DNA of 57,104 nucleotides, taken from the NCBI GenBank assembly GCA_903925015.1, contig CAIYDY010000283.1:1-57104 (forward strand). Reading direction: 5' to 3'. Positions 1 through 57,104 of the stretch are shown piece after piece. Each line of letters starts with the position of its first letter. Position 1 is the first letter of the stretch. The notes below the pieces were generated by a model. That model had not been told where the DNA came from. It saw only the letters and a list, made by a program, of their open reading frames with translations, and searched no databases. Source of the DNA: an uncultured Acidobacteriia bacterium (lineage in GTDB: Bacteria; Acidobacteriota; Terriglobia; Bryobacterales; Bryobacteraceae). Made by a program: the position numbers and the translations under genes.

Positions 1-294
1 CGCGCCGCCAACCATCCCAACGTAGGAGCCTGCTGGAACTCCAATCCGACCGACGTGGTAAACGGATCCGTCGCCAAGAGCTTCGAACTCCTGAAGCCCT
101 ACATCCGCAATGCCCACATCAATGAACTGGCCAACCCCGCCTACCCTTGGAAGGAACTGTTCACCCTGATGAAGAAGGCCAACTACGACCGCTACTGCCT
201 TTGCGAGTGCGCCGAATCCAAAGAGCCCGAGCGTTTCCTGCGCTACTACCGTGCCCTTTGGCTGGAACTAGGAGGCGCAAGTCAGCCGTTCTGA
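1..294 (+). CDS. Sugar phosphate isomerase/epimerase, C-terminal fragment
   Basis: The 5' end lies outside the window and the reading frame is open from base 1. The last 97 residues resemble the C-terminal part of xylose-isomerase-like TIM barrels. An Asn/Trp-rich strand (ACWNSNPTDV) is followed by a helix, a strand with a metal-ligand-like His (RNAHINEL), and a final helix-strand with an Asp/Glu-rich tip (CLCECAES). In this family His and Glu at these positions usually bind a divalent metal. Substrate is not predictable from a fragment. It converges with the PEP-CTERM gene and overlaps its end by 13 bp. The family call is fairly secure; the specific function is unknown. Confidence 0.7.
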   Translation, partial: RAANHPNVGACWNSNPTDVVNGSVAKSFELLKPYIRNAHINELANPAYPWKELFTLMKKANYDRYCLCECAESKEPERFLRYYRALWLELGGASQPF

Positions 295-1433
295 CCGGCT
301 TGCTTGCGAAGGCTCCGGAGGCGTCTTCCGCCCTGCATCAGCGCCATTGCCGCGATTCCGAGTGTCCACGAACCCGGCTCCGGTGCGGCTGCCGATTGCC
401 CGTTCAGATCCAGCAGGAACGCGTGCTGCTGCCCCCCGAAGGTGCCGTTGCCGACAATCTGTCCTGCGTTGTTGATGCCCGTCGCCTCAGTCAGCTGCCA
501 ACCCGAGTTTGCGGGTAGGAACGTGTTCAGATCGGTGATGACGCCGTTCTGGTACCACAGGAACGCCTGGAGCACGTTGTTCGCATCGCGCGATCCGCCA
601 ACCACCAAGCCGTTGGGGCTGATGGCCTCCGCCGTTCCGAATCCCGACCCGAGTGTGCCCAGATCCCGCATCGCGCCACCGGAATACAGGAACGGATGTC
701 CGGAAGGCGTACCGTTGGCGTTGGTGTCCGCCCAGCCGACCACTTGGCCGCTATCATTGATGGCCTGTGCAACGCTGTCGGCCCCGCCGAGCGTACCCAA
801 GTCCCGCGAGCCTCCACCCGAGAAGAACAGGTAGGCGTGGTAGCCGGAACTGCCACCCGCACTGTATCCAGCAGTTGCGGCGACAACGCCGCCCTCATTG
901 ATGGACACCGGAGCAAAAGCCAGCCCCGTCAACTCCCTTGCAGTCCCGCCGGCGGAAACATAGTGGCTTTCCACTCCCACAGCGTAATAGCCCGCCACAT
1001 CGCCCGAATTGTTGATAGCCAGCGGAACGTTGACGTCCGCCTGCCCGCGTCCGGTTGGGGTCGCCACGTCGCTGAACGTACCGTTGGCGTAAGTCCATCC
1101 GCTGTAGGTGTTGCCGGGCCCACCCGTGCGCGGAGTGGTGGAAAAACCGAGGACCGTGCCAGCTTCGTTGATTGCGACGGCCTGCGATGTACCGCTGCCG
1201 GTCGCGAGTCCCAAATCCTGGGACGTTCCGTTGGAATAGAGAAAGGCGTGGGTGCCCGTGCCATTCGCATACCCAACGGCCTGCCCACTCCCATTGATCC
1301 CTGTGGCAAAGCTCGTTGTGAAACCCTGCGGGGTCAGGTCCGTGATGCTGGCAGCCCAGCCACTGTTGATCGTTGCCGAAACCATCGCCACTCCCACTGC
1401 CATGAACACGCCCATGTTGTTTTTTGTTTTCAT
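282..1433 (-). CDS. Exported HAF-repeat protein with PEP-CTERM sorting signal
   Basis: This 383-residue protein has a signal peptide (MKTKNN, then a hydrophobic stretch ending near AASITDL). It has at least five repeats of the extracellular HAF type, with the pattern AFLY-x-NG-x-DLG-x-LG followed by A-x-x-IN-x-x-G-x-VVG (for example around SVAQAINDSGQVVG). The C-terminus is a PEP-CTERM tripartite signal: APEPGSW, a hydrophobic helix, then an Arg-rich tail (RRLRSLRKQ). Such proteins are recognised by an exosortase/EpsH and linked to the surface or exopolysaccharide matrix; no exosortase lies in this window. I chose ATG 1433 over an upstream in-frame start because GAAGGA lies 8 nt before it and the signal peptide then begins properly. 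Function is unknown beyond surface display. Confidence 0.85.
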   Translation of the reverse strand: MKTKNNMGVFMAVGVAMVSATINSGWAASITDLTPQGFTTSFATGINGSGQAVGYANGTGTHAFLYSNGTSQDLGLATGSGTSQAVAINEAGTVLGFSTTPRTGGPGNTYSGWTYANGTFSDVATPTGRGQADVNVPLAINNSGDVAGYYAVGVESHYVSAGGTARELTGLAFAPVSINEGGVVAATAGYSAGGSSGYHAYLFFSGGGSRDLGTLGGADSVAQAINDSGQVVGWADTNANGTPSGHPFLYSGGAMRDLGTLGSGFGTAEAISPNGLVVGGSRDANNVLQAFLWYQNGVITDLNTFLPANSGWQLTEATGINNAGQIVGNGTFGGQQHAFLLDLNGQSAAAPEPGSWTLGIAAMALMQGGRRLRSLRKQAGQNG

Positions 1434-1568
1434 TCCGTCGTCCTTCACCTGTTCAAGGCGCAGGCAAACGTCGAATTTGATCACGGCAGGACAATGTTTT
1501 TGGCACCCTGCTGGAAACGCAGACAAAAATATACAGGCACGCGAGCGTTTTTCATCGGAGAATAGCGT

Positions 1569-3251
1569 ATGCCTCCGGCCCAGCCAGGAACACCCCGAAC
1601 CCCCTCCGTGTTCCCCGAATATACTCCCCGTTCAAACGGGGCCACCTTTCCCCCCCTCGGGAAGAATCTCAACGTTCTGCTCGTCTGGCCGAAGTTCCCG
1701 CCGTCCTTCTGGGGCTTCGAGGGGGTACTAGAAATGCTCCCCGAAGCCGCGATGACGCCACCGCTGGGCCTGATCACTGTCGCGGCCCTGTGTCCGCCTA
1801 GTTGGAAGCTCCGCTTGCTCGACCACGCTTTCGAGGACGTGACTGACGCTGATCTGGCATCCGCCGACCTAGTCCTGGTCAGCGCCATGATGGCGCAGCG
1901 CGTCGATACGCTGGACATCCTTCGCCGGTGCCGCGCCGTGGACACCCGGACCTTCATTGGCGGCCCGTGGGCCAGCAGCGAGCCCGAACTGCTCGCCTTG
2001 GAAGCCGACCATGTAATGGTCGGCGAGGCCGAGGAGGTCTTCGCCGGCATCGCCCTGGCACTGGAGGACGGCACCGGCCACGCCCTCTACCGCGTGGACG
2101 ACAAGCCGGACATGTCGCGCGGCCCCATCCCGCGCTTCGACCTGCTGAAGCGCGACAAATACACCTCGATGCCGGTACAGTTCTCGCGCGGCTGCCCGTT
2201 CCAATGCGAATTCTGCGACATCATCACCATCTACGGTCGCAAGCCGAGGCTGAAATCGCCCGCGCAGCTGATCGCCGAACTCGATGTACTACGCGGTCTG
2301 GGCTGGCGCAATGAGGTTTTCATCGTCGATGACAACTTCATCGGCAACTCCAAGCACGCCCTCGAACTGGCGGTGGCACTGGAGGCGTGGGGCAGCAAAC
2401 ACGGCCAGCCTTTCTCCTTTTATACCGAGGCCTCCATCGACTTGGCAGACCGTCCCGAACTGTTGGACGCGATGGTGCGCGCGAACTTCATGTACGTGTT
2501 CATCGGCATCGAGACGCCCTCGGCCGGGGCGCTGAAGGAGTCAAAGAAGTTCCAAAACCTCCGCAAGGACAATCTGGAGCAGGTGCGTGTGATCCAAGAG
2601 GCCGGCCTTTGGGTGCTGGCTGGATTCATCGTCGGTTTTGATTCCGACGACGAAACTATATTCGAGCGCCAGAGGGAATTTATCGAGCGCACGTCCATTA
2701 CATGGGCCATGGCGGGAGTTCTCCAAGCGCCGCCGACCACCGCACTGTTCGACCGCATGAAGCGCGAAGGGCGCTTGCTGGAAGGTAGCCAGGCGATCAC
2801 GAATTTCAGTGCGCCGAATTTCCGAACGAACCTGCCACTGGTGGTCCTTCTGGATGGCCTGAGACAGCTCCTATTCTGGCTGTATGAACCCAAAGCGTAC
2901 TTCGACCGGGCATTCCGCTCGCTCGAAGTGTGGCATACCCGTCCAACGCAGAAGCCACCTTCATTGGGAATGGCGTACAATCTTCGGGTACTGGCGGCCT
3001 CGGCATGGAAACAGGGCGTGCGGTCGAGCTACCGGGCAGCCTACTGGGAGTTCTTCGGCAAGGTCATCAGCAAATACTGGCGCGATGACACCAAGCTGTG
3101 GATGGGGATGACCGCCATGCTTTCGGCCCACCACTTTCTGAGCTATTCCCGCGAGGTGGCGGCGGAACTGGAGCTCGAGTGTAGCGCACTGCGGGCTAAA
3201 GGGGCGAGCGAAGTCAGGGAAATCGCGGTCGCCGCGCATTCGGCGGCATAA
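1569..3251 (+). CDS. B12-binding domain radical SAM protein (DUF4070-type C-terminus)
   Basis: The 560-residue protein has a Pro-rich leader (1-32), a cobalamin-binding Rossmann-like domain (about 33-170, NVLLVWPKFPPSFW onwards with GGPWAS) and a radical SAM core. The core carries the [4Fe-4S] motif C209-x3-C213-x2-C216 (SRGCPFQCEFCD). It continues with IYGRKPR and VFIVDDNFIGN, sequences typical of the family that includes the hopanoid C-2 methylase HpnP and other DUF4070-containing enzymes. These enzymes usually methylate unactivated carbons using methylcobalamin and SAM. No hopanoid gene flanks it, so HpnP identity is not claimed. GGAG about 9 nt upstream supports ATG 1569. It is transcribed divergently from the PEP-CTERM gene. 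Confidence 0.85.
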   Translation: MPPAQPGTPRTPSVFPEYTPRSNGATFPPLGKNLNVLLVWPKFPPSFWGFEGVLEMLPEAAMTPPLGLITVAALCPPSWKLRLLDHAFEDVTDADLASADLVLVSAMMAQRVDTLDILRRCRAVDTRTFIGGPWASSEPELLALEADHVMVGEAEEVFAGIALALEDGTGHALYRVDDKPDMSRGPIPRFDLLKRDKYTSMPVQFSRGCPFQCEFCDIITIYGRKPRLKSPAQLIAELDVLRGLGWRNEVFIVDDNFIGNSKHALELAVALEAWGSKHGQPFSFYTEASIDLADRPELLDAMVRANFMYVFIGIETPSAGALKESKKFQNLRKDNLEQVRVIQEAGLWVLAGFIVGFDSDDETIFERQREFIERTSITWAMAGVLQAPPTTALFDRMKREGRLLEGSQAITNFSAPNFRTNLPLVVLLDGLRQLLFWLYEPKAYFDRAFRSLEVWHTRPTQKPPSLGMAYNLRVLAASAWKQGVRSSYRAAYWEFFGKVISKYWRDDTKLWMGMTAMLSAHHFLSYSREVAAELELECSALRAKGASEVREIAVAAHSAA

Positions 3252-3260
3252 CGCCCAGTC

Positions 3261-4487
3261 CTATGTGCAGGTGTACGGCCCGAACGCCGCAACCACGTTG
3301 TCGGATTCGTTGGCGTTCGTGGTCACCAACACCTGAAAGTGCGTCCCGGGTGGCGGCACGCGCACCACTATGTGCCCGTCGCTGCTCTTGAGTTCAGACA
3401 TTCTGCGGATCGCAATCTTGGTTTCCGGCTTGACCGCAGTTGAAAACACGTCCCGGTCGCCCTCGTACAACTCCAGGCTCAACATGTTCGAAAGTGCAAC
3501 CGACGATGGGTGCGATGAATCCCAGCCGTTGATCACGAACACGCGGGGCCTGAGCGCGGCCACAAACTCGGCCCCAACGGCATCCTGGTATCCATGGTGG
3601 TTTGCGACTGCAACATCCACGGGTCCGGCCACGCGCGCGACCGGACTTTCGATGTCACGCCACGAGGCGCGGCCGTAACTGGTGTCATTCGACATGTCCC
3701 CGCCGGTGAAGTAATCAAACTTGCCGTAGCTCAGGCGCACCGCAATCGAACACATATTCTCGGTCGGAAGCTGCGCCGGGGCCAGCAGCTTTGTGTCGGG
3801 AAAGAATTGGCGGGTAGTTTCCCCGACGCCGGTCCAAACCTCCCCGTTCGCCGCCAAATTTCGGATTTCGAAATCGGGGTAGGACTCCGGCTTGGCGAGC
3901 AAGCGCATTTGGTTCCCGGCACCCACCCGTAGGCGCTCCATCTTATGGAGCGCCGATCGGGCAAAGGCCTGGTAGTTGTCGGAATGCGGGTCGTGGATCG
4001 GGGCCGGGTAGTTGTAATCCGGCCATGCGCGGTCAATCACGGTACCAACCGGCACGGTCTCGGCAAAATCCGCAATGCCCGTCAGCCGGTAGTCCCCGAA
4101 CTTGGACATCGGCAGGTCGGCGGAGAACTTGCCCATATGGTCGTCGTGGAAATGGGTCAGAAGGAAGTAGTCGAGTTCCTTCCGGCGCGCCGCAGCCATG
4201 TGGCGGGACACATAGCGGGCGATCCACTCACCTGGACGGCGGTGCCCATCCGGTTTGGGATCGACAAGATAGGGCACTGTGGCGGGGGAAGGGCTGGTGG
4301 CACCGCAATCCACCAGCATTGTGGTGCCGTCCGGACACAGAACGAACGTGGAGCTTCCCCGCCCGGTCGAGATATGGTGAATGTCCAATGTCCCCGGCGT
4401 CCACGGCGCAAACTGCGATGCCCGGCCCATTGAGGCCGAAGCGATCAGACCTGCACTGGTTCGAAGAAATTCCCGGCGGGTGGACAT
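3261..4487 (-). CDS. Tat-exported metallo-beta-lactamase-fold hydrolase (ComEC/Rec2-like domain)
   Basis: The N-terminus STRREFLRTSAGLIAS is a twin-arginine signal, so the enzyme is predicted to fold with metals in the cytoplasm and be exported. The MBL metal motif is clear: LLTHFHDDHMG gives the HxHxDH ligands, with GGDMSND and ANHHGYQDA as later Asp and His ligands. The overall layout resembles the soluble MBL domain of ComEC rather than true beta-lactamases. Length is 408 residues. ATG 4487 is preferred over GTG 4493 because AAGG sits 7 nt before it. The gene ends about 10 bp after the permease and follows it in the same direction. The substrate is unknown. Confidence 0.8.
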   Translation of the reverse strand: MSTRREFLRTSAGLIASASMGRASQFAPWTPGTLDIHHISTGRGSSTFVLCPDGTTMLVDCGATSPSPATVPYLVDPKPDGHRRPGEWIARYVSRHMAAARRKELDYFLLTHFHDDHMGKFSADLPMSKFGDYRLTGIADFAETVPVGTVIDRAWPDYNYPAPIHDPHSDNYQAFARSALHKMERLRVGAGNQMRLLAKPESYPDFEIRNLAANGEVWTGVGETTRQFFPDTKLLAPAQLPTENMCSIAVRLSYGKFDYFTGGDMSNDTSYGRASWRDIESPVARVAGPVDVAVANHHGYQDAVGAEFVAALRPRVFVINGWDSSHPSSVALSNMLSLELYEGDRDVFSTAVKPETKIAIRRMSELKSSDGHIVVRVPPPGTHFQVLVTTNANESDNVVAAFGPYTCT

Positions 4488-4496
4488 GTGCACCTT

Positions 4497-5735
4497 TTAT
4501 TCGTAGCGCAGAACTTCCACCGGCGCGATCCGCGTGGCGCTCCGCGCCGGATACACGGTGGCCAGCAAGCTGACCCCCATCGCCGCGCCCGCAATCCACA
4601 AGCCATCCCAGGGCCGAGGCTCAAACGGCACAAAACTCAACGCGTACACCGCTTCATCCAACCGGATCAACTGGTACTTGTCCGCGAAATAGCAAAACGC
4701 GTACCCCAGCGTCAAACCAATCCCCGTGCCGATCATCCCGATCATCGCACCCTGAATCACGAAAATCCGCCGAATCTGGCTTCGGCGCGCCCCCATCGTC
4801 ATCAGCACCGCAATATCGCGGTACTTGGTCAAGACGATCATCGTGAGAGTGATCAGAATATTCAGTGCCCCGGCCAGCTCGATCATCCCGATCGTGACGG
4901 CGGTAACCACCCGCTCCAGCGCCAGCGCATGCATCAATTCCTTGTTCCGGTCCTGCCAATTCGAGGCCGAATACCGGGGACCGGCGACCTTGGCTGCGTC
5001 CACGGAAATCTGCGGCGCCAGTTCCAAATCGTCCAGCCGGATTTCAATGGAATTGACAACATCCGCCACGCCGAGAAGATTCTGCACCGACCGTACCGGG
5101 GCATATGCCCAAGCCACATCGATCTCATAGAACCCCGATTCAAAAATCCCCACAACGCGGAAGCGTTTGGTTTTCGGCTCGGGTCCGAACGGGGTGAGCC
5201 GACCCTGCGGACTCGTGACGGAAACCACGGAATTGAGGATGAGCCCCGCGTCCTGGGCTAGGCGCGCCCCAAGGATAATCCCAGGCAATCCCCCGCCCTC
5301 GTCGGTTAGCCGGTCGAGCGAGCCCGCCTTCAGGTGCCGCAGCATGTCGCTGGTCGCAATCTCGCTACGGACATCAATGCCCTTGAGCACAGCGCCCTTG
5401 AAACTCTGGGGCCCCGACAGGTAAACCGTGTCATACAGAACAGGTGCCGCAGCCGAGACATGCGGGATGGCGCGCAATTTGACCAACAACTCCCGCCACT
5501 CGGCGATTCCCGGGCCGGGCTCCTTTTCGACGATGTCGACGTGCGCCGTGGCCCCCAGCAAGTTGCGCTGCAGCGTATTCCGAAACCCGTTGTTCACGGC
5601 CAGTGACACGACCAGTGCCATCACGCCCGCCGCCACGCCGACCACCGAAATCACGGTGATCACGGAAATCACCTTTTCCTTCCGGCGCGCCCGCAGGTAC
5701 CGCCCGGCGACGAAGATTTCGAAGGCGTCCAGCAC
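4497..5735 (-). CDS. LolC/LolE-family ABC transporter permease
   Basis: The 412-residue protein has the MacB/FtsX-type architecture. TM1 is at about 22-48, after the positively charged RYLRARRKEK typical of lipoprotein-release permeases. A large periplasmic domain spans about 50-265, and three C-terminal TM helices follow (near ALNILITLTMIVLTKY, GAMIGMIGTGIGLTLGYAF and LWIAGAAMGVSLLATVYPA). The ending SATRIAPVEVLRYE is the family hallmark. LolC/E form the inner-membrane complex that extracts lipoproteins for the outer membrane, driven by LolD. No LolD-like ATPase is adjacent. It lies 7 bp downstream of lysS on the same strand, an arrangement I recall as common (lysS-lolC/E), so co-transcription is likely. 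Confidence 0.88.
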   Translation of the reverse strand: MLDAFEIFVAGRYLRARRKEKVISVITVISVVGVAAGVMALVVSLAVNNGFRNTLQRNLLGATAHVDIVEKEPGPGIAEWRELLVKLRAIPHVSAAAPVLYDTVYLSGPQSFKGAVLKGIDVRSEIATSDMLRHLKAGSLDRLTDEGGGLPGIILGARLAQDAGLILNSVVSVTSPQGRLTPFGPEPKTKRFRVVGIFESGFYEIDVAWAYAPVRSVQNLLGVADVVNSIEIRLDDLELAPQISVDAAKVAGPRYSASNWQDRNKELMHALALERVVTAVTIGMIELAGALNILITLTMIVLTKYRDIAVLMTMGARRSQIRRIFVIQGAMIGMIGTGIGLTLGYAFCYFADKYQLIRLDEAVYALSFVPFEPRPWDGLWIAGAAMGVSLLATVYPARSATRIAPVEVLRYE

Positions 5736-5742
5736 CTGTGCC

Positions 5743-7248
5743 CTACGCGTCCAATCGCCGCAGACGGTCCGCCATGCCGATCTCGCCCTCTGGCCGCAGC
5801 AAGGGGAACAGAATCACGTCGCGTATGGATGTCCGGTTGGTCATCAGCATCACCAAGCGGTCAATGCCGATACCCTCGCCGCCGGTGGGAGGCATGCCGT
5901 AGGCCATGGCCCGGAGGTAGTCCTCGTCCATCTGGTGGGCCTCGTCGTCGCCGCGCGCCTGCATGTCGAGCTGGCCGTCGAACCGCCGACGCTGTTCGAT
6001 CGGGTTGTTGAGCTCGGTGTAGGCGTTGCCGATTTCCATGGACGCCGCGAAGATCTCGAAACGGTCCACCATCGACGGTTCAGCCGGATTGTTGTTCGCC
6101 AGCGGCGAGACCTCCACGGGAAATTCGTAGATGATGGTCGGCTGGATCAGCTTCTTCTCGGCGTGCACCTCGAAAAGGTGGGCCAGGCATTCGCCTGCCG
6201 TCGCCTTGGGCGCGTTGGCCAGCAGCCAGGCCGGATCACGGACTTGGTCCGGGGTGGGTGCGCCTTCGTCCTCCCAAAATTCCACCACGGCGTCGCGCAT
6301 GGTCAGCCGCCGCACATTGCCGAAGTCCAACTGGTGGTCTCCGAACTGGACTACGGTGCCACCGGTTGCATCGATGGCAATCTGCCGCAGCATGGTCTCG
6401 GTCAAGTCCATCAGGCCCTTGTAATCGGTGTACGCCTGGTAGAACTCGACCATGGTGAATTCCGGGTTGTGGCGTGTGGAGACGCCCTCGTTGCGGAAAT
6501 TGCGGTTGATTTCGTAGACCCGCTCCAAGCCGCCCACGATGAGCCGCTTCAGGTACAATTCCGGCGCGATGCGCAGGTAGAGGTCGATGTCGAGCGTGTT
6601 GTGGTGCGTCACGAACGGACGCGCCGCCGCTCCTCCGTAGATCGGCTGCATCATCGGCGTTTCGACTTCTATGAAGCCGCGCTCCTCCAGCTGGCGGCGG
6701 ATCGACGAAACCACTTTCGCGCGGGTCACAAAGACGTCGCGCACTTCGGGATTCGAAATCAGATCCAGATACCGCTGCCGGTAGCGGGTCTCGGTATCTT
6801 CGAGACCGTGAAATTTCTCCGGCATCGCCAGAAGCGTCTTCGAGAGGAACTCCAAGGACTCCACATGCAGACTCAGTTCACCGGTGCGGGTGATGAAGAG
6901 GTAGCCCTCGGCACCGACGATATCCCCGATGTCCAGCATCGAAAACAGCGCGTAGTCACGCTCCGGGACCGCGTCCTTCCGGACGTAGAACTGCAATTTC
7001 CCGCCGTTCTGCTGGACGTGCATGAACCCGGCCTTGCCCATCCGGCGGACGGTCTGGATGCGACCGGCCACGCGGACACGGATTTTGTCGGCTTCGAGCT
7101 CCTCGCCGGTCTTGGAACCGTAGCCCGAAAAGATCTCGGGAACGGTATGTGTGAAATCGAAACGCTTGCCAAAAGGCTTGTAGCCAAGCGCTTCAATCTC
7201 CGACACGCGCGTGGCGCGCTGCTCGAACAACTCGTCTTCCAGCGACAA
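5743..7248 (-). CDS. lysS: Lysyl-tRNA synthetase, class II
   Basis: This enzyme charges tRNA-Lys. The 501-residue product shows the OB-fold anticodon-binding domain (about 50-150, RVRVAGRIQTVRRMGKAGF) and the class II catalytic core. Motif 2 is FRNEGVSTRHNPEFTMVEF and motif 3 is GEGIGIDRLVML. I set the start at TTG 7248. An exact AAGGAG lies 6 nt upstream, the predicted N-terminus LSLEDELFEQR matches where LysS normally begins, and the length fits the family. A longer in-frame start at 7386 would run through the promoter and into the divergent glycosyltransferase gene, so it is rejected. A perfect TATAAT lies 39 nt upstream of the start codon. Confidence 0.96.
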   Translation of the reverse strand: MSLEDELFEQRATRVSEIEALGYKPFGKRFDFTHTVPEIFSGYGSKTGEELEADKIRVRVAGRIQTVRRMGKAGFMHVQQNGGKLQFYVRKDAVPERDYALFSMLDIGDIVGAEGYLFITRTGELSLHVESLEFLSKTLLAMPEKFHGLEDTETRYRQRYLDLISNPEVRDVFVTRAKVVSSIRRQLEERGFIEVETPMMQPIYGGAAARPFVTHHNTLDIDLYLRIAPELYLKRLIVGGLERVYEINRNFRNEGVSTRHNPEFTMVEFYQAYTDYKGLMDLTETMLRQIAIDATGGTVVQFGDHQLDFGNVRRLTMRDAVVEFWEDEGAPTPDQVRDPAWLLANAPKATAGECLAHLFEVHAEKKLIQPTIIYEFPVEVSPLANNNPAEPSMVDRFEIFAASMEIGNAYTELNNPIEQRRRFDGQLDMQARGDDEAHQMDEDYLRAMAYGMPPTGGEGIGIDRLVMLMTNRTSIRDVILFPLLRPEGEIGMADRLRRLDA

Positions 7249-7287
7249 ACAGATCTCCTTGTGTTCCGGGAACGGGGGTAATTCGTT

Positions 7288-7293
7288 ATTATA
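7288..7293 (-). promoter_or_regulatory. lysS promoter -10 box
   Basis: The minus strand reads TATAAT exactly, 39 nt before the TTG start of lysS. It would give a leader of about 33 nt containing the AAGGAG ribosome-binding site. The -35 region is ambiguous (TGGACA at a short spacing, or TTGGGG at a long one). Confidence 0.55.
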
Positions 7294-7363
7294 AGGGTTC
7301 GCGGCGCTGTCCACCCCAAGCTCTCCCCGTTCTCCAGCAAAACGCCCGCGACGAAGCCAGATT

Positions 7364-8125
7364 TTGACGCGATCCCTCTCCATCATTGTCCCCGCCTACA
7401 ACGAGCAGTCGCGGCTGCCGGGCACCCTCCAGAAAATTGAGGAATATCTGGGAGCAACGGCATGGGAGTTCGTCGAAATCCTCGTGGTGGATGACGGATC
7501 CAGCGACGGCACAGTAGCTGTTGCCGAAGCCTTCGCCAAAACGGTGGCCAACGTGCGAGTCCTTCGCAATCCGGGCAACCGGGGCAAGGGCTACTCCGTG
7601 CGCCACGGCATGCTCGCAGCGCGCGGCGAATGGCGGTTGTTCACGGACGCCGACCTTTCCGCCCCAATCGGGGAATTGGACAAGCTCTGGGCCGCTGTCG
7701 AACACGGAAATATCCAGGTCGCCATCGGTTCGCGGGCTGTGGACAGGTCCTTGATCGGCGTGCACCAATCGCCCTTCCGGGAGATCTCGGGGCGCATTTT
7801 CAATGTGGTGATGCAAGTCGCGGTGGGTCTGCGAATTTCCGACACCCAGTGCGGCTTCAAGCTCTTCCGCGCCGATGCCGCACGGGAGGCATTTTCGCGC
7901 CAGCTGATCGAGCGTTGGGGGTTCGACGTCGAGGTTCTCTACATCGCCCGGAAACGCGGCTTCAAGATTGCGGAAGTGCCGGTCCGGTGGGACAACGTCG
8001 AGGGCAGCAAGCTCAGCATGTTCAGCGGTGCCAACGCCTTCGTGGAGCTGGCCCAGGTGCGGATCAACGCACTGCAGGGAAAATACCGCCGGGAATCGAA
8101 TTCGGGCACGCCTGCATCCCAATAG
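7364..8125 (+). CDS. Family 2 glycosyltransferase, dolichyl-phosphate glucosyltransferase-like
   Basis: The GT2 fold is shown by LSIIVPAYNEQSRLPGTL at the N-terminus, the nucleotide-sugar binding VVDDGSSDGT, the DXD-type metal site LFTDADLSAP, and the acceptor region TQCGFKLFRADAA with WGFDVEVLYIARKRG. This pattern matches the ALG5/DPG-synthase subgroup, which transfers a sugar from UDP/GDP-sugar to a polyprenyl phosphate at the cytoplasmic membrane. The 253-residue protein has no C-terminal membrane helices, unlike many bacterial members. The start is TTG 7364 (TTG-ACG-CGA), with only a weak GAAG upstream. It ends 1 nt before the dioxygenase start, so translation is probably coupled. It could glycosylate lipid carriers used by the GT-C-like proteins nearby; that is inference. 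Confidence 0.82.
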   Translation: MTRSLSIIVPAYNEQSRLPGTLQKIEEYLGATAWEFVEILVVDDGSSDGTVAVAEAFAKTVANVRVLRNPGNRGKGYSVRHGMLAARGEWRLFTDADLSAPIGELDKLWAAVEHGNIQVAIGSRAVDRSLIGVHQSPFREISGRIFNVVMQVAVGLRISDTQCGFKLFRADAAREAFSRQLIERWGFDVEVLYIARKRGFKIAEVPVRWDNVEGSKLSMFSGANAFVELAQVRINALQGKYRRESNSGTPASQ

Positions 8126-8126
8126 C

Positions 8127-9005
8127 GTGACGATTCCAGGCATCCACCACATCACCGCCATCGCCGGAGACCCCCAGCGGAATCTGGATTTCTACACCGG
8201 CACCCTGGGGCTCCGGCTGGTCAAACTGACCGTAAACTTTGACGACAACGGCACATACCACTTCTACTTCGGCGATGCGGAGGGGCGTCCCGGCAGCATC
8301 CTGACATTCTTCCCATGGCCCACCGCTTATCCTGGCAGGCAGGGCATCGGCCAAGCGACGCTAGTCTCCTTCGCGGTGCCTTCGCTCGCCGGATGGCCTG
8401 AAAAACTGCCCGTCGCGATTCCCGGTGTCCGGTTTGGCCGGAACACCCTGTCGTTCGCCGACCCCGACGGAATGCGGCTGGAACTGGTGGAAAACGGCGG
8501 CACAGGCACCGAGATCACCGGCTTCCACGGAGTCACTCTGTCGGAAGCCGGTTACGAATCCACCGCACGCCTGTTGACGGAAACTTTCGGATACCAGCCC
8601 GCAGGGCAGGAGGGCAACCGGTTCCAATTCGCAGCTCCCGCCGGCGACGTGGTGGAACTACTCTGCCAGCCCGACGGACGGCGGGGCAGCATGGGCTCGG
8701 GTACGATCCACCACGTGGCATTCCGGGCGGAAACCGACGAGATCCACAAGGCTTGGCAATCCAGGATTGCCGCGCTCGGGTTCAACGTGACCCCCGTGCT
8801 GGACCGCCAGTACTTCCATTCCATCTACTTCCGCGAGCCCGGCGGCGTGCTGTTCGAGATCGCAACCGACCCGCCCGGATTCACCACGGATGAATCCCTG
8901 GCCGACCTCGGCACGGCCCTGCAGCTTCCCCCGTGGCTGGAACCGGCCCGCGGGGACATCGAAAACATCCTTCCGAAACTGGTGCTACCAAAATATGGCC
9001 GCTGA
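8127..9005 (+). CDS. Ring-cleaving dioxygenase of the VOC/glyoxalase superfamily (MhqO-like)
   Basis: The 292-residue protein contains two VOC modules. The first starts at GIHHITAIAGDPQRNLDFYTG and the second covers GFHGVTLSEAGYESTARLLTE to the C-terminus. The metal ligands fit His in IHHITA, His in IHHVAFRA and Glu in GGVLFEIATDPPGF. These features match the MhqO/MhqA, LinE/PcpA-like family of Fe(II) hydroquinone or catechol dioxygenases. GTG 8127 is taken as the start because the homologous region begins at its fourth codon, and an upstream in-frame extension would be antisense-like sequence inside the glycosyltransferase gene. It overlaps the next gene by 11 bp, an esterase of the MhqD type, supporting a shared role in quinone/hydroquinone handling. 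Confidence 0.85.
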   Translation: MTIPGIHHITAIAGDPQRNLDFYTGTLGLRLVKLTVNFDDNGTYHFYFGDAEGRPGSILTFFPWPTAYPGRQGIGQATLVSFAVPSLAGWPEKLPVAIPGVRFGRNTLSFADPDGMRLELVENGGTGTEITGFHGVTLSEAGYESTARLLTETFGYQPAGQEGNRFQFAAPAGDVVELLCQPDGRRGSMGSGTIHHVAFRAETDEIHKAWQSRIAALGFNVTPVLDRQYFHSIYFREPGGVLFEIATDPPGFTTDESLADLGTALQLPPWLEPARGDIENILPKLVLPKYGR

Positions 9006-9609
9006 ATTCATCCACAAATACATCCCGGGCACAATCCCGGCGACCATTCTCGCAATGCACGGCACCGGCGGCGACGAAAACGATCTCCTCGGAGTCGCCC
9101 GCGCGGTTTTCCCCGGTGCGGCCGTGCTTAGCCCGCGCGGCAAGACCAACGAACACGGGGCGTACCGGTTCTTCCCGCGCCTCGCGCCGGGGGTATTCGA
9201 CGAGGAGGAAATCGCACTCCGAACCCAGGAGCTGGCCGAATGGCTCGGATGGGCAGCCGGGGAATACGGCTTCGACCAAACAAAGCTCTACGCACTCGGG
9301 TATTCCAACGGGGCCAACATGGCGATTGCCACGATGCTGCTGTACCCTGGCTCAATCGCCGGTGGAGTGATGCTGCGTCCGATGCCGGTAATCCGTCCCA
9401 ACCCGATGCCGGATCTAGCCGGTGCCCCGATTTTGATCGCAGCCGGCGAGGCCGATCCGATGGTTCCGGTGAAATCCGCGCACGCCCTTGCCGCAATGAT
9501 GGCCGAGGCGGGCGCGGCAGTGGATTTCGCGGTGATGGAATCGGGCCACGATCTGACGCCGGAGGATTTCTCAGGCGCAAAGCGCTGGTTCGCGGCGTTG
9601 GCCGGATAG
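8995..9609 (+). CDS. Phospholipase/carboxylesterase family hydrolase (MhqD-like)
   Basis: This 204-residue alpha/beta hydrolase has an oxyanion-hole segment AMHGTGGDENDL, a nucleophile elbow GYSNGAN with the catalytic Ser, Asp in GEADPMVP and His in SGHDLTPED. Family members include carboxylesterases and the B. subtilis MhqD protein, which is encoded with MhqO-type dioxygenases. ATG 8995 gives the expected family length; a longer frame starting at 8890 would overlap the dioxygenase extensively. The 11-bp overlap with the dioxygenase suggests translational coupling. The substrate is not determinable from sequence. Confidence 0.85.
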   Translation: MAAEFIHKYIPGTIPATILAMHGTGGDENDLLGVARAVFPGAAVLSPRGKTNEHGAYRFFPRLAPGVFDEEEIALRTQELAEWLGWAAGEYGFDQTKLYALGYSNGANMAIATMLLYPGSIAGGVMLRPMPVIRPNPMPDLAGAPILIAAGEADPMVPVKSAHALAAMMAEAGAAVDFAVMESGHDLTPEDFSGAKRWFAALAG

Positions 9610-9630
9610 CGGCCGGAAATTGTTCCAGGA

Positions 9631-9636
9631 TATGCT
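9631..9636 (+). promoter_or_regulatory. Candidate -10 box close to the SGNH hydrolase start
   Basis: TATGCT lies 12 nt before ATG 9649, in the 39-bp gap after the esterase gene. No convincing -35 is visible. It matches TATGCTGG before the gene at 46653, and the placement would give a leader of only a few nt. Confidence 0.35.
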
Positions 9637-9648
9637 GGTGCCGATCCC

Positions 9649-10947
9649 ATGCGACGCGCGCCAGCTTTCCTCCTCGCCCTCATACTTCCTTCAGCCGTCC
9701 TCAGCGCTGCCGCGCCCGAGCACTGGATTGCCACCTGGGGAACCTCCCAGCAGCTCTATCGCGCGACCCAGGGCCGCGGTCCCCAAGCCGCTCCCCCCGC
9801 GCCGCCCCCCGCACCCCGGCCGGCGACACCACCGGCCGGACCAGCCCGGCGCTTTCCGGTACCCCCAGCCCTTGCCGGACTCCACGATCAGACAATCCGC
9901 ATGGTCGCCCGCACCAGCGCCCCCGGAAAGACGGTCCGCATCCGCCTAACCGCCGCGCTGGGAGGCCCAACTGTTGCCATCGGAGCCGCGCACATTGCAA
10001 TTTCCAAGGGCGACTCGAAGATCGATCCCGCCACCGACCGCGCGCTCACCTTTTCCGGCCAACCCACAGCCACCCTGTATGCCGGAGCAACGCTGGTCAG
10101 CGATCCTGTGCAGTTGGATCTGGCCCCCCTCGCCGACGTCGCCGTAAGCCTATACCTTCCAGGCGAAACCGGTGCGCCAACCAACCACCTGTTCGGGCTG
10201 CACACCACCTACATCTCAAAACAAGGCGATTTCACCGGCAAGCCCGAAATCGCAGACGCCGAGACCCGCGAATCGTACTACTGGCTAGCCGGAATCGACG
10301 TCCTCGCGACGGCATCCGCCGGAACCCTGGTAACCTTCGGCGATTCCATCACGGACGGCGACCAATCCACGCACGCAACCAACGGCTCCTGGCCCGCCCT
10401 GCTCGCCGCCAGATTGAAAGCGAACAAGGCCACCGCCAACATCGGCGTTGTCAACGCCGGCATTTCCGGGAACCGCGTCCTTGGCGACAACGGCAGTGCG
10501 CTGGCTCGGTTCGAGCACGACGTTTTGTCCCAGCCGGGCATCCGCTGGATCACGCTGCTGGAGGGTATCAACGACATTACCGGTGGCTCCCGCAACGGTG
10601 CCAAAACAATCACGGCCGAGGCTCTGATCGCAGCCTACCGCCAGATCATCGACGCCGCCCACGAAAGGGGTATCCAAGTATTCGGATGTACTTTGACCCC
10701 TTACGGCGGCTCCAATGTGTACAGCGATTACGGCGAAAGCGTCCGCAGCGCTGTCAACGACTGGATACGCAAACCGGGTTCCTTCGACGGCGTCATTGAC
10801 TTCGACAAGGCAACACGCGACGCCAAAGACCCGAAGCGCTTCCGCCCCGAAGCCGACTCCCCGGACTTCCTGCACCCGGCCAACCCCGGTTACAAGCTGA
10901 TGGCCGACAGTATCGACCTCACTCTCTTCACCAACAAAAAGCGTTAG
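9649..10947 (+). CDS. Secreted SGNH/GDSL hydrolase
   Basis: The 432-residue protein has a signal peptide (residues 1-20, ALILPSAVLSAAA) and then a Pro/Ala-rich linker (about 45-75) of probable low structure. A beta-rich N-terminal domain follows. The SGNH catalytic domain begins with block I FGDSITDG (Ser233), continues with block III LEGINDI and ends with block V DFLHPANPGY (Asp406, His409). This two-domain layout is common in exported GDSL esterases thought to deacylate polysaccharides in the periplasm or outside the cell. The actual ester substrate is unknown. It converges with the MBL hydrolase at 10944, overlapping by 4 bp. Confidence 0.88.
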   Translation: MRRAPAFLLALILPSAVLSAAAPEHWIATWGTSQQLYRATQGRGPQAAPPAPPPAPRPATPPAGPARRFPVPPALAGLHDQTIRMVARTSAPGKTVRIRLTAALGGPTVAIGAAHIAISKGDSKIDPATDRALTFSGQPTATLYAGATLVSDPVQLDLAPLADVAVSLYLPGETGAPTNHLFGLHTTYISKQGDFTGKPEIADAETRESYYWLAGIDVLATASAGTLVTFGDSITDGDQSTHATNGSWPALLAARLKANKATANIGVVNAGISGNRVLGDNGSALARFEHDVLSQPGIRWITLLEGINDITGGSRNGAKTITAEALIAAYRQIIDAAHERGIQVFGCTLTPYGGSNVYSDYGESVRSAVNDWIRKPGSFDGVIDFDKATRDAKDPKRFRPEADSPDFLHPANPGYKLMADSIDLTLFTNKKR

Positions 10948-11573
10948 CCCCTTACGAACGAATTCAAGCGTTTTTCGCGGCCAATGGTGGTCGAATCCCC
11001 ATGCCCGGGAATCACAACCGTGTCCTCCGGAAGCGAATACAGTTTTCCGCGAATCGATTTCGCAATCGCCGCCGGATCGCCGCCGGGTAGATCGGTGCGC
11101 CCGACGCTACCGCGGAACAGCGTATCCCCGGCGATCAATTTCGATTCGGCGGGAATGAACAACGAAATGCTGCCGGGCGTGTGACCGGGAGTGTGCAGGA
11201 TTTGGGCCTCGATCGCCCCGGCACGAACGCTGTCCCCCTCCCGTGCCGGGGTGTCGATTCCCGGATTGTCGGGCGTCTCGATACCCAGCCAGCCCGCCTG
11301 GACGTCCAACATCTCCGCCAAACCCGAATCGTCGGCATGCATCATCACAGGCGCGCCTGTGATCTCGCGCAGTTTGTGCGCCCCGCCGATATGGTCGATG
11401 TGGGCGTGGGTGATCACGATCTGCTTCAGGGTCAAATGGTGCCGGTTGAGGATTGCGACAATTTCGGAAATGTCATCGCCCGGATCGATCACCAAGGCCT
11501 CGTGCGTGGTTTCGTCCCCCAGGACGGAACAGTTGCAGCCCAGCATGCCGACTGGCAGAATCTCGTGGATCAT
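10944..11573 (-). CDS. Glyoxalase II-like MBL-fold hydrolase
   Basis: The 209-residue cytosolic protein carries the binuclear metal motif THAHIDHIGG, with LHTPGHTPGS, IAGDTLFRGSVGRTDLPGG and VIPGHGDSTTIGRE. This is the arrangement of the YcbL/glyoxalase II-like subgroup, which hydrolyses thioesters such as S-lactoylglutathione-like compounds. It lacks the extended C-terminal substrate-binding helices of classic glyoxalase II, so the true thiol partner is open. It is transcribed divergently from the small membrane protein at 11607. Confidence 0.85.
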   Translation of the reverse strand: MIHEILPVGMLGCNCSVLGDETTHEALVIDPGDDISEIVAILNRHHLTLKQIVITHAHIDHIGGAHKLREITGAPVMMHADDSGLAEMLDVQAGWLGIETPDNPGIDTPAREGDSVRAGAIEAQILHTPGHTPGSISLFIPAESKLIAGDTLFRGSVGRTDLPGGDPAAIAKSIRGKLYSLPEDTVVIPGHGDSTTIGREKRLNSFVRG

Positions 11574-11592
11574 AGCTAATTTGAGGGTACGC

Positions 11593-11598
11593 GATAAT
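11593..11598 (+). promoter_or_regulatory. Candidate -10 box 8 nt before a start codon
   Basis: GATAAT lies 8 nt before ATG 11607. A GGAGG also lies here, but only 3 nt from the ATG, too close for normal use. A leaderless or near-leaderless transcript is one reading. Confidence 0.3.
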
Positions 11599-11606
11599 GG
11601 AGGTTC

Positions 11607-12035
11607 ATGGGAATCCTACCTGTCTTGATGAGGTTCATCCACATCCTATCGGCGATCACGCTGGTGGGAGGTGTTTTTGCGTGGCGTTTCGGGGCGATCC
11701 CCGCCGGGGCGGCACTGGCTCCCGACACGCGGGCGAAAGTGGAGAATGCCTTTGCGGCCGCATGGCGGCCTGCCGTCCTTGCAGCGATCCTGGGCCTGCT
11801 CGCATCCGGGTCCTACAACTTCATGGCGAAGATGGGTAGCGGACACCTGTCACCGGCCTACCACGCCGTCTTTGGAGTCAAATTCCTGCTGGCGCTGCAT
11901 GTATTCGCCATCACGCTGATCGCCACGAAACCGGACAACGCCAAGCGCGCTCGCCAACTTGTCGGCGTAGCCGCCAGCGGCCTTGTCATCGTGATTCTGT
12001 CGGCAGTACTAAGAACGGTGCTCGGACCCCAATGA
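11607..12035 (+). CDS. Four-helix integral membrane protein, unknown function
   Basis: The 142-residue protein has four predicted TM segments: about 8-27 (FIHILSAITLVGGVFAW), 51-68 (AVLAAILGLLASGSYNF), 86-106 (AVFGVKFLLALHVFAITLI) and 119-138 (LVGVAASGLVIVILSAVL). The layout and an early His in TM1 resemble CopD-like or DUF2214-like four-helix proteins, but I cannot assign it. The start could also be ATG 11628 (MRFIHILS), which would begin directly at TM1. Its end overlaps the YgfZ-type gene by 4 bp, suggesting co-translation. Confidence 0.7.
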   Translation: MGILPVLMRFIHILSAITLVGGVFAWRFGAIPAGAALAPDTRAKVENAFAAAWRPAVLAAILGLLASGSYNFMAKMGSGHLSPAYHAVFGVKFLLALHVFAITLIATKPDNAKRARQLVGVAASGLVIVILSAVLRTVLGPQ

Positions 12036-12952
12036 CCCCCGGATACCTGGCCCTACGAAATGGCGCTGCGGTCTTGGACCTTTCAGCGCGCGGACGGATT
12101 CGCGTCGTCGGCGAAGACCGGGCCCGGTTGCTCCACGCGATGTCCACCAACCACGTGCAGGGTCTGGTCGACGGCTCCGGATTGCATGCGTTCTTCCTCA
12201 GCGCACAGGGCCGAATCATGGCGGACGCTTGCATTTTGCGCTTCCCCGACTATTTCCTCCTCGATACCGAACCGGAAACACGCACCCCGCTGTTCGAGCA
12301 CTTGGACCGGTTCATCATCGCCGACGACGTGGAACTGGAGGACGTGACCGAACAGACCTTCTGCCTTGGAGTGGAAGGCCCCCAGTCCCTCGGGATCCTT
12401 CCCTGCCCGGCCCCCCCCTACACGCATGTGGAATGGGAAGGCTGCACGCTCGCCGCCATTGCGTCCAGCGGCCCGACCGGGATCCGCCTATATGGTCCGA
12501 TCAACCTGATGCCGACTGTATTGGCATTCCTGGAAAAGGCCGGAGTACCCACCGCAACCGCCCGCGATGCCGAGCTCGCCCGCATCCACAACTTCAAGCC
12601 TCGCTATGGGTCCGATTTCGATGGAAGCACCCTGACCGGCGAAACCCTCCAAACCCACTCGATGCACTACCAAAAAGGCTGCTACATCGGGCAGGAAATC
12701 GTGGAGCGTGTGCGATCCCGCGGCCATGTCAACCGCACCATGATGGGATTCCGGCTGGAGGGGCACAGCGTCCCGGGCCCGGGCTCCACCCTATACAGCG
12801 GCGGCAAGGAAACCGGCGAGGTCACCTCCGCTGCGGAAGCACCGGACGGCGGTGTCTTCGGCCTGGCCTGGGTCCGGACACCCCACAACAAGCCAGGCCT
12901 TATTGTCGGCATCGACGGACGACCGGCAGAGCTCTTCGCCGCGCTGGTATAG
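12032..12952 (+). CDS. ygfZ: YgfZ/GcvT-domain folate-binding protein
   Basis: The 306-residue protein starts with the aminomethyltransferase-like domain (GAAVLDLSARGRIRVVGEDRARLLHAM) and has the diagnostic YgfZ signature KGCYIGQE near residue 214, containing the conserved Cys. YgfZ/IscA-type proteins use folate and assist repair or assembly of Fe-S enzymes, such as the tRNA methylthiotransferase MiaB. The C-terminal beta-barrel part (GLAWVRTPHNKPG) fits the family. The 4-bp overlap with the membrane protein upstream suggests an operon. The Fe-S role is from family knowledge. Confidence 0.87.
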   Translation: MTPGYLALRNGAAVLDLSARGRIRVVGEDRARLLHAMSTNHVQGLVDGSGLHAFFLSAQGRIMADACILRFPDYFLLDTEPETRTPLFEHLDRFIIADDVELEDVTEQTFCLGVEGPQSLGILPCPAPPYTHVEWEGCTLAAIASSGPTGIRLYGPINLMPTVLAFLEKAGVPTATARDAELARIHNFKPRYGSDFDGSTLTGETLQTHSMHYQKGCYIGQEIVERVRSRGHVNRTMMGFRLEGHSVPGPGSTLYSGGKETGEVTSAAEAPDGGVFGLAWVRTPHNKPGLIVGIDGRPAELFAALV

Positions 12953-12990
12953 CCGGACGGTTTGGCGCTATCATGGAACTAGGGATTTTT

Positions 12991-13458
12991 ATGCGCTTCT
13001 CCACTACCATCATCGCGTCCGTGGCCGCCATCGGCCTTTTCTCCACCACCGCATTGGCGGACCTGCCCCCCGGCAAGGGGCACGATGAGACCGTCAAGGT
13101 CTGCGGCAAGTGCCACTCGGCGGAACAGGCTGCATCGCTCCACCAGAGTCGCACCGGTTGGGAAGAGACCATCGCGAAGATGGTCAGCATGGGCTCCGAA
13201 GGTACCGACGATGAATACGAAAACATCCTCAACTACCTGGTGTCCAACTTCGGCCCCGAAAAGCCCAAGCCCGTCAGCATCAACAAGGCCACGCCGGTGG
13301 AATTGGAAGCAGTCTTGGGCCTCACGAAGGCTGAATCTGCCGCTGTCATCGCCTACCGCACCGAAAAAGGCGACTTCAAGACAATTGACGACGTGAAGGC
13401 TGTTCCCGGCGTCGACGCGAAGAAGATCGAAGCGAAAAAAGCGCGGCTGGCATTCTAA
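12991..13458 (+). CDS. Periplasmic protein with CxxCH haem motif and helix-hairpin-helix domain
   Basis: The 155-residue protein has a signal peptide (1-23, IIASVAAIGLFSTTALA). A single c-type haem motif C38-G-K-C41-H42 follows, with candidate axial Met64 or Met67 in KMVSMGSEG. The segment EYENILNYLVSNFG is typical of small haem domains of PQQ/quinohaemoprotein type. The second half (about 97-155) carries a ComEA-like helix-hairpin-helix pair: SINKATPVELEAVLGL and DDVKAVPGVDAKKIE. ATG 12991 is chosen because TAGGGA precedes it at good spacing; an in-frame ATG at 12973 is an alternative. The gene lies between ygfZ and a PPOX flavoprotein. An electron-transfer role is likely and a ligand-binding role of the HhH unit is possible, but neither is shown. 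Confidence 0.78.
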   Translation: MRFSTTIIASVAAIGLFSTTALADLPPGKGHDETVKVCGKCHSAEQAASLHQSRTGWEETIAKMVSMGSEGTDDEYENILNYLVSNFGPEKPKPVSINKATPVELEAVLGLTKAESAAVIAYRTEKGDFKTIDDVKAVPGVDAKKIEAKKARLAF

Positions 13459-13473
13459 TCCGCCAGCCGGAAA

Positions 13474-13479
13474 TACAAT
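13474..13479 (+). promoter_or_regulatory. Candidate -10 box 6 nt before a start codon
   Basis: TACAAT lies 6 nt before ATG 13486. There is no Shine-Dalgarno at normal spacing and no clear -35. It belongs to the recurrent short-leader pattern of this window. Confidence 0.28.
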
Positions 13480-13485
13480 GGGTCC

Positions 13486-14133
13486 ATGGACATGGACCCG
13501 CAGTTTCTAGTCACGTCGGAATTGGAATTGGCAGCGCTCCATGGCCCGCCGCTGGAGCGCTCGGTCCGCAAGCAGTTAGACTATCTGGACGACCATTGCC
13601 GGGCCTTCCTGGCAGCATCCCCGTTCTGCGTTGTTTCCACACAGGGCCACGGCATGGCGGACGCGTCCCCGCGCGGCGATGCGCCCGGCTTCGTCAAAGT
13701 TCTGGATGACCGCACGGTACTCCTGCCGGACCGCCGCGGCAACAACCGCCTTGACAATCTTCGCAATCTAATCGCGAATCCCTCTATAGGCCTGCTCTTC
13801 CTAATACCGGGAATCGACGAGACGTTCCGTATCAACGGCACAGCGCAACTCTCCCGGGACCCAGACCTAACCTCTCAATTCGAAGTCCAAGGCAAAACAC
13901 CGAAGATCGTGGTCGTAATCCACGTGTTGGAAGCTTACGTCCATTGCAGCCGTGCCTTGGTGCGGTCCGATCTTTGGAACCCGGCGAAACAAGCCCATGC
14001 CGACCGACGAATTCCGGCAGGCCCCGCCATTCCAACCTTCGGAACCATGCTGGAAGCCCACACTGCGGGTTTTGTCGAAGCGAATGCCGTAGACGAGGAC
14101 GCGAAGGTGCGCGTGCCTGCAACCCTTTATTGA
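13486..14133 (+). CDS. Pyridoxamine 5'-phosphate oxidase family flavoprotein
   Basis: The 215-residue protein has the split-barrel PPOX fold. Visible elements are ASPFCVVSTQG, ADASPRGDAPGFVKVLDDRT, LPDRRGNNRLDNLRNLIANP and GIDETFRINGTAQL, followed by HCSRALVRSDLW. This matches the MSMEG_1061-type subgroup, which binds FMN (or F420) and is probably an oxidoreductase on small aromatic or quinone-like substrates rather than a PdxH vitamin B6 enzyme. It faces the TPR membrane protein and ends 9 bp from it. The second ATG at 13492 is an alternative start. Confidence 0.85.
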   Translation: MDMDPQFLVTSELELAALHGPPLERSVRKQLDYLDDHCRAFLAASPFCVVSTQGHGMADASPRGDAPGFVKVLDDRTVLLPDRRGNNRLDNLRNLIANPSIGLLFLIPGIDETFRINGTAQLSRDPDLTSQFEVQGKTPKIVVVIHVLEAYVHCSRALVRSDLWNPAKQAHADRRIPAGPAIPTFGTMLEAHTAGFVEANAVDEDAKVRVPATLY

Positions 14134-14142
14134 GCCATCCTA

Positions 14143-16314
14143 CTACTGAGCCTTTTGGGGTTTGATCTTGCCTTCGGCGACGGCTTTTTCCCTCAACAGC
14201 ACTTGAAGGTCGCTCATTGCAAAATACAGGTTGGGCCGAAGACGGAGCAATTCCCTCGTCGCGTCAATGGCCTCGTCGATCCGTCCCATTGTGTGGTAGG
14301 CAGTGGCGATATTGGCGTAGGCCTCCGGCAAGTCCGCCCGGATCTTCAGAGCACTCCGGGCCGCCTGAATGCACTCGTCGTAGCGCTTGTGGTGGTACAG
14401 AACAACCGACAGGTTGAGGAAATCGTCGGGAGTGGCGGTTTCCTTGGAACGCCCGTCCGCCCTCTCCAACTGGGCTTCCCCATACCGGGCTACCGCCAGA
14501 AACCGCTGGGCGATGGGCTCGTCGGGTTCGCTCCTGAGGACCTCCTCGGCGGCATTCTGCACTAGCGGCCAGTCATATTGCTCCGAGTAGATCTCCATTA
14601 GGACTTGCCGGCTAAGCACATCCTCCGGCCCCAGCGATGAGGCTGTCTTGGCCGTGGTCAGCGCCTCGGCCACCCGGCGGTGGTTCATCAGCCAGCGCGC
14701 ATACTGGGCATAGCCGAGCGCGTGTTTCGGTATCATCGCGATGGCTCTCTTCATGTGGCCTTCGGACTCGTTGTCATACCCGAGCCTGTCAAGTCCAATT
14801 CCGAGCTGGTACTCGGTGATCGGGTCGTTGGCCACCATGATTCGGGCTCGCTCGAAGTATTCAACGGCAGTAGTGTCGTCGCCATCGGCCTGGGACGACA
14901 AGGCCGCCTGCACAGCCGCCCGCGAGCTGCGTGGATTGGCATCCGCCGCACCCTGCCACAGATCAATGTCGGACCCCCATATACTCGACCGCGTATAGGT
15001 GTTCCAACCAAATCCGGCAACGATCACGACCATGAAGAAGGACCAACCAACCATGGAAATCAACCGCACACGAGCCCATGGAAAAGCGGGGAGGTTGGAC
15101 CAGACGACCCAGATGGCCCCGGAAAATGCAATTGCCGCGCCTATGGCGGGAACAAACAAACGCCAAGTGGATTCGAGCGTCATCCTGGGTTCCAACATGA
15201 AAGGCACGGAGGCAGACAGATACCACCAAAGGCCGAACGAAACGGGCTTCCATTCCTCTACCCGACCAGCCACCAGAGCGACAGCGATGATCACCAACAA
15301 CCCGACGAAGCCTAAGATGACAGTTATAGTACCAAAATTGCCATCAAGCCCGGTGTCCAAGGCTAGATTTGCCGGCAGCACAAAAAGGTACAAGCCCCGC
15401 ACTACGGCCAAAGGCTGGGTCATCCAATAGCTGGTCGCAGGCTGTCTGAAAGCCCCTGAATACTGCCACTGGAGGATTGCATGGAACAACCAATATCCCC
15501 CGCAAACCGCAGATGGGGCCAAGTAGCGTCTCCATTTTGTCTCCGGCACAAACAACTTCGAATAGGCAAGCGCGATAAGCGGAAAGGCTGCAACCGACGG
15601 CTCGAACAACATCGCGATGAAAACTGGATACAGATGGAGTCCGAGTGGCCAAGTCTTGATTTCAGCGTATTTCCTGTTGACCCAAGCGCCATGCTCCCAA
15701 ATCATCTGGTCAACCCAGCTGGTTGGGACCCGGTTCATGTCAAAGGGAATCCGTTTGGGAACTCGCAGCGGCCACATGATCCATAAAAAAAGACCAAGGC
15801 ACAAACCAATGGCACCGATAATGGCGCCGCGCTGCGAAACATAGTTGACTGTGTCGGCAACCAACGGGTGGAATCCGAACATCGCCGTGGCAAGCACCGC
15901 TGCGCGGTGGTCCATCCGGGGGATAGTCCCTATCAGGAGATAGAGGACAAACAACAGGGCGATGAACCAGAAGAAGGTATCCAACTGGAAGAACGACGCC
16001 GTCTCATTCCCGCCAATCCAGTAGTCAAACAGAAAGGAAAGCGACAAAAGCGGCCGGTAGTCGGCGTACTCGCGGAGTGAACTGAATGCTCGTGGATCGG
16101 TCAGCAGACGCCATATCGATGCATCCCCGGTGATGGCCCGGTTGTTGACTATATGGTGAAGGTCGTCAAAGTGGAAACCCGACCGGAAGTGGTTCAGCCA
16201 GACAAAAAAGCCAGCGACCAAGACCAAGGCCGGCGACAGCCACCAAAGGAGAAAGTCCGCCGATTCTTCTAGATGGGTCTCTTTGGCCGGGGAAACAGCC
16301 TTCTCGGGGGTCAC
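14143..16314 (-). CDS. Polytopic membrane protein with C-terminal TPR array (TMTC/GT-C-like)
   Basis: The 723-residue protein has about ten N-terminal TM helices (first at 24-44, LLWWLSPALVLVAGFFVW). The first luminal loop has the acidic HFDDLHHIV segment and a conserved-looking region around RPLLSLSFLFDYWIGG. TPR repeats follow from about residue 440 to 700, for example TAVEYFERARIMVANDPITE and PEAYANIATAYHTMGRIDEA. This architecture matches bacterial and eukaryotic TMTC-like proteins, which are GT-C O-glycosyltransferases or related carriers. The start is GTG 16314 with AGG 5 nt upstream, and a TATACT lies 8 nt before it. Activity is inferred only. Confidence 0.8.
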   Translation of the reverse strand: MTPEKAVSPAKETHLEESADFLLWWLSPALVLVAGFFVWLNHFRSGFHFDDLHHIVNNRAITGDASIWRLLTDPRAFSSLREYADYRPLLSLSFLFDYWIGGNETASFFQLDTFFWFIALLFVLYLLIGTIPRMDHRAAVLATAMFGFHPLVADTVNYVSQRGAIIGAIGLCLGLFLWIMWPLRVPKRIPFDMNRVPTSWVDQMIWEHGAWVNRKYAEIKTWPLGLHLYPVFIAMLFEPSVAAFPLIALAYSKLFVPETKWRRYLAPSAVCGGYWLFHAILQWQYSGAFRQPATSYWMTQPLAVVRGLYLFVLPANLALDTGLDGNFGTITVILGFVGLLVIIAVALVAGRVEEWKPVSFGLWWYLSASVPFMLEPRMTLESTWRLFVPAIGAAIAFSGAIWVVWSNLPAFPWARVRLISMVGWSFFMVVIVAGFGWNTYTRSSIWGSDIDLWQGAADANPRSSRAAVQAALSSQADGDDTTAVEYFERARIMVANDPITEYQLGIGLDRLGYDNESEGHMKRAIAMIPKHALGYAQYARWLMNHRRVAEALTTAKTASSLGPEDVLSRQVLMEIYSEQYDWPLVQNAAEEVLRSEPDEPIAQRFLAVARYGEAQLERADGRSKETATPDDFLNLSVVLYHHKRYDECIQAARSALKIRADLPEAYANIATAYHTMGRIDEAIDATRELLRLRPNLYFAMSDLQVLLREKAVAEGKIKPQKAQ

Positions 16315-16322
16315 AACAACCT

Positions 16323-16328
16323 AGTATA
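16323..16328 (-). promoter_or_regulatory. Candidate -10 box of the TPR membrane protein gene
   Basis: The minus strand reads TATACT 8 nt before the GTG start at 16314. No -35 of quality is visible. It is another example of a -10 almost touching the start codon. Confidence 0.33.
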
Positions 16329-16393
16329 GCGACACGCGGGCCATTGGGAGGACTGGGCTGATCTGCCGGGAAGCCGCCACGATAGAATCGAAT

Positions 16394-18463
16394 ATGCCTC
16401 GCACGCGCCATTCCGTCTGCTCCCTGGATTGCCCGGACGCCTGCTCGCTTCTGATTGATATTGACCAAGCGGGCCAAGGGTCGCGGCTGCGGGGAAACCC
16501 GGATCACCCGATCACTAGGGGATTCCTTTGCGGCAAAGTGGCTCGATACCTGGAACGCGAGTACTCGCCCGACCGCTTGACAACCCCCTTGCGTCGAATC
16601 CCCGGCTCAGCCAAAGGTGTGTCTACGTTCGAGCCCGTCAGTTGGGATGCGGCTCTGGACGAAATCGCGGCCAAACTCGGCAAAACATCGGCGATCCACG
16701 GGTCCGAGTCGATCCTGCCCTATAGTTACGCCGGAACCATGGGCTACCTGAACTTTTCCGGCATGGCGCATCGGTTTTTCCACAGGTTGGGAGCATCAAG
16801 GCTCGACCGGACCATCTGCTCCAGCGCGGGCGGCATCGGGCTGGTGGAGGCGCTGGGCGTGCGGTATGGAACCGAGCCGGAACAGTTTCGCCATTCCAAG
16901 CTCATCATCGCCTGGGGCGCAAACATCATGACGACGAATGTGCACTTGTGGCCGTTTATCGTTGAGGCGCGCCGCAACGGAGCAAAACTCTACACGATCG
17001 ACCCGCACCGGAACCGAACGGGAAAACTGTCGGACCGCCACTACGCGATCCACCCCGGCAGCGACGCCGCGCTGGCCTTCGCCATGATGCACGTGATCGC
17101 ATCGGAAGGTTTGGAGGACGCAAGTTACGTTGCCGAGCATACCCTTGGCTTTGCCGAACTCAAGGACAGGATGCGGGAGTGGCCCCCGGAGCGCGCAGCA
17201 GCGGTCACCGGCATCCCGGCCGAGGACATCGCAGCCTTGGCCCGCGAATATGCGACGACGCGTCCCGCCGTCATCAGGCTGGGATATGGAGTCCAACGTT
17301 CTGACCGTGGCGCAATGGCGACACGCGCGATCACGCTCCTCCCCGCCCTGACCGGCGCTTGGAGGGACCTGGGTGGCGGCATCCAGCTTTCAACCTCCGG
17401 GGCTTTCCAAATCAATCGGAACGCCTTGGAGATGCCGGAATTGCAATACACGTCGGCACTGGGACGCGAGGCACGGGTCGTCAACATGTCCACCCTCGGC
17501 CACGCGCTGACGGATTTGGACAACCCGCCAGTCCATGCGCTTGTCGTTTACAATTCAAACCCGGCCGCCATCGCGCCCGACCAAAATTCGGTCCGCAAAG
17601 GGTTGCGGAGGCACGATCTGTTTACCGTCGTGATTGAGCAGTTTGAAAACGACACCACGGATTTCGCGGACATCGTGCTGCCGGCGACTACTTTTCTGGA
17701 GCACACCGACCTTTACTACGCCTACGGGCACTACCACATGCAACTGGCCCGGCCCGTGCTCGCAGCGCCGGGCACCGCACGCCCCAACGTCGAGATTTTC
17801 CGTCGGCTTGCGGCCCGCATGGGATTCGACGAGCCCTGCTTCCGCGACTCGGAGGACGACATGATCCGCCAATTGCTGGACACCCAACATCCATTTGTTG
17901 CCGGCATCACGTTTGAGGAACTCGACCGGGAACATTCCGTGCGGCTTAGGATTCCAGAACCGTTCCAGCCTTTTGCCAACGGCGGTTTCGGGACTGCGTC
18001 CGGCAAGTGCGAATTCCGGGCGGAAACCCTGGTGTTCGAGCCCCCCGTGGAATCGCGGTCGGGGGAGGCCTCGCTGTACGCACGGTACCCCTTGGAACTG
18101 GTGTCGCCCAAGAACCACGGCAACATGAACTCCACATTCGGCAACCGGCCGGAGAATGACCACGCGACCGGTACCCTGACCCTGCATCCGGAAGACGCTG
18201 CGGAAAGGAGCATCGCCCCGGGTGATTCTGTCGTGGTGCGGAACGACCGGGGCCGGATCCAATTGCGCGCATCGGTGGCCGACGACGTGGCGCGCGGCGT
18301 GGTCTGCTGCCCCGCCGTCCGCTGGGCCCGTTTGGCCGATGACGGAAACACGGTCAACATGCTGACCTCCCAGCGCCTAACCGACCAAGGCGGGGGGCCC
18401 ACGTTTTATAGTTGTTTAGTCCAAGTCGAGAAACTCGGTTCCCAGATCGGTACAAAGATATGA
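16394..18463 (+). CDS. Molybdopterin oxidoreductase (DMSO reductase/formate dehydrogenase superfamily)
   Basis: The 689-residue protein begins with an Fe-S motif of four Cys: SVCSLDCPDACSL, then RGFLCGKVARY. It continues with the Mo-bis-MGD core: TICSSAGGIG, IIAWGANIMTTN, IDPHRNRTGKLSD and IHPGSDAALAFAMMHV. The C-terminal molydopterin dinucleotide-binding domain is around SPKNHGNMNSTFGN and DSVVVRNDRGR. It resembles single-subunit cytosolic members; no signal peptide, no Fe-S partner subunit and no membrane anchor gene is adjacent. The residue binding Mo and the substrate cannot be set by eye. ATG 16394 follows a TAGAAT by 5 nt. The stop overlaps the lipoprotein ATG (ATGA). Confidence 0.9.
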   Translation: MPRTRHSVCSLDCPDACSLLIDIDQAGQGSRLRGNPDHPITRGFLCGKVARYLEREYSPDRLTTPLRRIPGSAKGVSTFEPVSWDAALDEIAAKLGKTSAIHGSESILPYSYAGTMGYLNFSGMAHRFFHRLGASRLDRTICSSAGGIGLVEALGVRYGTEPEQFRHSKLIIAWGANIMTTNVHLWPFIVEARRNGAKLYTIDPHRNRTGKLSDRHYAIHPGSDAALAFAMMHVIASEGLEDASYVAEHTLGFAELKDRMREWPPERAAAVTGIPAEDIAALAREYATTRPAVIRLGYGVQRSDRGAMATRAITLLPALTGAWRDLGGGIQLSTSGAFQINRNALEMPELQYTSALGREARVVNMSTLGHALTDLDNPPVHALVVYNSNPAAIAPDQNSVRKGLRRHDLFTVVIEQFENDTTDFADIVLPATTFLEHTDLYYAYGHYHMQLARPVLAAPGTARPNVEIFRRLAARMGFDEPCFRDSEDDMIRQLLDTQHPFVAGITFEELDREHSVRLRIPEPFQPFANGGFGTASGKCEFRAETLVFEPPVESRSGEASLYARYPLELVSPKNHGNMNSTFGNRPENDHATGTLTLHPEDAAERSIAPGDSVVVRNDRGRIQLRASVADDVARGVVCCPAVRWARLADDGNTVNMLTSQRLTDQGGGPTFYSCLVQVEKLGSQIGTKI

Positions 18464-19017
18464 TTCAATCCATCACCAGCCAGCGCCTAACCGCCATCAC
18501 GATTCTAGCTCTTTCCGCCATGGCCATCGAAGGCTGCAAAGGCAAGCACAGCCAGCAACCAGCCGTGAAAAATGAGGAGGCGCAGCCCGTCGCCCAGATC
18601 CTCTCCTCGTTCAAGATGGGTGACGAGGCCGCCCAGGCGCAGCTCCTAAAAGGCTTTTACGTAGTTGAAAACAATTCCTGGCGCTGGACTGCGGGCAGCT
18701 TCACTGTGCTCTTGAAACCACCAATGGCATCCGCCCAGAAGGGTGGAACACTCACCCTTTCGTTTTCAGTGGCGGATATCGTCATCAAGAAGTTGAAGAC
18801 CGTCACGCTCACGGCCTCCATAGGCACAACCAAGCTGAAACCACAGACATACTCGCAAGCTGGCTCGGCGACTTACACCGTGGATGTTCCGGCCGATCTC
18901 CTCGCCAAGGAAACCGTCACCATCGACTTCGAGCTGGACCATTCGCTCCCCCCTGGCTCGGTTGACCTCCGCGAACTGGGACTAATCGCAACCGCCGTTG
19001 GGTTGGAACCAAAATGA
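18460..19017 (+). CDS. Predicted lipoprotein, unknown function
   Basis: The 185-residue product starts MIQSITSQRLTAITILAL and has a plausible lipobox MAIEGC at about residues 16-21, followed by a Lys/Gln-rich linker. The rest is predicted beta-rich (SFTVLLKPP, GGTLTLSFSVADIVIK, KTVTLTASIGT, ATYTVDVPADLL), like a galactose-binding or Ig-like domain. Its ATG overlaps the stop of the molybdoenzyme gene and its own TGA overlaps the ATG of the next membrane protein gene, so the three are likely translated in series. A longer in-frame start at 18412 is rejected because it lies inside the upstream gene and spoils the signal peptide. No family is recognised. Confidence 0.72.
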   Translation: MIQSITSQRLTAITILALSAMAIEGCKGKHSQQPAVKNEEAQPVAQILSSFKMGDEAAQAQLLKGFYVVENNSWRWTAGSFTVLLKPPMASAQKGGTLTLSFSVADIVIKKLKTVTLTASIGTTKLKPQTYSQAGSATYTVDVPADLLAKETVTIDFELDHSLPPGSVDLRELGLIATAVGLEPK

Positions 19018-20906
19018 TGGCTGGCGGATCCAGCCGGGCGATTAGGATCCAAAACTGGGTCCTGTGGGCCGTCTCAGTGCTGTTCATGACGGCCCTGTAC
19101 TGGGATGGCCTGCGGGCTTGGTTCATCGCGGACGATTTCGCCTGGCTGGGTCTGCTGCGCGGCGTCCACAACGCCGATGACCTCTTTCGGGCGATGTTTG
19201 AACCCGCAGCCCAGGGGACCATCCGTCCCTGGAGCGAGCGCGGCTTCTTCCTGCTCTACGAGAGCCTGTTTGGATTGGACGCACTTCCCTTCCGCCTCAC
19301 CGCGTTCGCGACCTTCGCCTTGGACTTGACCCTGATCAGCTGGATCGCGCGGCGTCTGACCGGTTCACGGATCGCCGGCTTCGCGGCGGCACTGATCTGG
19401 ACCTCAAATGCGGCGTTGGCAACAGCCATGACTTGGAGTTCCGCGTGGAATGAGCTGCTGTGTCCGCTATTCCTGCTCTCCGCACTGGCTTTTTTCGTCC
19501 GGTACACCGAAACCGGCGATCGCCGCCTATGGTGGGCCCAGATTGGAGTCTTCATCCTCGGCTTCGGGGCCTTGGAAATCAATGTAGTCTACCCGGCCAT
19601 TGCACTGGCATGGGCGCTCTTCGTGGTGCCAGCGGAGCGCCGTGGAAGGATGGCGTTACGCGCAGCCGCCCTGTTCCCGGTGTCCGTACTGTATTTCGCG
19701 TTGCACACCTTGGCTGCCCCCTTGCCCAAAACTGGCGGCTATGGGGTCCACGTAGACGGGCGAATTTTCCACACGCTGGTACTCTATCTCAAATTCTCAC
19801 TGCTTCCCCAGGACTGGACAGCATTTGGCCACCAAGCATGGCTGGGCAAAGCCATCTTGATCTTCGGGGCCGTTTCGCTGGTGGCGCTGGTCGCGGTGGA
19901 GCTCAGGGCTGGCCGCCGAGCCGTTCTGTTCGGGGTAGCCTGGTACCTCGCCACGATTTCCCCTGTACTGATCCTTCCAGACCACATCACGGACTACTAC
20001 CTGACGATCCCGCTTGCCGGACTCGGCACGGTCGCCTCCGTTGGGTTCTCGGGCTCCCCAGTCCGCCGAGCGTGGGCTGCGGTAGCACTAGCCCTGTACG
20101 TCTGCACCAGCGCGCCGGTCGCGCGGGCGGCCACCAAATGGCACCAGCAGCAATCCGAGCAGGTGCGTGTCCTCGTCCTCGGGGTTGAGGCTGCGCACCA
20201 AGCGCATCCGGGGAAGGCGATTCTGCTGGAAGGGTTGACTCCCGCATTGTATGTCAATTCGATTGGCCAGAGCGCGCTCTATCCGTTGGAAATTGACGAG
20301 GTCTACCTAACGCCGGGCTCCGAAAAGGACATAGAGGTAACTGGGGGCGTGGCGGATACTGCCAAAACCGTCCTCGAACCCGAAACAGCCATCCATGCCA
20401 TCAACGCGGGCCAAGCGTTGGTCTACCGGATTGCCGGCGACCATCTCCGCAACATCACAGCCGTCTACAGCTTGACCGCTCCGGCGAAATTCCCGGGATC
20501 GGAAACCGCTGCCCCGGCTCGCGTTGATCCGGGCAACCGGCTCTACGCTTGGACGCTCGGATCCGGTTGGGCCAAGCCCGAGGATGGCGTCGTCTGGATG
20601 CGGGGCCGCGCATGGATCCAAATCAAGTCACCCAGCCAGCCCGGATGGAAACTCTCGCTCGAGGGATTCCTCCAGGGTGAACAACTCAAAGCCGCACCCC
20701 GACACCTCCGCGTCTCGGCCGAGGGCATCGAAATCGGCACCACAAAGATTTCCGATCCCGAAACCACTTTCCAGCGTCTATTCCCCTTACCGGATGCGTT
20801 GGTTGGTAGGAAAACGCTCAATCTCGAAATCCAAATCGACCCGGTGACTCGTAAGGGTGGTGAGGACTACGGCGCGTTGTTCGGCAAGATAGCCCTGGTC
20901 CGGTAG
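19014..20906 (+). CDS. Large polytopic membrane protein, GT-C glycosyltransferase-like
   Basis: The 630-residue protein has around ten TM helices in residues 15-370. The first extracytoplasmic loop carries the acidic pair IADDFAWLG, a hallmark position (D-D or D-E) of GT-C transferases. RPWSERGFFLLYESLFG matches a common pattern in bacterial PMT/TMTC relatives. Residues about 370-630 form a soluble extracytoplasmic domain with two beta-rich regions. A second ATG lies at 19017. It overlaps the lipoprotein gene by 4 bp. Donor and acceptor are unknown; it could act on a polyprenyl-linked sugar made by GT2 enzymes such as the one at 7364. Confidence 0.75.
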   Translation: MMAGGSSRAIRIQNWVLWAVSVLFMTALYWDGLRAWFIADDFAWLGLLRGVHNADDLFRAMFEPAAQGTIRPWSERGFFLLYESLFGLDALPFRLTAFATFALDLTLISWIARRLTGSRIAGFAAALIWTSNAALATAMTWSSAWNELLCPLFLLSALAFFVRYTETGDRRLWWAQIGVFILGFGALEINVVYPAIALAWALFVVPAERRGRMALRAAALFPVSVLYFALHTLAAPLPKTGGYGVHVDGRIFHTLVLYLKFSLLPQDWTAFGHQAWLGKAILIFGAVSLVALVAVELRAGRRAVLFGVAWYLATISPVLILPDHITDYYLTIPLAGLGTVASVGFSGSPVRRAWAAVALALYVCTSAPVARAATKWHQQQSEQVRVLVLGVEAAHQAHPGKAILLEGLTPALYVNSIGQSALYPLEIDEVYLTPGSEKDIEVTGGVADTAKTVLEPETAIHAINAGQALVYRIAGDHLRNITAVYSLTAPAKFPGSETAAPARVDPGNRLYAWTLGSGWAKPEDGVVWMRGRAWIQIKSPSQPGWKLSLEGFLQGEQLKAAPRHLRVSAEGIEIGTTKISDPETTFQRLFPLPDALVGRKTLNLEIQIDPVTRKGGEDYGALFGKIALVR

Positions 20907-20963
20907 ATTTGCCGTTTTTTGGCCGGGTGAAACGCCGCGCCTAGAAAATGCACTCATGTAGTA

Positions 20964-20992
20964 TTGACTTTGGCATTGCGATTGCATATGCT
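20964..20992 (+). promoter_or_regulatory. Sigma-70-type promoter of the DksA/TraR-like gene
   Basis: TTGACT (20964-20969) and TATGCT (20987-20992) are separated by exactly 17 nt. This is the best-formed promoter in the window and predicts a start near base 21000. Confidence 0.7.
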
Positions 20993-20997
20993 ACGGC

Positions 20998-21016
20998 CTA
21001 GTACTAAGAGTCCTAG
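20998..21016 (+). promoter_or_regulatory. Inverted repeat at the transcription start
   Basis: CTAGTACT-AAG-AGTCCTAG is an imperfect palindrome (7 of 8 positions pair). It begins 6 nt after the -10 box, so it could be an operator or a 5'-terminal RNA hairpin. Confidence 0.4.
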
Positions 21017-21175
21017 CGAATCAGCGGCTTGGATGTAGAATCCTTAAGCTTCCGACGCTCAGATTTTTTGAAACTTTGACCGCAATTTTTCGTCTCTACT
21101 TCCAAGAAGAAGACGCCAGTAACAAACGCAAGGCCGCGCGGCGGGACAGACAGCGCGGAGACGGAGGACGTAAAC

Positions 21176-21556
21176 ATGACTACCCTTGATTTGGACAAGT
21201 ACAAGGCCATCCTGGAGGCCAAGCAGGCGGAACTCAGTGGTTCCCTCAGCAACCGGGACGAAATCGTGATTGAAAAGGCACCGGATGCGCTGGATGAGGT
21301 GCAAATGGCGGGCGAGCGGGAACTAGCGATTCGGAATTTGGACCGCGATTCCAAGTTGATGGCGCAGATCCGGCGCGCTCTGGCCCGCATTTCCGACGAG
21401 AACTTCGGCACCTGCCTCCATTGCGAAGAGGACATCTCGGTGAAGCGTATGAACGCTGTGCCGTGGGCTGCCTATTGCATCAAGTGCCAAGAGCAGGTCG
21501 ACCGCCGAGAGATCCACGTGGAAGAGTCCGAAGACTGGTTCGCCCACGCTGCTTAA
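21176..21556 (+). CDS. TraR/DksA-family zinc-finger transcription regulator
   Basis: The 126-residue protein has an N-terminal coiled-coil (about 1-75, LDKYKAILEAKQAELSGSLS onwards) and a C4 zinc finger C80-x2-C83-x17-C101-x2-C104 (CLHCEEDI ... YCIKCQEQ). This is the DksA fold, which binds the RNA polymerase secondary channel and tunes transcription, often with ppGpp. The coiled-coil tip region (EIVIEKAPDALDEVQ) has acidic residues, but the canonical DxxDxA motif is not cleanly present (D-A-L-D-E). GGAGGA 7 nt upstream fixes the start. It is monocistronic behind a strong promoter and faces pgeF. Confidence 0.88.
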   Translation: MTTLDLDKYKAILEAKQAELSGSLSNRDEIVIEKAPDALDEVQMAGERELAIRNLDRDSKLMAQIRRALARISDENFGTCLHCEEDISVKRMNAVPWAAYCIKCQEQVDRREIHVEESEDWFAHAA

Positions 21557-21561
21557 TTCAT

Positions 21562-22209
21562 TCAGGCGTATGCTGTTCCGATATAGGACAGCATACGTCC
21601 TGCCTGTTCCCTTTCGCGACGGTAGGAAAAGTACCGGGCTGTCTCGCATTGGGTGCATTCGCGGGACACCCAGATGCCAGTGACACCGACTGACCGTATT
21701 TGGTCTGCGTTGATCGTCTGGAGATCTATTTTGGTCGGAACCGTTGCGTGTTCCAATTCGGGACGCCATGTTGCAAATTGGCGCGCCACTTCGGGACCGA
21801 CCTCATAACAACAGAGGCCAATCGAGGGCCCGACGGCAGCAAGCACGTCTGCGGGTCGGGTGCCAAATTGCTCTTCCATCTTGCGCAACGCCACGGAAAT
21901 GATGCCGCCAGCAGTGCCACGCCAGCCTGCGTGCACCGCAGCCACCGCTTGGGTCCGGGTGTCGGCAAGCAAGACCGGAACGCAGTCGGCTGTCCTCACC
22001 CCTACCAGCAGGCCACCTTCCCCGCAGACAAGCCCGTCGGCCTCGGCGAGCCTATCCCCCCCAGGTCCCACCACGCTGATGACCGCGCACGAATGAATCT
22101 GATGAACAGTCGTAATACCCGGAGGATAGACCGTATCACGGAATCCAAAACCGTGGGTCAACCAACCAAGTTTGGCGAGATTCGGGGTGGTGAGAACGTT
22201 CGGCTGCAT
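21562..22209 (-). CDS. pgeF: YfiH/PgeF multicopper-like purine/peptidoglycan-editing protein
   Basis: The 215-residue protein carries the DUF152 signature ADCVPVLLAD followed by AVAAVHAGWRGTAGG, plus the C-terminal ECTQCETARYFSYRRE. The conserved Cys and His residues form the Zn/Cu site. Members were named laccase or polyphenol oxidase; later work gave purine nucleoside phosphorylase/adenosine deaminase activity and a role in peptidoglycan editing. The start ATG 22209 is followed directly by MQPNVLTTPNLAKLGWLTHGF, normal for the family. It ends 6 bp from the DksA-like gene (convergent) and is divergent from the next membrane protein. Confidence 0.88.
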   Translation of the reverse strand: MQPNVLTTPNLAKLGWLTHGFGFRDTVYPPGITTVHQIHSCAVISVVGPGGDRLAEADGLVCGEGGLLVGVRTADCVPVLLADTRTQAVAAVHAGWRGTAGGIISVALRKMEEQFGTRPADVLAAVGPSIGLCCYEVGPEVARQFATWRPELEHATVPTKIDLQTINADQIRSVGVTGIWVSRECTQCETARYFSYRREREQAGRMLSYIGTAYA

Positions 22210-22237
22210 GCGGTGGATTAAACTTCGATCTTAGGAC

Positions 22238-23863
22238 ATGGATACCACGGACAAGAAGAAGTGCTGGCCCTTGTGGTTGATGCCCGGAATCCCCGGACTC
22301 TTGTTCCTGCTGGCCGGCATGGCGCTCCTCCCCCGCCCAGGACTGCAACATGACGAATTGTTCTTCTACGGGCCGATCCACACCCCGGACTCCAGCTTTT
22401 TCGACATCCAGGTTTTCGGCACCAAGCTGACCTGCATGGTGATGAGCTACTCCGGAGCCCTGAAGACCTGGCTTTACGAGCTACTCTTCCTAGTGCTGCC
22501 CCGAAACAGGTGGACCGTACGACTCCCGGCTTTGCTGATGGGGCTCGCGACAATCCAACTGACGTGGGTCTGGGTGCGGCGAATCGCCGGTGACCGGGCT
22601 GCCGCGATTACAACCGTACTTTTGGCCACGGACACGCTGTTCCTGATGACCGACCTGTTCGACTGGGGACCGGTCGCACTGCAGCACCTACTCTTGATGG
22701 GCGGACTGGTCGCGGTTCAGATTTGGGTTGCCAGCGGGTCGCGCCGAATGCTGCAACTGGGGTGCTTGCTATGGGGCTTGGGCATGTGGGACAAGGCCTT
22801 GATGGTTTGGCCGCTCTCCAGCATGGCGCTCGCCGCCGTCTGCGTGTTCCCGCGAACCGCACTGCGGAAAGCCCGCGAGGGCCTGGCGGTTGGACTCCTG
22901 TGGTTCGCGGTCGGAGCCCTCCCGTTGATCTGGTACAACGTCGCCATGCATGGCGCAACCGCGACATCTAATACCAAATACGACGCCACCGGCCTGCAGG
23001 ATAAGCTCCCAGCGCTCAAGCGAACGGTGGATGGCAGCATGCTTTCGGGCTACATGGTCCTAAATGACTCGGCCCCCCAACCACGTCGCCCAAGAACGGG
23101 GTTGGAGATCGTCTCCGTGTCTCTGCGTCGGGCAATCGGCGACCACCGAACGAACTGGATGATTCCCGCCTATACCGCCGGTTTCCTCCTGCTCTTGGCC
23201 ATGTGGAGAACCGAGGTTCGTCGACCCCTGCTGTTTCTGTTAATTACATGCGCCGCCATGTGGCTGCAAATGGCGCTGAACAGGGGAACCGGTGGGTCGG
23301 CACACCATGTAATCCTGATGTGGCCCTTTCCCGTGGCGTTCCTTGGGATAGTGTTCGACGCGGCAGCTACGCGCATTCCGAAACAAGGGCCGCTCCTTTT
23401 GGCAGCCGTGATTGGGGTCCTGGCGACGCAGAACATGCTCACCACCAATGACTATTACGCGCGTTTCGTTGTAAACGGGTCCGCTGGTGGCTGGACGGAC
23501 GCAATCTATCCGTTGGAATCAGCACTGGAGGAGATGCCAGCCGCGTGGATCGGCGTAGTGGACTGGGGAATACTCAATGGCCTTCGGCTGATGGAGCACA
23601 AGCGCTTCAGCATGTTCATGCCCGACCCCAACCCGGCCGACCCAACATTCCAGTTGCAGGTTGCCGCCACGGACTTCCTCTTCGTGCAACACACGGACGA
23701 CAAACAGATCCTGCCCGGCGTAAATGGGAAGCTGCGCGAGGCGGCGCGGAAATTGGGTTATGGTGAAAAGGTCTTGAAGGTAATACTGGACCGGAACGGT
23801 CGCCCGGTCTTTGAGATCTTCCGATTCGTGCCTGCCGACGGCGGGGCGGCTACGCAGCAATAG
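22238..23863 (+). CDS. GT-C/ArnT-PMT-like membrane glycosyltransferase
   Basis: The 541-residue protein has a first TM at about 12-32 and then LQHDELFFYG, where D-E are the acidic residues expected in the first extracytoplasmic loop of GT-C enzymes of the PMT/ArnT group. About ten further TM segments follow (for example RLPALLMGLATIQLTWVWV and GLLWFAVGALPLIWYNV). The C-terminal soluble part (about 410-541) includes VVDWGILNGLRLMEHKRF. Such enzymes move a sugar from a lipid carrier to protein or lipid acceptors. No donor or acceptor gene is adjacent. It lies 28 bp from divergent pgeF. Confidence 0.78.
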   Translation: MDTTDKKKCWPLWLMPGIPGLLFLLAGMALLPRPGLQHDELFFYGPIHTPDSSFFDIQVFGTKLTCMVMSYSGALKTWLYELLFLVLPRNRWTVRLPALLMGLATIQLTWVWVRRIAGDRAAAITTVLLATDTLFLMTDLFDWGPVALQHLLLMGGLVAVQIWVASGSRRMLQLGCLLWGLGMWDKALMVWPLSSMALAAVCVFPRTALRKAREGLAVGLLWFAVGALPLIWYNVAMHGATATSNTKYDATGLQDKLPALKRTVDGSMLSGYMVLNDSAPQPRRPRTGLEIVSVSLRRAIGDHRTNWMIPAYTAGFLLLLAMWRTEVRRPLLFLLITCAAMWLQMALNRGTGGSAHHVILMWPFPVAFLGIVFDAAATRIPKQGPLLLAAVIGVLATQNMLTTNDYYARFVVNGSAGGWTDAIYPLESALEEMPAAWIGVVDWGILNGLRLMEHKRFSMFMPDPNPADPTFQLQVAATDFLFVQHTDDKQILPGVNGKLREAARKLGYGEKVLKVILDRNGRPVFEIFRFVPADGGAATQQ

Positions 23864-23899
23864 GGAGGCGTGGACGCCACCCCACCGTCAAGCCCGCAA

Positions 23900-24799
23900 C
23901 TATTTTTTGCCCTGGATTTCCAACAGCTCGATCTCGAAAACCAACGCCGCACCGCCGGGAATCGACGGACGGCCCTGATCACCATAGGCCAGGTTCGAGG
24001 GGCACACCAAGCGGGCCTTGCCGCCAACTTTCATCTTCTGCACGCCTTCGGTCCAGCAGGGGATGACGCCTGTTAGCGGAAACTCGGCCGGAGCGTTGCG
24101 CTTGTAGGAACTGTCGAACTCGGTACCGTCGATCAAGGTGCCCTTGTAGTGAACCTTCACAGTGTCGGCGGCGACAGGCGACGCACCCGTTCCAGGCGTC
24201 AACTCCTTGTAGACCAGGCCGGATTCGGTCTTGACGGCACCGGCCTCGGTCGCGGCCTTGGCCAAGTATTCGGCGGAGGAATTTTTCTCCTTCTGGACGA
24301 CAAGGGCACCGCGGGTCTCGGCGAGGCCCTGGATCTTTGGCCCCCAAGTATCGATATCAACAGCGGGCTTCTTGGCCGCGGAGTCGATCAACGCTTGGTG
24401 GACCAGCTCGATCTCTGCTGCGGAAAGGTCAAATGGCTTGACGGAACGGGCAAGTGAGAGCCCGAGCGCGTAGATTGTCTTCTGTTCGTCGGTCATTTCT
24501 TTGGGTGGGGCGGGCTTTGCGGGTGCCTTGACGGCGGGTTTCGCAGCACCAGCCACGGCAGGCTTGGCGGCGGCACCGGGGGTGGCTGGCTTGGGAGCGG
24601 TACCTGCGGCAGCTGGTTTTGGAGCGGCTGCGACCGCGGCTGCGGGTTTCGCTGCTTGTCCGGCGACGGCCGGTTTTGCCGCGGCGGCAGGCGCTGGCTT
24701 GGGAGTCGTGGCGGGTGGAGTCTGGGACTGTAGCCCGAACGGCAGAACTCCGAGCGACAATACGACGTTACCCAGGAACGTGAGGTGGCGAAGGCGCAT
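23900..24799 (-). CDS. Exported FKBP-type peptidyl-prolyl isomerase with Ala/Pro/Lys-rich spacer
   Basis: The 299-residue protein has a signal peptide (about 1-25), then about 85 residues of low-complexity sequence built from repeats like AAKPAVAG, APKPA and AKPAPP. Next come a FKBP N-terminal dimerisation helix (MTDEQKTIYALGLSLARS) and the FKBP catalytic domain (VKVHYKGTLIDGTEFDSSYK, FPLTGVIPCWTEGVQKMKVGGKARLVCP, AYGDQGRPSIPGGAALVFEIELLEI). It is a FkpA/Mip-like periplasmic foldase that catalyses prolyl cis-trans isomerisation. The AP-rich spacer probably extends it from the membrane or across the cell wall; that is inference. It lies 36 bp from the convergent gene. Confidence 0.9.
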   Translation of the reverse strand: MRLRHLTFLGNVVLSLGVLPFGLQSQTPPATTPKPAPAAAAKPAVAGQAAKPAAAVAAAPKPAAAGTAPKPATPGAAAKPAVAGAAKPAVKAPAKPAPPKEMTDEQKTIYALGLSLARSVKPFDLSAAEIELVHQALIDSAAKKPAVDIDTWGPKIQGLAETRGALVVQKEKNSSAEYLAKAATEAGAVKTESGLVYKELTPGTGASPVAADTVKVHYKGTLIDGTEFDSSYKRNAPAEFPLTGVIPCWTEGVQKMKVGGKARLVCPSNLAYGDQGRPSIPGGAALVFEIELLEIQGKK

Positions 24800-24828
24800 C
24801 CCTTCAGCCTAACATTGGTTCCCGACGG

Positions 24829-26334
24829 CTACTCAAAACTTCGGAACGGCGACGCCGGGAGCCCCTCGGCGTTGTAAAGGTTGCAGTCGGGATTGTCCGA
24901 CCACGCGTACCTCACGAATGCCGGGTCCGCAACGCCGGCTGCGGAGACAACCACGGTGCCGCCGTCAATCCGAGCCTCGGCTGGAACAAACTGCTTGTTG
25001 GAGCCCGCAATTTCAAAGCCACGCACCGCGCCACCGCCCTTGGCGTTGAGTCCGGCCGCATGGTCCATCCACAGGCGCATTGCAGCGCCGTCGCGGGCGG
25101 CCATCCGCAGCGTGGGGCCGGAATACTCGATCTTCTCCCCGTACACCATGGCCCGGGCCGCCAGCGCCAGCCGTAGACCGACGTCCTGCTTGTTGGTGGG
25201 ATGGATGTCGGTCGGATTGCCCACATCGATGGTGACCGCCATACCGGTGTTGGCAAGCGACAAGGTTTGGCGTTGGGCCTCGCGGATATCAGGCCAAAAT
25301 GGATTCGCCTTGTAGTTGGCCAATTGCACAAATAGAAACGGGAAATCCCCTTCGCCCCAAGCCTTGCGCCAGTCGCGGATCATGGCTTGGAACTCCCTGC
25401 CGTAGACCGGCGCGCGCGATGCCGCCGCGTTGCTCTCGCCCTGGTACCACAATGCACCCTTGATACCGAACGGTACCAAGGGCGCAATCATGGCGTTGTA
25501 CAAGCCAGCGGGTTCCCACGATCCGCCAGGCACGGTACCCGGCAGTGCTGGTTTGGCCGGAACCTTGGCACCCGACTTCTTCGCCGCCTCCAAGGCCTCG
25601 GTCCACGCTGCCAAATTGACGTCGTAGCGGGCCTTCACGGTCGGATAGGACTCCATGGCGATCGCCCAATCATTGAACGCGGGCAAAAACGCCGGATCGG
25701 AACTGAGAGCGCGATAGCTGGTCCACGCCTCCACCGGTGTGCCACCCCAGGAACTGTCAATAATCCCTTGCGGCACGCCTTGAGCCGCGCTGCCCTTCCC
25801 TTCAAACAGATTTCGAACAAAGAAATAAGCCACCGCGGAGACTTGGGGGGCAGTCTCGGGGGTTAGTTCCACCCAGGGCTTTGCGCTCACATCGTCCAAC
25901 GGAAACTCCGAAACCCTATGCTCCACCTTGATCCGACGGATCTTCGGATACTTCGCCGCCGCGATCTCCGCGGGCCCATTGGCGGCCTGGTTCAACCGGA
26001 ATTCCATGTTTGACTGGCCCGAGGCCACCCAGACATCCCCCACCAGTACGTCCTTCAGGACAATCTCATTCGTACCTTTGATCGTGACCTCAAAGGGTCC
26101 ACCAGCATCGGCGGGAGCCAAATGGACTCCCCAAGACCCGATTCCGTTGGCCTTGACGGACTTGGTGTCGCCATGAAAACTGACCTTCACGTCCTCACCG
26201 GGCAAGGCCTTACCCCATATGTGGACGGGAATACCCCGCTGAACGACCATGTGATCGGTCAGCAATGCGGGCAGGGTGACTGCTGCCTGCGCTGCGCAGG
26301 ACAGAATGAGGCTGGTGAGGAAGGTGCGGAACAT
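24829..26334 (-). CDS. Sialate O-acetylesterase (SASA family, SGNH fold)
   Basis: The 501-residue protein has a signal peptide (FRTFLTSLILSCAAQA) and an N-terminal beta-sandwich (VTLPALLTDHMVVQRGIPVHIWG). The SGNH nucleophile segment is VASGQSNMEF, the oxyanion-type segment is LWYQGESNA, and the catalytic Asp-His is in DIHPTNKQDVG. Family enzymes remove O-acetyl groups from sialic acids, xylans or other acetylated glycans outside the cytoplasm. Start ATG 26334 is preferred to GTG 26340 because AGG lies at workable spacing. It is 14 bp from cysE in the same direction. No glycoside hydrolase is adjacent, so the substrate is open. Confidence 0.9.
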   Translation of the reverse strand: MFRTFLTSLILSCAAQAAVTLPALLTDHMVVQRGIPVHIWGKALPGEDVKVSFHGDTKSVKANGIGSWGVHLAPADAGGPFEVTIKGTNEIVLKDVLVGDVWVASGQSNMEFRLNQAANGPAEIAAAKYPKIRRIKVEHRVSEFPLDDVSAKPWVELTPETAPQVSAVAYFFVRNLFEGKGSAAQGVPQGIIDSSWGGTPVEAWTSYRALSSDPAFLPAFNDWAIAMESYPTVKARYDVNLAAWTEALEAAKKSGAKVPAKPALPGTVPGGSWEPAGLYNAMIAPLVPFGIKGALWYQGESNAAASRAPVYGREFQAMIRDWRKAWGEGDFPFLFVQLANYKANPFWPDIREAQRQTLSLANTGMAVTIDVGNPTDIHPTNKQDVGLRLALAARAMVYGEKIEYSGPTLRMAARDGAAMRLWMDHAAGLNAKGGGAVRGFEIAGSNKQFVPAEARIDGGTVVVSAAGVADPAFVRYAWSDNPDCNLYNAEGLPASPFRSFE

Positions 26335-26348
26335 CAGCACCTATCGTA

Positions 26349-26999
26349 TTACAACGAAACTTGTCCGTGCAGACGGCGCAGGCGCTCAACCTCGGCCTCC
26401 AGCTGGGCAACCCGGTATTGCAATTCCGCCATCTCCTGCGCCTCGGGGTCGGGGAGCAGTCCGTGGTCGAGGACGCCCTCGGGTGTCCTCTGGTGGACGA
26501 TTCGACCTGGAATTCCAACGACGGTCGAGTTGTCCGGCACCGGCTTCACGACAACCGAGCCCGCGCCGATCTTGGAATTGTTTCCGACCCGGATGCTGCC
26601 CAGAACTTTCGCGCCGGTTCCTATCACAACATTGTTGCCCAAAGTCGGGTGGCGCTTTCCCTTTTCATGGCCGGTACCGCCCAGTGTCACGCCTTGATAG
26701 ATGAGAACGTCGTCGCCGATTTCCGCCGTCTCCCCAATCACCACGCCCATCCCATGGTCGATAAAAAACCGCCGTCCGATCTTTGCGCCGGGATGGATTT
26801 CAATGCCGGTGAGGAAACGGGAAATTTGGGAAAGGAATCGAGCCAGAACGGGAAGATTGTGACGGTAGAGCCAGTGGGAAACCCTGTGCATCAGGACGGC
26901 ATGGAACCCCGGATAGCAGAGGACGATTTCCAAGACGCTGCGGGCGGCCGGGTCCTCACGGAAGATCGTGTCGATTTGTTCCCGAATCGTTGAAAACAT
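26349..26999 (-). CDS. cysE: Serine O-acetyltransferase
   Basis: The enzyme makes O-acetylserine from serine and acetyl-CoA, the first step of cysteine synthesis. The 216-residue protein has an N-terminal helical domain ([21 protein letters not shown]). A left-handed beta-helix of hexapeptide repeats follows ([43 protein letters not shown]), including the catalytic His-Asp pair in FIDHGMGV. A short coiled tail ([15 protein letters not shown]) ends it. The start at 26999 matches family N-termini; an upstream in-frame Met at 27044 adds 15 atypical residues. It lies 66 bp downstream of nuoI. Confidence 0.93.
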
Positions 27000-27065
27000 G
27001 GGGTATGGTGCCGACGTGGCACCCACCGCAAACCTGCAGGGCACACGCCCTTATAAGGATGCGGC

Positions 27066-27566
27066 TTAGTGGGCTGAAGCTTCGGACGATTCCGCGATCA
27101 CCGGCGGCTTGGCACCAACGGGAATCTGGACCAACATCTGTTCCTTACGCATCACCAAAGTGGACGTGTTGTAGCTGCCCACTTCAAACTTGTGGCCGTG
27201 TGTGATGGCATCTGTCGGACAGGCCTCCACGCAGAAGCCGCAGAAGATGCAGCGGCTGTAGTCGATATTGTAGACCTTGGCGTACCGCTCGCCGCCGCTG
27301 ATGCGGGTCTGTTCCGTGTTTTCGGCAGCTTCGATATAGATGCAATTGGCCGGACATGCCACTGCGCACAGGAAACAGGCCACGCATTTTTCCAAGCCAT
27401 TGGCGTCGCGCTGGAGTTCGTGCGCGCCGCGGTAACGTTCCTGGAGCTTTGCGGGCTCGTCGGGATAATTCTCCGTCACCGTCGGAGACATCATCTCCTT
27501 CAGGGTGATGCCCATTCCCTTGACAACCGCACTAGCCGCGCCGAAAACTTCGCCGATGTTCGCCAT
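27066..27566 (-). CDS. nuoI: NADH-quinone oxidoreductase subunit I (2x[4Fe-4S])
   Basis: The 166-residue protein has two ferredoxin motifs: CVACFLCAVACP and CIFCGFCVEACP. These hold clusters N6a/N6b, which relay electrons in the peripheral arm of complex I. The N-terminal helix (AASAVVKGMGITLKEMMSP) and LQERYRGAHELQRD match NuoI rather than a plain ferredoxin. No other nuo gene lies within the window, so this is an orphan copy or a displaced subunit of a scattered operon. It is flanked by cysE downstream and the CGNR gene upstream, whose stop is 12 bp from the nuoI start. Confidence 0.92.
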   Translation of the reverse strand: MANIGEVFGAASAVVKGMGITLKEMMSPTVTENYPDEPAKLQERYRGAHELQRDANGLEKCVACFLCAVACPANCIYIEAAENTEQTRISGGERYAKVYNIDYSRCIFCGFCVEACPTDAITHGHKFEVGSYNTSTLVMRKEQMLVQIPVGAKPPVIAESSEASAH

Positions 27567-27577
27567 CTTTGTCTATG

Positions 27578-28243
27578 TTACCCAACCTCCCCTTGCGGCA
27601 GGGAAAATAGGCCTTGCCGGCCCTCGCGGGTACGCTTGGCATAAGCTGCGACCTTATGCCTGTTCCCGCAGATCTGCATGCTGCACCACCGTCTCAGACC
27701 TTTTTTACTGGTGTCTAAAAAGTGCAATGCGCAGGAGTCGCACTTCCGGATTCGGGAGCGGTTCGCGCACACCAAAAGGTCCACCACCTGGTTCACGAGC
27801 GGGGCGAAGGCGTCGGCCGGCCCAAATGGATCAAACCGTCGCACCCGTCTCAGCCCTTCGGAGGAATATTCTAGTTGCTCTGCCAAGGGGTATCGCAACA
27901 GCAACTCATTGATCATGCGCAAAAATCCACCGGCAAGATCCAAACCTGATTCCAATTCAAATACTACAGCGCGCAAAGCCTCCCGAAACTCTTGAATCCG
28001 CGCAATATCGTCTCCGCCCTTTCCCAGCCAGGTCCTGGCCAACTCGCGGCCCTGCCCTGCGGAGATCAACTCCGCCGCCGCCAGCCATCGGGCCAGTGCA
28101 GCAGCGTCGGGCAACATCTCGACGGCGATTCCATTGATGACGGGCTTGGTGTTTACAAAATCCAGACTAAGCTGGTTCGCGACAAAAACAAACCCGTCGC
28201 GCCAATCAGTATCGGAGACAGGGGCAACAGGCTGGTCATCCAT
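27578..28243 (-). CDS. CGNR zinc-finger (ABATE-domain) putative transcription regulator
   Basis: The 221-residue protein has an N-terminal ABATE domain (FVANQLSLDFVNTKPV onwards). The C-terminal CGNR zinc finger reads RKCDSCALHFLDTSKKG, then RWCSMQICGNRHK, which gives the C-x2-C...C-x4-C cysteines and the CGNR motif. These proteins are thought to be stress-linked transcription regulators. ATG 28243 opens with MDDQPVAPVSD and avoids an extension that would cross the intergenic region. It is divergent from an alpha/beta hydrolase across 96 bp containing an inverted repeat, which suggests it controls that gene and itself. Confidence 0.87.
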   Translation of the reverse strand: MDDQPVAPVSDTDWRDGFVFVANQLSLDFVNTKPVINGIAVEMLPDAAALARWLAAAELISAGQGRELARTWLGKGGDDIARIQEFREALRAVVFELESGLDLAGGFLRMINELLLRYPLAEQLEYSSEGLRRVRRFDPFGPADAFAPLVNQVVDLLVCANRSRIRKCDSCALHFLDTSKKGLRRWCSMQICGNRHKVAAYAKRTREGRQGLFSLPQGEVG

Positions 28244-28276
28244 GCATCCATCATCACAAAATATTTCCCCGCGATC

Positions 28277-28307
28277 AACACCTTTACAGAATCTTTTTAT
28301 AGGTGTT
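28277..28307. promoter_or_regulatory. Inverted repeat, candidate operator in a divergent promoter region
   Basis: AACACCT (28277-28283) and AGGTGTT (28301-28307) form perfect 7-bp arms around a 17-bp AT-rich spacer. They lie between the CGNR regulator and the hydrolase. The spacing (24 bp centre to centre) is close to two helical turns, as expected for a dimer binding one face. Confidence 0.45.
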
Positions 28308-28339
28308 TCATATCTGAAGACGTGAAAGACAACAACCCC

Positions 28340-29203
28340 ATGCACACTCACCACCGCAACGCCATCATTGACGGTCTGAATATTTTCTACCGCGAATCCG
28401 GACCCGCAAACGCCCCCACAATCGTTCTCCTCCACGGATTCCCCTCCTCCTCCCACATGTACCGGGAACTGATACCGCGGCTAGCGGACCGCTACCACGT
28501 CATCGCACCGGACTATATCGGATTCGGCTACTCGTCGATGCCGTCAGTGGCGGAATTCGAGTACACTTTTGACAATCTGACCGCCGTGATTGAAACACTG
28601 CTGTTCGGAACGCTCGGGCTCGAACGCTTCAGCATCTATGTGCAGGACTATGGTGCGCCCGTCGGATTTCGCATCGCCGCCAAACATCCCGACGCGATCA
28701 TGGGAATCGTGGTCCAGAACGGGAATGCTTATGTCGAGGGCATCAGCCAGGCCTTCGAGCCAATGAAGCCGTTTTGGGCGGACCGAAACACTGAAACCGA
28801 GCTGCCTGTGCGTCAAATGCTGGCAGCCGGAACCACGAAATTCCAGTACACGCACGGAACGCGCAATCCTGAAGCTATCAGTCCCGACGCCTTCACTCTT
28901 GACCAGCTTTTCCTGGACCGCCCGGGCAACGACGCCATACAACTCAACCTCCTGCACAACTATCCGACAAACGTCGGCCTCTACGACGACTGGCACCGGT
29001 ATTTCCGGCAGTCGCAGCCGCCAACATTGATCGTTTGGGGCAGGAATGACCCGTTCTTCACCGAGGATGGTGCGAGGGCATTCCTCAGAGATCTTCCGGG
29101 GGCCGAATTGCACCTCCTCGACACAGGGCATTTCGCCTTGGAGGAGGACGTGGAGCTCATCGCCGGTAGGATCCGGGAGTTCCTGAGTCGCATGAGCCAA
29201 TGA
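28340..29203 (+). CDS. Alpha/beta hydrolase, haloalkane dehalogenase/epoxide hydrolase-like
   Basis: The 287-residue protein has the oxyanion-hole motif LLHGFPSSSHMY, the nucleophile elbow YVQDYGAP with Asp as nucleophile, a charge-relay Asp in WGRNDPFF and His in DTGHFALEED. An Asp nucleophile is typical of haloalkane dehalogenases and epoxide hydrolases rather than esterases. ATG 28340 opens with MHTHHRNAIIDGLNIFYRE, normal for the family. GTG 28322 is an alternative; neither has a strong Shine-Dalgarno. Divergent from the CGNR regulator, it may be its target in a detoxification response. Confidence 0.85.
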   Translation: MHTHHRNAIIDGLNIFYRESGPANAPTIVLLHGFPSSSHMYRELIPRLADRYHVIAPDYIGFGYSSMPSVAEFEYTFDNLTAVIETLLFGTLGLERFSIYVQDYGAPVGFRIAAKHPDAIMGIVVQNGNAYVEGISQAFEPMKPFWADRNTETELPVRQMLAAGTTKFQYTHGTRNPEAISPDAFTLDQLFLDRPGNDAIQLNLLHNYPTNVGLYDDWHRYFRQSQPPTLIVWGRNDPFFTEDGARAFLRDLPGAELHLLDTGHFALEEDVELIAGRIREFLSRMSQ

Positions 29204-29220
29204 AGCCTTCGTCATTCGGT

Positions 29221-29253
29221 GCACCGCCGGTGCCAGCCGCTATTCTTGCTGGC
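29221..29253 (+). terminator. Hairpin after the hydrolase gene, possible terminator
   Basis: GCCAGC (29232-29237) pairs perfectly with GCTGGC (29248-29253), and GCACC/GGTGC (29221-29233) can form an alternative stem. There is no T-run, so intrinsic termination is uncertain. Confidence 0.25.
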
Positions 29254-29283
29254 TTGAGAAGTGACTGGCCCCGGCTCTATGAT
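29254..29283 (+). promoter_or_regulatory. Promoter of the MscS/cNMP gene
   Basis: TTGAGA (29254-29259) and TATGAT (29278-29283) are separated by 18 nt. The predicted start is near 29290, giving a leader of about 17 nt before ATG 29307. This position makes the in-frame TTG at 29283 an unlikely start. Confidence 0.45.
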
Positions 29284-29306
29284 TGGAGGTACCCCCCACA
29301 TCGCTA

Positions 29307-30770
29307 ATGTTGGAATCCACCACACCGGCCATCCTGATTTGGATGGCCTTGGGTATCGCCCTCGCAGCCATTGCCCTGCGCAGTCAGGTCCGGGACCGGC
29401 GGCGGCTGCGAGCGGCACTGGTGTTCATCGTCCTGTTCACCACCGTCCGGTTCTTGCGGATGCTGCCCGTCTCCTGGACCGATCCCAGACTCATCGACGA
29501 CTTCTCAGTGGCAATACTGCAACTGGCAAGCGTCCAGATTGCCCGTGTGCTGGTATTCGACCTGATCCTGCGCCGTGTCAGGGTACCGCGATGGGCCGTC
29601 GAGGCCTTCGTGATCGCAGCGTATTTGGGAATCATTGGCAGCGCCCTATACAAATCCGGCGTCAATGTAACCGGGATCTTTGCCACGTCCGCCGTCGCAA
29701 CCGCTGTGATAGGTCTTGCGCTGCAGGAAACGCTTGTCAACGTTGCCGCCGGCATCTCCATCCAGTTCGAGGGAAGCTTCCAAAACGACCAGTTTCTGCG
29801 TTATGGCGACATTGCGGGCTGGATACAACACGTGCGCCTTCGGTACACGGAACTGAAAACGCTGGACGGTGCCACTATCATCATCCCCAACAGCCTCTTG
29901 ACGCGCTCCCAAGTTACCGTGATCGGAGATTCATACCGCCGATCCATCCCACTGTTGATGCCGCACTCATTCGATCCGCAGAGCGTCATCGCCGCCGTCG
30001 AATCGGCCCTGTGCGCATCGCCGGTCGAGGGGGTGGCACCGCAACCCGCCCCGGAATGCCTTGTGGACGAGATGGGCCCGGGCCATATCAAGTACGCCGT
30101 CCGGGTTTGGCTGACCAAGCCTGGACAGCACACGTCCGCCATGTCAGCCGTCAACGTTCGAATCTACTATGCGCTCAAGCGGCTCGGCATGCCGGTCGGC
30201 GACATCCCCCAGACAGTTGAACTGGTTGCCCCCCGTCCCGCCCCCGCGACGATGGACCATAAGGCATTGCTGCGGGGTGCCCACTTCCTGCGCCACATCG
30301 GGGATGCCGAACTGTCAAGCCTTGGCGATCACCTGTCCCACCTCTCGTACGGCCCCGGCGAGTGCATCCTCCGACAGGGAGACCCTGGCGATTCCATGTA
30401 CTTCGTAGTGGATGGCACGGTCGCGATCATGTTCAAATCCCCGGACGGAGCGGAAACCGAGGTCAAGGCCATGGGGCCGGGCGACTTCTTCGGGGAGCGG
30501 TCGCTGATGACGGGCGAGGCCAGAACAGCCAGCGCTGTGGCACGCACCCGTGTCGAATGCTGCATGCTCAACAAGGCCGGGATTGAGGATCTGATGCACC
30601 GCCAACCCCAACTGGCCGAGGACGTCTCTGTAGTTATGGCCCACCGTCAGATGGAATTGGCCGGATTGCGCGAGAAACTGGACCTCGAAACCGCCCGGCA
30701 GCGCGAACGGGAGAGCCAGATCCAGCTGCTCAAGCGAATCCAGCGGTACTTCGCGGACGAGAACGCCTAG
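29307..30770 (+). CDS. MscS-family mechanosensitive channel with C-terminal cyclic-nucleotide-binding domain
   Basis: The 487-residue membrane protein has four TM segments in the first ~150 residues. The MscS core follows: TM3-like ATAVIGLALQETLVNVAAGISIQFEG and then the beta-domain RYGDIAGWIQHVRLRYTELKTLDGATIIIPN. The cNMP-binding domain spans about 310-420, with GPGECILRQGDPGDSMYFVVDG and GDFFGERSLMTGEARTASAVA, the phosphate-binding cassette with its Arg. A C-terminal coiled coil ends the protein (EKLDLETARQRERESQIQL). This arrangement matches bacterial cyclic-nucleotide-gated MscS-like channels, which respond to cNMP rather than tension. It faces the VWFA gene. Confidence 0.88.
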   Translation: MLESTTPAILIWMALGIALAAIALRSQVRDRRRLRAALVFIVLFTTVRFLRMLPVSWTDPRLIDDFSVAILQLASVQIARVLVFDLILRRVRVPRWAVEAFVIAAYLGIIGSALYKSGVNVTGIFATSAVATAVIGLALQETLVNVAAGISIQFEGSFQNDQFLRYGDIAGWIQHVRLRYTELKTLDGATIIIPNSLLTRSQVTVIGDSYRRSIPLLMPHSFDPQSVIAAVESALCASPVEGVAPQPAPECLVDEMGPGHIKYAVRVWLTKPGQHTSAMSAVNVRIYYALKRLGMPVGDIPQTVELVAPRPAPATMDHKALLRGAHFLRHIGDAELSSLGDHLSHLSYGPGECILRQGDPGDSMYFVVDGTVAIMFKSPDGAETEVKAMGPGDFFGERSLMTGEARTASAVARTRVECCMLNKAGIEDLMHRQPQLAEDVSVVMAHRQMELAGLREKLDLETARQRERESQIQLLKRIQRYFADENA

Positions 30771-30779
30771 TTTTACCCG

Positions 30780-31763
30780 TCAGTACTTGGGTGCGTAGTA
30801 GCCCTTGCGCGCCTTCACGATCAGGTCCTTGCGGGTCTTCACTTTCACTTGGACTTGGTGGTAGAGGCCATCGGCCTTCAACGGCTCGGGACGGTAGAAC
30901 GCGTTGTACTGGTGGCGCAGTTCGTTTGCGATGTTCTCAAAGTTCTGGTCCAAGTCCTCCACCTTGAACGGGAAGAAGGCCTGGCCGCCAGTTTCGTCGG
31001 TGAAGTAACGCAGAATCTTGTCGCCGTCCTGGTCGTCGCGCTTGGTGTTGGTGGAGATCGCGTAAATCACCACGTCCGCCTTCTGAGCCATTTCCAAGGC
31101 TTGGTCGCGGGTGTAGCGGCTGGCAGTATCGTCGCCGTCGCTTATGACGATCATCGCGCGTCGAAACTTGTCGCGCGGCTGGTCCATCATCAGCTTTTCC
31201 TTGGAAGCGAAGTAGATAGCGTCGTAGAGCGACGTGCCGCCGCCGGGATGCATCCCCTTGATGCCCTTTTCCAGCACCTTCATGTCACCGGTAAGGTCGC
31301 TCACTAGTTCGACCGCGGAATCGAATCCAACCAGCATCATCCGGTCGGCCTTGGGACGAAGCACGCTCTGCATGAAGCGGATGGCGGCCTCCTGCTCGAA
31401 ACGAAACTCACTGCGGATGCTGTTGCTGGTATCGATCAGAACCGCTAGGCGCAACGGCAAGTCCGATTCCGCCGTAAACTCCTGAATCGTCTGGGGCTTC
31501 TTGCCCTCGAAGACTTGGAAGTCGTCCTTCGTCAAGTCCGTAACAAAGCGGCCTTTTTTGTCGGTCACCGTGAACAAAATGTTGACGCGGGTAACATCCA
31601 GGGTGATCTTGGTCTGCGCCTCTTCCTGGCCCTGCACCTGCACCTGTTCGGTGGAAAGCGCCTTCTGGCCGGGTACGGCGGTCTTCTGCCCCTGAAGGGA
31701 CAGACCGAGAACCAAAGTCGCGCAAACAGCGCCGACACAGACGACGAGAGACCGCATTTTCAT
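30780..31763 (-). CDS. Exported VWFA-related protein, acidobacterial type
   Basis: The 327-residue protein has a signal peptide (about 1-24, SLVVCVGAVCATLVLGLSL) and then an N-terminal beta-rich part (ITLDVTRVNILFTVTDKKGRFV, DLTKDDFQVFEGKKPQTI). A von Willebrand A domain follows, with the MIDAS residues DTSNS in AVLIDTSNSIRSEF, a Thr in GGGTSLYDAI and an Asp in VISDGDDTASRY. The subfamily is recognised mainly in Acidobacteria, where it occurs in many copies. Role and partner are unknown; metal-dependent protein binding at the periplasm or surface is the family expectation. It converges with the MscS gene by 10 bp. Confidence 0.9.
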   Translation of the reverse strand: MKMRSLVVCVGAVCATLVLGLSLQGQKTAVPGQKALSTEQVQVQGQEEAQTKITLDVTRVNILFTVTDKKGRFVTDLTKDDFQVFEGKKPQTIQEFTAESDLPLRLAVLIDTSNSIRSEFRFEQEAAIRFMQSVLRPKADRMMLVGFDSAVELVSDLTGDMKVLEKGIKGMHPGGGTSLYDAIYFASKEKLMMDQPRDKFRRAMIVISDGDDTASRYTRDQALEMAQKADVVIYAISTNTKRDDQDGDKILRYFTDETGGQAFFPFKVEDLDQNFENIANELRHQYNAFYRPEPLKADGLYHQVQVKVKTRKDLIVKARKGYYAPKY

Positions 31764-31772
31764 ACTTGCATC

Positions 31773-31778
31773 ATTCTA
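31773..31778 (-). promoter_or_regulatory. Candidate -10 box of the VWFA gene
   Basis: The minus strand reads TAGAAT 9 nt before ATG 31763, with no Shine-Dalgarno between. It fits the short-leader pattern. Confidence 0.33.
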
Positions 31779-31854
31779 TCGTTTTCGAGCGCGCCGTATC
31801 GTTTCGACCATGCCGAGCCTCCGGAAGCAGGACGCCATATCTGAAATTTCACAC

Positions 31855-31883
31855 TTTACATCGCGGGCGCGTTATGGGATGCT
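31855..31883 (+). promoter_or_regulatory. Candidate promoter of the TonB-dependent receptor gene
   Basis: TTTACA (31855-31860) and GATGCT (31878-31883) are 17 nt apart. A start near 31891 gives a leader of about 38 nt before ATG 31929. Confidence 0.38.
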
Positions 31884-31928
31884 GGAAGACAACAAATAGG
31901 TCTTGGCCCCGCTGGCCATCGAGGTTCC

Positions 31929-34900
31929 ATGTTTCAACCCATCGCCGCCGCTCACACGACAGCCCGTCACATCATGCGCGCACTGTGCGCAATTGCCCTT
32001 TTCACCGGAATCGCCGCCGCCCAACAGGGGCGAGGCACGGTCTCCGGCACCGTCACGGACCAGTCCGGTGCCACCGTCAAGGGGGCCAAGATTTCCATTA
32101 CCACTACCGGCACCAATGCCGCCGTGGTGACGGAAAGCAATGGCGAGGGCTTTTTCACTTCCCCGCCCCTGATCGTCGGCACTTATCGGATCGAGGCGGA
32201 AAAAACAGGGTTCAAGAAGGAAGTCCGATTGGGACTGAATCTCCAGGTTGACCAGCACGCCGAAATCGCGCTGCAGATGCAAGTCGGCTCAGTGGGGGAA
32301 ACCATCTCCGTCACCGCGGAAGCCGCCCTCGTGAACACCGAGAACGCATCGACCGGACAAGTCATCGAAAATAGGAGCGTAGTCGAACTACCCCTCAATG
32401 GACGCAATGCATTTGCGCTGGTGGCACTGGCACCGAACGTTCACTCGAACGCCGGTCCCGGCCAGAGCGGTTTTGCAGACCGCGGCACAAGCCTCGCCGA
32501 CTGGAGCATCAATGGCGGTCCCAACGCTGCCAACAACATGCTCGTCGACGGCTCGGTCGCCCAGAACAGCTATTACCCGGATCTCAACGCCAACCTCGCA
32601 GTGGACGCGGTGGAGGAATTCAAGGTCCAGTCCGGCTCCATGTCCGCCGAATACGGATTCACCTTGGGCGGTGTGATCAACCTAGCCACCAAGGCGGGCA
32701 CCAACAAATACCACGGATCGCTTTACGAATTCGTCAGGAACAACATTTTCGATTCCCGGAACGCGTTCTCCACCCTCCTGTTGCCCTTCCGCTACAACCA
32801 GTACGGCGGTGCCATCGGCGGCCCGGCCAGCCTGCCCAAGGTTTACAACGGCACCAACAAAACATTCTTCTTCGCCAACTTTGAGCAGTACAACTATGTA
32901 AACCGCGGTTATGCGAATGCCTCCACGCCTCCGCTGGAACAGCGCACCGGTGACTTTTCCAAGCTCTTCAATGCCAATGGTGTCCTTATCCCGATCTACG
33001 ACCCATCCACCACAGCGCTGAATCCCAGCGGTTCCGGCTATATCCGCAGTCTCTTCCCGAACAACGTCATCCCCAAGAGCCGGCTCGACCCCGTCGCCCA
33101 AGCCATGAACCAGTACTACCCCGCCCCGAACCAGGCTCCAACCAACGCCTTCACCCAGGCCAACAACTATCTTTCCACCGACCGGGGTGAGCAGAGCATG
33201 CGCCAGTACACAGTTCGCGGCGACCAGCACCTCGGCAACAACGACACCTTCTTCGCCCGTTTCACGTACTTCAACGCCTACACCGACAACGGCATCGGCA
33301 CTTGGCCAGCCCCCGAAGTCCACTCGCGTTACGACCATTTCGGAACCCAGAACTTCGGCCTCGACGAAACCCACACGTTTTCGCCCCGTTGGATCAACGA
33401 ATTCCGCCTCGGCGTCGCCCGGCAGGACTTTCCATTCCAATCCGCCAGCTACAACCAGGGATGGCCCCAGAAGCTCGGCTTGCCCGCCAACGTCCCAAGC
33501 ACCGTATTTCCGTCCATTTCCAACGGTTACGCGGCCCTCGGAAACGCGACAGTCGGCTACCGCGGGGCTTTGACCTGGGATGCCACCAACACCGCGACAT
33601 TGGTTATCGGAAACCATTCGCTGAAGGTCGGCATGGAGTACCGGCTCCTTTTCGGCAACAATTACCAGACGTCGGCACCTTCCGGCAGCTTCAGCTTTGC
33701 CGCCGGGCTGACGGGCAACCCGCAAAACCAGACGGGCACCGGCAGCGCCTATGCCGCATTCCTGGTGGGGGCGGTCAGCAGCGCCTCGGTCAGCACCCAC
33801 ACGGGTGAATCCGAAAAAGGCTACACATTGAGCGGTTTCGTTCAAGATGACTGGCGTCTCACAAAGCGGATCAGCGTCAACCTCGGACTGCGCTACGACT
33901 ACCAGCAGCCCCCGTACGAGCGCAACTGCGGCACGTCGAACTTCAACCCGACCGCCATCAATCCCCTCACAAAATTGAAGGGTTCCATGCAATACGCATG
34001 CCAGGACTACGACAAGACCTACCTGAACGCCGATTTCAAAGATTTCGCACCCCGTCTCGGCATTGCGTGGGATCCCTCGGGCCACGGCAGGACTGTGCTG
34101 CGTGCCGGTTACGCCATCTTCTTCCCCGGCACCTTCAACATCACCTATTTCGGCAGCACCTCCGGTTTCGCATCCACCAGCACGGCCTACAACGCGCCGG
34201 GCGGCAACGCCAACCTGCCGGCATTCCAACTGAGCCAAGGTTTCCCCAGCGCACCAATCCTTCCCCTCGGCCGCGGACTGGGCTCCAGCGCTTTCCTCGG
34301 ACAAGGCGTGACCTACGACGAGTCGGCAGCAAAAACCCCAATGTCCCAGCAGTGGAGCTTCTCGATCCAGAAACAGGTAATGGGCGGATGGATGTTCGAC
34401 GCCAGCTATACGGCGAACCACGGGACACATCTGGTGGGAGGCGGTTACAACCTGAACCAACTCGACCCGAAGTACCTCAGCCTTGGTACCGCACTCCAGA
34501 ATCCGGTGCCGAACCCGTATGCGAACGTCGTGCCGGGCTCCCTGGGATCGGCAACCATCACCCAACAGCAATCCCTGTTGGCTTATCCGTACTACACCGG
34601 CATCACCGTTCGGAACCCGCATCTCGGAAACTCGATGTACCACGCCGGTCTCCTGTCCGTCCAAAAGCGCTTTTCGAAGGGCCTCACCTTCCTTGCCTCC
34701 TACACCAAGGGCAAGCTAATGAGTGACAGCGTGGCCTCCCCCATCAACTTCGGCTCCATCGAGCAAGTCACCAACAACGGCTACCAGAACGGCCTGTTCG
34801 CACGGAACCAGGAGCGGTCCATCGATCCCACGGACGTCCCGCAGCGCTTGGCCATCAGCTCCGTTTACGAACTGCCGTTCGGTGCGGGCAAGTGGCTGGA

Positions 34901-35384
34901 CGCCCACAACCCCGTCGTCAACATGCTGATTGGCGGCTGGCAGGCGCAAACCATCATCGGAATCCAGAAGGGCCTTCCGGTGCTGATCTCCGGCGCATCC
35001 AACAATTTGGCAAGCCGACCCAACTCCACCGGGGTGTCCGCGAAACTGGACAAGCCGACGCAATACGCGTGGTTCAACACGGCGGCCTTTGTGAATCCGC
35101 CCCAGTACACCTACGGCAACGTGGGCCGCACCCTGCCCGACGTCCGAAACCCGGGCTTCTTCAACTGCGATTTCTCCCTGATCAAGAACACCAGAATCAA
35201 GGAGCGGGTCAACGTCCAGTTCCGCGCAGAGGCTTTCAATATGGACAACCATACAAACCTGGGTTTCGTGAGCGGCGGTTTTTCGCCCGGCGCCAACGGC
35301 CTGAATGCCAGCAGCACTTTCGGAACAATCACCTCCGCGCGTGCCGCCCGCAGCATCCAGCTTGGCATGAAACTGATCTTCTAG
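31929..35384 (+). CDS. Oar-like TonB-dependent outer-membrane receptor with carboxypeptidase-regulatory-like domain
   Basis: The 1151-residue protein has an unusually long N-terminal leader, with the hydrophobic part at about 16-32 (MRALCAIALFTGIAAAQQ). Residues about 35-120 are a CarboxypepD_reg/CNA-B-like beta-sandwich (GTVSGTVTDQSGATVKGAKI). The plug follows (VIENRSVVELPLNGRNAFAL, NMLVDGSVAQNSYYPD, VEEFKVQSGSMSAEYGFTLGGVINL), then a large 22-strand-type barrel with an aromatic end (RSIQLGMKLIF). This is the standard acidobacterial Oar-like form, often near regulators or glycan genes, importing unknown ligands. A GntR/FCD regulator follows directly and may control it. Very likely exported and intact. 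Confidence 0.93.
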   Translation: MFQPIAAAHTTARHIMRALCAIALFTGIAAAQQGRGTVSGTVTDQSGATVKGAKISITTTGTNAAVVTESNGEGFFTSPPLIVGTYRIEAEKTGFKKEVRLGLNLQVDQHAEIALQMQVGSVGETISVTAEAALVNTENASTGQVIENRSVVELPLNGRNAFALVALAPNVHSNAGPGQSGFADRGTSLADWSINGGPNAANNMLVDGSVAQNSYYPDLNANLAVDAVEEFKVQSGSMSAEYGFTLGGVINLATKAGTNKYHGSLYEFVRNNIFDSRNAFSTLLLPFRYNQYGGAIGGPASLPKVYNGTNKTFFFANFEQYNYVNRGYANASTPPLEQRTGDFSKLFNANGVLIPIYDPSTTALNPSGSGYIRSLFPNNVIPKSRLDPVAQAMNQYYPAPNQAPTNAFTQANNYLSTDRGEQSMRQYTVRGDQHLGNNDTFFARFTYFNAYTDNGIGTWPAPEVHSRYDHFGTQNFGLDETHTFSPRWINEFRLGVARQDFPFQSASYNQGWPQKLGLPANVPSTVFPSISNGYAALGNATVGYRGALTWDATNTATLVIGNHSLKVGMEYRLLFGNNYQTSAPSGSFSFAAGLTGNPQNQTGTGSAYAAFLVGAVSSASVSTHTGESEKGYTLSGFVQDDWRLTKRISVNLGLRYDYQQPPYERNCGTSNFNPTAINPLTKLKGSMQYACQDYDKTYLNADFKDFAPRLGIAWDPSGHGRTVLRAGYAIFFPGTFNITYFGSTSGFASTSTAYNAPGGNANLPAFQLSQGFPSAPILPLGRGLGSSAFLGQGVTYDESAAKTPMSQQWSFSIQKQVMGGWMFDASYTANHGTHLVGGGYNLNQLDPKYLSLGTALQNPVPNPYANVVPGSLGSATITQQQSLLAYPYYTGITVRNPHLGNSMYHAGLLSVQKRFSKGLTFLASYTKGKLMSDSVASPINFGSIEQVTNNGYQNGLFARNQERSIDPTDVPQRLAISSVYELPFGAGKWLDAHNPVVNMLIGGWQAQTIIGIQKGLPVLISGASNNLASRPNSTGVSAKLDKPTQYAWFNTAAFVNPPQYTYGNVGRTLPDVRNPGFFNCDFSLIKNTRIKERVNVQFRAEAFNMDNHTNLGFVSGGFSPGANGLNASSTFGTITSARAARSIQLGMKLIF

Positions 35385-35442
35385 CCGCGAATCCTCCAGC
35401 TTGGAGATATTGCGAGCAAGGCGATCTTCTAAAGTGGATATA

Positions 35443-36123
35443 GTGGCCACCGAGACATTAACGTTGGGACGCATCGAACGGCGCCGCGCCGTAGACGACG
35501 TGCACGCCTCCATCCGCGAGGCGATTCTTTCGCGCCGTTTTTACCCCGGCATGCGCCTCAACGTGGATGAATTGGCCGAGCAACTGGGGGTCAGTCTGAC
35601 CCCGGTCCGCTCGGCCATTCAATTGCTGGCCGCCGAAGGCTTGGTGGACGTCCATTCGCGGAGCGGAAGCTTCGTGGCGACACTCTCCCGCCGGGATCTC
35701 GCCGAGACATTCGACATCCGATGCGCCTTGGAGTGCCTCGCGGCTGAAAACGGCATCGTCGGCATCACGGACGAGGCTATTCAAAACGCCCGAAAACAGC
35801 TGGCAATTCTGGCAAAGCCTGTCCGGACCCCCCTGCAGCGCCAAGCGCACGAGCAGGCCAACTCGGAGCTTCACCAAATCATTATCGATTCATCCGGCAA
35901 TAAAAGGCTGGCCGACATGTACGACAGTCTCCAAGCGCACATCGCCATGGGACGGTTGCACAATGCCGACGAATCCTGGCAACTCCGGTTGGAGCAGGAG
36001 CAGGCCGAACACGAGGAAATTGTGGAAGCCATGGCCCGGCGGGACAGCGACGGCCTCGTCTCCGCCCTCCGGAGCCACATTATGCGGGCAAAGTCAGTCC
36101 TGCTGGAGCGGATGGCCGAATAG
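35443..36123 (+). CDS. GntR-family regulator, FCD subfamily
   Basis: The 226-residue protein has an N-terminal winged HTH (VHASIREAILSRRFYPGMRLNV, LAEQLGVSLTPVRSAIQLLAAEGLVDV) and an all-helical FCD effector-binding domain. The FCD part has likely metal or carboxylate ligands in ETFDIRCALE, SELHQIIIDSSGNKRL and LRSHIMRAK. FCD regulators usually sense small carboxylates or sugar acids. The start is uncertain: GTG 35443 gives the typical MATETLTLGRIERRRAV, but GTG 35434 and TTG 35401 are also in frame, and none has a clear Shine-Dalgarno. Location directly after the TonB receptor suggests it controls that uptake system. Confidence 0.85.
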   Translation: MATETLTLGRIERRRAVDDVHASIREAILSRRFYPGMRLNVDELAEQLGVSLTPVRSAIQLLAAEGLVDVHSRSGSFVATLSRRDLAETFDIRCALECLAAENGIVGITDEAIQNARKQLAILAKPVRTPLQRQAHEQANSELHQIIIDSSGNKRLADMYDSLQAHIAMGRLHNADESWQLRLEQEQAEHEEIVEAMARRDSDGLVSALRSHIMRAKSVLLERMAE

Positions 36124-36138
36124 ACCGGCCAAGCCCCA

Positions 36139-36906
36139 CTACAGCATCAACTGGCCGCCGTTGACCTCAATCGTTTCGCCAACGATATAGCTCGCCGCAT
36201 TGGAAGCAAGGAAGGCAATTGCCGTGGCGCATTCCATCGACGTCCCGGTTCGACCGGCCGGAATCCCCGCCACAAAATTTTTGATCATTTCCGGCGTGGA
36301 AAACACTTCATGGAACGGCGTATCGATGACACCGGGGGACACGGCATTCACACGCACACCCTGCGGAGCCAATTCCTTCGCCAAGCCCTTGGTGAACGTG
36401 ATCAACGCGCCCTTGGCGGTGGCATAGGCCAGCGCGCCCGGACCGCCGCCGTTGCGGCCCGCGATCGACACGATATTGATGATCGCGCCCGATTTCCGCT
36501 CCACCATCGACGGTGCCACCATCTGGGAACACAGAACCGCGCTCTTCAGGTTGAGGTCCATGATGTAGTCCCAGCGTTCCTCCGTCACCTGGGCAATTTT
36601 CTGCCGCTCCACCAGTGACCCGGCGTTGTTCACAAGGATGTCGATCGGGCCGAACGCCTCCACCGTGGCATCGATTACCGTCTTCACACCTGCAGCGTTG
36701 CTGACGTCGGCCTTGATGGCAACAGCCTTGCCTCCGGCGGCGGCGATCCGCTCGACCACGGCATTTGCGCCCGATTCGTTGTTGAAGTAGCCGACGGCGA
36801 CCAACGCGCCCAAATCGGCGAACACTTCCGCGGTGGCTGCACCGATGCCCGAGGACGCGCCCGTAACGAGCGCCACTTTGCCTGTCAGATCCAAATAGTT
36901 CCGCAT
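36139..36906 (-). CDS. SDR-family NAD(P)-dependent oxidoreductase (FabG-like)
   Basis: This 255-residue classical SDR has the cofactor motif VTGASSGIGAATAE, NNAG in LVNNAGSLVE, the catalytic Ser in IVSIAGRNG and the Tyr-x3-Lys in AYATAKGAL, plus the C-terminal PGVIDTPFHE and GETIEVNGGQLML. It reduces or oxidises a keto/hydroxy group with NAD(P)H; 3-oxoacyl reductase or sugar dehydrogenase roles cannot be separated here. It converges with the GntR gene by 16 bp and is divergent from OsmC. Possibly part of catabolism tied to the adjacent receptor and regulator. Confidence 0.88.
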   Translation of the reverse strand: MRNYLDLTGKVALVTGASSGIGAATAEVFADLGALVAVGYFNNESGANAVVERIAAAGGKAVAIKADVSNAAGVKTVIDATVEAFGPIDILVNNAGSLVERQKIAQVTEERWDYIMDLNLKSAVLCSQMVAPSMVERKSGAIINIVSIAGRNGGGPGALAYATAKGALITFTKGLAKELAPQGVRVNAVSPGVIDTPFHEVFSTPEMIKNFVAGIPAGRTGTSMECATAIAFLASNAASYIVGETIEVNGGQLML

Positions 36907-36972
36907 GTGGGTTTGAAGGCCCAGCTTATCAGGTCAGAAACAAACTTGGGCGATACTGGTGTCGGCACCGTC

Positions 36973-37470
36973 GTGAAAACCCACCATTACGAAACCACCC
37001 TGCGCTGGACTGGCAACTCCGGTTCCGGCACCTCCAGCTACAAGTCCTACTCGCGCAACCACGAGCACGCCGCCCCCGGCAAATCCGGCCCGATACCCGG
37101 CTCCTCGGACCCCCATTTCCGCGGCGACGCCACCCGCTACAATCCCGAGGAACTCCTCGTCGCCAGCCTTTCCAGCTGCCACATGCTCTGGTACCTGCAC
37201 CTTTGCGCCGAGGCAGGCATCATCGTCACCGCCTATGAGGATTGCGCCAGCGGCGAAATGCGTGAAAACCCGGACGGCTCGGGCGAATTCACCAGCGTCA
37301 CCCTGCGCCCGCACGCCACCGTCACACCGGAATCCGACAGCAACAAGGCCCACCACCTGCACCACGAGGCCGCAAAGCTCTGTTTCATCGCCCGCTCCGT
37401 CCGATTCCCCGTCCTCCACGAGCCCGCAATCACACTTTCATCCGACGTTCACCCAACACGGATAGAATGA
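36973..37470 (+). CDS. OsmC-family peroxiredoxin-like protein
   Basis: The 165-residue protein has the OsmC fold with both redox-active Cys: SLSSCHMLWYLHLCAEAG and AAKLCFIARSV. GDATRYNPEELL precedes the first, as in the family. OsmC/Ohr proteins reduce organic hydroperoxides with thiols. GTG 36973 is the chosen start (VKTHHYETTLRW); an in-frame GTG at 36907 overlaps the SDR start region and adds 22 non-conserved residues. It is divergent from the SDR and 44 bp before transketolase. Regulation is not visible. Confidence 0.84.
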   Translation: MKTHHYETTLRWTGNSGSGTSSYKSYSRNHEHAAPGKSGPIPGSSDPHFRGDATRYNPEELLVASLSSCHMLWYLHLCAEAGIIVTAYEDCASGEMRENPDGSGEFTSVTLRPHATVTPESDSNKAHHLHHEAAKLCFIARSVRFPVLHEPAITLSSDVHPTRIE

Positions 37471-37513
37471 AAAATAGCGCGAATTTGCGCCCGCTGTCCA
37501 CGGAGTCAATATT

Positions 37514-39634
37514 TTGTCCACCGAAAACGAATTGCTCGAACTGAGCGCCATCAACTCGATCCGCATCCTCTCCGCGGACGCCATCCAGCACGCCAACTCC
37601 GGCCACCCCGGCATGCCCATGGGCGCCGCCGCCATGGCGTACACCCTCTGGCAGAAGTTCCTCCGCCACAATCCGGCAGACCCGGCATGGTTTGACCGCG
37701 ACCGCTTCGTCCTCTCCGCCGGACACGGCTCCATGTTGATCTACAGCCTGCTGCACCTCACCGGCTACGATCTGTCCCTCGACGACATCAAGAGCTTCCG
37801 CCAATGGGGCAGCAAGACCCCCGGCCACCCCGAGCGCGGCCACACCCCCGGCGTCGAAGTCGCCACCGGCCCCTTGGGACAAGGTTTCAGCAACGCCGTC
37901 GGCATGGCCATGGCCGAAGCATGGCTGGCCGCGAAGTACAACAAACCCTGCCATGAAGTGGTAAACCACCACACCTACGCCATCTGCGGCGACGGTTGCC
38001 TGATGGAAGGCATCACCCAGGAAGCCGCGTCACTCGCGGGCCACCTGAAGCTGGGCAAGCTGATCGTGCTGTACGACGACAACAAAATCACCCTCGCCGG
38101 CGGCACCAACCTCACTTTCACCGAAAACGTCGGCATGCGCTTCGATGCCTATGGCTGGCAGACCATCCACGTCGCCGACGGCAACGACACCGCAGCCATC
38201 GCCGCAGCCATTGAAGCCGCCAAGGCCGATACCACCCGCCCGTCGATGATCCTCGTAAGGACCCACATCGGCTTCGGCAGCCCCAAGAAGCATGACAATT
38301 TCTCCTCCCACGGCAGCCCGCTGGGTGAGGACGAACTGGTCGCAACCAAGAAGGCCCTCGGCTGGCCCACCACCGACAAGTTCTTCATCCCGGCAGACGC
38401 CCTCGCCCACTTCCGCGAGGCCCTGCCAAAGGGTGCCGCAGCCGAAACAGCCTGGGCCGCATCCCTCGAAGCCTACAAGGCTGCCTACCCGGCCGAAGGC
38501 GCCGATTTCGAAATGATCGCCAACGGCGGACTCCCTGAAGGCTGGGACGCCGAACTTCCCAAGTGGAAGCCCTCCGACAAACCGATCGCGACCCGCGTCG
38601 CCGGTGGCGAGGCACTCAACGCCTTGGCCCGCCGCATCCCGAACATTCTCGGCGGTTCCGCCGACCTCAACCCGTCCACCAACACAGCCCTCAAGGGCAT
38701 GGGCGACTTCCAGCCTCTTCCCCAACCCGAAACGCCCGCCCAAGGCGCGGTCGGCGGACCGTGGGGCTACATCGGCCGCAATCTGGCCTTCGGCGTCCGC
38801 GAGCACGCCATGGGAGCAGCCGTGAACGGCATGGCCGCCCATGGCGGCATCATCCCCTTCTCGGCAACCTTCTTCGTCTTCTCCGACTATATGAAGCCGG
38901 CAGTTCGCCTCGGCGCGCTGATGGGCCTCAAGGTCGTCTATGTCTTCACGCATGACAGCATCGGCGTCGGCGAGGACGGCCCCACCCACGAACCCATCGA
39001 GCATCTGGCCGCCCTCCGGTCCATCCCCAAGCTGAACGTGATCCGTCCGGGCGACGCCACCGAAACCTCCGCCGCCTGGGCATTCGCAGTGCAGCACAAC
39101 GGACCGACGGCGCTCATTCTCAGCCGCCAGAACATGCCACACCTGGATCTTTCGAAGGCTGTGAATCCCGATGTTTCCAAGGGTGCCTACATCCTTTCGG
39201 ACTGCGAGGGCACACCGGACGTCCTCCTGATCGGCACCGGCTCCGAAGTCGCACTCACCGTGAAGGCCCAGGAGAAATTGGCCACCTTCGGCGTCAACGC
39301 CCGTGTGGTGAACATGCCCAGCATGAATCTTTTCGAGGCGCAGGACGCCGCCTACCGCGAGAGCGTGCTGCCAAGCGCAATCCGCGCCCGCGTCACCGTG
39401 GAAGCGGCATCCACCTTTGGATGGGACCGTTGGGCAGGCTTCGAAGGCACCAAGATCGGCATCGACCATTACGGAGCTTCCGCCCCCGGAGACGTCATCA
39501 TGACGAACTTCGGATTCACCGTCGGCAACGTTGCTGCTGCAGCCCTCCGCCTCGTCGGCAAAAATGCCGAGGCCGACGCAGTCTCCGGCTCCACCGAAAC
39601 CGCCTTCACCGGCCCCACTCTGCACCACGCCTAA
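37514..39634 (+). CDS. tkt: Transketolase
   Basis: The 706-residue enzyme uses thiamine pyrophosphate to move two-carbon ketol units in the pentose-phosphate pathway. Visible signatures are the N-terminal [17 protein letters not shown], the TPP-binding [23 protein letters not shown] with the YDDN loop, and [15 protein letters not shown] in the pyrimidine-binding domain. A C-terminal domain follows ([16 protein letters not shown]). The start is TTG 37514, with GGAG 9 nt upstream; length is normal. TAA overlaps by one base the ATG of the following methyltransferase, so the two are likely co-translated. A transaldolase gene begins at 56853. Confidence 0.95.
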
Positions 39635-40365
39635 TGAACAACGAATACGACCCCTTTGCCGCCATCTACAACCGGCACTGGGGAGCCGATTACCGCAAGG
39701 AGGCGCTCCCGATTCTGGAGCGCCTCCTGCTTTCCCGAATCAAATCCGGGCAATCAGTCCTGGATGTCTGCTGCGGCACCGGCCAAGTGACAAACGCCGT
39801 CCACAAGATGGGTTTTGCCATCACCGGCTTGGACGCGTCATCGGAGATGCTCCGCTACGCCGCCGAAAACGCCCCCGGCTGCGAACTCCACCATGCCGAC
39901 GTCCGCGATTTCGACCTCGGTCGCAAATTCCACGCCGCATATTCCGTCTTTGAAAGCCTCAACCACGTCCCGGACCTCGCCGGGCTGGCCCAAGCCTTCA
40001 CCCAAATCCGCAAACACCTCCGTCCCAAGGCACCATTCCTCTTCGACCTCAACGGCGAGGAAGCCTTCGACCTCTACTGGAACACCACCGATGCCGTGGT
40101 TGCCGACGACCGCGTCTGCGTCCTGCGCATGGAATACGACGGCGATTCCCGCATCGCCACCTGCAACGCGACTTCCTTCGACGGCGGCCCGCCGAGCTGG
40201 ACCCGCACCGATTTCACCCTTCGCCAGACCTGCCACGATCTCGGCGACGTTGACGATGCCCTCCGCGAGGCCGGTTTCCACGACGTCAGCCTCTTCGACG
40301 CCCGCGACGTCGGCATGAAGGGCGACGCCGGCTATGCCCGAACTTTCCTGCTAGCCACCGCCTAA
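39634..40365 (+). CDS. Class I SAM-dependent methyltransferase
   Basis: The 243-residue protein has motif I SVLDVCCGTGQVTNA, motif II-like LDASSEMLRYAAENA and the post-motif segment KFHAAYSVFESLNHV. The C-terminal part (TFDFTLR-type strands) is like small-molecule methyltransferases of the UbiE/Tam group. The substrate is unknown. ATG 39634 overlaps the last base of the tkt stop codon, so coupling is probable although the enzymes share no obvious pathway. A longer in-frame start at 39421 is inside tkt and rejected. Confidence 0.83.
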   Translation: MNNEYDPFAAIYNRHWGADYRKEALPILERLLLSRIKSGQSVLDVCCGTGQVTNAVHKMGFAITGLDASSEMLRYAAENAPGCELHHADVRDFDLGRKFHAAYSVFESLNHVPDLAGLAQAFTQIRKHLRPKAPFLFDLNGEEAFDLYWNTTDAVVADDRVCVLRMEYDGDSRIATCNATSFDGGPPSWTRTDFTLRQTCHDLGDVDDALREAGFHDVSLFDARDVGMKGDAGYARTFLLATA

Positions 40366-40394
40366 CACTCGGGTCTCTTCACAGGCGGTCAACG

Positions 40395-40410
40395 TGTTAG
40401 GCTTCTAACA
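40395..40410 (+). promoter_or_regulatory. Perfect palindrome over the dinB promoter/start
   Basis: TGTTAG-GCTT-CTAACA (6-bp arms, 4-nt centre) ends 10 nt before the dinB ATG. Its right arm contains TAACAT (40406-40411), a possible -10 box. Placement suits an SOS-type repressor site, but no LexA consensus for this group is recalled with certainty. Confidence 0.45.
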
Positions 40411-40420
40411 TCTACACGCG

Positions 40421-41680
40421 ATGGCCGCCCCGTCCAACCCATCCCGAACGGTCTTCCACCTCGACATGGACGCCTTCTTTGTGTCGGTCGAGGAAATTTT
40501 CGACCCCTCGCTCAAGGGCAGGCCGGTAGTCGTTGGCGGCGAATCCCACGAACGCGGAGTCGTCTCCGCCGCCTCCTACGAGGCCCGGAAATTCGGCATC
40601 CACTCCGCCATGCCCCTGCGGACCGCCTACCAGCGATGCCCCCACGCCACCTTCGTTCCCGGCCACCCCGAGCGCTACCGCGAATACTCGGGGCGCGTCT
40701 TCGAGGTCCTCGGCAAATTCTCCCCCAAGGTCGAAATGGCGTCCATCGACGAGGCCTACCTCGACATGACCGGTACCGCCCGCCTCCTTGGCCCCCCGAT
40801 GCTGGCCGCCCACAAGCTGCACGAGGAGGTCAAGCGCGCTACCGGACTCAACTGCTCCATCGGAATCGCTACCTCCCGGCTGGTCGCCAAGATCGCATCC
40901 GACCAGGCCAAACGCAACGGCATCCTCTGGGTCCAACCAGGCGTCGAAGCGCGCTACCTGGCTCCCATGGAAGTGCACCGGATCCCCGGCGTCGGCAAGG
41001 TCATGGAAAGCAACCTGCACTCGATGGGAATTCGCCGCATCGGCGACCTCGCCGCGCTCGAAGAGTCGTTCCTCGAATCCAAATTCGGAAAATGGGGCTT
41101 GGCCTTGGCCGGAAAGGCCGAAGGACGCGACGCCGGCGGCTGGTTTGACGCGGAAATCGCCGACCGCTCGGACCCAAAGTCCATCAGCCATGAACACACC
41201 TTCAACGAGGACACCGCGGACCCGGACAGGCTCGAAGCCACCCTCACCCATCTCGCCGAAAAAGTCTGCCGCCGCCTCCGCGAGCACCAACTCTACGCCC
41301 GCACCGTCCAGCTGAAGCTTCGGTACACGGATTTCTCCACCATGACCCGCGCCCATACGCTGCCTGCCCCAACCCAGCTCGACATGGATATCGTGGAACA
41401 CTCCCGCCGCCTACTCCACGCCAACTGGCAGCGCGGTCGGACGATTCGCCTGATCGGAGTGCACGCGTCGGGTTTCACCGCGGAGGTGGGCCAGCTCGAC
41501 CTCCTCGACGGCGGCCGCACCGAGCGCTGGCGCAAGGCCCTTGAGGCCACCGACAAACTTCGCGACAAGTTCGGCGAATCGGCAGTAGCACTGGGATCCG
41601 GCATGAGCGGCCGGTTCCGTGAACGTGTCCACGAAAACCCCGCCGCCCTGCCGGGCAAGGAACCAGCCAAACCTATTTGA
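40421..41680 (+). CDS. dinB: DNA polymerase IV (Y-family)
   Basis: The 419-residue translesion polymerase has FHLDMDAFFVSVEEIFDP (metal Asp), GVVSAASYEARKFGI and the catalytic MASIDEAYLDMTG. The thumb/HhH region includes IPGVGKVMESNLHSMGI, and a little-finger domain follows. Near the C-terminus QLDLL (in AEVGQLDLLDG) resembles the sliding-clamp-binding motif QL[SD]LF. The sequence after it is atypically long for DinB. There is no Shine-Dalgarno before ATG 40421. The palindrome at 40395-40410 suggests damage-inducible control. It converges with the tricorn peptidase, overlapping by 8 bp. Confidence 0.92.
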   Translation: MAAPSNPSRTVFHLDMDAFFVSVEEIFDPSLKGRPVVVGGESHERGVVSAASYEARKFGIHSAMPLRTAYQRCPHATFVPGHPERYREYSGRVFEVLGKFSPKVEMASIDEAYLDMTGTARLLGPPMLAAHKLHEEVKRATGLNCSIGIATSRLVAKIASDQAKRNGILWVQPGVEARYLAPMEVHRIPGVGKVMESNLHSMGIRRIGDLAALEESFLESKFGKWGLALAGKAEGRDAGGWFDAEIADRSDPKSISHEHTFNEDTADPDRLEATLTHLAEKVCRRLREHQLYARTVQLKLRYTDFSTMTRAHTLPAPTQLDMDIVEHSRRLLHANWQRGRTIRLIGVHASGFTAEVGQLDLLDGGRTERWRKALEATDKLRDKFGESAVALGSGMSGRFRERVHENPAALPGKEPAKPI

Positions 41681-44600
41681 TTTGGGCCGACAGAACCTCC
41701 ACCGCCTTCTCCACCTGCCGGTCGTGCCCCGCCAGGAAATCCGTCGGCGTGTTATCAATCTCCACGTCCGGCGGAACCCCGTAGTTTTCCAAGTTCTGTC
41801 CCCCTGCCCCGAACACCCCGAAACCCGGCGTCCTCAACGCGGACCCGTCCAGAAGCGTGAAGGAACCCGTGCCGATCACCGCCCCCATCGTATTCACGCC
41901 GATCACCTTCCCCAACCCAAGCGCCCGGAAGCCTTCCGGGAACATCTCGGCGTCGCTGGCCGACCGTTCGTTCTGCAACACCGCCATCGGCCCGAAGAAC
42001 GCCGCCGTCGGCCTGTTCAGCACCACCGAATCCCGCCCCTGGTACGACTCGTACGGCTTCCGTTGCACCAAAATCGCCAGTAATTCCTGATCGATCCCGC
42101 CGCCCCCATTGAACCGTTGGTCGATCACCAGCGCCTTCTTGTCCAGATTCTCCGTCAGTTCCCGCTGGAACCGTGCCAACGAAGGCGCGTCCATCGCCCG
42201 GATGTGCAGGTATCCAATCTTGCCGCCCGACAGGCTCGCCACCGATTCCTTCCGGTTCGCCACCCACCGTTCGTACTCCAAATCCGCCTGCGCCATCGAG
42301 GAAACGGGATCGATCCCGACCTTCCACGCCCCATCCGCCGACGCCTTCGAGTTCACCATGAATTCGAACTTGCTGCCCGGCAGCAGGTTGAACATCCGCC
42401 AGTAGTTGTCCGTCGTCCGCAACTCCTTGCCGTTCACCGCCGTGATGAAATTGCCCTTGGCCAGCTTCAGGTACTCGTGGTCCGCCGGACCTTTTCGGTA
42501 AATTGAAGACACCTTGTAGTACCCGGAAGCATCTGGCTCCAAGTCGAATCCGGGGAAGCGGGTCACCACCGCTTCGCGAGGGACATCGCCTTCGGACCCG
42601 CCCGTAATCCCGGTATGGGACGCGTTCAACTCCCCGATCATCTCCATCACCACGTCGTGCAGATCATCCAGACCCGACACGTGCGGCATCAGCGATTCGT
42701 ACTTGTCCTTCGCCAGATTCCAGTTCACCCCGTGCATTTTGGCGTCGTAGAACCGGTATTTCATCGTCCGCCAAGCTTCCTCAAACACTTGGCGACGCTC
42801 CTCCTCGGTATTGACCTCCATGTGGAGCGTGTAATCCACCCGCTTCGGAGCAGCGCCGCCCGCCGCCGGAGCACTCGCCGCCGCAGCGACGGCCAACCCG
42901 CCACCACGACCACCCCGGCCACCACCACCAGCCGGTGCCGCCGCCGGGGCATCGCCGCCACCAACTGAAACCGGAATGCTGTACAGCGAACGGCCCTGCA
43001 GGTAGTACAACGACCGCGAATCCTTCGCCCACTTCGGCTCCGACGCGCCGCCGAATCCGCCACCTCCACGACCCTGCGGGGCACCCGCTGCGTCCGGCGC
43101 AGGCGCAGTTGACAAGCGGTTCAACCTCGTGCCGTCCTCGTTCACCGTGTAGATCGCCGGACCGCCCGCGCCGTCTCCGAACGCGGTCATCGCATACGTG
43201 CGGCTATCCGGTGCGGGCAGAATGGAGTTGACAGATCCCGGCACGCTCGCAATCAGCTTGATCCGCTGTGCCAAACCCGCCCACTCGATCTTGACTTCCA
43301 CCTTACCGCCACCCGCGCCCGCCCGTCTTGCCGGTGCCGCATCCGCCTGGACCGCTTCCAATTCCGTATCCACACCCTCGTCCGGACCCTTTTCCACTGG
43401 CACCAGGGAAACAGCATATGCTTGGAACGTCGTCCGTCCGAGCGCCGCCATCGAATTCGTCCCCGTGCCGCCCAGCATCAGCAGCTTCTTGCCGTCGGCA
43501 GTCCACCGCGCGCCGTTCGAGATCGTGAACTCGTCACTGTTGATCTGCGTTTCGGCACCCGTGTCCAGATTCTTCAGGAACACATGCGACCGCGTCAGGG
43601 CATCCTGCTTGGCATAGCTGATCCACTTGCCATCCGGTGAAAACTGGGGTCCCGTCACCTGCCCCACATCGCTCGACGCCACAATATCCGTCTTCCCCGA
43701 AGGAACCTCGACGCGCCGCAGCTTGTGGTCGGACCCCGTCCACAGCAGAGACTTCGAATCCGCCGCCCACACCAACGACGACTTGTCACAATCGGCGTCC
43801 GAAACCTTCACCGGGTCCTTGCCCAGCTCGCCCGACACCCAAATCTCCTGCCGCCCCGTCCGGTCCGATACAAACGCAATCAGCTTCCCGTCAGGCGACC
43901 ACGTCGGGTCCTTTTCGCGCCAGAACGTCTCCGTCACCCGCTGCACGTTGCCCTTGGCCGTCGCCACCGTGAACAGTTCCCCATGGACCGACACCACCGC
44001 CCGCTTGTTCGAGGGCGAGAGGTCGAATTCCTCCGCCTCGTTGCGGAATGTGCGGAGTCTCGTATCGTTGTCCTTCGCGTCGGATCGGACATCCACCCGA
44101 ATCTCGGTCGATTTCCCCGTGGCCGTATCCAACTTCCAGATCCCGAAGTTCTCCTCGTACACGATGGTGCGTCCGTCGGACGAAATTGTCGGGAAATACA
44201 GGTTGCCGGAGGTGTGGTGCGTCACTTGGACCGGCACCCCGCCCTTGTCCGAAATTTTCCAAATGTTGTTGACGGACTTCATGACCTCCGGCCCGGCGTA
44301 CTTCAAGCCTTTTTCCACCGGCAAGCGGTCAGCTACGAAATAGATGTCGCCCTTCTGCCCGTACATCGGCCAAAGGTGGTTTCCCTTGTAGTCGGAATCG
44401 TCCAGCCTGGTATATTTCTTAGCCGCAATGTCCATGACCCAGAGGTCCGCATTGTAGGAACCCCGGTAGTGTTGTCGCGACCAGACCGCCGGATGCCGCG
44501 TGAAAGCCAGTTTGGCTCCGTCCGACGCGTAGCTGCCACCCGAACCCCAGTCGACAGGCAGCGGCGATTCCATCCCACCCTCCACCGAAATCTGCCAAAG

Positions 44601-45014
44601 CGTGGCCACGTTCGGAAACGCCCCGTTTCCCCGCGGCGAAGAAAACAGAATGTTCTTGGAATCCGGTGTCCAGCCCAAGACAGTGTCGGCAGCCGTGTGG
44701 AAGGTCAGCTGTTTCGGCTTGCCGCCCTCTGCCGGGACGACATAAACATCGTTGTTGCCGTCGCGGTCGGAGGAAAATGCGATCCACTTGCCGTCCGGCG
44801 AAAAGCGCGGATAGATGTCGCGCGCCCGATTGTCGGTGATGCGGCGGGGGCTCGACCCATCCCCGTTCGCCACCCATATGTCGCCAAAGTAGCTGAACGC
44901 CACCTTGTTGTCATGCCAACTCGGATGCCGTAGCAACCGCGTCTGCGCCTCCATCGATTCCGGCACCAGCGCCAACGCCAATGCGGCGGTCCACAAAAAC
45001 GGCTTCATGCTCAC
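41673..45014 (-). CDS. Exported tricorn-like S41 peptidase with beta-propeller repeats
   Basis: The 1113-residue protein has a signal peptide (KPFLWTAALALALVPESMEA). The tricorn/TolB-type beta-propeller spans about 20-620, with repeated SPDGKWIAF-type motifs (FSPDGKWIAFSSDRDG, WSPDGKLIAFVSDRTG, FSPDGKWISYAKQD). A low-complexity Gly/Ala/Arg linker lies at about 675-730 (GGGGRGGRGGG). The C1 helical and PDZ domains follow, then the tail-specific protease core with the nucleophile loop SGGKIGYLHIRAM and NERSASDAEMFPEGF (Ser). GTG 45014 is the start, with GGAG 7 nt upstream. Such enzymes degrade peptides in the periplasm. The promoter candidate is at 45052-45081. Confidence 0.9.
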   Translation of the reverse strand: MSMKPFLWTAALALALVPESMEAQTRLLRHPSWHDNKVAFSYFGDIWVANGDGSSPRRITDNRARDIYPRFSPDGKWIAFSSDRDGNNDVYVVPAEGGKPKQLTFHTAADTVLGWTPDSKNILFSSPRGNGAFPNVATLWQISVEGGMESPLPVDWGSGGSYASDGAKLAFTRHPAVWSRQHYRGSYNADLWVMDIAAKKYTRLDDSDYKGNHLWPMYGQKGDIYFVADRLPVEKGLKYAGPEVMKSVNNIWKISDKGGVPVQVTHHTSGNLYFPTISSDGRTIVYEENFGIWKLDTATGKSTEIRVDVRSDAKDNDTRLRTFRNEAEEFDLSPSNKRAVVSVHGELFTVATAKGNVQRVTETFWREKDPTWSPDGKLIAFVSDRTGRQEIWVSGELGKDPVKVSDADCDKSSLVWAADSKSLLWTGSDHKLRRVEVPSGKTDIVASSDVGQVTGPQFSPDGKWISYAKQDALTRSHVFLKNLDTGAETQINSDEFTISNGARWTADGKKLLMLGGTGTNSMAALGRTTFQAYAVSLVPVEKGPDEGVDTELEAVQADAAPARRAGAGGGKVEVKIEWAGLAQRIKLIASVPGSVNSILPAPDSRTYAMTAFGDGAGGPAIYTVNEDGTRLNRLSTAPAPDAAGAPQGRGGGGFGGASEPKWAKDSRSLYYLQGRSLYSIPVSVGGGDAPAAAPAGGGGRGGRGGGLAVAAAASAPAAGGAAPKRVDYTLHMEVNTEEERRQVFEEAWRTMKYRFYDAKMHGVNWNLAKDKYESLMPHVSGLDDLHDVVMEMIGELNASHTGITGGSEGDVPREAVVTRFPGFDLEPDASGYYKVSSIYRKGPADHEYLKLAKGNFITAVNGKELRTTDNYWRMFNLLPGSKFEFMVNSKASADGAWKVGIDPVSSMAQADLEYERWVANRKESVASLSGGKIGYLHIRAMDAPSLARFQRELTENLDKKALVIDQRFNGGGGIDQELLAILVQRKPYESYQGRDSVVLNRPTAAFFGPMAVLQNERSASDAEMFPEGFRALGLGKVIGVNTMGAVIGTGSFTLLDGSALRTPGFGVFGAGGQNLENYGVPPDVEIDNTPTDFLAGHDRQVEKAVEVLSAQIK

Positions 45015-45051
45015 GGGACAACTCCTGAAACGGAAAGTAGGGATGTCTCCC

Positions 45052-45081
45052 ATGGTAGCGCCATCGCATCGTGTCGATCAA
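45052..45081 (-). promoter_or_regulatory. Promoter of the tricorn-like peptidase gene
   Basis: On the minus strand TTGATC (45076-45081) and TACCAT (45052-45057) are 18 nt apart. A start near 45045 gives a leader of about 30 nt carrying the GGAG site. Confidence 0.45.
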
Positions 45082-45169
45082 TTTGCGAATCTTATCCCGG
45101 AGATCCGGAATATCAGTGACTTACCCCGCCACGGAATATTTGGATGGGCCGCGCGGAGCTGATCATCAC

Positions 45170-45817
45170 CTACAAAATATTCACCGCCCGAGCCGCCAAC
45201 AACGCAATCGCCGTCAACGAAATCACCGATTGCACCATCATCAGCACCTTCGCCCAACGTGTCAAAACCGGCACATCCGTAGGCGAGAATGCCGTGCTGG
45301 TATTGAACGCCAAGAACAAATAGTCCACAAAACCCGGGCTCCAATGCTCCTCGCCCATCTTTCGCTTCAGTTCGGCGTCCATCACCATCTGGGGGAACAG
45401 GAACGCGCCGTCCACATGCGCACCCTGGATGTCCCGCTCGTTCGGGCCTCCACCATCCAGCCGCCAGTACCAGGAGGCAAACAACAGCACGTTGCTCGCC
45501 CAGAGCGACGCCGCAGCCTTCAACAGTTCCACCGGGGAATCCTTGTGCATCGGCAGCCGCATCACCAATAGGCACAACGACGAAACCAGACCCACGGTGA
45601 TCACCCCCAGCAGAGTGTACCCGAAAATCTCATTCCAGTCCGCCCGGCCCATACGGTGGGTCAGTGTCGTCGGAACCAACAAGCCAGCCGTAATAGCGAA
45701 GAGCCACCATCCGGGACCCAACGTGAGATGCTCCGGCAGCGCATAGTAAAGCGTGGATATGGCCAGCGCCGCAAGGATCGCGGGCCAGCGTGGGTGTGGT
45801 TTCCGGGGTTGGGACAT
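45170..45817 (-). CDS. Integral membrane protein, DUF1345/ion-channel-like C-terminus
   Basis: The 215-residue protein has five to six predicted TM helices (for example PAILAALAISTLYYAL, WWLFAITAGLLVPTTL, IFGYTLLGVITVGLVSSL and VLLFASWYWRL). The C-terminal part VDYLFLAFNTSTAFSPTDVPVLTRWAKVLMM looks like a pore-helix region followed by a TM, as in DUF1345 and small ion-channel proteins, but no TVGYG filter is present. Function unknown. It lies 7 bp downstream of the ABC ATPase gene on the same strand, so they may be co-expressed. Confidence 0.7.
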   Translation of the reverse strand: MSQPRKPHPRWPAILAALAISTLYYALPEHLTLGPGWWLFAITAGLLVPTTLTHRMGRADWNEIFGYTLLGVITVGLVSSLCLLVMRLPMHKDSPVELLKAAASLWASNVLLFASWYWRLDGGGPNERDIQGAHVDGAFLFPQMVMDAELKRKMGEEHWSPGFVDYLFLAFNTSTAFSPTDVPVLTRWAKVLMMVQSVISLTAIALLAARAVNIL

Positions 45818-45824
45818 GTTCTAC

Positions 45825-46607
45825 CTACCAACAGTGATAATAACCGTCGCGCTTGGCCAGTTCCACAGGAATTCCGAACAACTCGCCCAACCTCTGCTCC
45901 GTCAGCATCTCATCCTTCGGACCATCCGCCAAAATCCGCCCCTTGCGCATCAGAATCACGCGCTCGATCTCCGGAATCAGATCCGACAAATGGTGTGTCA
46001 CCAGAACAATCCCAATCCCCGACCGCGCCAGTTTCCCCACCAACTCCCGCAGCTCGTGCTGGGCGAAAAGATCCAAGCTCGTGGAGGGCTCGTCCAGCAG
46101 CAGCGCCTTCGGCTCATGCACCAGCGCACGCCCGATCAGCATCCTCCGCGCCTCGCCGGACGACATCTCGTCCACCGGTTTTTCCGCCAAATGCGCGGCC
46201 TCCAGCAGCTCCAGCACGCCGTAGGCACGCTCGTACATCCACTCCTGAACCTCATTGTTCGGCCAGATGCCGATGCTGGAGAAGAATCCCGAAAGGACGA
46301 TCTCGAAACCCGTGATTTCGCGCGTGCACTGGGTCATCAAATCGTTGGAAACGATGCCCATCATGCTGCGCAAATCCACCACGTTCCAGACCGACTTTCC
46401 CAGGATCGACACCGACGAGCCATCCTCCAGCAGCGGATAGCACTCGCGCGTGATGGTCTTGATCAGCGTCGATTTGCCGCAGCCATTCGGCCCAAGGATG
46501 GCAACATGCTCGCCAGCGCCGATGGAAAGCGTCAGATCATGGATGCCGACATTGTCACCGCGCATAACGGTCACATTGCGGAGTTCGATTAAAGGAGTAC
46601 CGGACAC
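45825..46607 (-). CDS. ABC transporter ATP-binding protein (ModF/heme-type, orphan)
   Basis: The 260-residue ATPase has Walker A ILGPNGCGKSTL, the Q-loop region, a variant signature MSSGEARRMLIGRAL, Walker B ALLLDEPSTSLDL and the H-loop VLVTHHLSDLIPEI. The signature departs from the canonical LSGGQ, a form known in ModF-like and some stand-alone ATPases. No permease or binding protein is next to it except the unrelated-looking membrane protein 7 bp downstream. ATG 46607 follows the family N-terminus MSGTPLIELRNVTVMRG. The substrate is unknown. Confidence 0.86.
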   Translation of the reverse strand: MSGTPLIELRNVTVMRGDNVGIHDLTLSIGAGEHVAILGPNGCGKSTLIKTITRECYPLLEDGSSVSILGKSVWNVVDLRSMMGIVSNDLMTQCTREITGFEIVLSGFFSSIGIWPNNEVQEWMYERAYGVLELLEAAHLAEKPVDEMSSGEARRMLIGRALVHEPKALLLDEPSTSLDLFAQHELRELVGKLARSGIGIVLVTHHLSDLIPEIERVILMRKGRILADGPKDEMLTEQRLGELFGIPVELAKRDGYYHCW

Positions 46608-46634
46608 CCTTCCAGTATCCCGTTACCCGTCGTT

Positions 46635-46640
46635 TATGCT
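46635..46640 (+). promoter_or_regulatory. Candidate -10 box of the FAD-oxidase/kinase/regulator operon
   Basis: TATGCT lies 12 nt before ATG 46653, the same spacing and box as at 9631. No clear -35. Confidence 0.35.
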
Positions 46641-46652
46641 GGACATGTCGAG

Positions 46653-48059
46653 ATGCCGCTACAGACCCTCCTCCAGGAAATCGCACACATCGTCGGGCCC
46701 GAGGGCCTGCTCACCGGGGAGGACGTCTCCGCGCGCAGCACCGGCTGGATTTCCCGCGAGCCGATGGAAGCAGCAGCGATCGTCCGCCCGCGCACCACGG
46801 ATGAAGTCTCGCAAGTCCTCCGCCTCTGCCATCAGGCCGGACAGCCCGTCGTCGCCCACGGAGGCATGACCGGCCTGGTGGAAGGCACGCGCACCACCAG
46901 CGCCGAAATCGCTCTGTCCCTCGAACGCATGACGGGCATGGAGGAAGTCGACGGAGCCGCCCTCACTGTCACGGTGGAGGCCGGCGTGGCACTCCAGACC
47001 ATCCAACAAAAGGCCGAAGCCGCAGGCCTGCTCTTCGCCCTTGATCTTGGAGCGCGCGGCTCCGCCACCATCGGCGGACTCATTTCCACCAATGCCGGCG
47101 GCAACCGAGTCATCCGCTACGGCATGACGCGAAACCTGGTGCTCGGCCTGGAGGCTGTCCTGGCCGACGGCACGGTCATCTCCTCCATGTACCCCATCGT
47201 GAAGAATAATTCCGGCTACGACCTGAAACAGCTCTTCATCGGGTCCGAAGGTACGCTCGGAATCGTCACCCGGGCTATTCTCCGCCTGCAGCCCATGCCC
47301 CGCAGCCAATGCACAGCCGTCATCGCCGTGAAGGAATTCTCCGCCCTGCCGAAAGTTCTGAGGGAACTCGGCGGCGCGCTCGGGGGCACGCTCTCCGCGT
47401 TCGAAGTCATGTGGAACGAGTTCTACCGCCTCGTCACCACCCCGCCCGCCCGCCAATCCCCTCCCCTGCCCCAGACGTATCCCTACTACGCCATCGTCGA
47501 CGCCCTCGGCTCCGACCAGAACGCCGACCAAGCACGTTTCGAGGCCGCGCTCGAACAGATCTCCGACGCCGGACTGATCGAAGACTGCGTCGTAGCCCTC
47601 ACCGCCGCCGAGCGCAAGGCCATCTGGGCCATCCGCGACGACGTCGACCAGTTCCACCAGTACCGACCCTGGTTCGGCTTCGACGTCAGCATGCCCATTC
47701 CCACCATGGAGTCCTACGTTGCCGAAGTCCGGGCCAAATTGGCCGCCGAATGGCCCAGCCACGTCTGTTTCGTCTTTGGCCATATGGGCGACGGCAACCT
47801 GCACCTGAACGTGCACGTCGGAAGCGGTGAACACCAATCCCGCACTCGTGTCGAGGAGATCGTCTACGCGGGCATTGGCGGACGGAAAGGGTCCGTATCC
47901 GCAGAACACGGCATTGGGATGGAAAAGCGGGCGTATCTGGAGTTGTGCCGGACTCCGGCGGAGCTCGAACTCATGCGGACGCTGAAGCGGGCACTGGATC
48001 CCAAGGGCATTCTGAATCCCGGCAAGGTTCTGATAGCGTCGCAGACAGGGACAATGTGA
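46653..48059 (+). CDS. FAD-linked oxidoreductase, glycolate/D-lactate dehydrogenase (GlcD) type
   Basis: The 468-residue flavoprotein has the PCMH-type FAD-binding motif (VVAHGGMTGLVEGT, GARGSATIGGLISTNAGGNRVIRYG). The C-terminal catalytic/metal domain has FGHMGDGNLHLNVHV and SAEHGIGMEKRAYLELCR. It should oxidise a 2-hydroxy acid (D-lactate, glycolate or 2-hydroxyglutarate) and pass electrons to the respiratory chain. Unlike E. coli, no GlcE or Fe-S GlcF gene is adjacent. Its stop overlaps the GTG of the sensor kinase, so substrate oxidation and sensing may be coupled. Confidence 0.9.
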   Translation: MPLQTLLQEIAHIVGPEGLLTGEDVSARSTGWISREPMEAAAIVRPRTTDEVSQVLRLCHQAGQPVVAHGGMTGLVEGTRTTSAEIALSLERMTGMEEVDGAALTVTVEAGVALQTIQQKAEAAGLLFALDLGARGSATIGGLISTNAGGNRVIRYGMTRNLVLGLEAVLADGTVISSMYPIVKNNSGYDLKQLFIGSEGTLGIVTRAILRLQPMPRSQCTAVIAVKEFSALPKVLRELGGALGGTLSAFEVMWNEFYRLVTTPPARQSPPLPQTYPYYAIVDALGSDQNADQARFEAALEQISDAGLIEDCVVALTAAERKAIWAIRDDVDQFHQYRPWFGFDVSMPIPTMESYVAEVRAKLAAEWPSHVCFVFGHMGDGNLHLNVHVGSGEHQSRTRVEEIVYAGIGGRKGSVSAEHGIGMEKRAYLELCRTPAELELMRTLKRALDPKGILNPGKVLIASQTGTM

Positions 48060-49279
48060 TCCAGGTCCAGAAACTCCGCATCCAGGACGGCATCCTCGCC
48101 CTGCTGTTTGGAGCGCTAATCTGGCTCGCCCACGACCTCCAGGAAGAGATCATCATCGGCATCCTGGCGGCATTGCTCCTCGCAGACCGCAAGACCGAGG
48201 CCCTGTCCACCCTCCAGGGCCGAATCGCCATCACGTCCCTGCAGCTGGTGGCTTTGTTTTGTCTTTTCTGGATCACAGACGGCGTAAACACCCTCTACTA
48301 CCTGCTCCTCCTGGTCCCGATCGTCTCCGCCGCCACGTACCTGGGAGTCATCGGGACCGTCGTTAGCTCAGTACTCGCCATCGGCACCTACCTCTGCTAC
48401 CTGCTGTTCATCGATTGGAACCAGTGGTTCATCGAAACCGAGCAGATGCACGTACTTGCCGTACGCGGCATCCTCCTAGCAGTCGCCGCCGTCCTCGTCA
48501 ACTACCTCGGCGAGGCCATCCGGCTCGAATCCGCCCGCCACAAGGCCGCGGCCGAACAACTGGCAGAAGCCAACCGTCACCTGCGCGAGGCCGAAGCCGC
48601 CGTCCGCCGGTCGGAGCGCCTGGCAGCCTTGGGCCAGCTGTCCGCCGGACTCGCCCACGAGCTGCGCAATCCCCTGGGCTCCATCCGGGGTTCCGCCGAA
48701 CTGTTGACCCGCGCAACCGCCAAGGACAACGAAGTCGCCCGCGAACTCGCCCAAATCATCAGCGAGGAAGTGGACCGCACCAACTCCCTGGTCACCCGCT
48801 TCCTCGATTTCGCCCGCCCGCTGGAGCCCCGCCGCGAAACCACCGACATCACCCGAACCATCGACCGTGCCGCCAAGCACGCCCGCCTCGAAATCATCCG
48901 CAATTTCTCACCAGACGTTCCAGCGCTTGAAATCGACCCCGCGCTTATGGAACAGGTTCTGCTGAATCTCCTCAGCAACGCTCAGCAAGCCTCGGCCGAC
49001 GGCGCACCCATCACCGTCGCAACTCGACTAGTAGGCGCCCAAGCCGAAATTGCCATCGTCGACCACGGTTGCGGCATCCCCGTCGACAAGCTCGACACCA
49101 TCTTCAACCCATTCGTCACCACCAAGCAGACCGGCGTCGGACTCGGCCTCGCCATCGTGGCCAAAATTGTGGACGGCCACGGCGGTAAAATCGCGGTTGA
49201 AAGCGAAGTGGGCAAGGGCAGCACTTTTCGGGTCCTCCTGCCGCTCGCCGCTCCCACGGCGGTACCCCAGAAAGCCTAA
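48056..49279 (+). CDS. Membrane-bound sensor histidine kinase (NtrB/AtoS type)
   Basis: The 407-residue protein has five to six TM segments in residues 10-165, then a short coiled linker. The HisKA region has the phospho-acceptor His in LSAGLAHELRNPLGSIRG. The HATPase_c boxes are N (LLNLLSNAQQASAD), G1 (IVDHGCGIP) and G2 (GVGLGLAIVAKIVDGHGG). No PAS or periplasmic domain is evident, so the membrane part may sense the signal. GTG 48056 overlaps the dehydrogenase stop by 4 bp. ATG of the cognate regulator follows directly after its stop. Together they form a two-component system. Confidence 0.9.
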   Translation: MIQVQKLRIQDGILALLFGALIWLAHDLQEEIIIGILAALLLADRKTEALSTLQGRIAITSLQLVALFCLFWITDGVNTLYYLLLLVPIVSAATYLGVIGTVVSSVLAIGTYLCYLLFIDWNQWFIETEQMHVLAVRGILLAVAAVLVNYLGEAIRLESARHKAAAEQLAEANRHLREAEAAVRRSERLAALGQLSAGLAHELRNPLGSIRGSAELLTRATAKDNEVARELAQIISEEVDRTNSLVTRFLDFARPLEPRRETTDITRTIDRAAKHARLEIIRNFSPDVPALEIDPALMEQVLLNLLSNAQQASADGAPITVATRLVGAQAEIAIVDHGCGIPVDKLDTIFNPFVTTKQTGVGLGLAIVAKIVDGHGGKIAVESEVGKGSTFRVLLPLAAPTAVPQKA

Positions 49280-50629
49280 ATGAAAAAGCGCATCCTGATC
49301 GTCGAAGACGAGGACAAGCTCCGCCGCATCATCGAGTTGCAACTGATCGACGCGGGCTACGAGCCAGTGAAGGCCTCGACGGCCGAGGCCGCGCTCCCCC
49401 TCATCGACCGCGCCGACCTGATCCTCACCGATTTCAAGCTTCCCGGCATGACCGGCCTCGAAATGCTGCAGCTCATCCGTCGCAGCGATCCCGGCATACC
49501 CGTGATCATGATGACGGCCTTCGGTACCATCGAAAACGCGGTGGAAGCCATGAAGGCCGGGGCGGCGGATTTCCTGCTGAAACCGTTCTCCCTCGACCAC
49601 CTGACAACGGTCGTAAACAAAGCGCTGGAGGTCCGGGGGCTGCGCGACGAAAACCGCCGCCTCAAGGAGGAGCTCGGCCGCCGCTACCGGTGGGACAACA
49701 TCGTGGGCCACAGCCACGCGATGCAGCAGATTTTCGGGACCATCCTGCGGGTGGCACCCTCGCGCGCGACCGTCCTCCTGGCTGGCGAAAGCGGCGTCGG
49801 CAAGGACCTCATTGCCCGCGCCATCCACTTCCACTCCCCGCGCAAGGACAAGCCCTTCGTCAAAATCAACTGCACCGCGCTGCCGGAAAACTTGATGGAG
49901 AGCGAGCTTTTCGGCTACGAGCGGGGTGCTTTCACCGGTGCCAACATCTCCAAACCCGGCAAATTCGAACAGGCCGATGGCGGCACCGTAATGCTCGACG
50001 AAATCGGCGACGTCCCGGCTTCCATCCAAGTGAAGCTCCTCCGGGTGCTGCAGGAGCGTGAAATCGAACGCCTCGGCAGCAACAAAACCCTGCACATCGA
50101 TGTCCGCGTGATCGCTGCCACCAACAAGGACCTGCGCGCAGCGCTCGAAGACGGCACCTTCCGCGAGGATCTCTACTACCGCCTCAATGTGGTGCCCATC
50201 GAGATCCCGCCGCTCCGCCAGCGACCCGAGGATATCGCGTTCCTCGCCGAGCATTTCGTGGAAAAGCTGTCCCCCGAAATGGGCGGGCGGGTGCACGGCA
50301 TCACCCAGGCCGCGGTCGACAAACTGCTCACCTACCACTGGCCGGGCAATGTCCGCGAACTGGAAAACGTGATTGAACGCAGCATCGTGATGGCGCTGGG
50401 AGACCGTTTGGACGCTGGCGACATCCGCCTCGACATGAACCTCCGCCCCAGGCACGTCCAAGGGGAGTTGGCACTGCCCGAGGGCATGAGCCTCGACACC
50501 TTTGAGCAGGAATTGATCAAAAACGCCCTGAAGAAAGCGGACGGCAATAAGAGCCATGCGGCCCGCCTGCTGGGATTGACGCGCAACGCACTCCGCTACC
50601 GCCTCACCCAAATGGGAATCGACAGCTAA
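49280..50629 (+). CDS. Sigma-54-dependent NtrC/AtoC-family response regulator
   Basis: The 449-residue protein has a receiver domain (LIVEDEDKLRRI, phospho-Asp in LILTDFKLPGMTG, Lys in FLLKPFS). The AAA+ activator domain has Walker A LAGESGVGKDLIARAI, the sigma-54 contact loop GAFTGA in FGYERGAFTGAN, Walker B VMLDEIGDVP and the R-finger region. A C-terminal Fis-type HTH (HAARLLGLTRNALRYRLTQMGI) follows. It should activate sigma-54 promoters when phosphorylated by the upstream kinase; no -24/-12 promoter is evident in the immediate region. Its stop overlaps the MFS gene's end by 4 bp. Confidence 0.93.
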   Translation: MKKRILIVEDEDKLRRIIELQLIDAGYEPVKASTAEAALPLIDRADLILTDFKLPGMTGLEMLQLIRRSDPGIPVIMMTAFGTIENAVEAMKAGAADFLLKPFSLDHLTTVVNKALEVRGLRDENRRLKEELGRRYRWDNIVGHSHAMQQIFGTILRVAPSRATVLLAGESGVGKDLIARAIHFHSPRKDKPFVKINCTALPENLMESELFGYERGAFTGANISKPGKFEQADGGTVMLDEIGDVPASIQVKLLRVLQEREIERLGSNKTLHIDVRVIAATNKDLRAALEDGTFREDLYYRLNVVPIEIPPLRQRPEDIAFLAEHFVEKLSPEMGGRVHGITQAAVDKLLTYHWPGNVRELENVIERSIVMALGDRLDAGDIRLDMNLRPRHVQGELALPEGMSLDTFEQELIKNALKKADGNKSHAARLLGLTRNALRYRLTQMGIDS

Positions 50630-51807
50630 CGCTGGGCAAAACCCGCGTGGACGGCCATCGCCGCCACCGTCATGATCCCGGAAAACACGCATACGCCGGT
50701 CCAGCCGAATTGGTGCCAGCAGGCGGTCCCGACAAAGGAACCGACCGAGGCCCCGACGAAATACAGCGTCATGTAGACCATGTTGATCCGGCTTCTGGCA
50801 TCGGGACGCAGCGCATAGATCCGCGCCTGATTCGAAACCTGCACCGTCTGCACAGCCAGGTCCATCAGGACAACGCCGACGATCAGACCGTCAAGGACCT
50901 TGCCTGCGAGCCCCATCACCACCCAGGCCAGCAGGTTCACCACCAAGCCAACGAAGACGCTTCGGCGCGCCCCGCTCCTGTCCGCAAGTTTGCCCACCAA
51001 CGGCGCACACAGAGCACCGGCAACTCCCACCAAGCCGAACAAACCGGCCTCCCGGCTGCCATATCCATAACCGGGGGACTCCAAAAAGAACACCAGCGTG
51101 GTCCAAAATGCCGCGAACGTCGCAAATACCAGCATTCCGGTCCAGCATGCCTCGCGCCAAACCGGTAGTTCCCGCCACAATTGGGGAATCGAACGGATCA
51201 GTTCCACCCACCCAACGGAGGCCGTCGGCGTGCTCTGCGGAAGCTGGAACCGAATCAGACCCGAAAGGCCCACCATCAGGACACAAGCAATGCCGAACAC
51301 GGACCGCCACCCGAAAACCGATGCCACCATTCCTGAAAATGTCCGGGCCAGTAGGATTCCCATCAGCAGACCGCTGAACACTTTCCCCACAACCGCACCC
51401 CGCGTTTCCGGCGAAGCCAGGGACGCCGCGAAAGGAATCAGAACATGAACGGCGGAAACACTGGTGCCCAGGAGGAAGCACCCAATTCCAAATATGATCG
51501 ACGTTTGCGCCGTCGCCATGATCGCCATCGCAAACGCGGACGCCAGGATCAGCCGGATGCTGAGCTGGCGGCGTTCCAAAATATCCCCCAGTGGCACGAA
51601 AACAAACAGGCCCAACGAGATCCCAATCTGGATCAAAGTCGCGAAACGACCCGCCCCGACCACCGTGAGGTCGAAAGTTCGAGCAATATCGGACAGCACC
51701 GGTTGGGCGTAGTAGCCATTGGCAACCAGCACGCAAACGGCAAAAGCCATAAGTCGAACAAGGGCCGGTCGAATAGTTTTGGGAGCTTCCTGCGTGGTGG
51801 ATGCCAT
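50626..51807 (-). CDS. MFS transporter (arabinose-efflux/YnfM-like)
   Basis: The 393-residue protein has 12 predicted TM helices, with the MFS motif A between TM2 and TM3 (GDILERRQLSIRL), the mid-protein linker FRFQLPQS-type region around residue 190, and a second motif near LADRSGARRS. It resembles drug/sugar efflux members of the YnfM/arabinose-efflux group. AGGA at about 9 nt before ATG 51807 supports the start; TATAAA overlaps the start region, so an internal start is possible but has no better Shine-Dalgarno. It is divergent from the copper operon. The substrate is unknown. Confidence 0.87.
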   Translation of the reverse strand: MASTTQEAPKTIRPALVRLMAFAVCVLVANGYYAQPVLSDIARTFDLTVVGAGRFATLIQIGISLGLFVFVPLGDILERRQLSIRLILASAFAMAIMATAQTSIIFGIGCFLLGTSVSAVHVLIPFAASLASPETRGAVVGKVFSGLLMGILLARTFSGMVASVFGWRSVFGIACVLMVGLSGLIRFQLPQSTPTASVGWVELIRSIPQLWRELPVWREACWTGMLVFATFAAFWTTLVFFLESPGYGYGSREAGLFGLVGVAGALCAPLVGKLADRSGARRSVFVGLVVNLLAWVVMGLAGKVLDGLIVGVVLMDLAVQTVQVSNQARIYALRPDARSRINMVYMTLYFVGASVGSFVGTACWHQFGWTGVCVFSGIMTVAAMAVHAGFAQR

Positions 51808-51865
51808 TTATAGGGTTCCTACCATTGTCAGCCCTGGCCGACGCTGTGTTACCGTCGGATTAGGG

Positions 51866-52189
51866 ATGCGCCAAGCAGTGACCAGACAAACGGCCAAGCT
51901 TTTGCTCGGCGTCTTCGTTGCGCTGCTCTGCATCTGTCCGCTCATGTGCGCCCAGCCCGCCGATTCGCATGCGTGCTGCAAGCACAAACAAACCCAAGCC
52001 AACACCAAGCCCTGCGATTCCGCCATTGCCGCAACCAAAACGCCGGCCATCCCCCAGGTGCCGATAGCTGCGGCGCTGCCCGGACCGGTTCTGGAAGCCA
52101 GCTTGCTCCCGGCTGAAGTGACCCTTTCACCGACCCCCACGGCGTTCGATCCGCCCCCGCCCAAACGCAAACTCACGCTCCGTATTTGA
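51866..52189 (+). CDS. Small exported Cys/His-rich protein, first gene of the copper operon
   Basis: The 107-residue protein starts MRQAVTRQTAKLLLGVF and has a hydrophobic export signal (about 10-28, LLLGVFVALLCICPLMC). A compact metal-ligand cluster HACCKHK (about 34-40) follows, and KPC lies further on. The rest is Pro/Ala-rich and ends PPPPKRKLTLRI. The signal is either a cleaved peptide or a lipoprotein with LMCAQ as a lax lipobox. It lies upstream of a Met/His-rich protein, CopZ and CopA, which suggests copper binding in the periplasm. No family is recognised. ATG 51866 has GGG immediately before it, not a standard spacing. Confidence 0.72.
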   Translation: MRQAVTRQTAKLLLGVFVALLCICPLMCAQPADSHACCKHKQTQANTKPCDSAIAATKTPAIPQVPIAAALPGPVLEASLLPAEVTLSPTPTAFDPPPPKRKLTLRI

Positions 52190-52251
52190 TCTCCAAGCCC
52201 CTTCACGTCCAACCCCAGTAAGTCGAAGTGTATTTCCTTGGAGAAAAATTC

Positions 52252-53505
52252 GTGCGTTTATTTGCATTTCTGATGTTCGCCGCCTCCCTGTGCGCCCAAC
52301 ATGACATGAGCCAGATGGAGGGCATGCAGCACATGCTCCATGACATGGCCGCGATGGCGGGTGACAAATCCCCCATGACAGCGTCCGGCACCAGCTTCAA
52401 CCCCGCCGCCACCCCGATGGAGATGCTGCACCTGAAATCCGGGAGATGGACGCTTGGGCTGCACGGAGTCCTGTTCCTGGCAGAGATCCAGCAGACCGGC
52501 CCCAGGGGCCACGACAAACTCGCATCCGTCAACTGGATGATGGCCGACGCATCCACCAAACTCGGGCGCGGCACCTTCACCGTCCGAACAATGCTGAGTC
52601 TGGAACCCACCACCATCACCAACCAACGGTATCCCCTTCTGTTTCAAACCGGTGAAACCGCACACGGCAAGCCGATCATCGATGGTCAGCACCCGCACGA
52701 TTTCGTCATGGAACTGGCCGTGCAGTACACGCAGGCCTTCGGGAAGAGCAATCGTTTCTGGCTCTACGCGGCTCCGGTCGGCGATCCCGCGTTCGGTCCG
52801 GTTGCATTTCCCCACCGCGCCTCCGCCGCCGAATTGCCGCAAGCCACCCTCGGCCACCACCTGCAGGACTCCACCCACATCTCCAACGAGGTGGTAACAG
52901 CGGGCATCTCCCACGGCATTTTCGGCGTCGAGGCCAGCGGCTTCCATGGCGGAGAACCCAACGAAAACCGTTGGAATATCGACCACGGCCCGATTGATTC
53001 CTATTCCGGACGCCTAACCATCACCCCAAATCCGCGCTGGGCCGCGCAAGTTTCGGCAGCACGCCTCGCGCACCCCGAACAACTGGAGCCGGGCGACCAG
53101 ACCCGCATCGGGGCGTCCATCACGAACATTCGGCCTTTTCCGAATGGCGAAATCGCCACAAGCCTCATCTGGGGCCGCGTCCACAAGACAGCCGGGGGCG
53201 ACAACCTGAATGGATACACCGTCGAATCCGTGGCGCGCTTTCGGAAGTCCAATTACGTGACCGGAAGGATCGAGGTGGATGACAAGGATGAACTCTCCAC
53301 CGGCACTCAGTCGCTGCGTGGCACAATCGGGGCATACACGCTTGGATATACCCGTGAAGTCGCCCGCCTGCCGGGATTGGGGGCTGCTGTTGGTGCGAAT
53401 TTCACCTCGTACAGCATGGCGGCCGACGTGCATAAGGTTTACGGGCAACACCCAGTGTCCGTAATGGTTTTCCTGCGGCTTCGGCTCAGGGCTTGGTCTT
53501 TTTAG
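52252..53505 (+). CDS. Outer-membrane beta-barrel-like protein with Met/His-rich N-terminus (copper operon)
   Basis: The 417-residue protein has a signal peptide (MRLFAFLMFAASLCAQ), then a Met/His-rich stretch (HDMSQMEGMQHMLHDMAAM) typical of copper-binding periplasmic proteins. The remainder alternates short aromatic and polar beta-strands with many Gly/Asn turns (GRWTLGLHGVLFLAE, QHPHDFVMELAVQYTQAF, GAYTLGYTREVARLPG) and ends VFLRLRLRAWSF, a barrel-like terminal strand ending in Phe. GTG 52252 has GGAG 8 nt upstream; an in-frame ATG at 52228 has no such site. The family is not recognised by name. Context with CopZ/CopA implies a role in copper efflux or sequestration at the outer membrane. 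Confidence 0.78.
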   Translation: MRLFAFLMFAASLCAQHDMSQMEGMQHMLHDMAAMAGDKSPMTASGTSFNPAATPMEMLHLKSGRWTLGLHGVLFLAEIQQTGPRGHDKLASVNWMMADASTKLGRGTFTVRTMLSLEPTTITNQRYPLLFQTGETAHGKPIIDGQHPHDFVMELAVQYTQAFGKSNRFWLYAAPVGDPAFGPVAFPHRASAAELPQATLGHHLQDSTHISNEVVTAGISHGIFGVEASGFHGGEPNENRWNIDHGPIDSYSGRLTITPNPRWAAQVSAARLAHPEQLEPGDQTRIGASITNIRPFPNGEIATSLIWGRVHKTAGGDNLNGYTVESVARFRKSNYVTGRIEVDDKDELSTGTQSLRGTIGAYTLGYTREVARLPGLGAAVGANFTSYSMAADVHKVYGQHPVSVMVFLRLRLRAWSF

Positions 53506-53516
53506 GAGGAACGTCA

Positions 53517-53729
53517 ATGGAGAAATTGGAACTCAATATTACTGGCATGACCTGTGGCGGCTGCGTGCGCAGTGTCCAAAAGAAGCTGGCGGGCCTTCCC
53601 GGGGTTTCCTCGGCCAAGGTGGACCTTGCCGCCGCTGAAGCAGTGGTGGAGTTCGACTCCTCCGCGACGGGAGCAGGTGCCATGGTAGCGGCGGTCGCGG
53701 CAATCGGTTTTCAAGCGTCCTTGAAATAA
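53517..53729 (+). CDS. copZ: Copper chaperone, heavy-metal-associated domain (CopZ-like)
   Basis: This is a single HMA domain of 70 residues with the metal motif GMTCGGC (C13, C16) and the pattern KKLAGLPGVSSAKVDLAAAEAVVEF. It binds Cu(I) and hands it to CopA. AGGAGG 6 nt before ATG 53517 is a strong ribosome-binding site. It ends 4 bp before copA, which has its own HMA domain. An in-frame ATG at 53493 is rejected because it would absorb the end of the outer-membrane gene. Confidence 0.9.
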   Translation: MEKLELNITGMTCGGCVRSVQKKLAGLPGVSSAKVDLAAAEAVVEFDSSATGAGAMVAAVAAIGFQASLK

Positions 53730-53733
53730 TCCG

Positions 53734-55827
53734 ATGGGATCGGTCAAGGACGTTGAATTACCGATCGGCGGCATGACCTGCACGGCCTGCGCCCGCACGG
53801 TGGAGAAGCAGCTCGGCGCGGCCCCCGGCGTTGAACAGGCCAACGTCAACTTTGCAACCCGTATTGCGTCGATTCGATACAACGCCGCGCTGACGGACGT
53901 ACCCGGTCTGGTCCTTGCGGTGCAGGACGCCGGTTTCGACGTTCCAGTGGAGCCCCAGGAAATCGCGGACAAGGCCGAAGCGCGCGCCATGCTGCGCCGA
54001 CTGCTCTTCGGAGCGTTGTTCGCAGTTCCCGTCGCCATCCTCGGCATGGCGGAGCACCTTCCGTGGGTTCAATTTGTCCTGACAATGCCGGTTCTGGCGT
54101 TTTCCGGCTGGCCTTTCTACCACGATGCCTTCACTGCCGCGAGGCACAAATCGGCCAACATGAATACCCTCGTGGCCTTGGGGACCTCGGCGGCATTCCT
54201 GTTTTCAGTTTTCCAACTCGTGACCGGCCACATGGAAGTCTATTTCGAGGCGGCGGCAACCATCGTCGTCTTGGTTCTGCTGGGACGGCTGTTGGAATTC
54301 CGTGCCCGAGGAAAAGCGTCCGAAGCCATCCGGCACCTGATGACCCTCCAGCCCGAAACCGCCCGCGTCCGCAACAGCCAGGGAGTCGAGCGGGAAGTTC
54401 CTGTGATGGACGTCGCCGTCGGAGACTCCATCGTGGTCCGGCCGGGCGAAAGGCTCCCGGTCGACGGAGTTGTTGAGGAAGGCGCAACAGAGATCGACGA
54501 ATCCATGCTGACCGGTGAAAGTCTACCTGTCGGAAAGTCCACCGGGGCCGGGGCCTTTGGAGGAACGATGAACGGATCTGGAGCCATCGTGTACCGTGTG
54601 ACCGGTGTTGGGCGCGAAACAGCCCTCGCCAGGATCGCGGACATGGTCAAGAAGGCGCAGGGCTCCAAGGCACCCGTCGCCAGAATGGCGGACACCATTA
54701 GCGGCTACTTCACCGGAGCAGTGGTTTTTGCCGCATTGCTCACCTTTGCAATCTGGCTTTGTTTTGCGCCGTTGGGAACGGCACTGGTGAACGCGGTTGC
54801 GGTCCTGATTGTGGCCTGCCCCTGCGCGATGGGTCTCGCGACTCCCGCCGCGATCATGGCCGGGACCGGTCGCGGAGCCGAACGTGGCATCCTGATCCGG
54901 AACGGCCAGGCACTCGAATCCGCGGCGCGTATCAATCTTGTGGTCTTGGACAAGACTGGAACCATCACGCTCGGACGACCCCGTGTGACGTCCTTCCGTG
55001 TTCGGCCCGGCTTCAACGAGACCGAGGTTCTTGGTCTGGCCGCTGCCGTCGAAAAGTGGAGCGAACATCCCATTGCGCACGCTGTCCTCGATCTGCAACG
55101 GCAGCGGTTCGGCTCTGTGGCGATCCCCGATGCCACCGAGTTTCGGGCGCTGCCCGGCACTGGAGCCAGCGCCCGTGTCTCGCGCCGCCAAGTCTTTGTT
55201 GGGAAGGGAGCGTCCGGCGCGGTGGAAGTCCGCCTTGATGACGTGGTTGCCGGCGAATTCGAATTTGCGGATACGGTCAAGACGGAAGCCCGCACCGCCA
55301 TCGCACGGTTGCGGGAGGCGGGAATCGAAGTGCGGATGGTGACCGGCGACACCAAAACCACGGCCTTGGCGGTAGCAGCGGAGGTTGGCATTGAAATCAG
55401 CAATGTCCTGGCCGCTGTAACGCCCCAGGGCAAGATTGACGAGATCCAGCGCCTCCGGTCGATGGGAAGTCGCGTAGCCATGGTGGGTGACGGCATCAAC
55501 GACGCTCCGGCCCTCGCAGCCGCCGACGCCGGCATCGCCATTGGAACGGGCGCGGGTGCCGCGATGGAGGCTGGCGGAATCGTTTTGGTGCGGGGAGACC
55601 TGTCCGGGGTGCCGGAGTCGTTGGAGCTGGCCCGGAAGACCATGCGGATCGTTCACCAGAACCTCTTTTGGGCCTTTGGGTACAATGCCCTTGCGATTCC
55701 GGTGGCAGCCGGAATGCTCTACCCCTGGACCGGATGGCTTCTATCGCCCATGTTGGCCTCGGCCGCCATGGCGATGTCGAGCGTCTCAGTGGTCCTGAAC
55801 AGCCTCCGACTGCGAGGCAAGAGCTAG
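53734..55827 (+). CDS. copA: Copper-translocating P1B-type ATPase
   Basis: The 697-residue Cu(I) exporter has one N-terminal HMA domain (GMTCTAC, C16 and C19) and eight TM helices. The ion-binding C362-P363-C364 lies in [14 protein letters not shown]. The phosphorylation site is D406 in LDKTGTI, and SEHPIAHAV is the nucleotide-binding His-Pro. [19 protein letters not shown] is the hinge, and the C-terminal YN and M-x3-S ligands are in [16 protein letters not shown] and [15 protein letters not shown]. These residues fit CopA (Cu+) rather than Zn/Cd types. It is the last gene of the copper operon, and no CueR or CsoR gene is adjacent. Confidence 0.95.
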
Positions 55828-55855
55828 GACTTCGCACCGTTTCCGGCAAGTGGGC

Positions 55856-55861
55856 TACAAT
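55856..55861 (+). promoter_or_regulatory. efp promoter -10 box candidate
   Basis: TACAAT lies 12 nt before ATG 55874 in the 46-bp gap after copA, with GAGG between. A -35 is not clear (TTCGCA at a long spacing). Confidence 0.38.
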
Positions 55862-55873
55862 AGAGGTTTCGCA

Positions 55874-56431
55874 ATGTTAACAGCTACCCAGTTGCGGCCT
55901 GGAATGGTCGTAAAGCACAACAACGAGCTTTACTCGGTGTTCAGCATGACCCACCGCACGCCCGGAAACCTCCGCGGCTTCGTGCAGGTGAAGATGCGCA
56001 GCCTGAAGAACGGTTCCATGATGGAAAACCGCTTCTCCTCCGAAGACAAGGTCGAAAAGGCCATCATGGAGGAAGTGGAAATGGAGTACCTCTATGACGA
56101 TGGAGAGTACTACTATTTCATGAACACCCAGGACTACGAGCAGATGCATCTCACGAAGGATCTGCTGGGCGACGCGATCTACTATCTGATACCGCAGCTT
56201 AAGGTCAAGGTGGAGTTCTACGAGGGCAAGCCGATGAGCGTGGAGCTTCCGGCGACGGTTGACCTCACCGTCGTGGAAACCGAACCGGGCCTCAAGGGTG
56301 CGACGGTGTCCAATGTCGGCAAACCCGCGAAACTTGAGACGGGCCTCATGGTGCAGGTTCCCGCCTTCATCGTGGAGGGTGAAAAGATCCGCGTCAACAC
56401 CTCCGAAGGCACCTACCAGGAACGCGCTTAA
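55874..56431 (+). CDS. efp: Translation elongation factor P
   Basis: EF-P relieves ribosome stalling at proline stretches. The 185-residue protein has the three-domain layout: a KOW-like domain I with the modification loop [11 protein letters not shown] (residues 27-37), then domain II and an OB-type domain III ([30 protein letters not shown]). The loop tip holds Asn32-Leu33-Arg34, not Lys34 as in E. coli (lysylated by EpmA) or Arg32 (rhamnosylated by EarP). It may be unmodified or use another system. GAGG is 8 nt upstream. It is separate from copA by its own promoter candidate and followed by a terminator. Confidence 0.95.
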
Positions 56432-56852
56432 TCCAGTTCCCTATTTTCAGCCGAGCCCCGTGCCGTCGCCCAACTTGGCGATTGCTCGGGGCTTTTGATT
56501 TCCCGGGTCCCAAATCGAAATTTGCGATCCCATCTTGAAACGCTGCATACCATTCCTGCACTTGGTGGATGTCAGGAATGGCCGCAAAGCATTGAAAATG
56601 CAGCGGACTGAATTTGGACCCTTGAATGCTCCGAGACTGGCGTGCGATGAAAGACAGCAGTTCGGGTGACGGCGAGAAATCTCCCTCCAAATTGTTTCCC
56701 CGATGTAAAAGCCCCTCAGCAAACCTCCCAATTCCCTCCAGAACCCCACTCGCCGCCCCGAACTTTTTCCTGAACCGCCAACGCCCATTCCCGGCGACCG
56801 TGGCCGGTGCGAGATCATTATAGGGAGAGATACAAAATAGGGAGAGATACAA
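56432..56852. other. Intergenic region with terminator and transaldolase leader
   Basis: 421 bp without a supported gene. It holds the efp terminator and a 17-bp tandem repeat before the transaldolase start. A long minus-strand reading frame crosses it, but it has no internal start and is not credible as a gene; a decayed remnant cannot be excluded. Confidence 0.5.
56453..56497 (+). terminator. Intrinsic terminator after efp
   Basis: AGCCCCG (56454-56460) pairs with CGGGGCT (56487-56493) around an internal smaller stem (GCC/GGC), followed by TTTTGATTT. Strong GC stem plus T-tract. Confidence 0.7.
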
Positions 56853-56853
56853 A
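56820..56853 (+). repeat. 17-bp tandem duplication of the ribosome-binding region
   Basis: ATAGGGAGAGATACAAA occurs twice in exact tandem (56820-56836 and 56837-56853). The last base of the second copy is the A of the ATG. Each copy carries a GGGAGAG Shine-Dalgarno. Confidence 0.8.
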
Positions 56854-57104
56854 TGTCCAGAACACTTTTGCAGCAACTTCGCGACATGACAGTCGTAGTG
56901 GCCGATACCGGGGACCTCGAAGCAATTGAGAAGTTCCAACCACGCGTCGCAACGACAAATCCTTCGTTGATCACCGCAGCGGCCGAAATGCCGAAGTACC
57001 ACGAAATCGTCGACCAGACCCTCATGGGTGCGCGCACCGAGCTGGGAGCTTCGGCGGAACCGTCCAAGGTCGCCAACCTCGCATTTGAACGTTTGGCCGT
57101 GGAA
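56853..57104 (+). CDS. tal: Transaldolase, N-terminal part (truncated by window end)
   Basis: The visible 84 residues start MSRTLLQQLRDMTVVVADTG and have TTNPSLITAAAEMPKYHEIVDQ, the family's N-terminal strand-helix pair containing the substrate-binding Asp (ADTG) and ATTNPSL. Transaldolase B/A exchanges three-carbon units in the pentose-phosphate pathway, complementing the transketolase at 37514. The catalytic Lys lies beyond the window. GGGAGAG 6-7 nt before ATG 56853 fixes the start, and its duplication makes the ribosome-binding region double. The gene runs off the end. Confidence 0.9.
   Translation, partial: MSRTLLQQLRDMTVVVADTGDLEAIEKFQPRVATTNPSLITAAAEMPKYHEIVDQTLMGARTELGASAEPSKVANLAFERLAVE

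Follow-up and report, generated by a model that had tools for sequence, protein, structure and literature searches.

A putative copper-sensing leader ORF and a porin-like barrel gene at the head of an acidobacterial copZ-copA operon

Genes at the head of the operon

The window, that is, the whole stretch of 57,104 nucleotides that was analyzed, comes from a soil bacterium and carries four closely spaced genes on its forward strand (Table 1). An earlier note on this DNA had described the first two as an exported Cys/His-rich protein of 107 residues with the motif HACCKHK and a barrel-like protein of 417 residues with a Met/His-rich N-terminus, lying at short gaps ahead of copZ and copA. We confirmed that these two, hereafter ORF A and ORF B, are genuine genes at the head of a copZ-copA operon. 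The spacing is 62 nt between ORF A and ORF B, 11 nt between ORF B and copZ, whose Shine-Dalgarno sequence overlaps the ORF B stop codon, and 4 nt between copZ and copA. The copZ product matched Pfam PF00403 (HMA, 61.4 bits vs. a cut-off of 24.8), and every NCBIfam copper-chaperone model scored below its cut-off for it. The copA product matched TIGR01511 (copper P-type ATPase, 583.7 bits vs. a cut-off of 397), and the best-scoring other match to CopA within the same genome was 34% identical. As the earlier note had also stated, neither a CueR nor a CsoR gene was evident in the ORFs neighboring the operon; across the whole genome there was no CsoR match, and the only two CueR-type matches were both under the cut-off.

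Table 1. Features of the operon, with positions in the window
Feature	Position	Strand	Basis
Putative leader ORF (ORF A), ATG to TGA, 107 aa, hydrophobic N-terminal segment	51866..52189	+	sequence and relatives
HACCKHK, residues 35-41 of the leader	51968-51988	+	
Cys50 of the leader, 58 residues from the C-terminus	52013-52015	+	
PPPP, residues 96-99 of the leader	52151-52162	+	
Leu-Arg-Ile-stop of the leader	52178-52189	+	
5' arm TCTCCAAG, from the first base past the leader stop codon	52190..52197	+	complementary to the Shine-Dalgarno region
3' arm CTTGGAGA, containing the barrel-gene Shine-Dalgarno GGAG (52240-52243)	52237..52244	+	8-bp stem
Predicted 16-strand outer-membrane porin-like barrel (ORF B), GTG to TAG, 417 aa	52252..53505	+	structure model
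Disordered Met/His-rich N-terminal tail, about residues 15-44 of the barrel protein	within 52252..53505	+	
Loop 2, residues 117-151: invariant Gly134 Glu135 and Gln-His-Pro-His (146-149)	52600..52704	+	alignment and model
Loop 3, residues 178-210: invariant His188 Arg189 His202 His203 Asp206 His209	52783..52881	+	alignment and model
copZ, 70-aa HMA-domain protein, taken as a copper chaperone	53517..53729	+	profile match
copA, 697-aa copper P1B-type ATPase	53734..55827	+	profile match

Profile searches and structure prediction had been proposed earlier as checks on ORF A and ORF B. ORF B was modeled as a barrel; neither protein matched a Pfam or NCBIfam family at E ≤ 1 (for ORF B, the porin families and PF05275 included). 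The only PHROGs match among the two was to ORF A, at E 0.082.

We noted that efp lies 3' of copA in the window. EF-P relieves stalls at prolines. No efp-like ORF was seen by eye after copA in L034, L035, and L054, the three relatives closest in layout (the L034 sequence stops shortly past copA), and EF-P was reported to be dispensable for CruR regulation (PMC9426467); hence, we took the position of efp to be chance.

The barrel protein, its family, and its neighbors

The product of ORF B was confidently modeled as a beta barrel of the outer-membrane porin type with 16 strands (pLDDT 86.8, pTM 0.84). Among the structure-search matches listed, porins scored at Z 22-24, and the closest folds were the general porins and OprP/OprO. 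The match to OprP (Z 23.9, rmsd 3.4, 300 aligned) and those to OmpF-type porins (Z about 22.5) reflect a shared fold, which by itself shows no function. PcoB was not among the best 50 rows of this search, an absence that is no evidence on how the two folds are related.

Two features set the protein apart. First, an alignment of 70 sequences revealed six invariant His residues, all within loops 2 and 3. By analogy with general porins, loop 3 would occupy the position of the constriction loop, and the placement of the loops inside the barrel is likewise suggested by likeness to porins. Second, Met and His make up 19.8% of the N-terminal tail vs. 6.9% of the barrel, and the tail had the higher share in 93 of the 95 loci measured.

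Relatives are numerous, with at least 558 among at least 588 stretches in one scan, and within the window's phylum, 47 of 199 genomes carry the barrel; viral contigs held no barrel relative. The 70 aligned relatives did not match the porin Pfam families, and their only Pfam match at E ≤ 0.1 was that of a single member to PF19413 (YaiO, E 0.012). Sequence searches of the PDB with ORF B (E up to 1) and with query A2 (E up to 10) returned no match. Since it lacks a Pfam model, this barrel family would be invisible to neighbor surveys based on Pfam domains.

We then considered whether the link to copper extends beyond the window. Co-occurrence with copA, which the earlier note had put forward as a check, was far above chance, with copA beside 11 of 80 barrel relatives (one of them, L099, a partial 37% match) vs. 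about 0.26 expected. On the other hand, the remaining 69 relatives had no copA in the DNA fetched, which covered at most about 6 kb per side and less at contig ends. A lack of copper genes nearby, which the earlier note had named as a refutation, is thus avoided only in part; a copper role for the entire family therefore leans partly on motifs. Three barrel genes lie on plasmids: a copper ATPase and a copper-binding protein adjoin one, a heavy-metal ATPase adjoins another, and a MerR regulator adjoins two of the three. The Pontibacter plasmid and one of the two Sphingobium plasmids carry these copper or heavy-metal ATPases; for the other Sphingobium plasmid, neither kind is listed in the barrel stretch.

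The barrel might instead be a general or anion/metal porin whose link to copper is incidental, in which case the leader would sense another metal or thiol oxidative stress. The nearest folds among the matches listed and the many relatives with no copA in the DNA fetched fit such a porin. We nevertheless consider it unlikely in view of the invariant His residues in two loops, the Met/His-rich tail, the excess of copA neighbors, and the ATPases on the Pontibacter plasmid and one Sphingobium plasmid. Because the barrel was modeled as a porin with a Met/His tail and invariant His loops, the earlier suggestion of an outer-membrane copper role is plausible for ORF B. From its sequence and model, the barrel would be a candidate for a new copper porin family, with copper transport as the predicted function.

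The probable leader ORF and the predicted intergenic hairpin

The ORF A product has a strongly hydrophobic N-terminus by hydropathy, which may be a Sec signal peptide, and its C-terminus reads PPPPKRKLTLRI. We looked for similar ORFs upstream of other barrel genes. A filter demanding PP near the C-terminus found one in 42 of 106 loci (another four of the 110 had too little upstream sequence); in 1.88 Mb of other strand sequence, it picked up 5. This filter was changed because it missed leaders without PP; the revised listing covered 60 of 110 loci; on visual inspection, two of these (L048 and L083) appear to be spurious. For counting, here and in the folding set below, we omitted L001 (the window again) and the plasmid loci L031-L033; the present count also leaves out L012 (a copy of L109). 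The 101 loci with enough sequence, window included, were scored for an ORF of exported type that contains two or more Cys and stops 20-160 nt upstream of the barrel gene. Such a leader-type ORF was present in 55 of the 101 loci and missing by this filter in 46. Two loci counted as leaderless, L053 and L058, carry a leader farther upstream, and L054, among the closest relatives, has barrel-copZ-copA without a leader.

Most leader relatives retain the hydrophobic stretch at the N-terminus, carry a Cys some 58 residues before the end, and close in a Pro-rich tail that finishes in L-R-[I/V/T]-stop; some tails have no PP, and the sequences are otherwise diverse. An [LI]R[IVT]-stop end was found in 44 of the 55 leader-type ORFs; among 182 such ORFs at other places in these loci, 1 had it. 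That single ORF is itself followed by a gene that looks TolC-like. For folding and spacing analyses, a separate set was drawn up by requiring this end together with an intergenic of 25-160 nt, which gave 48 loci, or 44 after removal of four near-duplicates. In these 44 non-redundant loci, chosen for that end, the Leu and Arg codons of the motif vary synonymously. Moreover, dN/dS was 0.17-0.48 in seven of eight pairs of leader relatives tested, none of which included the window's own leader; the eighth pair, 98% identical, gave 1.40. The values of the seven pairs argue against ORF A being a chance frame and, together with the synonymous codon variation, indicate that the peptide itself is conserved. 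In 39 of 44 loci, the third codon of the motif (Ile/Val/Thr) has C as its last base, which may reflect some constraint on the nucleotides around the stop codon.

Of the 44 leaders, 34 have a Cys at a distance of 55-61 residues from the C-terminus, and 10 have none in that interval. Shuffling of residues gave a mean of 16.2 and a maximum of 29 in 2,000 shuffles, for an interval that was picked after the distances had been seen.

Next, we examined the 62-nt intergenic. The two arms form a perfect 8-bp stem that is predicted, from folding and covariation, to hide the barrel-gene Shine-Dalgarno sequence. In a 126-nt piece, the hairpin was unusually stable (MFE -26.8, z -3.26, 0 of 200 shuffles equally stable); a 74-nt piece was unexceptional (z -1.72, 11 of 200). 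Across the 44 loci, the arm paired with its own Shine-Dalgarno region at -13.04 kcal/mol vs. -11.16 kcal/mol for those of other loci, and none of 20,000 permutations was as strong. The difference of -1.88 compares with -0.05 (SD 0.35, 60 rounds) for shuffled arms. This own-locus advantage persisted in the 31 loci below 70% barrel identity (46 of 20,000 permutations), the 12 below 60% (89 of 20,000), and the 10 below 55% (303 of 20,000).

The partner of the Shine-Dalgarno sequence had its center no more than 25 nt from the leader stop codon in 34 of the 44 loci and lay away from it in 10; the same measure gave 11.1 for shuffled intergenics (SD 2.6, maximum 15, 60 rounds) and 8 of 35 for leaderless loci. 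By contrast, the pairing probability of the Shine-Dalgarno sequence differed little between leader and leaderless loci (0.79 vs. 0.71, p 0.024). Hence, it is the location of the partner, not overall pairing probability, that separates the two.

Proposed copper-sensing in cis and comparison with known systems

ORF A and ORF B have separate jobs. Judged by sequence, the 107-aa ORF A most likely serves as a regulatory leader of the CutF/CruR type: the L-R-[IVT]-stop end kept at the coding level, the near-fixed distance of a Cys from it, and an arm past the stop codon with complementarity to the Shine-Dalgarno region together make the signature of a copper-sensing leader. It is thus better read as a candidate for the missing copper sensor than as a periplasmic sequestration protein, and it offers an answer to the question, left open earlier, of how the operon senses copper. 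We favor, as the probable arrangement, an operon of leader ORF, copper porin, copZ, and copA in which the leader senses copper in cis co-translationally.

Specifically, the leader would sense copper during its own translation and export. Near the stop codon, its tail would touch the ribosome, and the Cys/His motif would be just out of the ribosome or the Sec channel. Copper binding would then cause the ribosome to pause at the Pro-rich, Leu-Arg-Ile-stop end and mask the bases past the stop codon that otherwise pair with the porin Shine-Dalgarno sequence. With these anti-Shine-Dalgarno bases covered by the paused ribosome, the hairpin would open and the porin would be translated, followed by copZ and copA, so that copper turns expression on. 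CopZ and CopA would carry Cu(I) from the cytoplasm into the periplasm, where the Met/His tail of the porin would bind it, and the His-rich loops would form a metal-selective passage through which it would be released, or would equilibrate, across the outer membrane.

The opposite direction, modeled on CruR, would have the ribosome stall and the operon stay on without copper, copper relieve the stall, Rho then terminate transcription, and the barrel serve as a copper-uptake channel closed down by excess copper. CruR has been reported to control an outer-membrane transporter in that manner (PMC9426467) and to arrest translation in vitro (PMC12992588), and PcoB to admit copper (PMC9210255); in addition, some genes of the same phylum that look like TonB-dependent receptors are preceded by uORFs carrying KRGPP close to the end. 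However, the leader heads an efflux pair, copZ and copA, that is not expected to be shut off in copper; it has neither the RAPP motif nor a DUF2946 match; and the intergenic is short (45-151 nt across the 44 loci), with a covarying, CutF-like Shine-Dalgarno hairpin, in contrast to 162 nt between cruR and bfrG (PMC9426467). We therefore hold this direction to be quite unlikely. Least probable is a working periplasmic copper-binding protein, a chaperone or scavenger that passes copper to the barrel, for although ORF A has a signal-type N-terminus, a Cys/His motif, and relatives mostly under purifying selection, its 33 aligned relatives average 18% column identity with only Met1 and one Cys invariant beyond the end motif by which they were selected, and a chaperone would not be expected to show constraint at the extreme C-terminus, a Cys spacing measured from that end, or downstream RNA pairing with a Shine-Dalgarno region. 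The end motif, Cys spacing, and arm pairing thus take ORF A out of the export route, into which the earlier note had placed both proteins.

More tentatively, the Leu-Arg-[Ile/Val/Thr]-stop leaders could form a new, copper-responsive class that acts by termination arrest rather than through Pro-Pro or RAPP, with an anti-Shine-Dalgarno arm that starts at or just past the stop codon, so that the parked ribosome covering it would be a direct mechanical switch. It is possible, if doubtful, that such leaders control unrecognized His-lined copper porins and replace CueR/CsoR in many Acidobacteriota. We found no description of this leader class or barrel family in the literature searched, and the cluster logos of the CutF paper could include the class. 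Two "hypothetical proteins" have become a testable unit and a possible control route for a copper operon without a nearby copper regulator. In Acidobacteriota, the leader would also broaden the range of copper sensing by nascent chains, adding a C-terminal motif that is unlike RAPP/DUF2946 and follows a spacing rule of its own.

Among known systems, PcoB/CopB (PF05275), like ORF B, belongs to a copper operon and is an outer-membrane barrel whose Met/His-rich N-terminus is disordered. The earlier view of a system outside the CusCBA and PcoAB families was supported for the barrel by Pfam comparison: PF05275 had no match in ORF B, its own genome, or any of the 70 relatives, and the Caulobacter vibrioides control was positive. 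With 16 modeled strands rather than the 12 given for PcoB in PMC9210255, ORF B was rejected as a member; it also has no multicopper oxidase partner in the operon and carries six invariant His in two long loops. The porins OprP/OprO, OmpF, and BpsOmp38 share its 16 strands, eight extracellular loops, and long strand 5-6 loop, but are only 6-13% identical to it in structural alignments, and the window barrel differs in its His-rich loops 2 and 3, its Met/His tail, and the lack of a porin Pfam match.

On the leader side, Bordetella pertussis CruR is likewise an exported Cys-motif uORF heading a copper-linked outer-membrane-transporter operon (PMC9426467). PF11162 (DUF2946) had no match in ORF A, its own genome, or any of 33 leader relatives, with Caulobacter vibrioides again positive as the control. 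Lacking PF11162, RAPP, and a CXXC in its mature part, the leader was rejected from the DUF2946/CruR family; unlike CruR, it also has a short intergenic, a Shine-Dalgarno hairpin, and an efflux operon downstream.

The closest parallel is CutF of the Rhodobacter capsulatus cutFOG operon (PMC9973294, PMC8456105). CutF, with a Cys motif and the Pro-rich C-terminus PEPEGPPPRL, was shown experimentally to control its neighbor by copper through a stem-loop that hides the Shine-Dalgarno sequence, and its tail alone caused no ribosome stalling in a LepB fusion test (PMC9973294). By the CutF-like rules of that paper (<150 aa, PP in the last 15 residues, and a Cys/His metal motif, variants accepted), the window leader agrees in these points, with 107 aa, PPPP at residues 96-99 of 107, and HACCKHK plus Cys50, and it lies 62 nt from the next gene; the stem-loop, shown for CutF and outside the rules, is present here by prediction and covariation. 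Both are small ORFs of the exported type directly upstream of a copper gene. They differ in that CutF has a CxxxC in its mature part and the window leader has none, and in that CutF heads a multicopper oxidase gene, whereas the window leader heads a porin gene and copZA. In the window class, the end is Leu-Arg-Ile/Val/Thr-stop with PP not universal, the Cys lies about 58 residues from the end vs. 46-50, and members are mostly Acidobacteriota, whereas the published list is dominated by Pseudomonadota and Bacteroidota.

The operon and its setting

Two uncharacterised exported proteins had been noted ahead of a copZ-copA pair, and this observation was confirmed: a Cys/His-rich ORF A (the proposed leader ORF) and ORF B (the barrel, with a Met/His-rich N-terminus) head an operon with intergenic gaps of 62, 11 and 4 nt, in operon order. 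Profile searches with both ORFs, proposed in the earlier note, returned no Pfam or NCBIfam family at E ≤ 1, and the single PHROGs match of the two was a weak one to ORF A (E 0.082). For copZ, the NCBIfam copper-chaperone models all fell below their own cut-offs. The top-scoring other match to copA in its own genome is 34% identical.

Features in the window and in fetched DNA stretches (L-numbered loci with relatives of the barrel or leader)
Stretch	Feature	Position	Strand	Remark
Window	Sensor kinase and sigma-54-type response regulator	47945-50629		by sequence
Window	ORF A	51866-52189	+	107 aa
Window	ORF B	52252-53505	+	417 aa; GTG start
Window	copZ	53517-53729	+	exceeds Pfam HMA cut-off
Window	copA	53734-55827	+	exceeds NCBIfam cut-off, copper-type ATPase
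Window	Presumed EF-P gene	55850-56431		by sequence
L032	Leader-like ORF and second small Cys-rich ORF	9028-9606		Sphingobium plasmid
L033	Leader-like ORF and second small Cys-rich ORF	9069-9680		Sphingobium plasmid
L054	MFS-like ORF, barrel-copZ-copA	about 5950-9600
L057	Leader ending LRI	7542-7931	reverse complement
L124	Short exported-type ORF	1495-1884	reverse complement
L129	Leader ending LRR	1498-1863
L132	Short exported-type ORFs	1474-1896, 1933-2478		KRGPP-type, in tandem
L133	Short exported-type ORF	1474-1887	reverse complement

CsoR had no match anywhere in the genome, and the only two CueR-type matches were sub-threshold, which is compatible with, but does not prove, a sensor role for ORF A. 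Two CusA-type pumps above cut-off are encoded elsewhere in the genome. The sensor kinase and response regulator genes lie upstream of a divergent MFS-like gene. Directly after copA is what we take to be the gene for EF-P, a factor that assists translation of Pro runs; since no similar ORF follows copA in L034, L035 or L054, this adjacency is probably chance.

A porin-like barrel and its link to copper

An AlphaFold2 model of ORF B, computed from an alignment of 70 sequences (mean pLDDT 86.8, pTM 0.84), predicts 16 strands over residues 59-412 (counted manually, short strands joined) and a disordered N-terminus (residues 1-37, pLDDT below 50). The best structural matches were 16-strand porins (OprP: Z 23.9, rmsd 3.4, 300 aligned residues), with OmpF-type porins at Z about 22.5, and Foldseek agreed on the class with porin matches. 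As modelled, ORF B is a porin-like barrel. The alignment has 39 invariant columns, six of them His, and each of these six falls in one of two long loops, at residues 117-151 and 178-210 going by the strand ends of the model. By porin topology, the latter would be loop 3, the constriction loop, placed inside the pore. Met and His make up 19.8% of the N-terminal tail (residue 21 to a conserved Ser-Gly-Thr) versus 6.9% of the barrel, and the tail exceeds the barrel value in 93 of 95 measurable loci (of 110).

The earlier view that the system is not of the PcoAB type held for the barrel: PF05275, the PcoB/CopB family, has no match in ORF B, in 70 of its relatives or in its own genome. We rejected ORF B as a CopB/PcoB on this ground and on strand number, PcoB being described with 12 strands (PMC9210255) versus 16 in the model. 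PcoB has a His/Met-rich disordered N-terminus, reported to matter for copper resistance (PMC12509749); its likeness to the ORF B tail is an analogy only.

Of 199 genomes from the window's phylum, 47 carry the barrel; the phylum is taken as Acidobacteriota because nearly all of the 80 named relatives belong there. Scanning genome contigs gave at least 558 barrel relatives among at least 588 pattern matches, of which 80 were kept. Within the fetched DNA of these 80 loci (window not counted), copA was present in 11, one of them (L099) a partial match at 37%. Chance would give about 0.26 loci, scaled from 46 matches in 40 genomes (about 157 Mb) to the 0.881 Mb of the 80 loci. The link to copper is therefore real but far from universal; the survey suggested in the earlier note bore out enrichment with copA, not general co-occurrence. 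We found no description of this candidate copper porin family in the literature searched.

Plasmids also carry the barrel, one from Pontibacter and two from Sphingobium. By annotated names, the Pontibacter barrel adjoins a copper ATPase and a four-helix copper-binding protein; both Sphingobium barrels adjoin MerR, glutaredoxin and DUF305 genes, with a heavy-metal ATPase near one of them. In both Sphingobium stretches, the barrel is preceded by a leader-like ORF, whose last residues are PPPPRIA or PPPPKIA, and by a second, small Cys-rich ORF. No leader is present in a related barrel group (L042, L046, L047, L050, L051); the neighbour clusters for which L046, L047 and L051 stand read as HlyD, TolC, sensor kinase and response regulator, perhaps an alternative regulatory solution.

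The proposed leader and the RNA that follows it

The leader filter set no C-terminal criterion; it called for an ORF 60-190 aa long that has a hydrophobic N-terminus, contains two or more additional Cys and stops 20-160 nt ahead of the barrel. Such an ORF was found in 55 of 101 loci (window included). Among the 46 lacking one by this filter, L053 and L058 carry a leader further upstream, and L054, which is among the closest relatives, has barrel-copZ-copA but no leader; an MFS-like ORF lies directly upstream. An [LI]R[IVT] end was present in 44 of the 55 filtered leaders versus 1 of 182 comparable ORFs elsewhere in the same loci, this exception lying 54 nt ahead of a gene reading as TolC-like. 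Detailed tests used a different 44, non-redundant loci selected for the [LI]R[IVT] end and a 25-160 nt intergenic; they end in LRI (36), LRV (4), LRT (3) or IRV (1), with synonymous variation in the Leu and Arg codons. Pro is the most frequent residue at every position from -7 to -12 relative to the leader end. Mean column identity is 18% in a 33-leader alignment, and dN/dS is 0.17-0.48 in seven of eight leader pairs (1.40 in the remaining pair, 98% identical). ORF A, whose relatives lie immediately ahead of homologous barrels, is most likely a leader.

Of the 44 leaders, 34 have a Cys at a distance of 55-61 residues from the C-terminus (16 and 18 counts at distances 58 and 59), versus a mean of 16.2 and a maximum of 29 in 2,000 residue shuffles, the distance windows having been picked after inspecting the data. 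The position of the last Cys at least 50 residues from the end varies less when measured from the C-terminus (s.d. 3.8) than from the hydrophobic segment (s.d. 11.2). In ORF A, Cys50 is at 58.

A3, a profile built from the leaders, matched only ORF A in its own genome and 16 places in 15 of the 199 genomes, a search that is not independent as some of these genomes supplied training rows. By coordinates, 10 of the 16 (ORF A included) are directly upstream of a barrel. The other six, judged by eye, comprise three ahead of genes reading as TonB-dependent receptors, with KRGPP near their ends, one ahead of a gene reading as TolC-type and two apparently spurious matches. In L057 and L129, the gene after the leader reads as a TolC-type outer-membrane protein, and the leader class is thus not confined to the barrel. 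The L124, L132 and L133 ORFs, which combine CCRxxGxHHC-like motifs with KRGPP close to the end and lie ahead of genes reading as TonB-dependent receptors, resemble the RGPP/RAPP uORFs already described before such genes (PMC12992588).

In the window, TCTCCAAG starts at the first base past the leader stop and can form a perfect stem with CTTGGAGA, the segment that contains the barrel's Shine-Dalgarno sequence. For the 126-nt region the folding energy is -26.8 kcal/mol (z -3.26; 0/200 shuffles equally stable), the 74-nt core alone being weaker evidence (z -1.72; 11/200). Across 48 leader loci, mean z was -1.35, with 29 below -1 and 2 above +1. A Shine-Dalgarno partner was centred within 25 nt of the leader stop in 34 of 44 loci, versus 11.1 (s.d. 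2.6, maximum 15, 60 rounds) with shuffled intergenics and 8 of 35 among leaderless barrel loci. Post-stop arms paired more strongly with their own Shine-Dalgarno region than with those of other loci (-13.04 versus -11.16 kcal/mol; 0/20,000 permutations), a difference of -1.88 compared with -0.05 (s.d. 0.35) for dinucleotide-shuffled arms. After redundancy cuts, the permutation counts were 46/20,000 (31 loci), 89/20,000 (12 loci) and 303/20,000 (10 loci). The RNA after the leader covaries with the start of the barrel gene. Shine-Dalgarno pairing probability by itself barely separated leader from non-leader loci.

Putative control and comparison with CutF and CruR

ORF A may act in cis as a copper sensor, with the post-stop arm hiding the barrel's Shine-Dalgarno sequence. 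The arm is so near the stop codon that, given the size of a ribosome footprint, it would be covered by a ribosome halted at Leu-Arg-Ile-stop, which makes termination arrest at the leader end an attractive hypothesis.

For the copper leader CutF, the authors concluded that copper bound while the protein is being translated and exported lengthens a stalling-like process at the Pro-rich end, thereby opening a stem-loop over the following Shine-Dalgarno sequence and switching cutO on; the tail alone gave no stalling in a LepB fusion test (PMC9973294). ORF A has the sequence features of this design, except CxxxC in the mature part. Because these features are present and the leader heads an efflux pair, copper-ON control is our best guess by analogy. 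The opposite, copper-OFF direction of CruR, a DUF2946-type copper uORF, is less likely since the leader has neither RAPP nor DUF2946, the intergenic is short and the operon genes encode efflux. The Cys pair is 46-50 residues from the end in CutF (positions 69 and 73 of 118; PMC8456105) and 53-56 in CruR (90 and 93 of 145; PMC9426467). Judged by sequence, the unit in the window pairs a CutF-like leader, with an end motif and spacing of its own, with a member of a candidate copper porin family.
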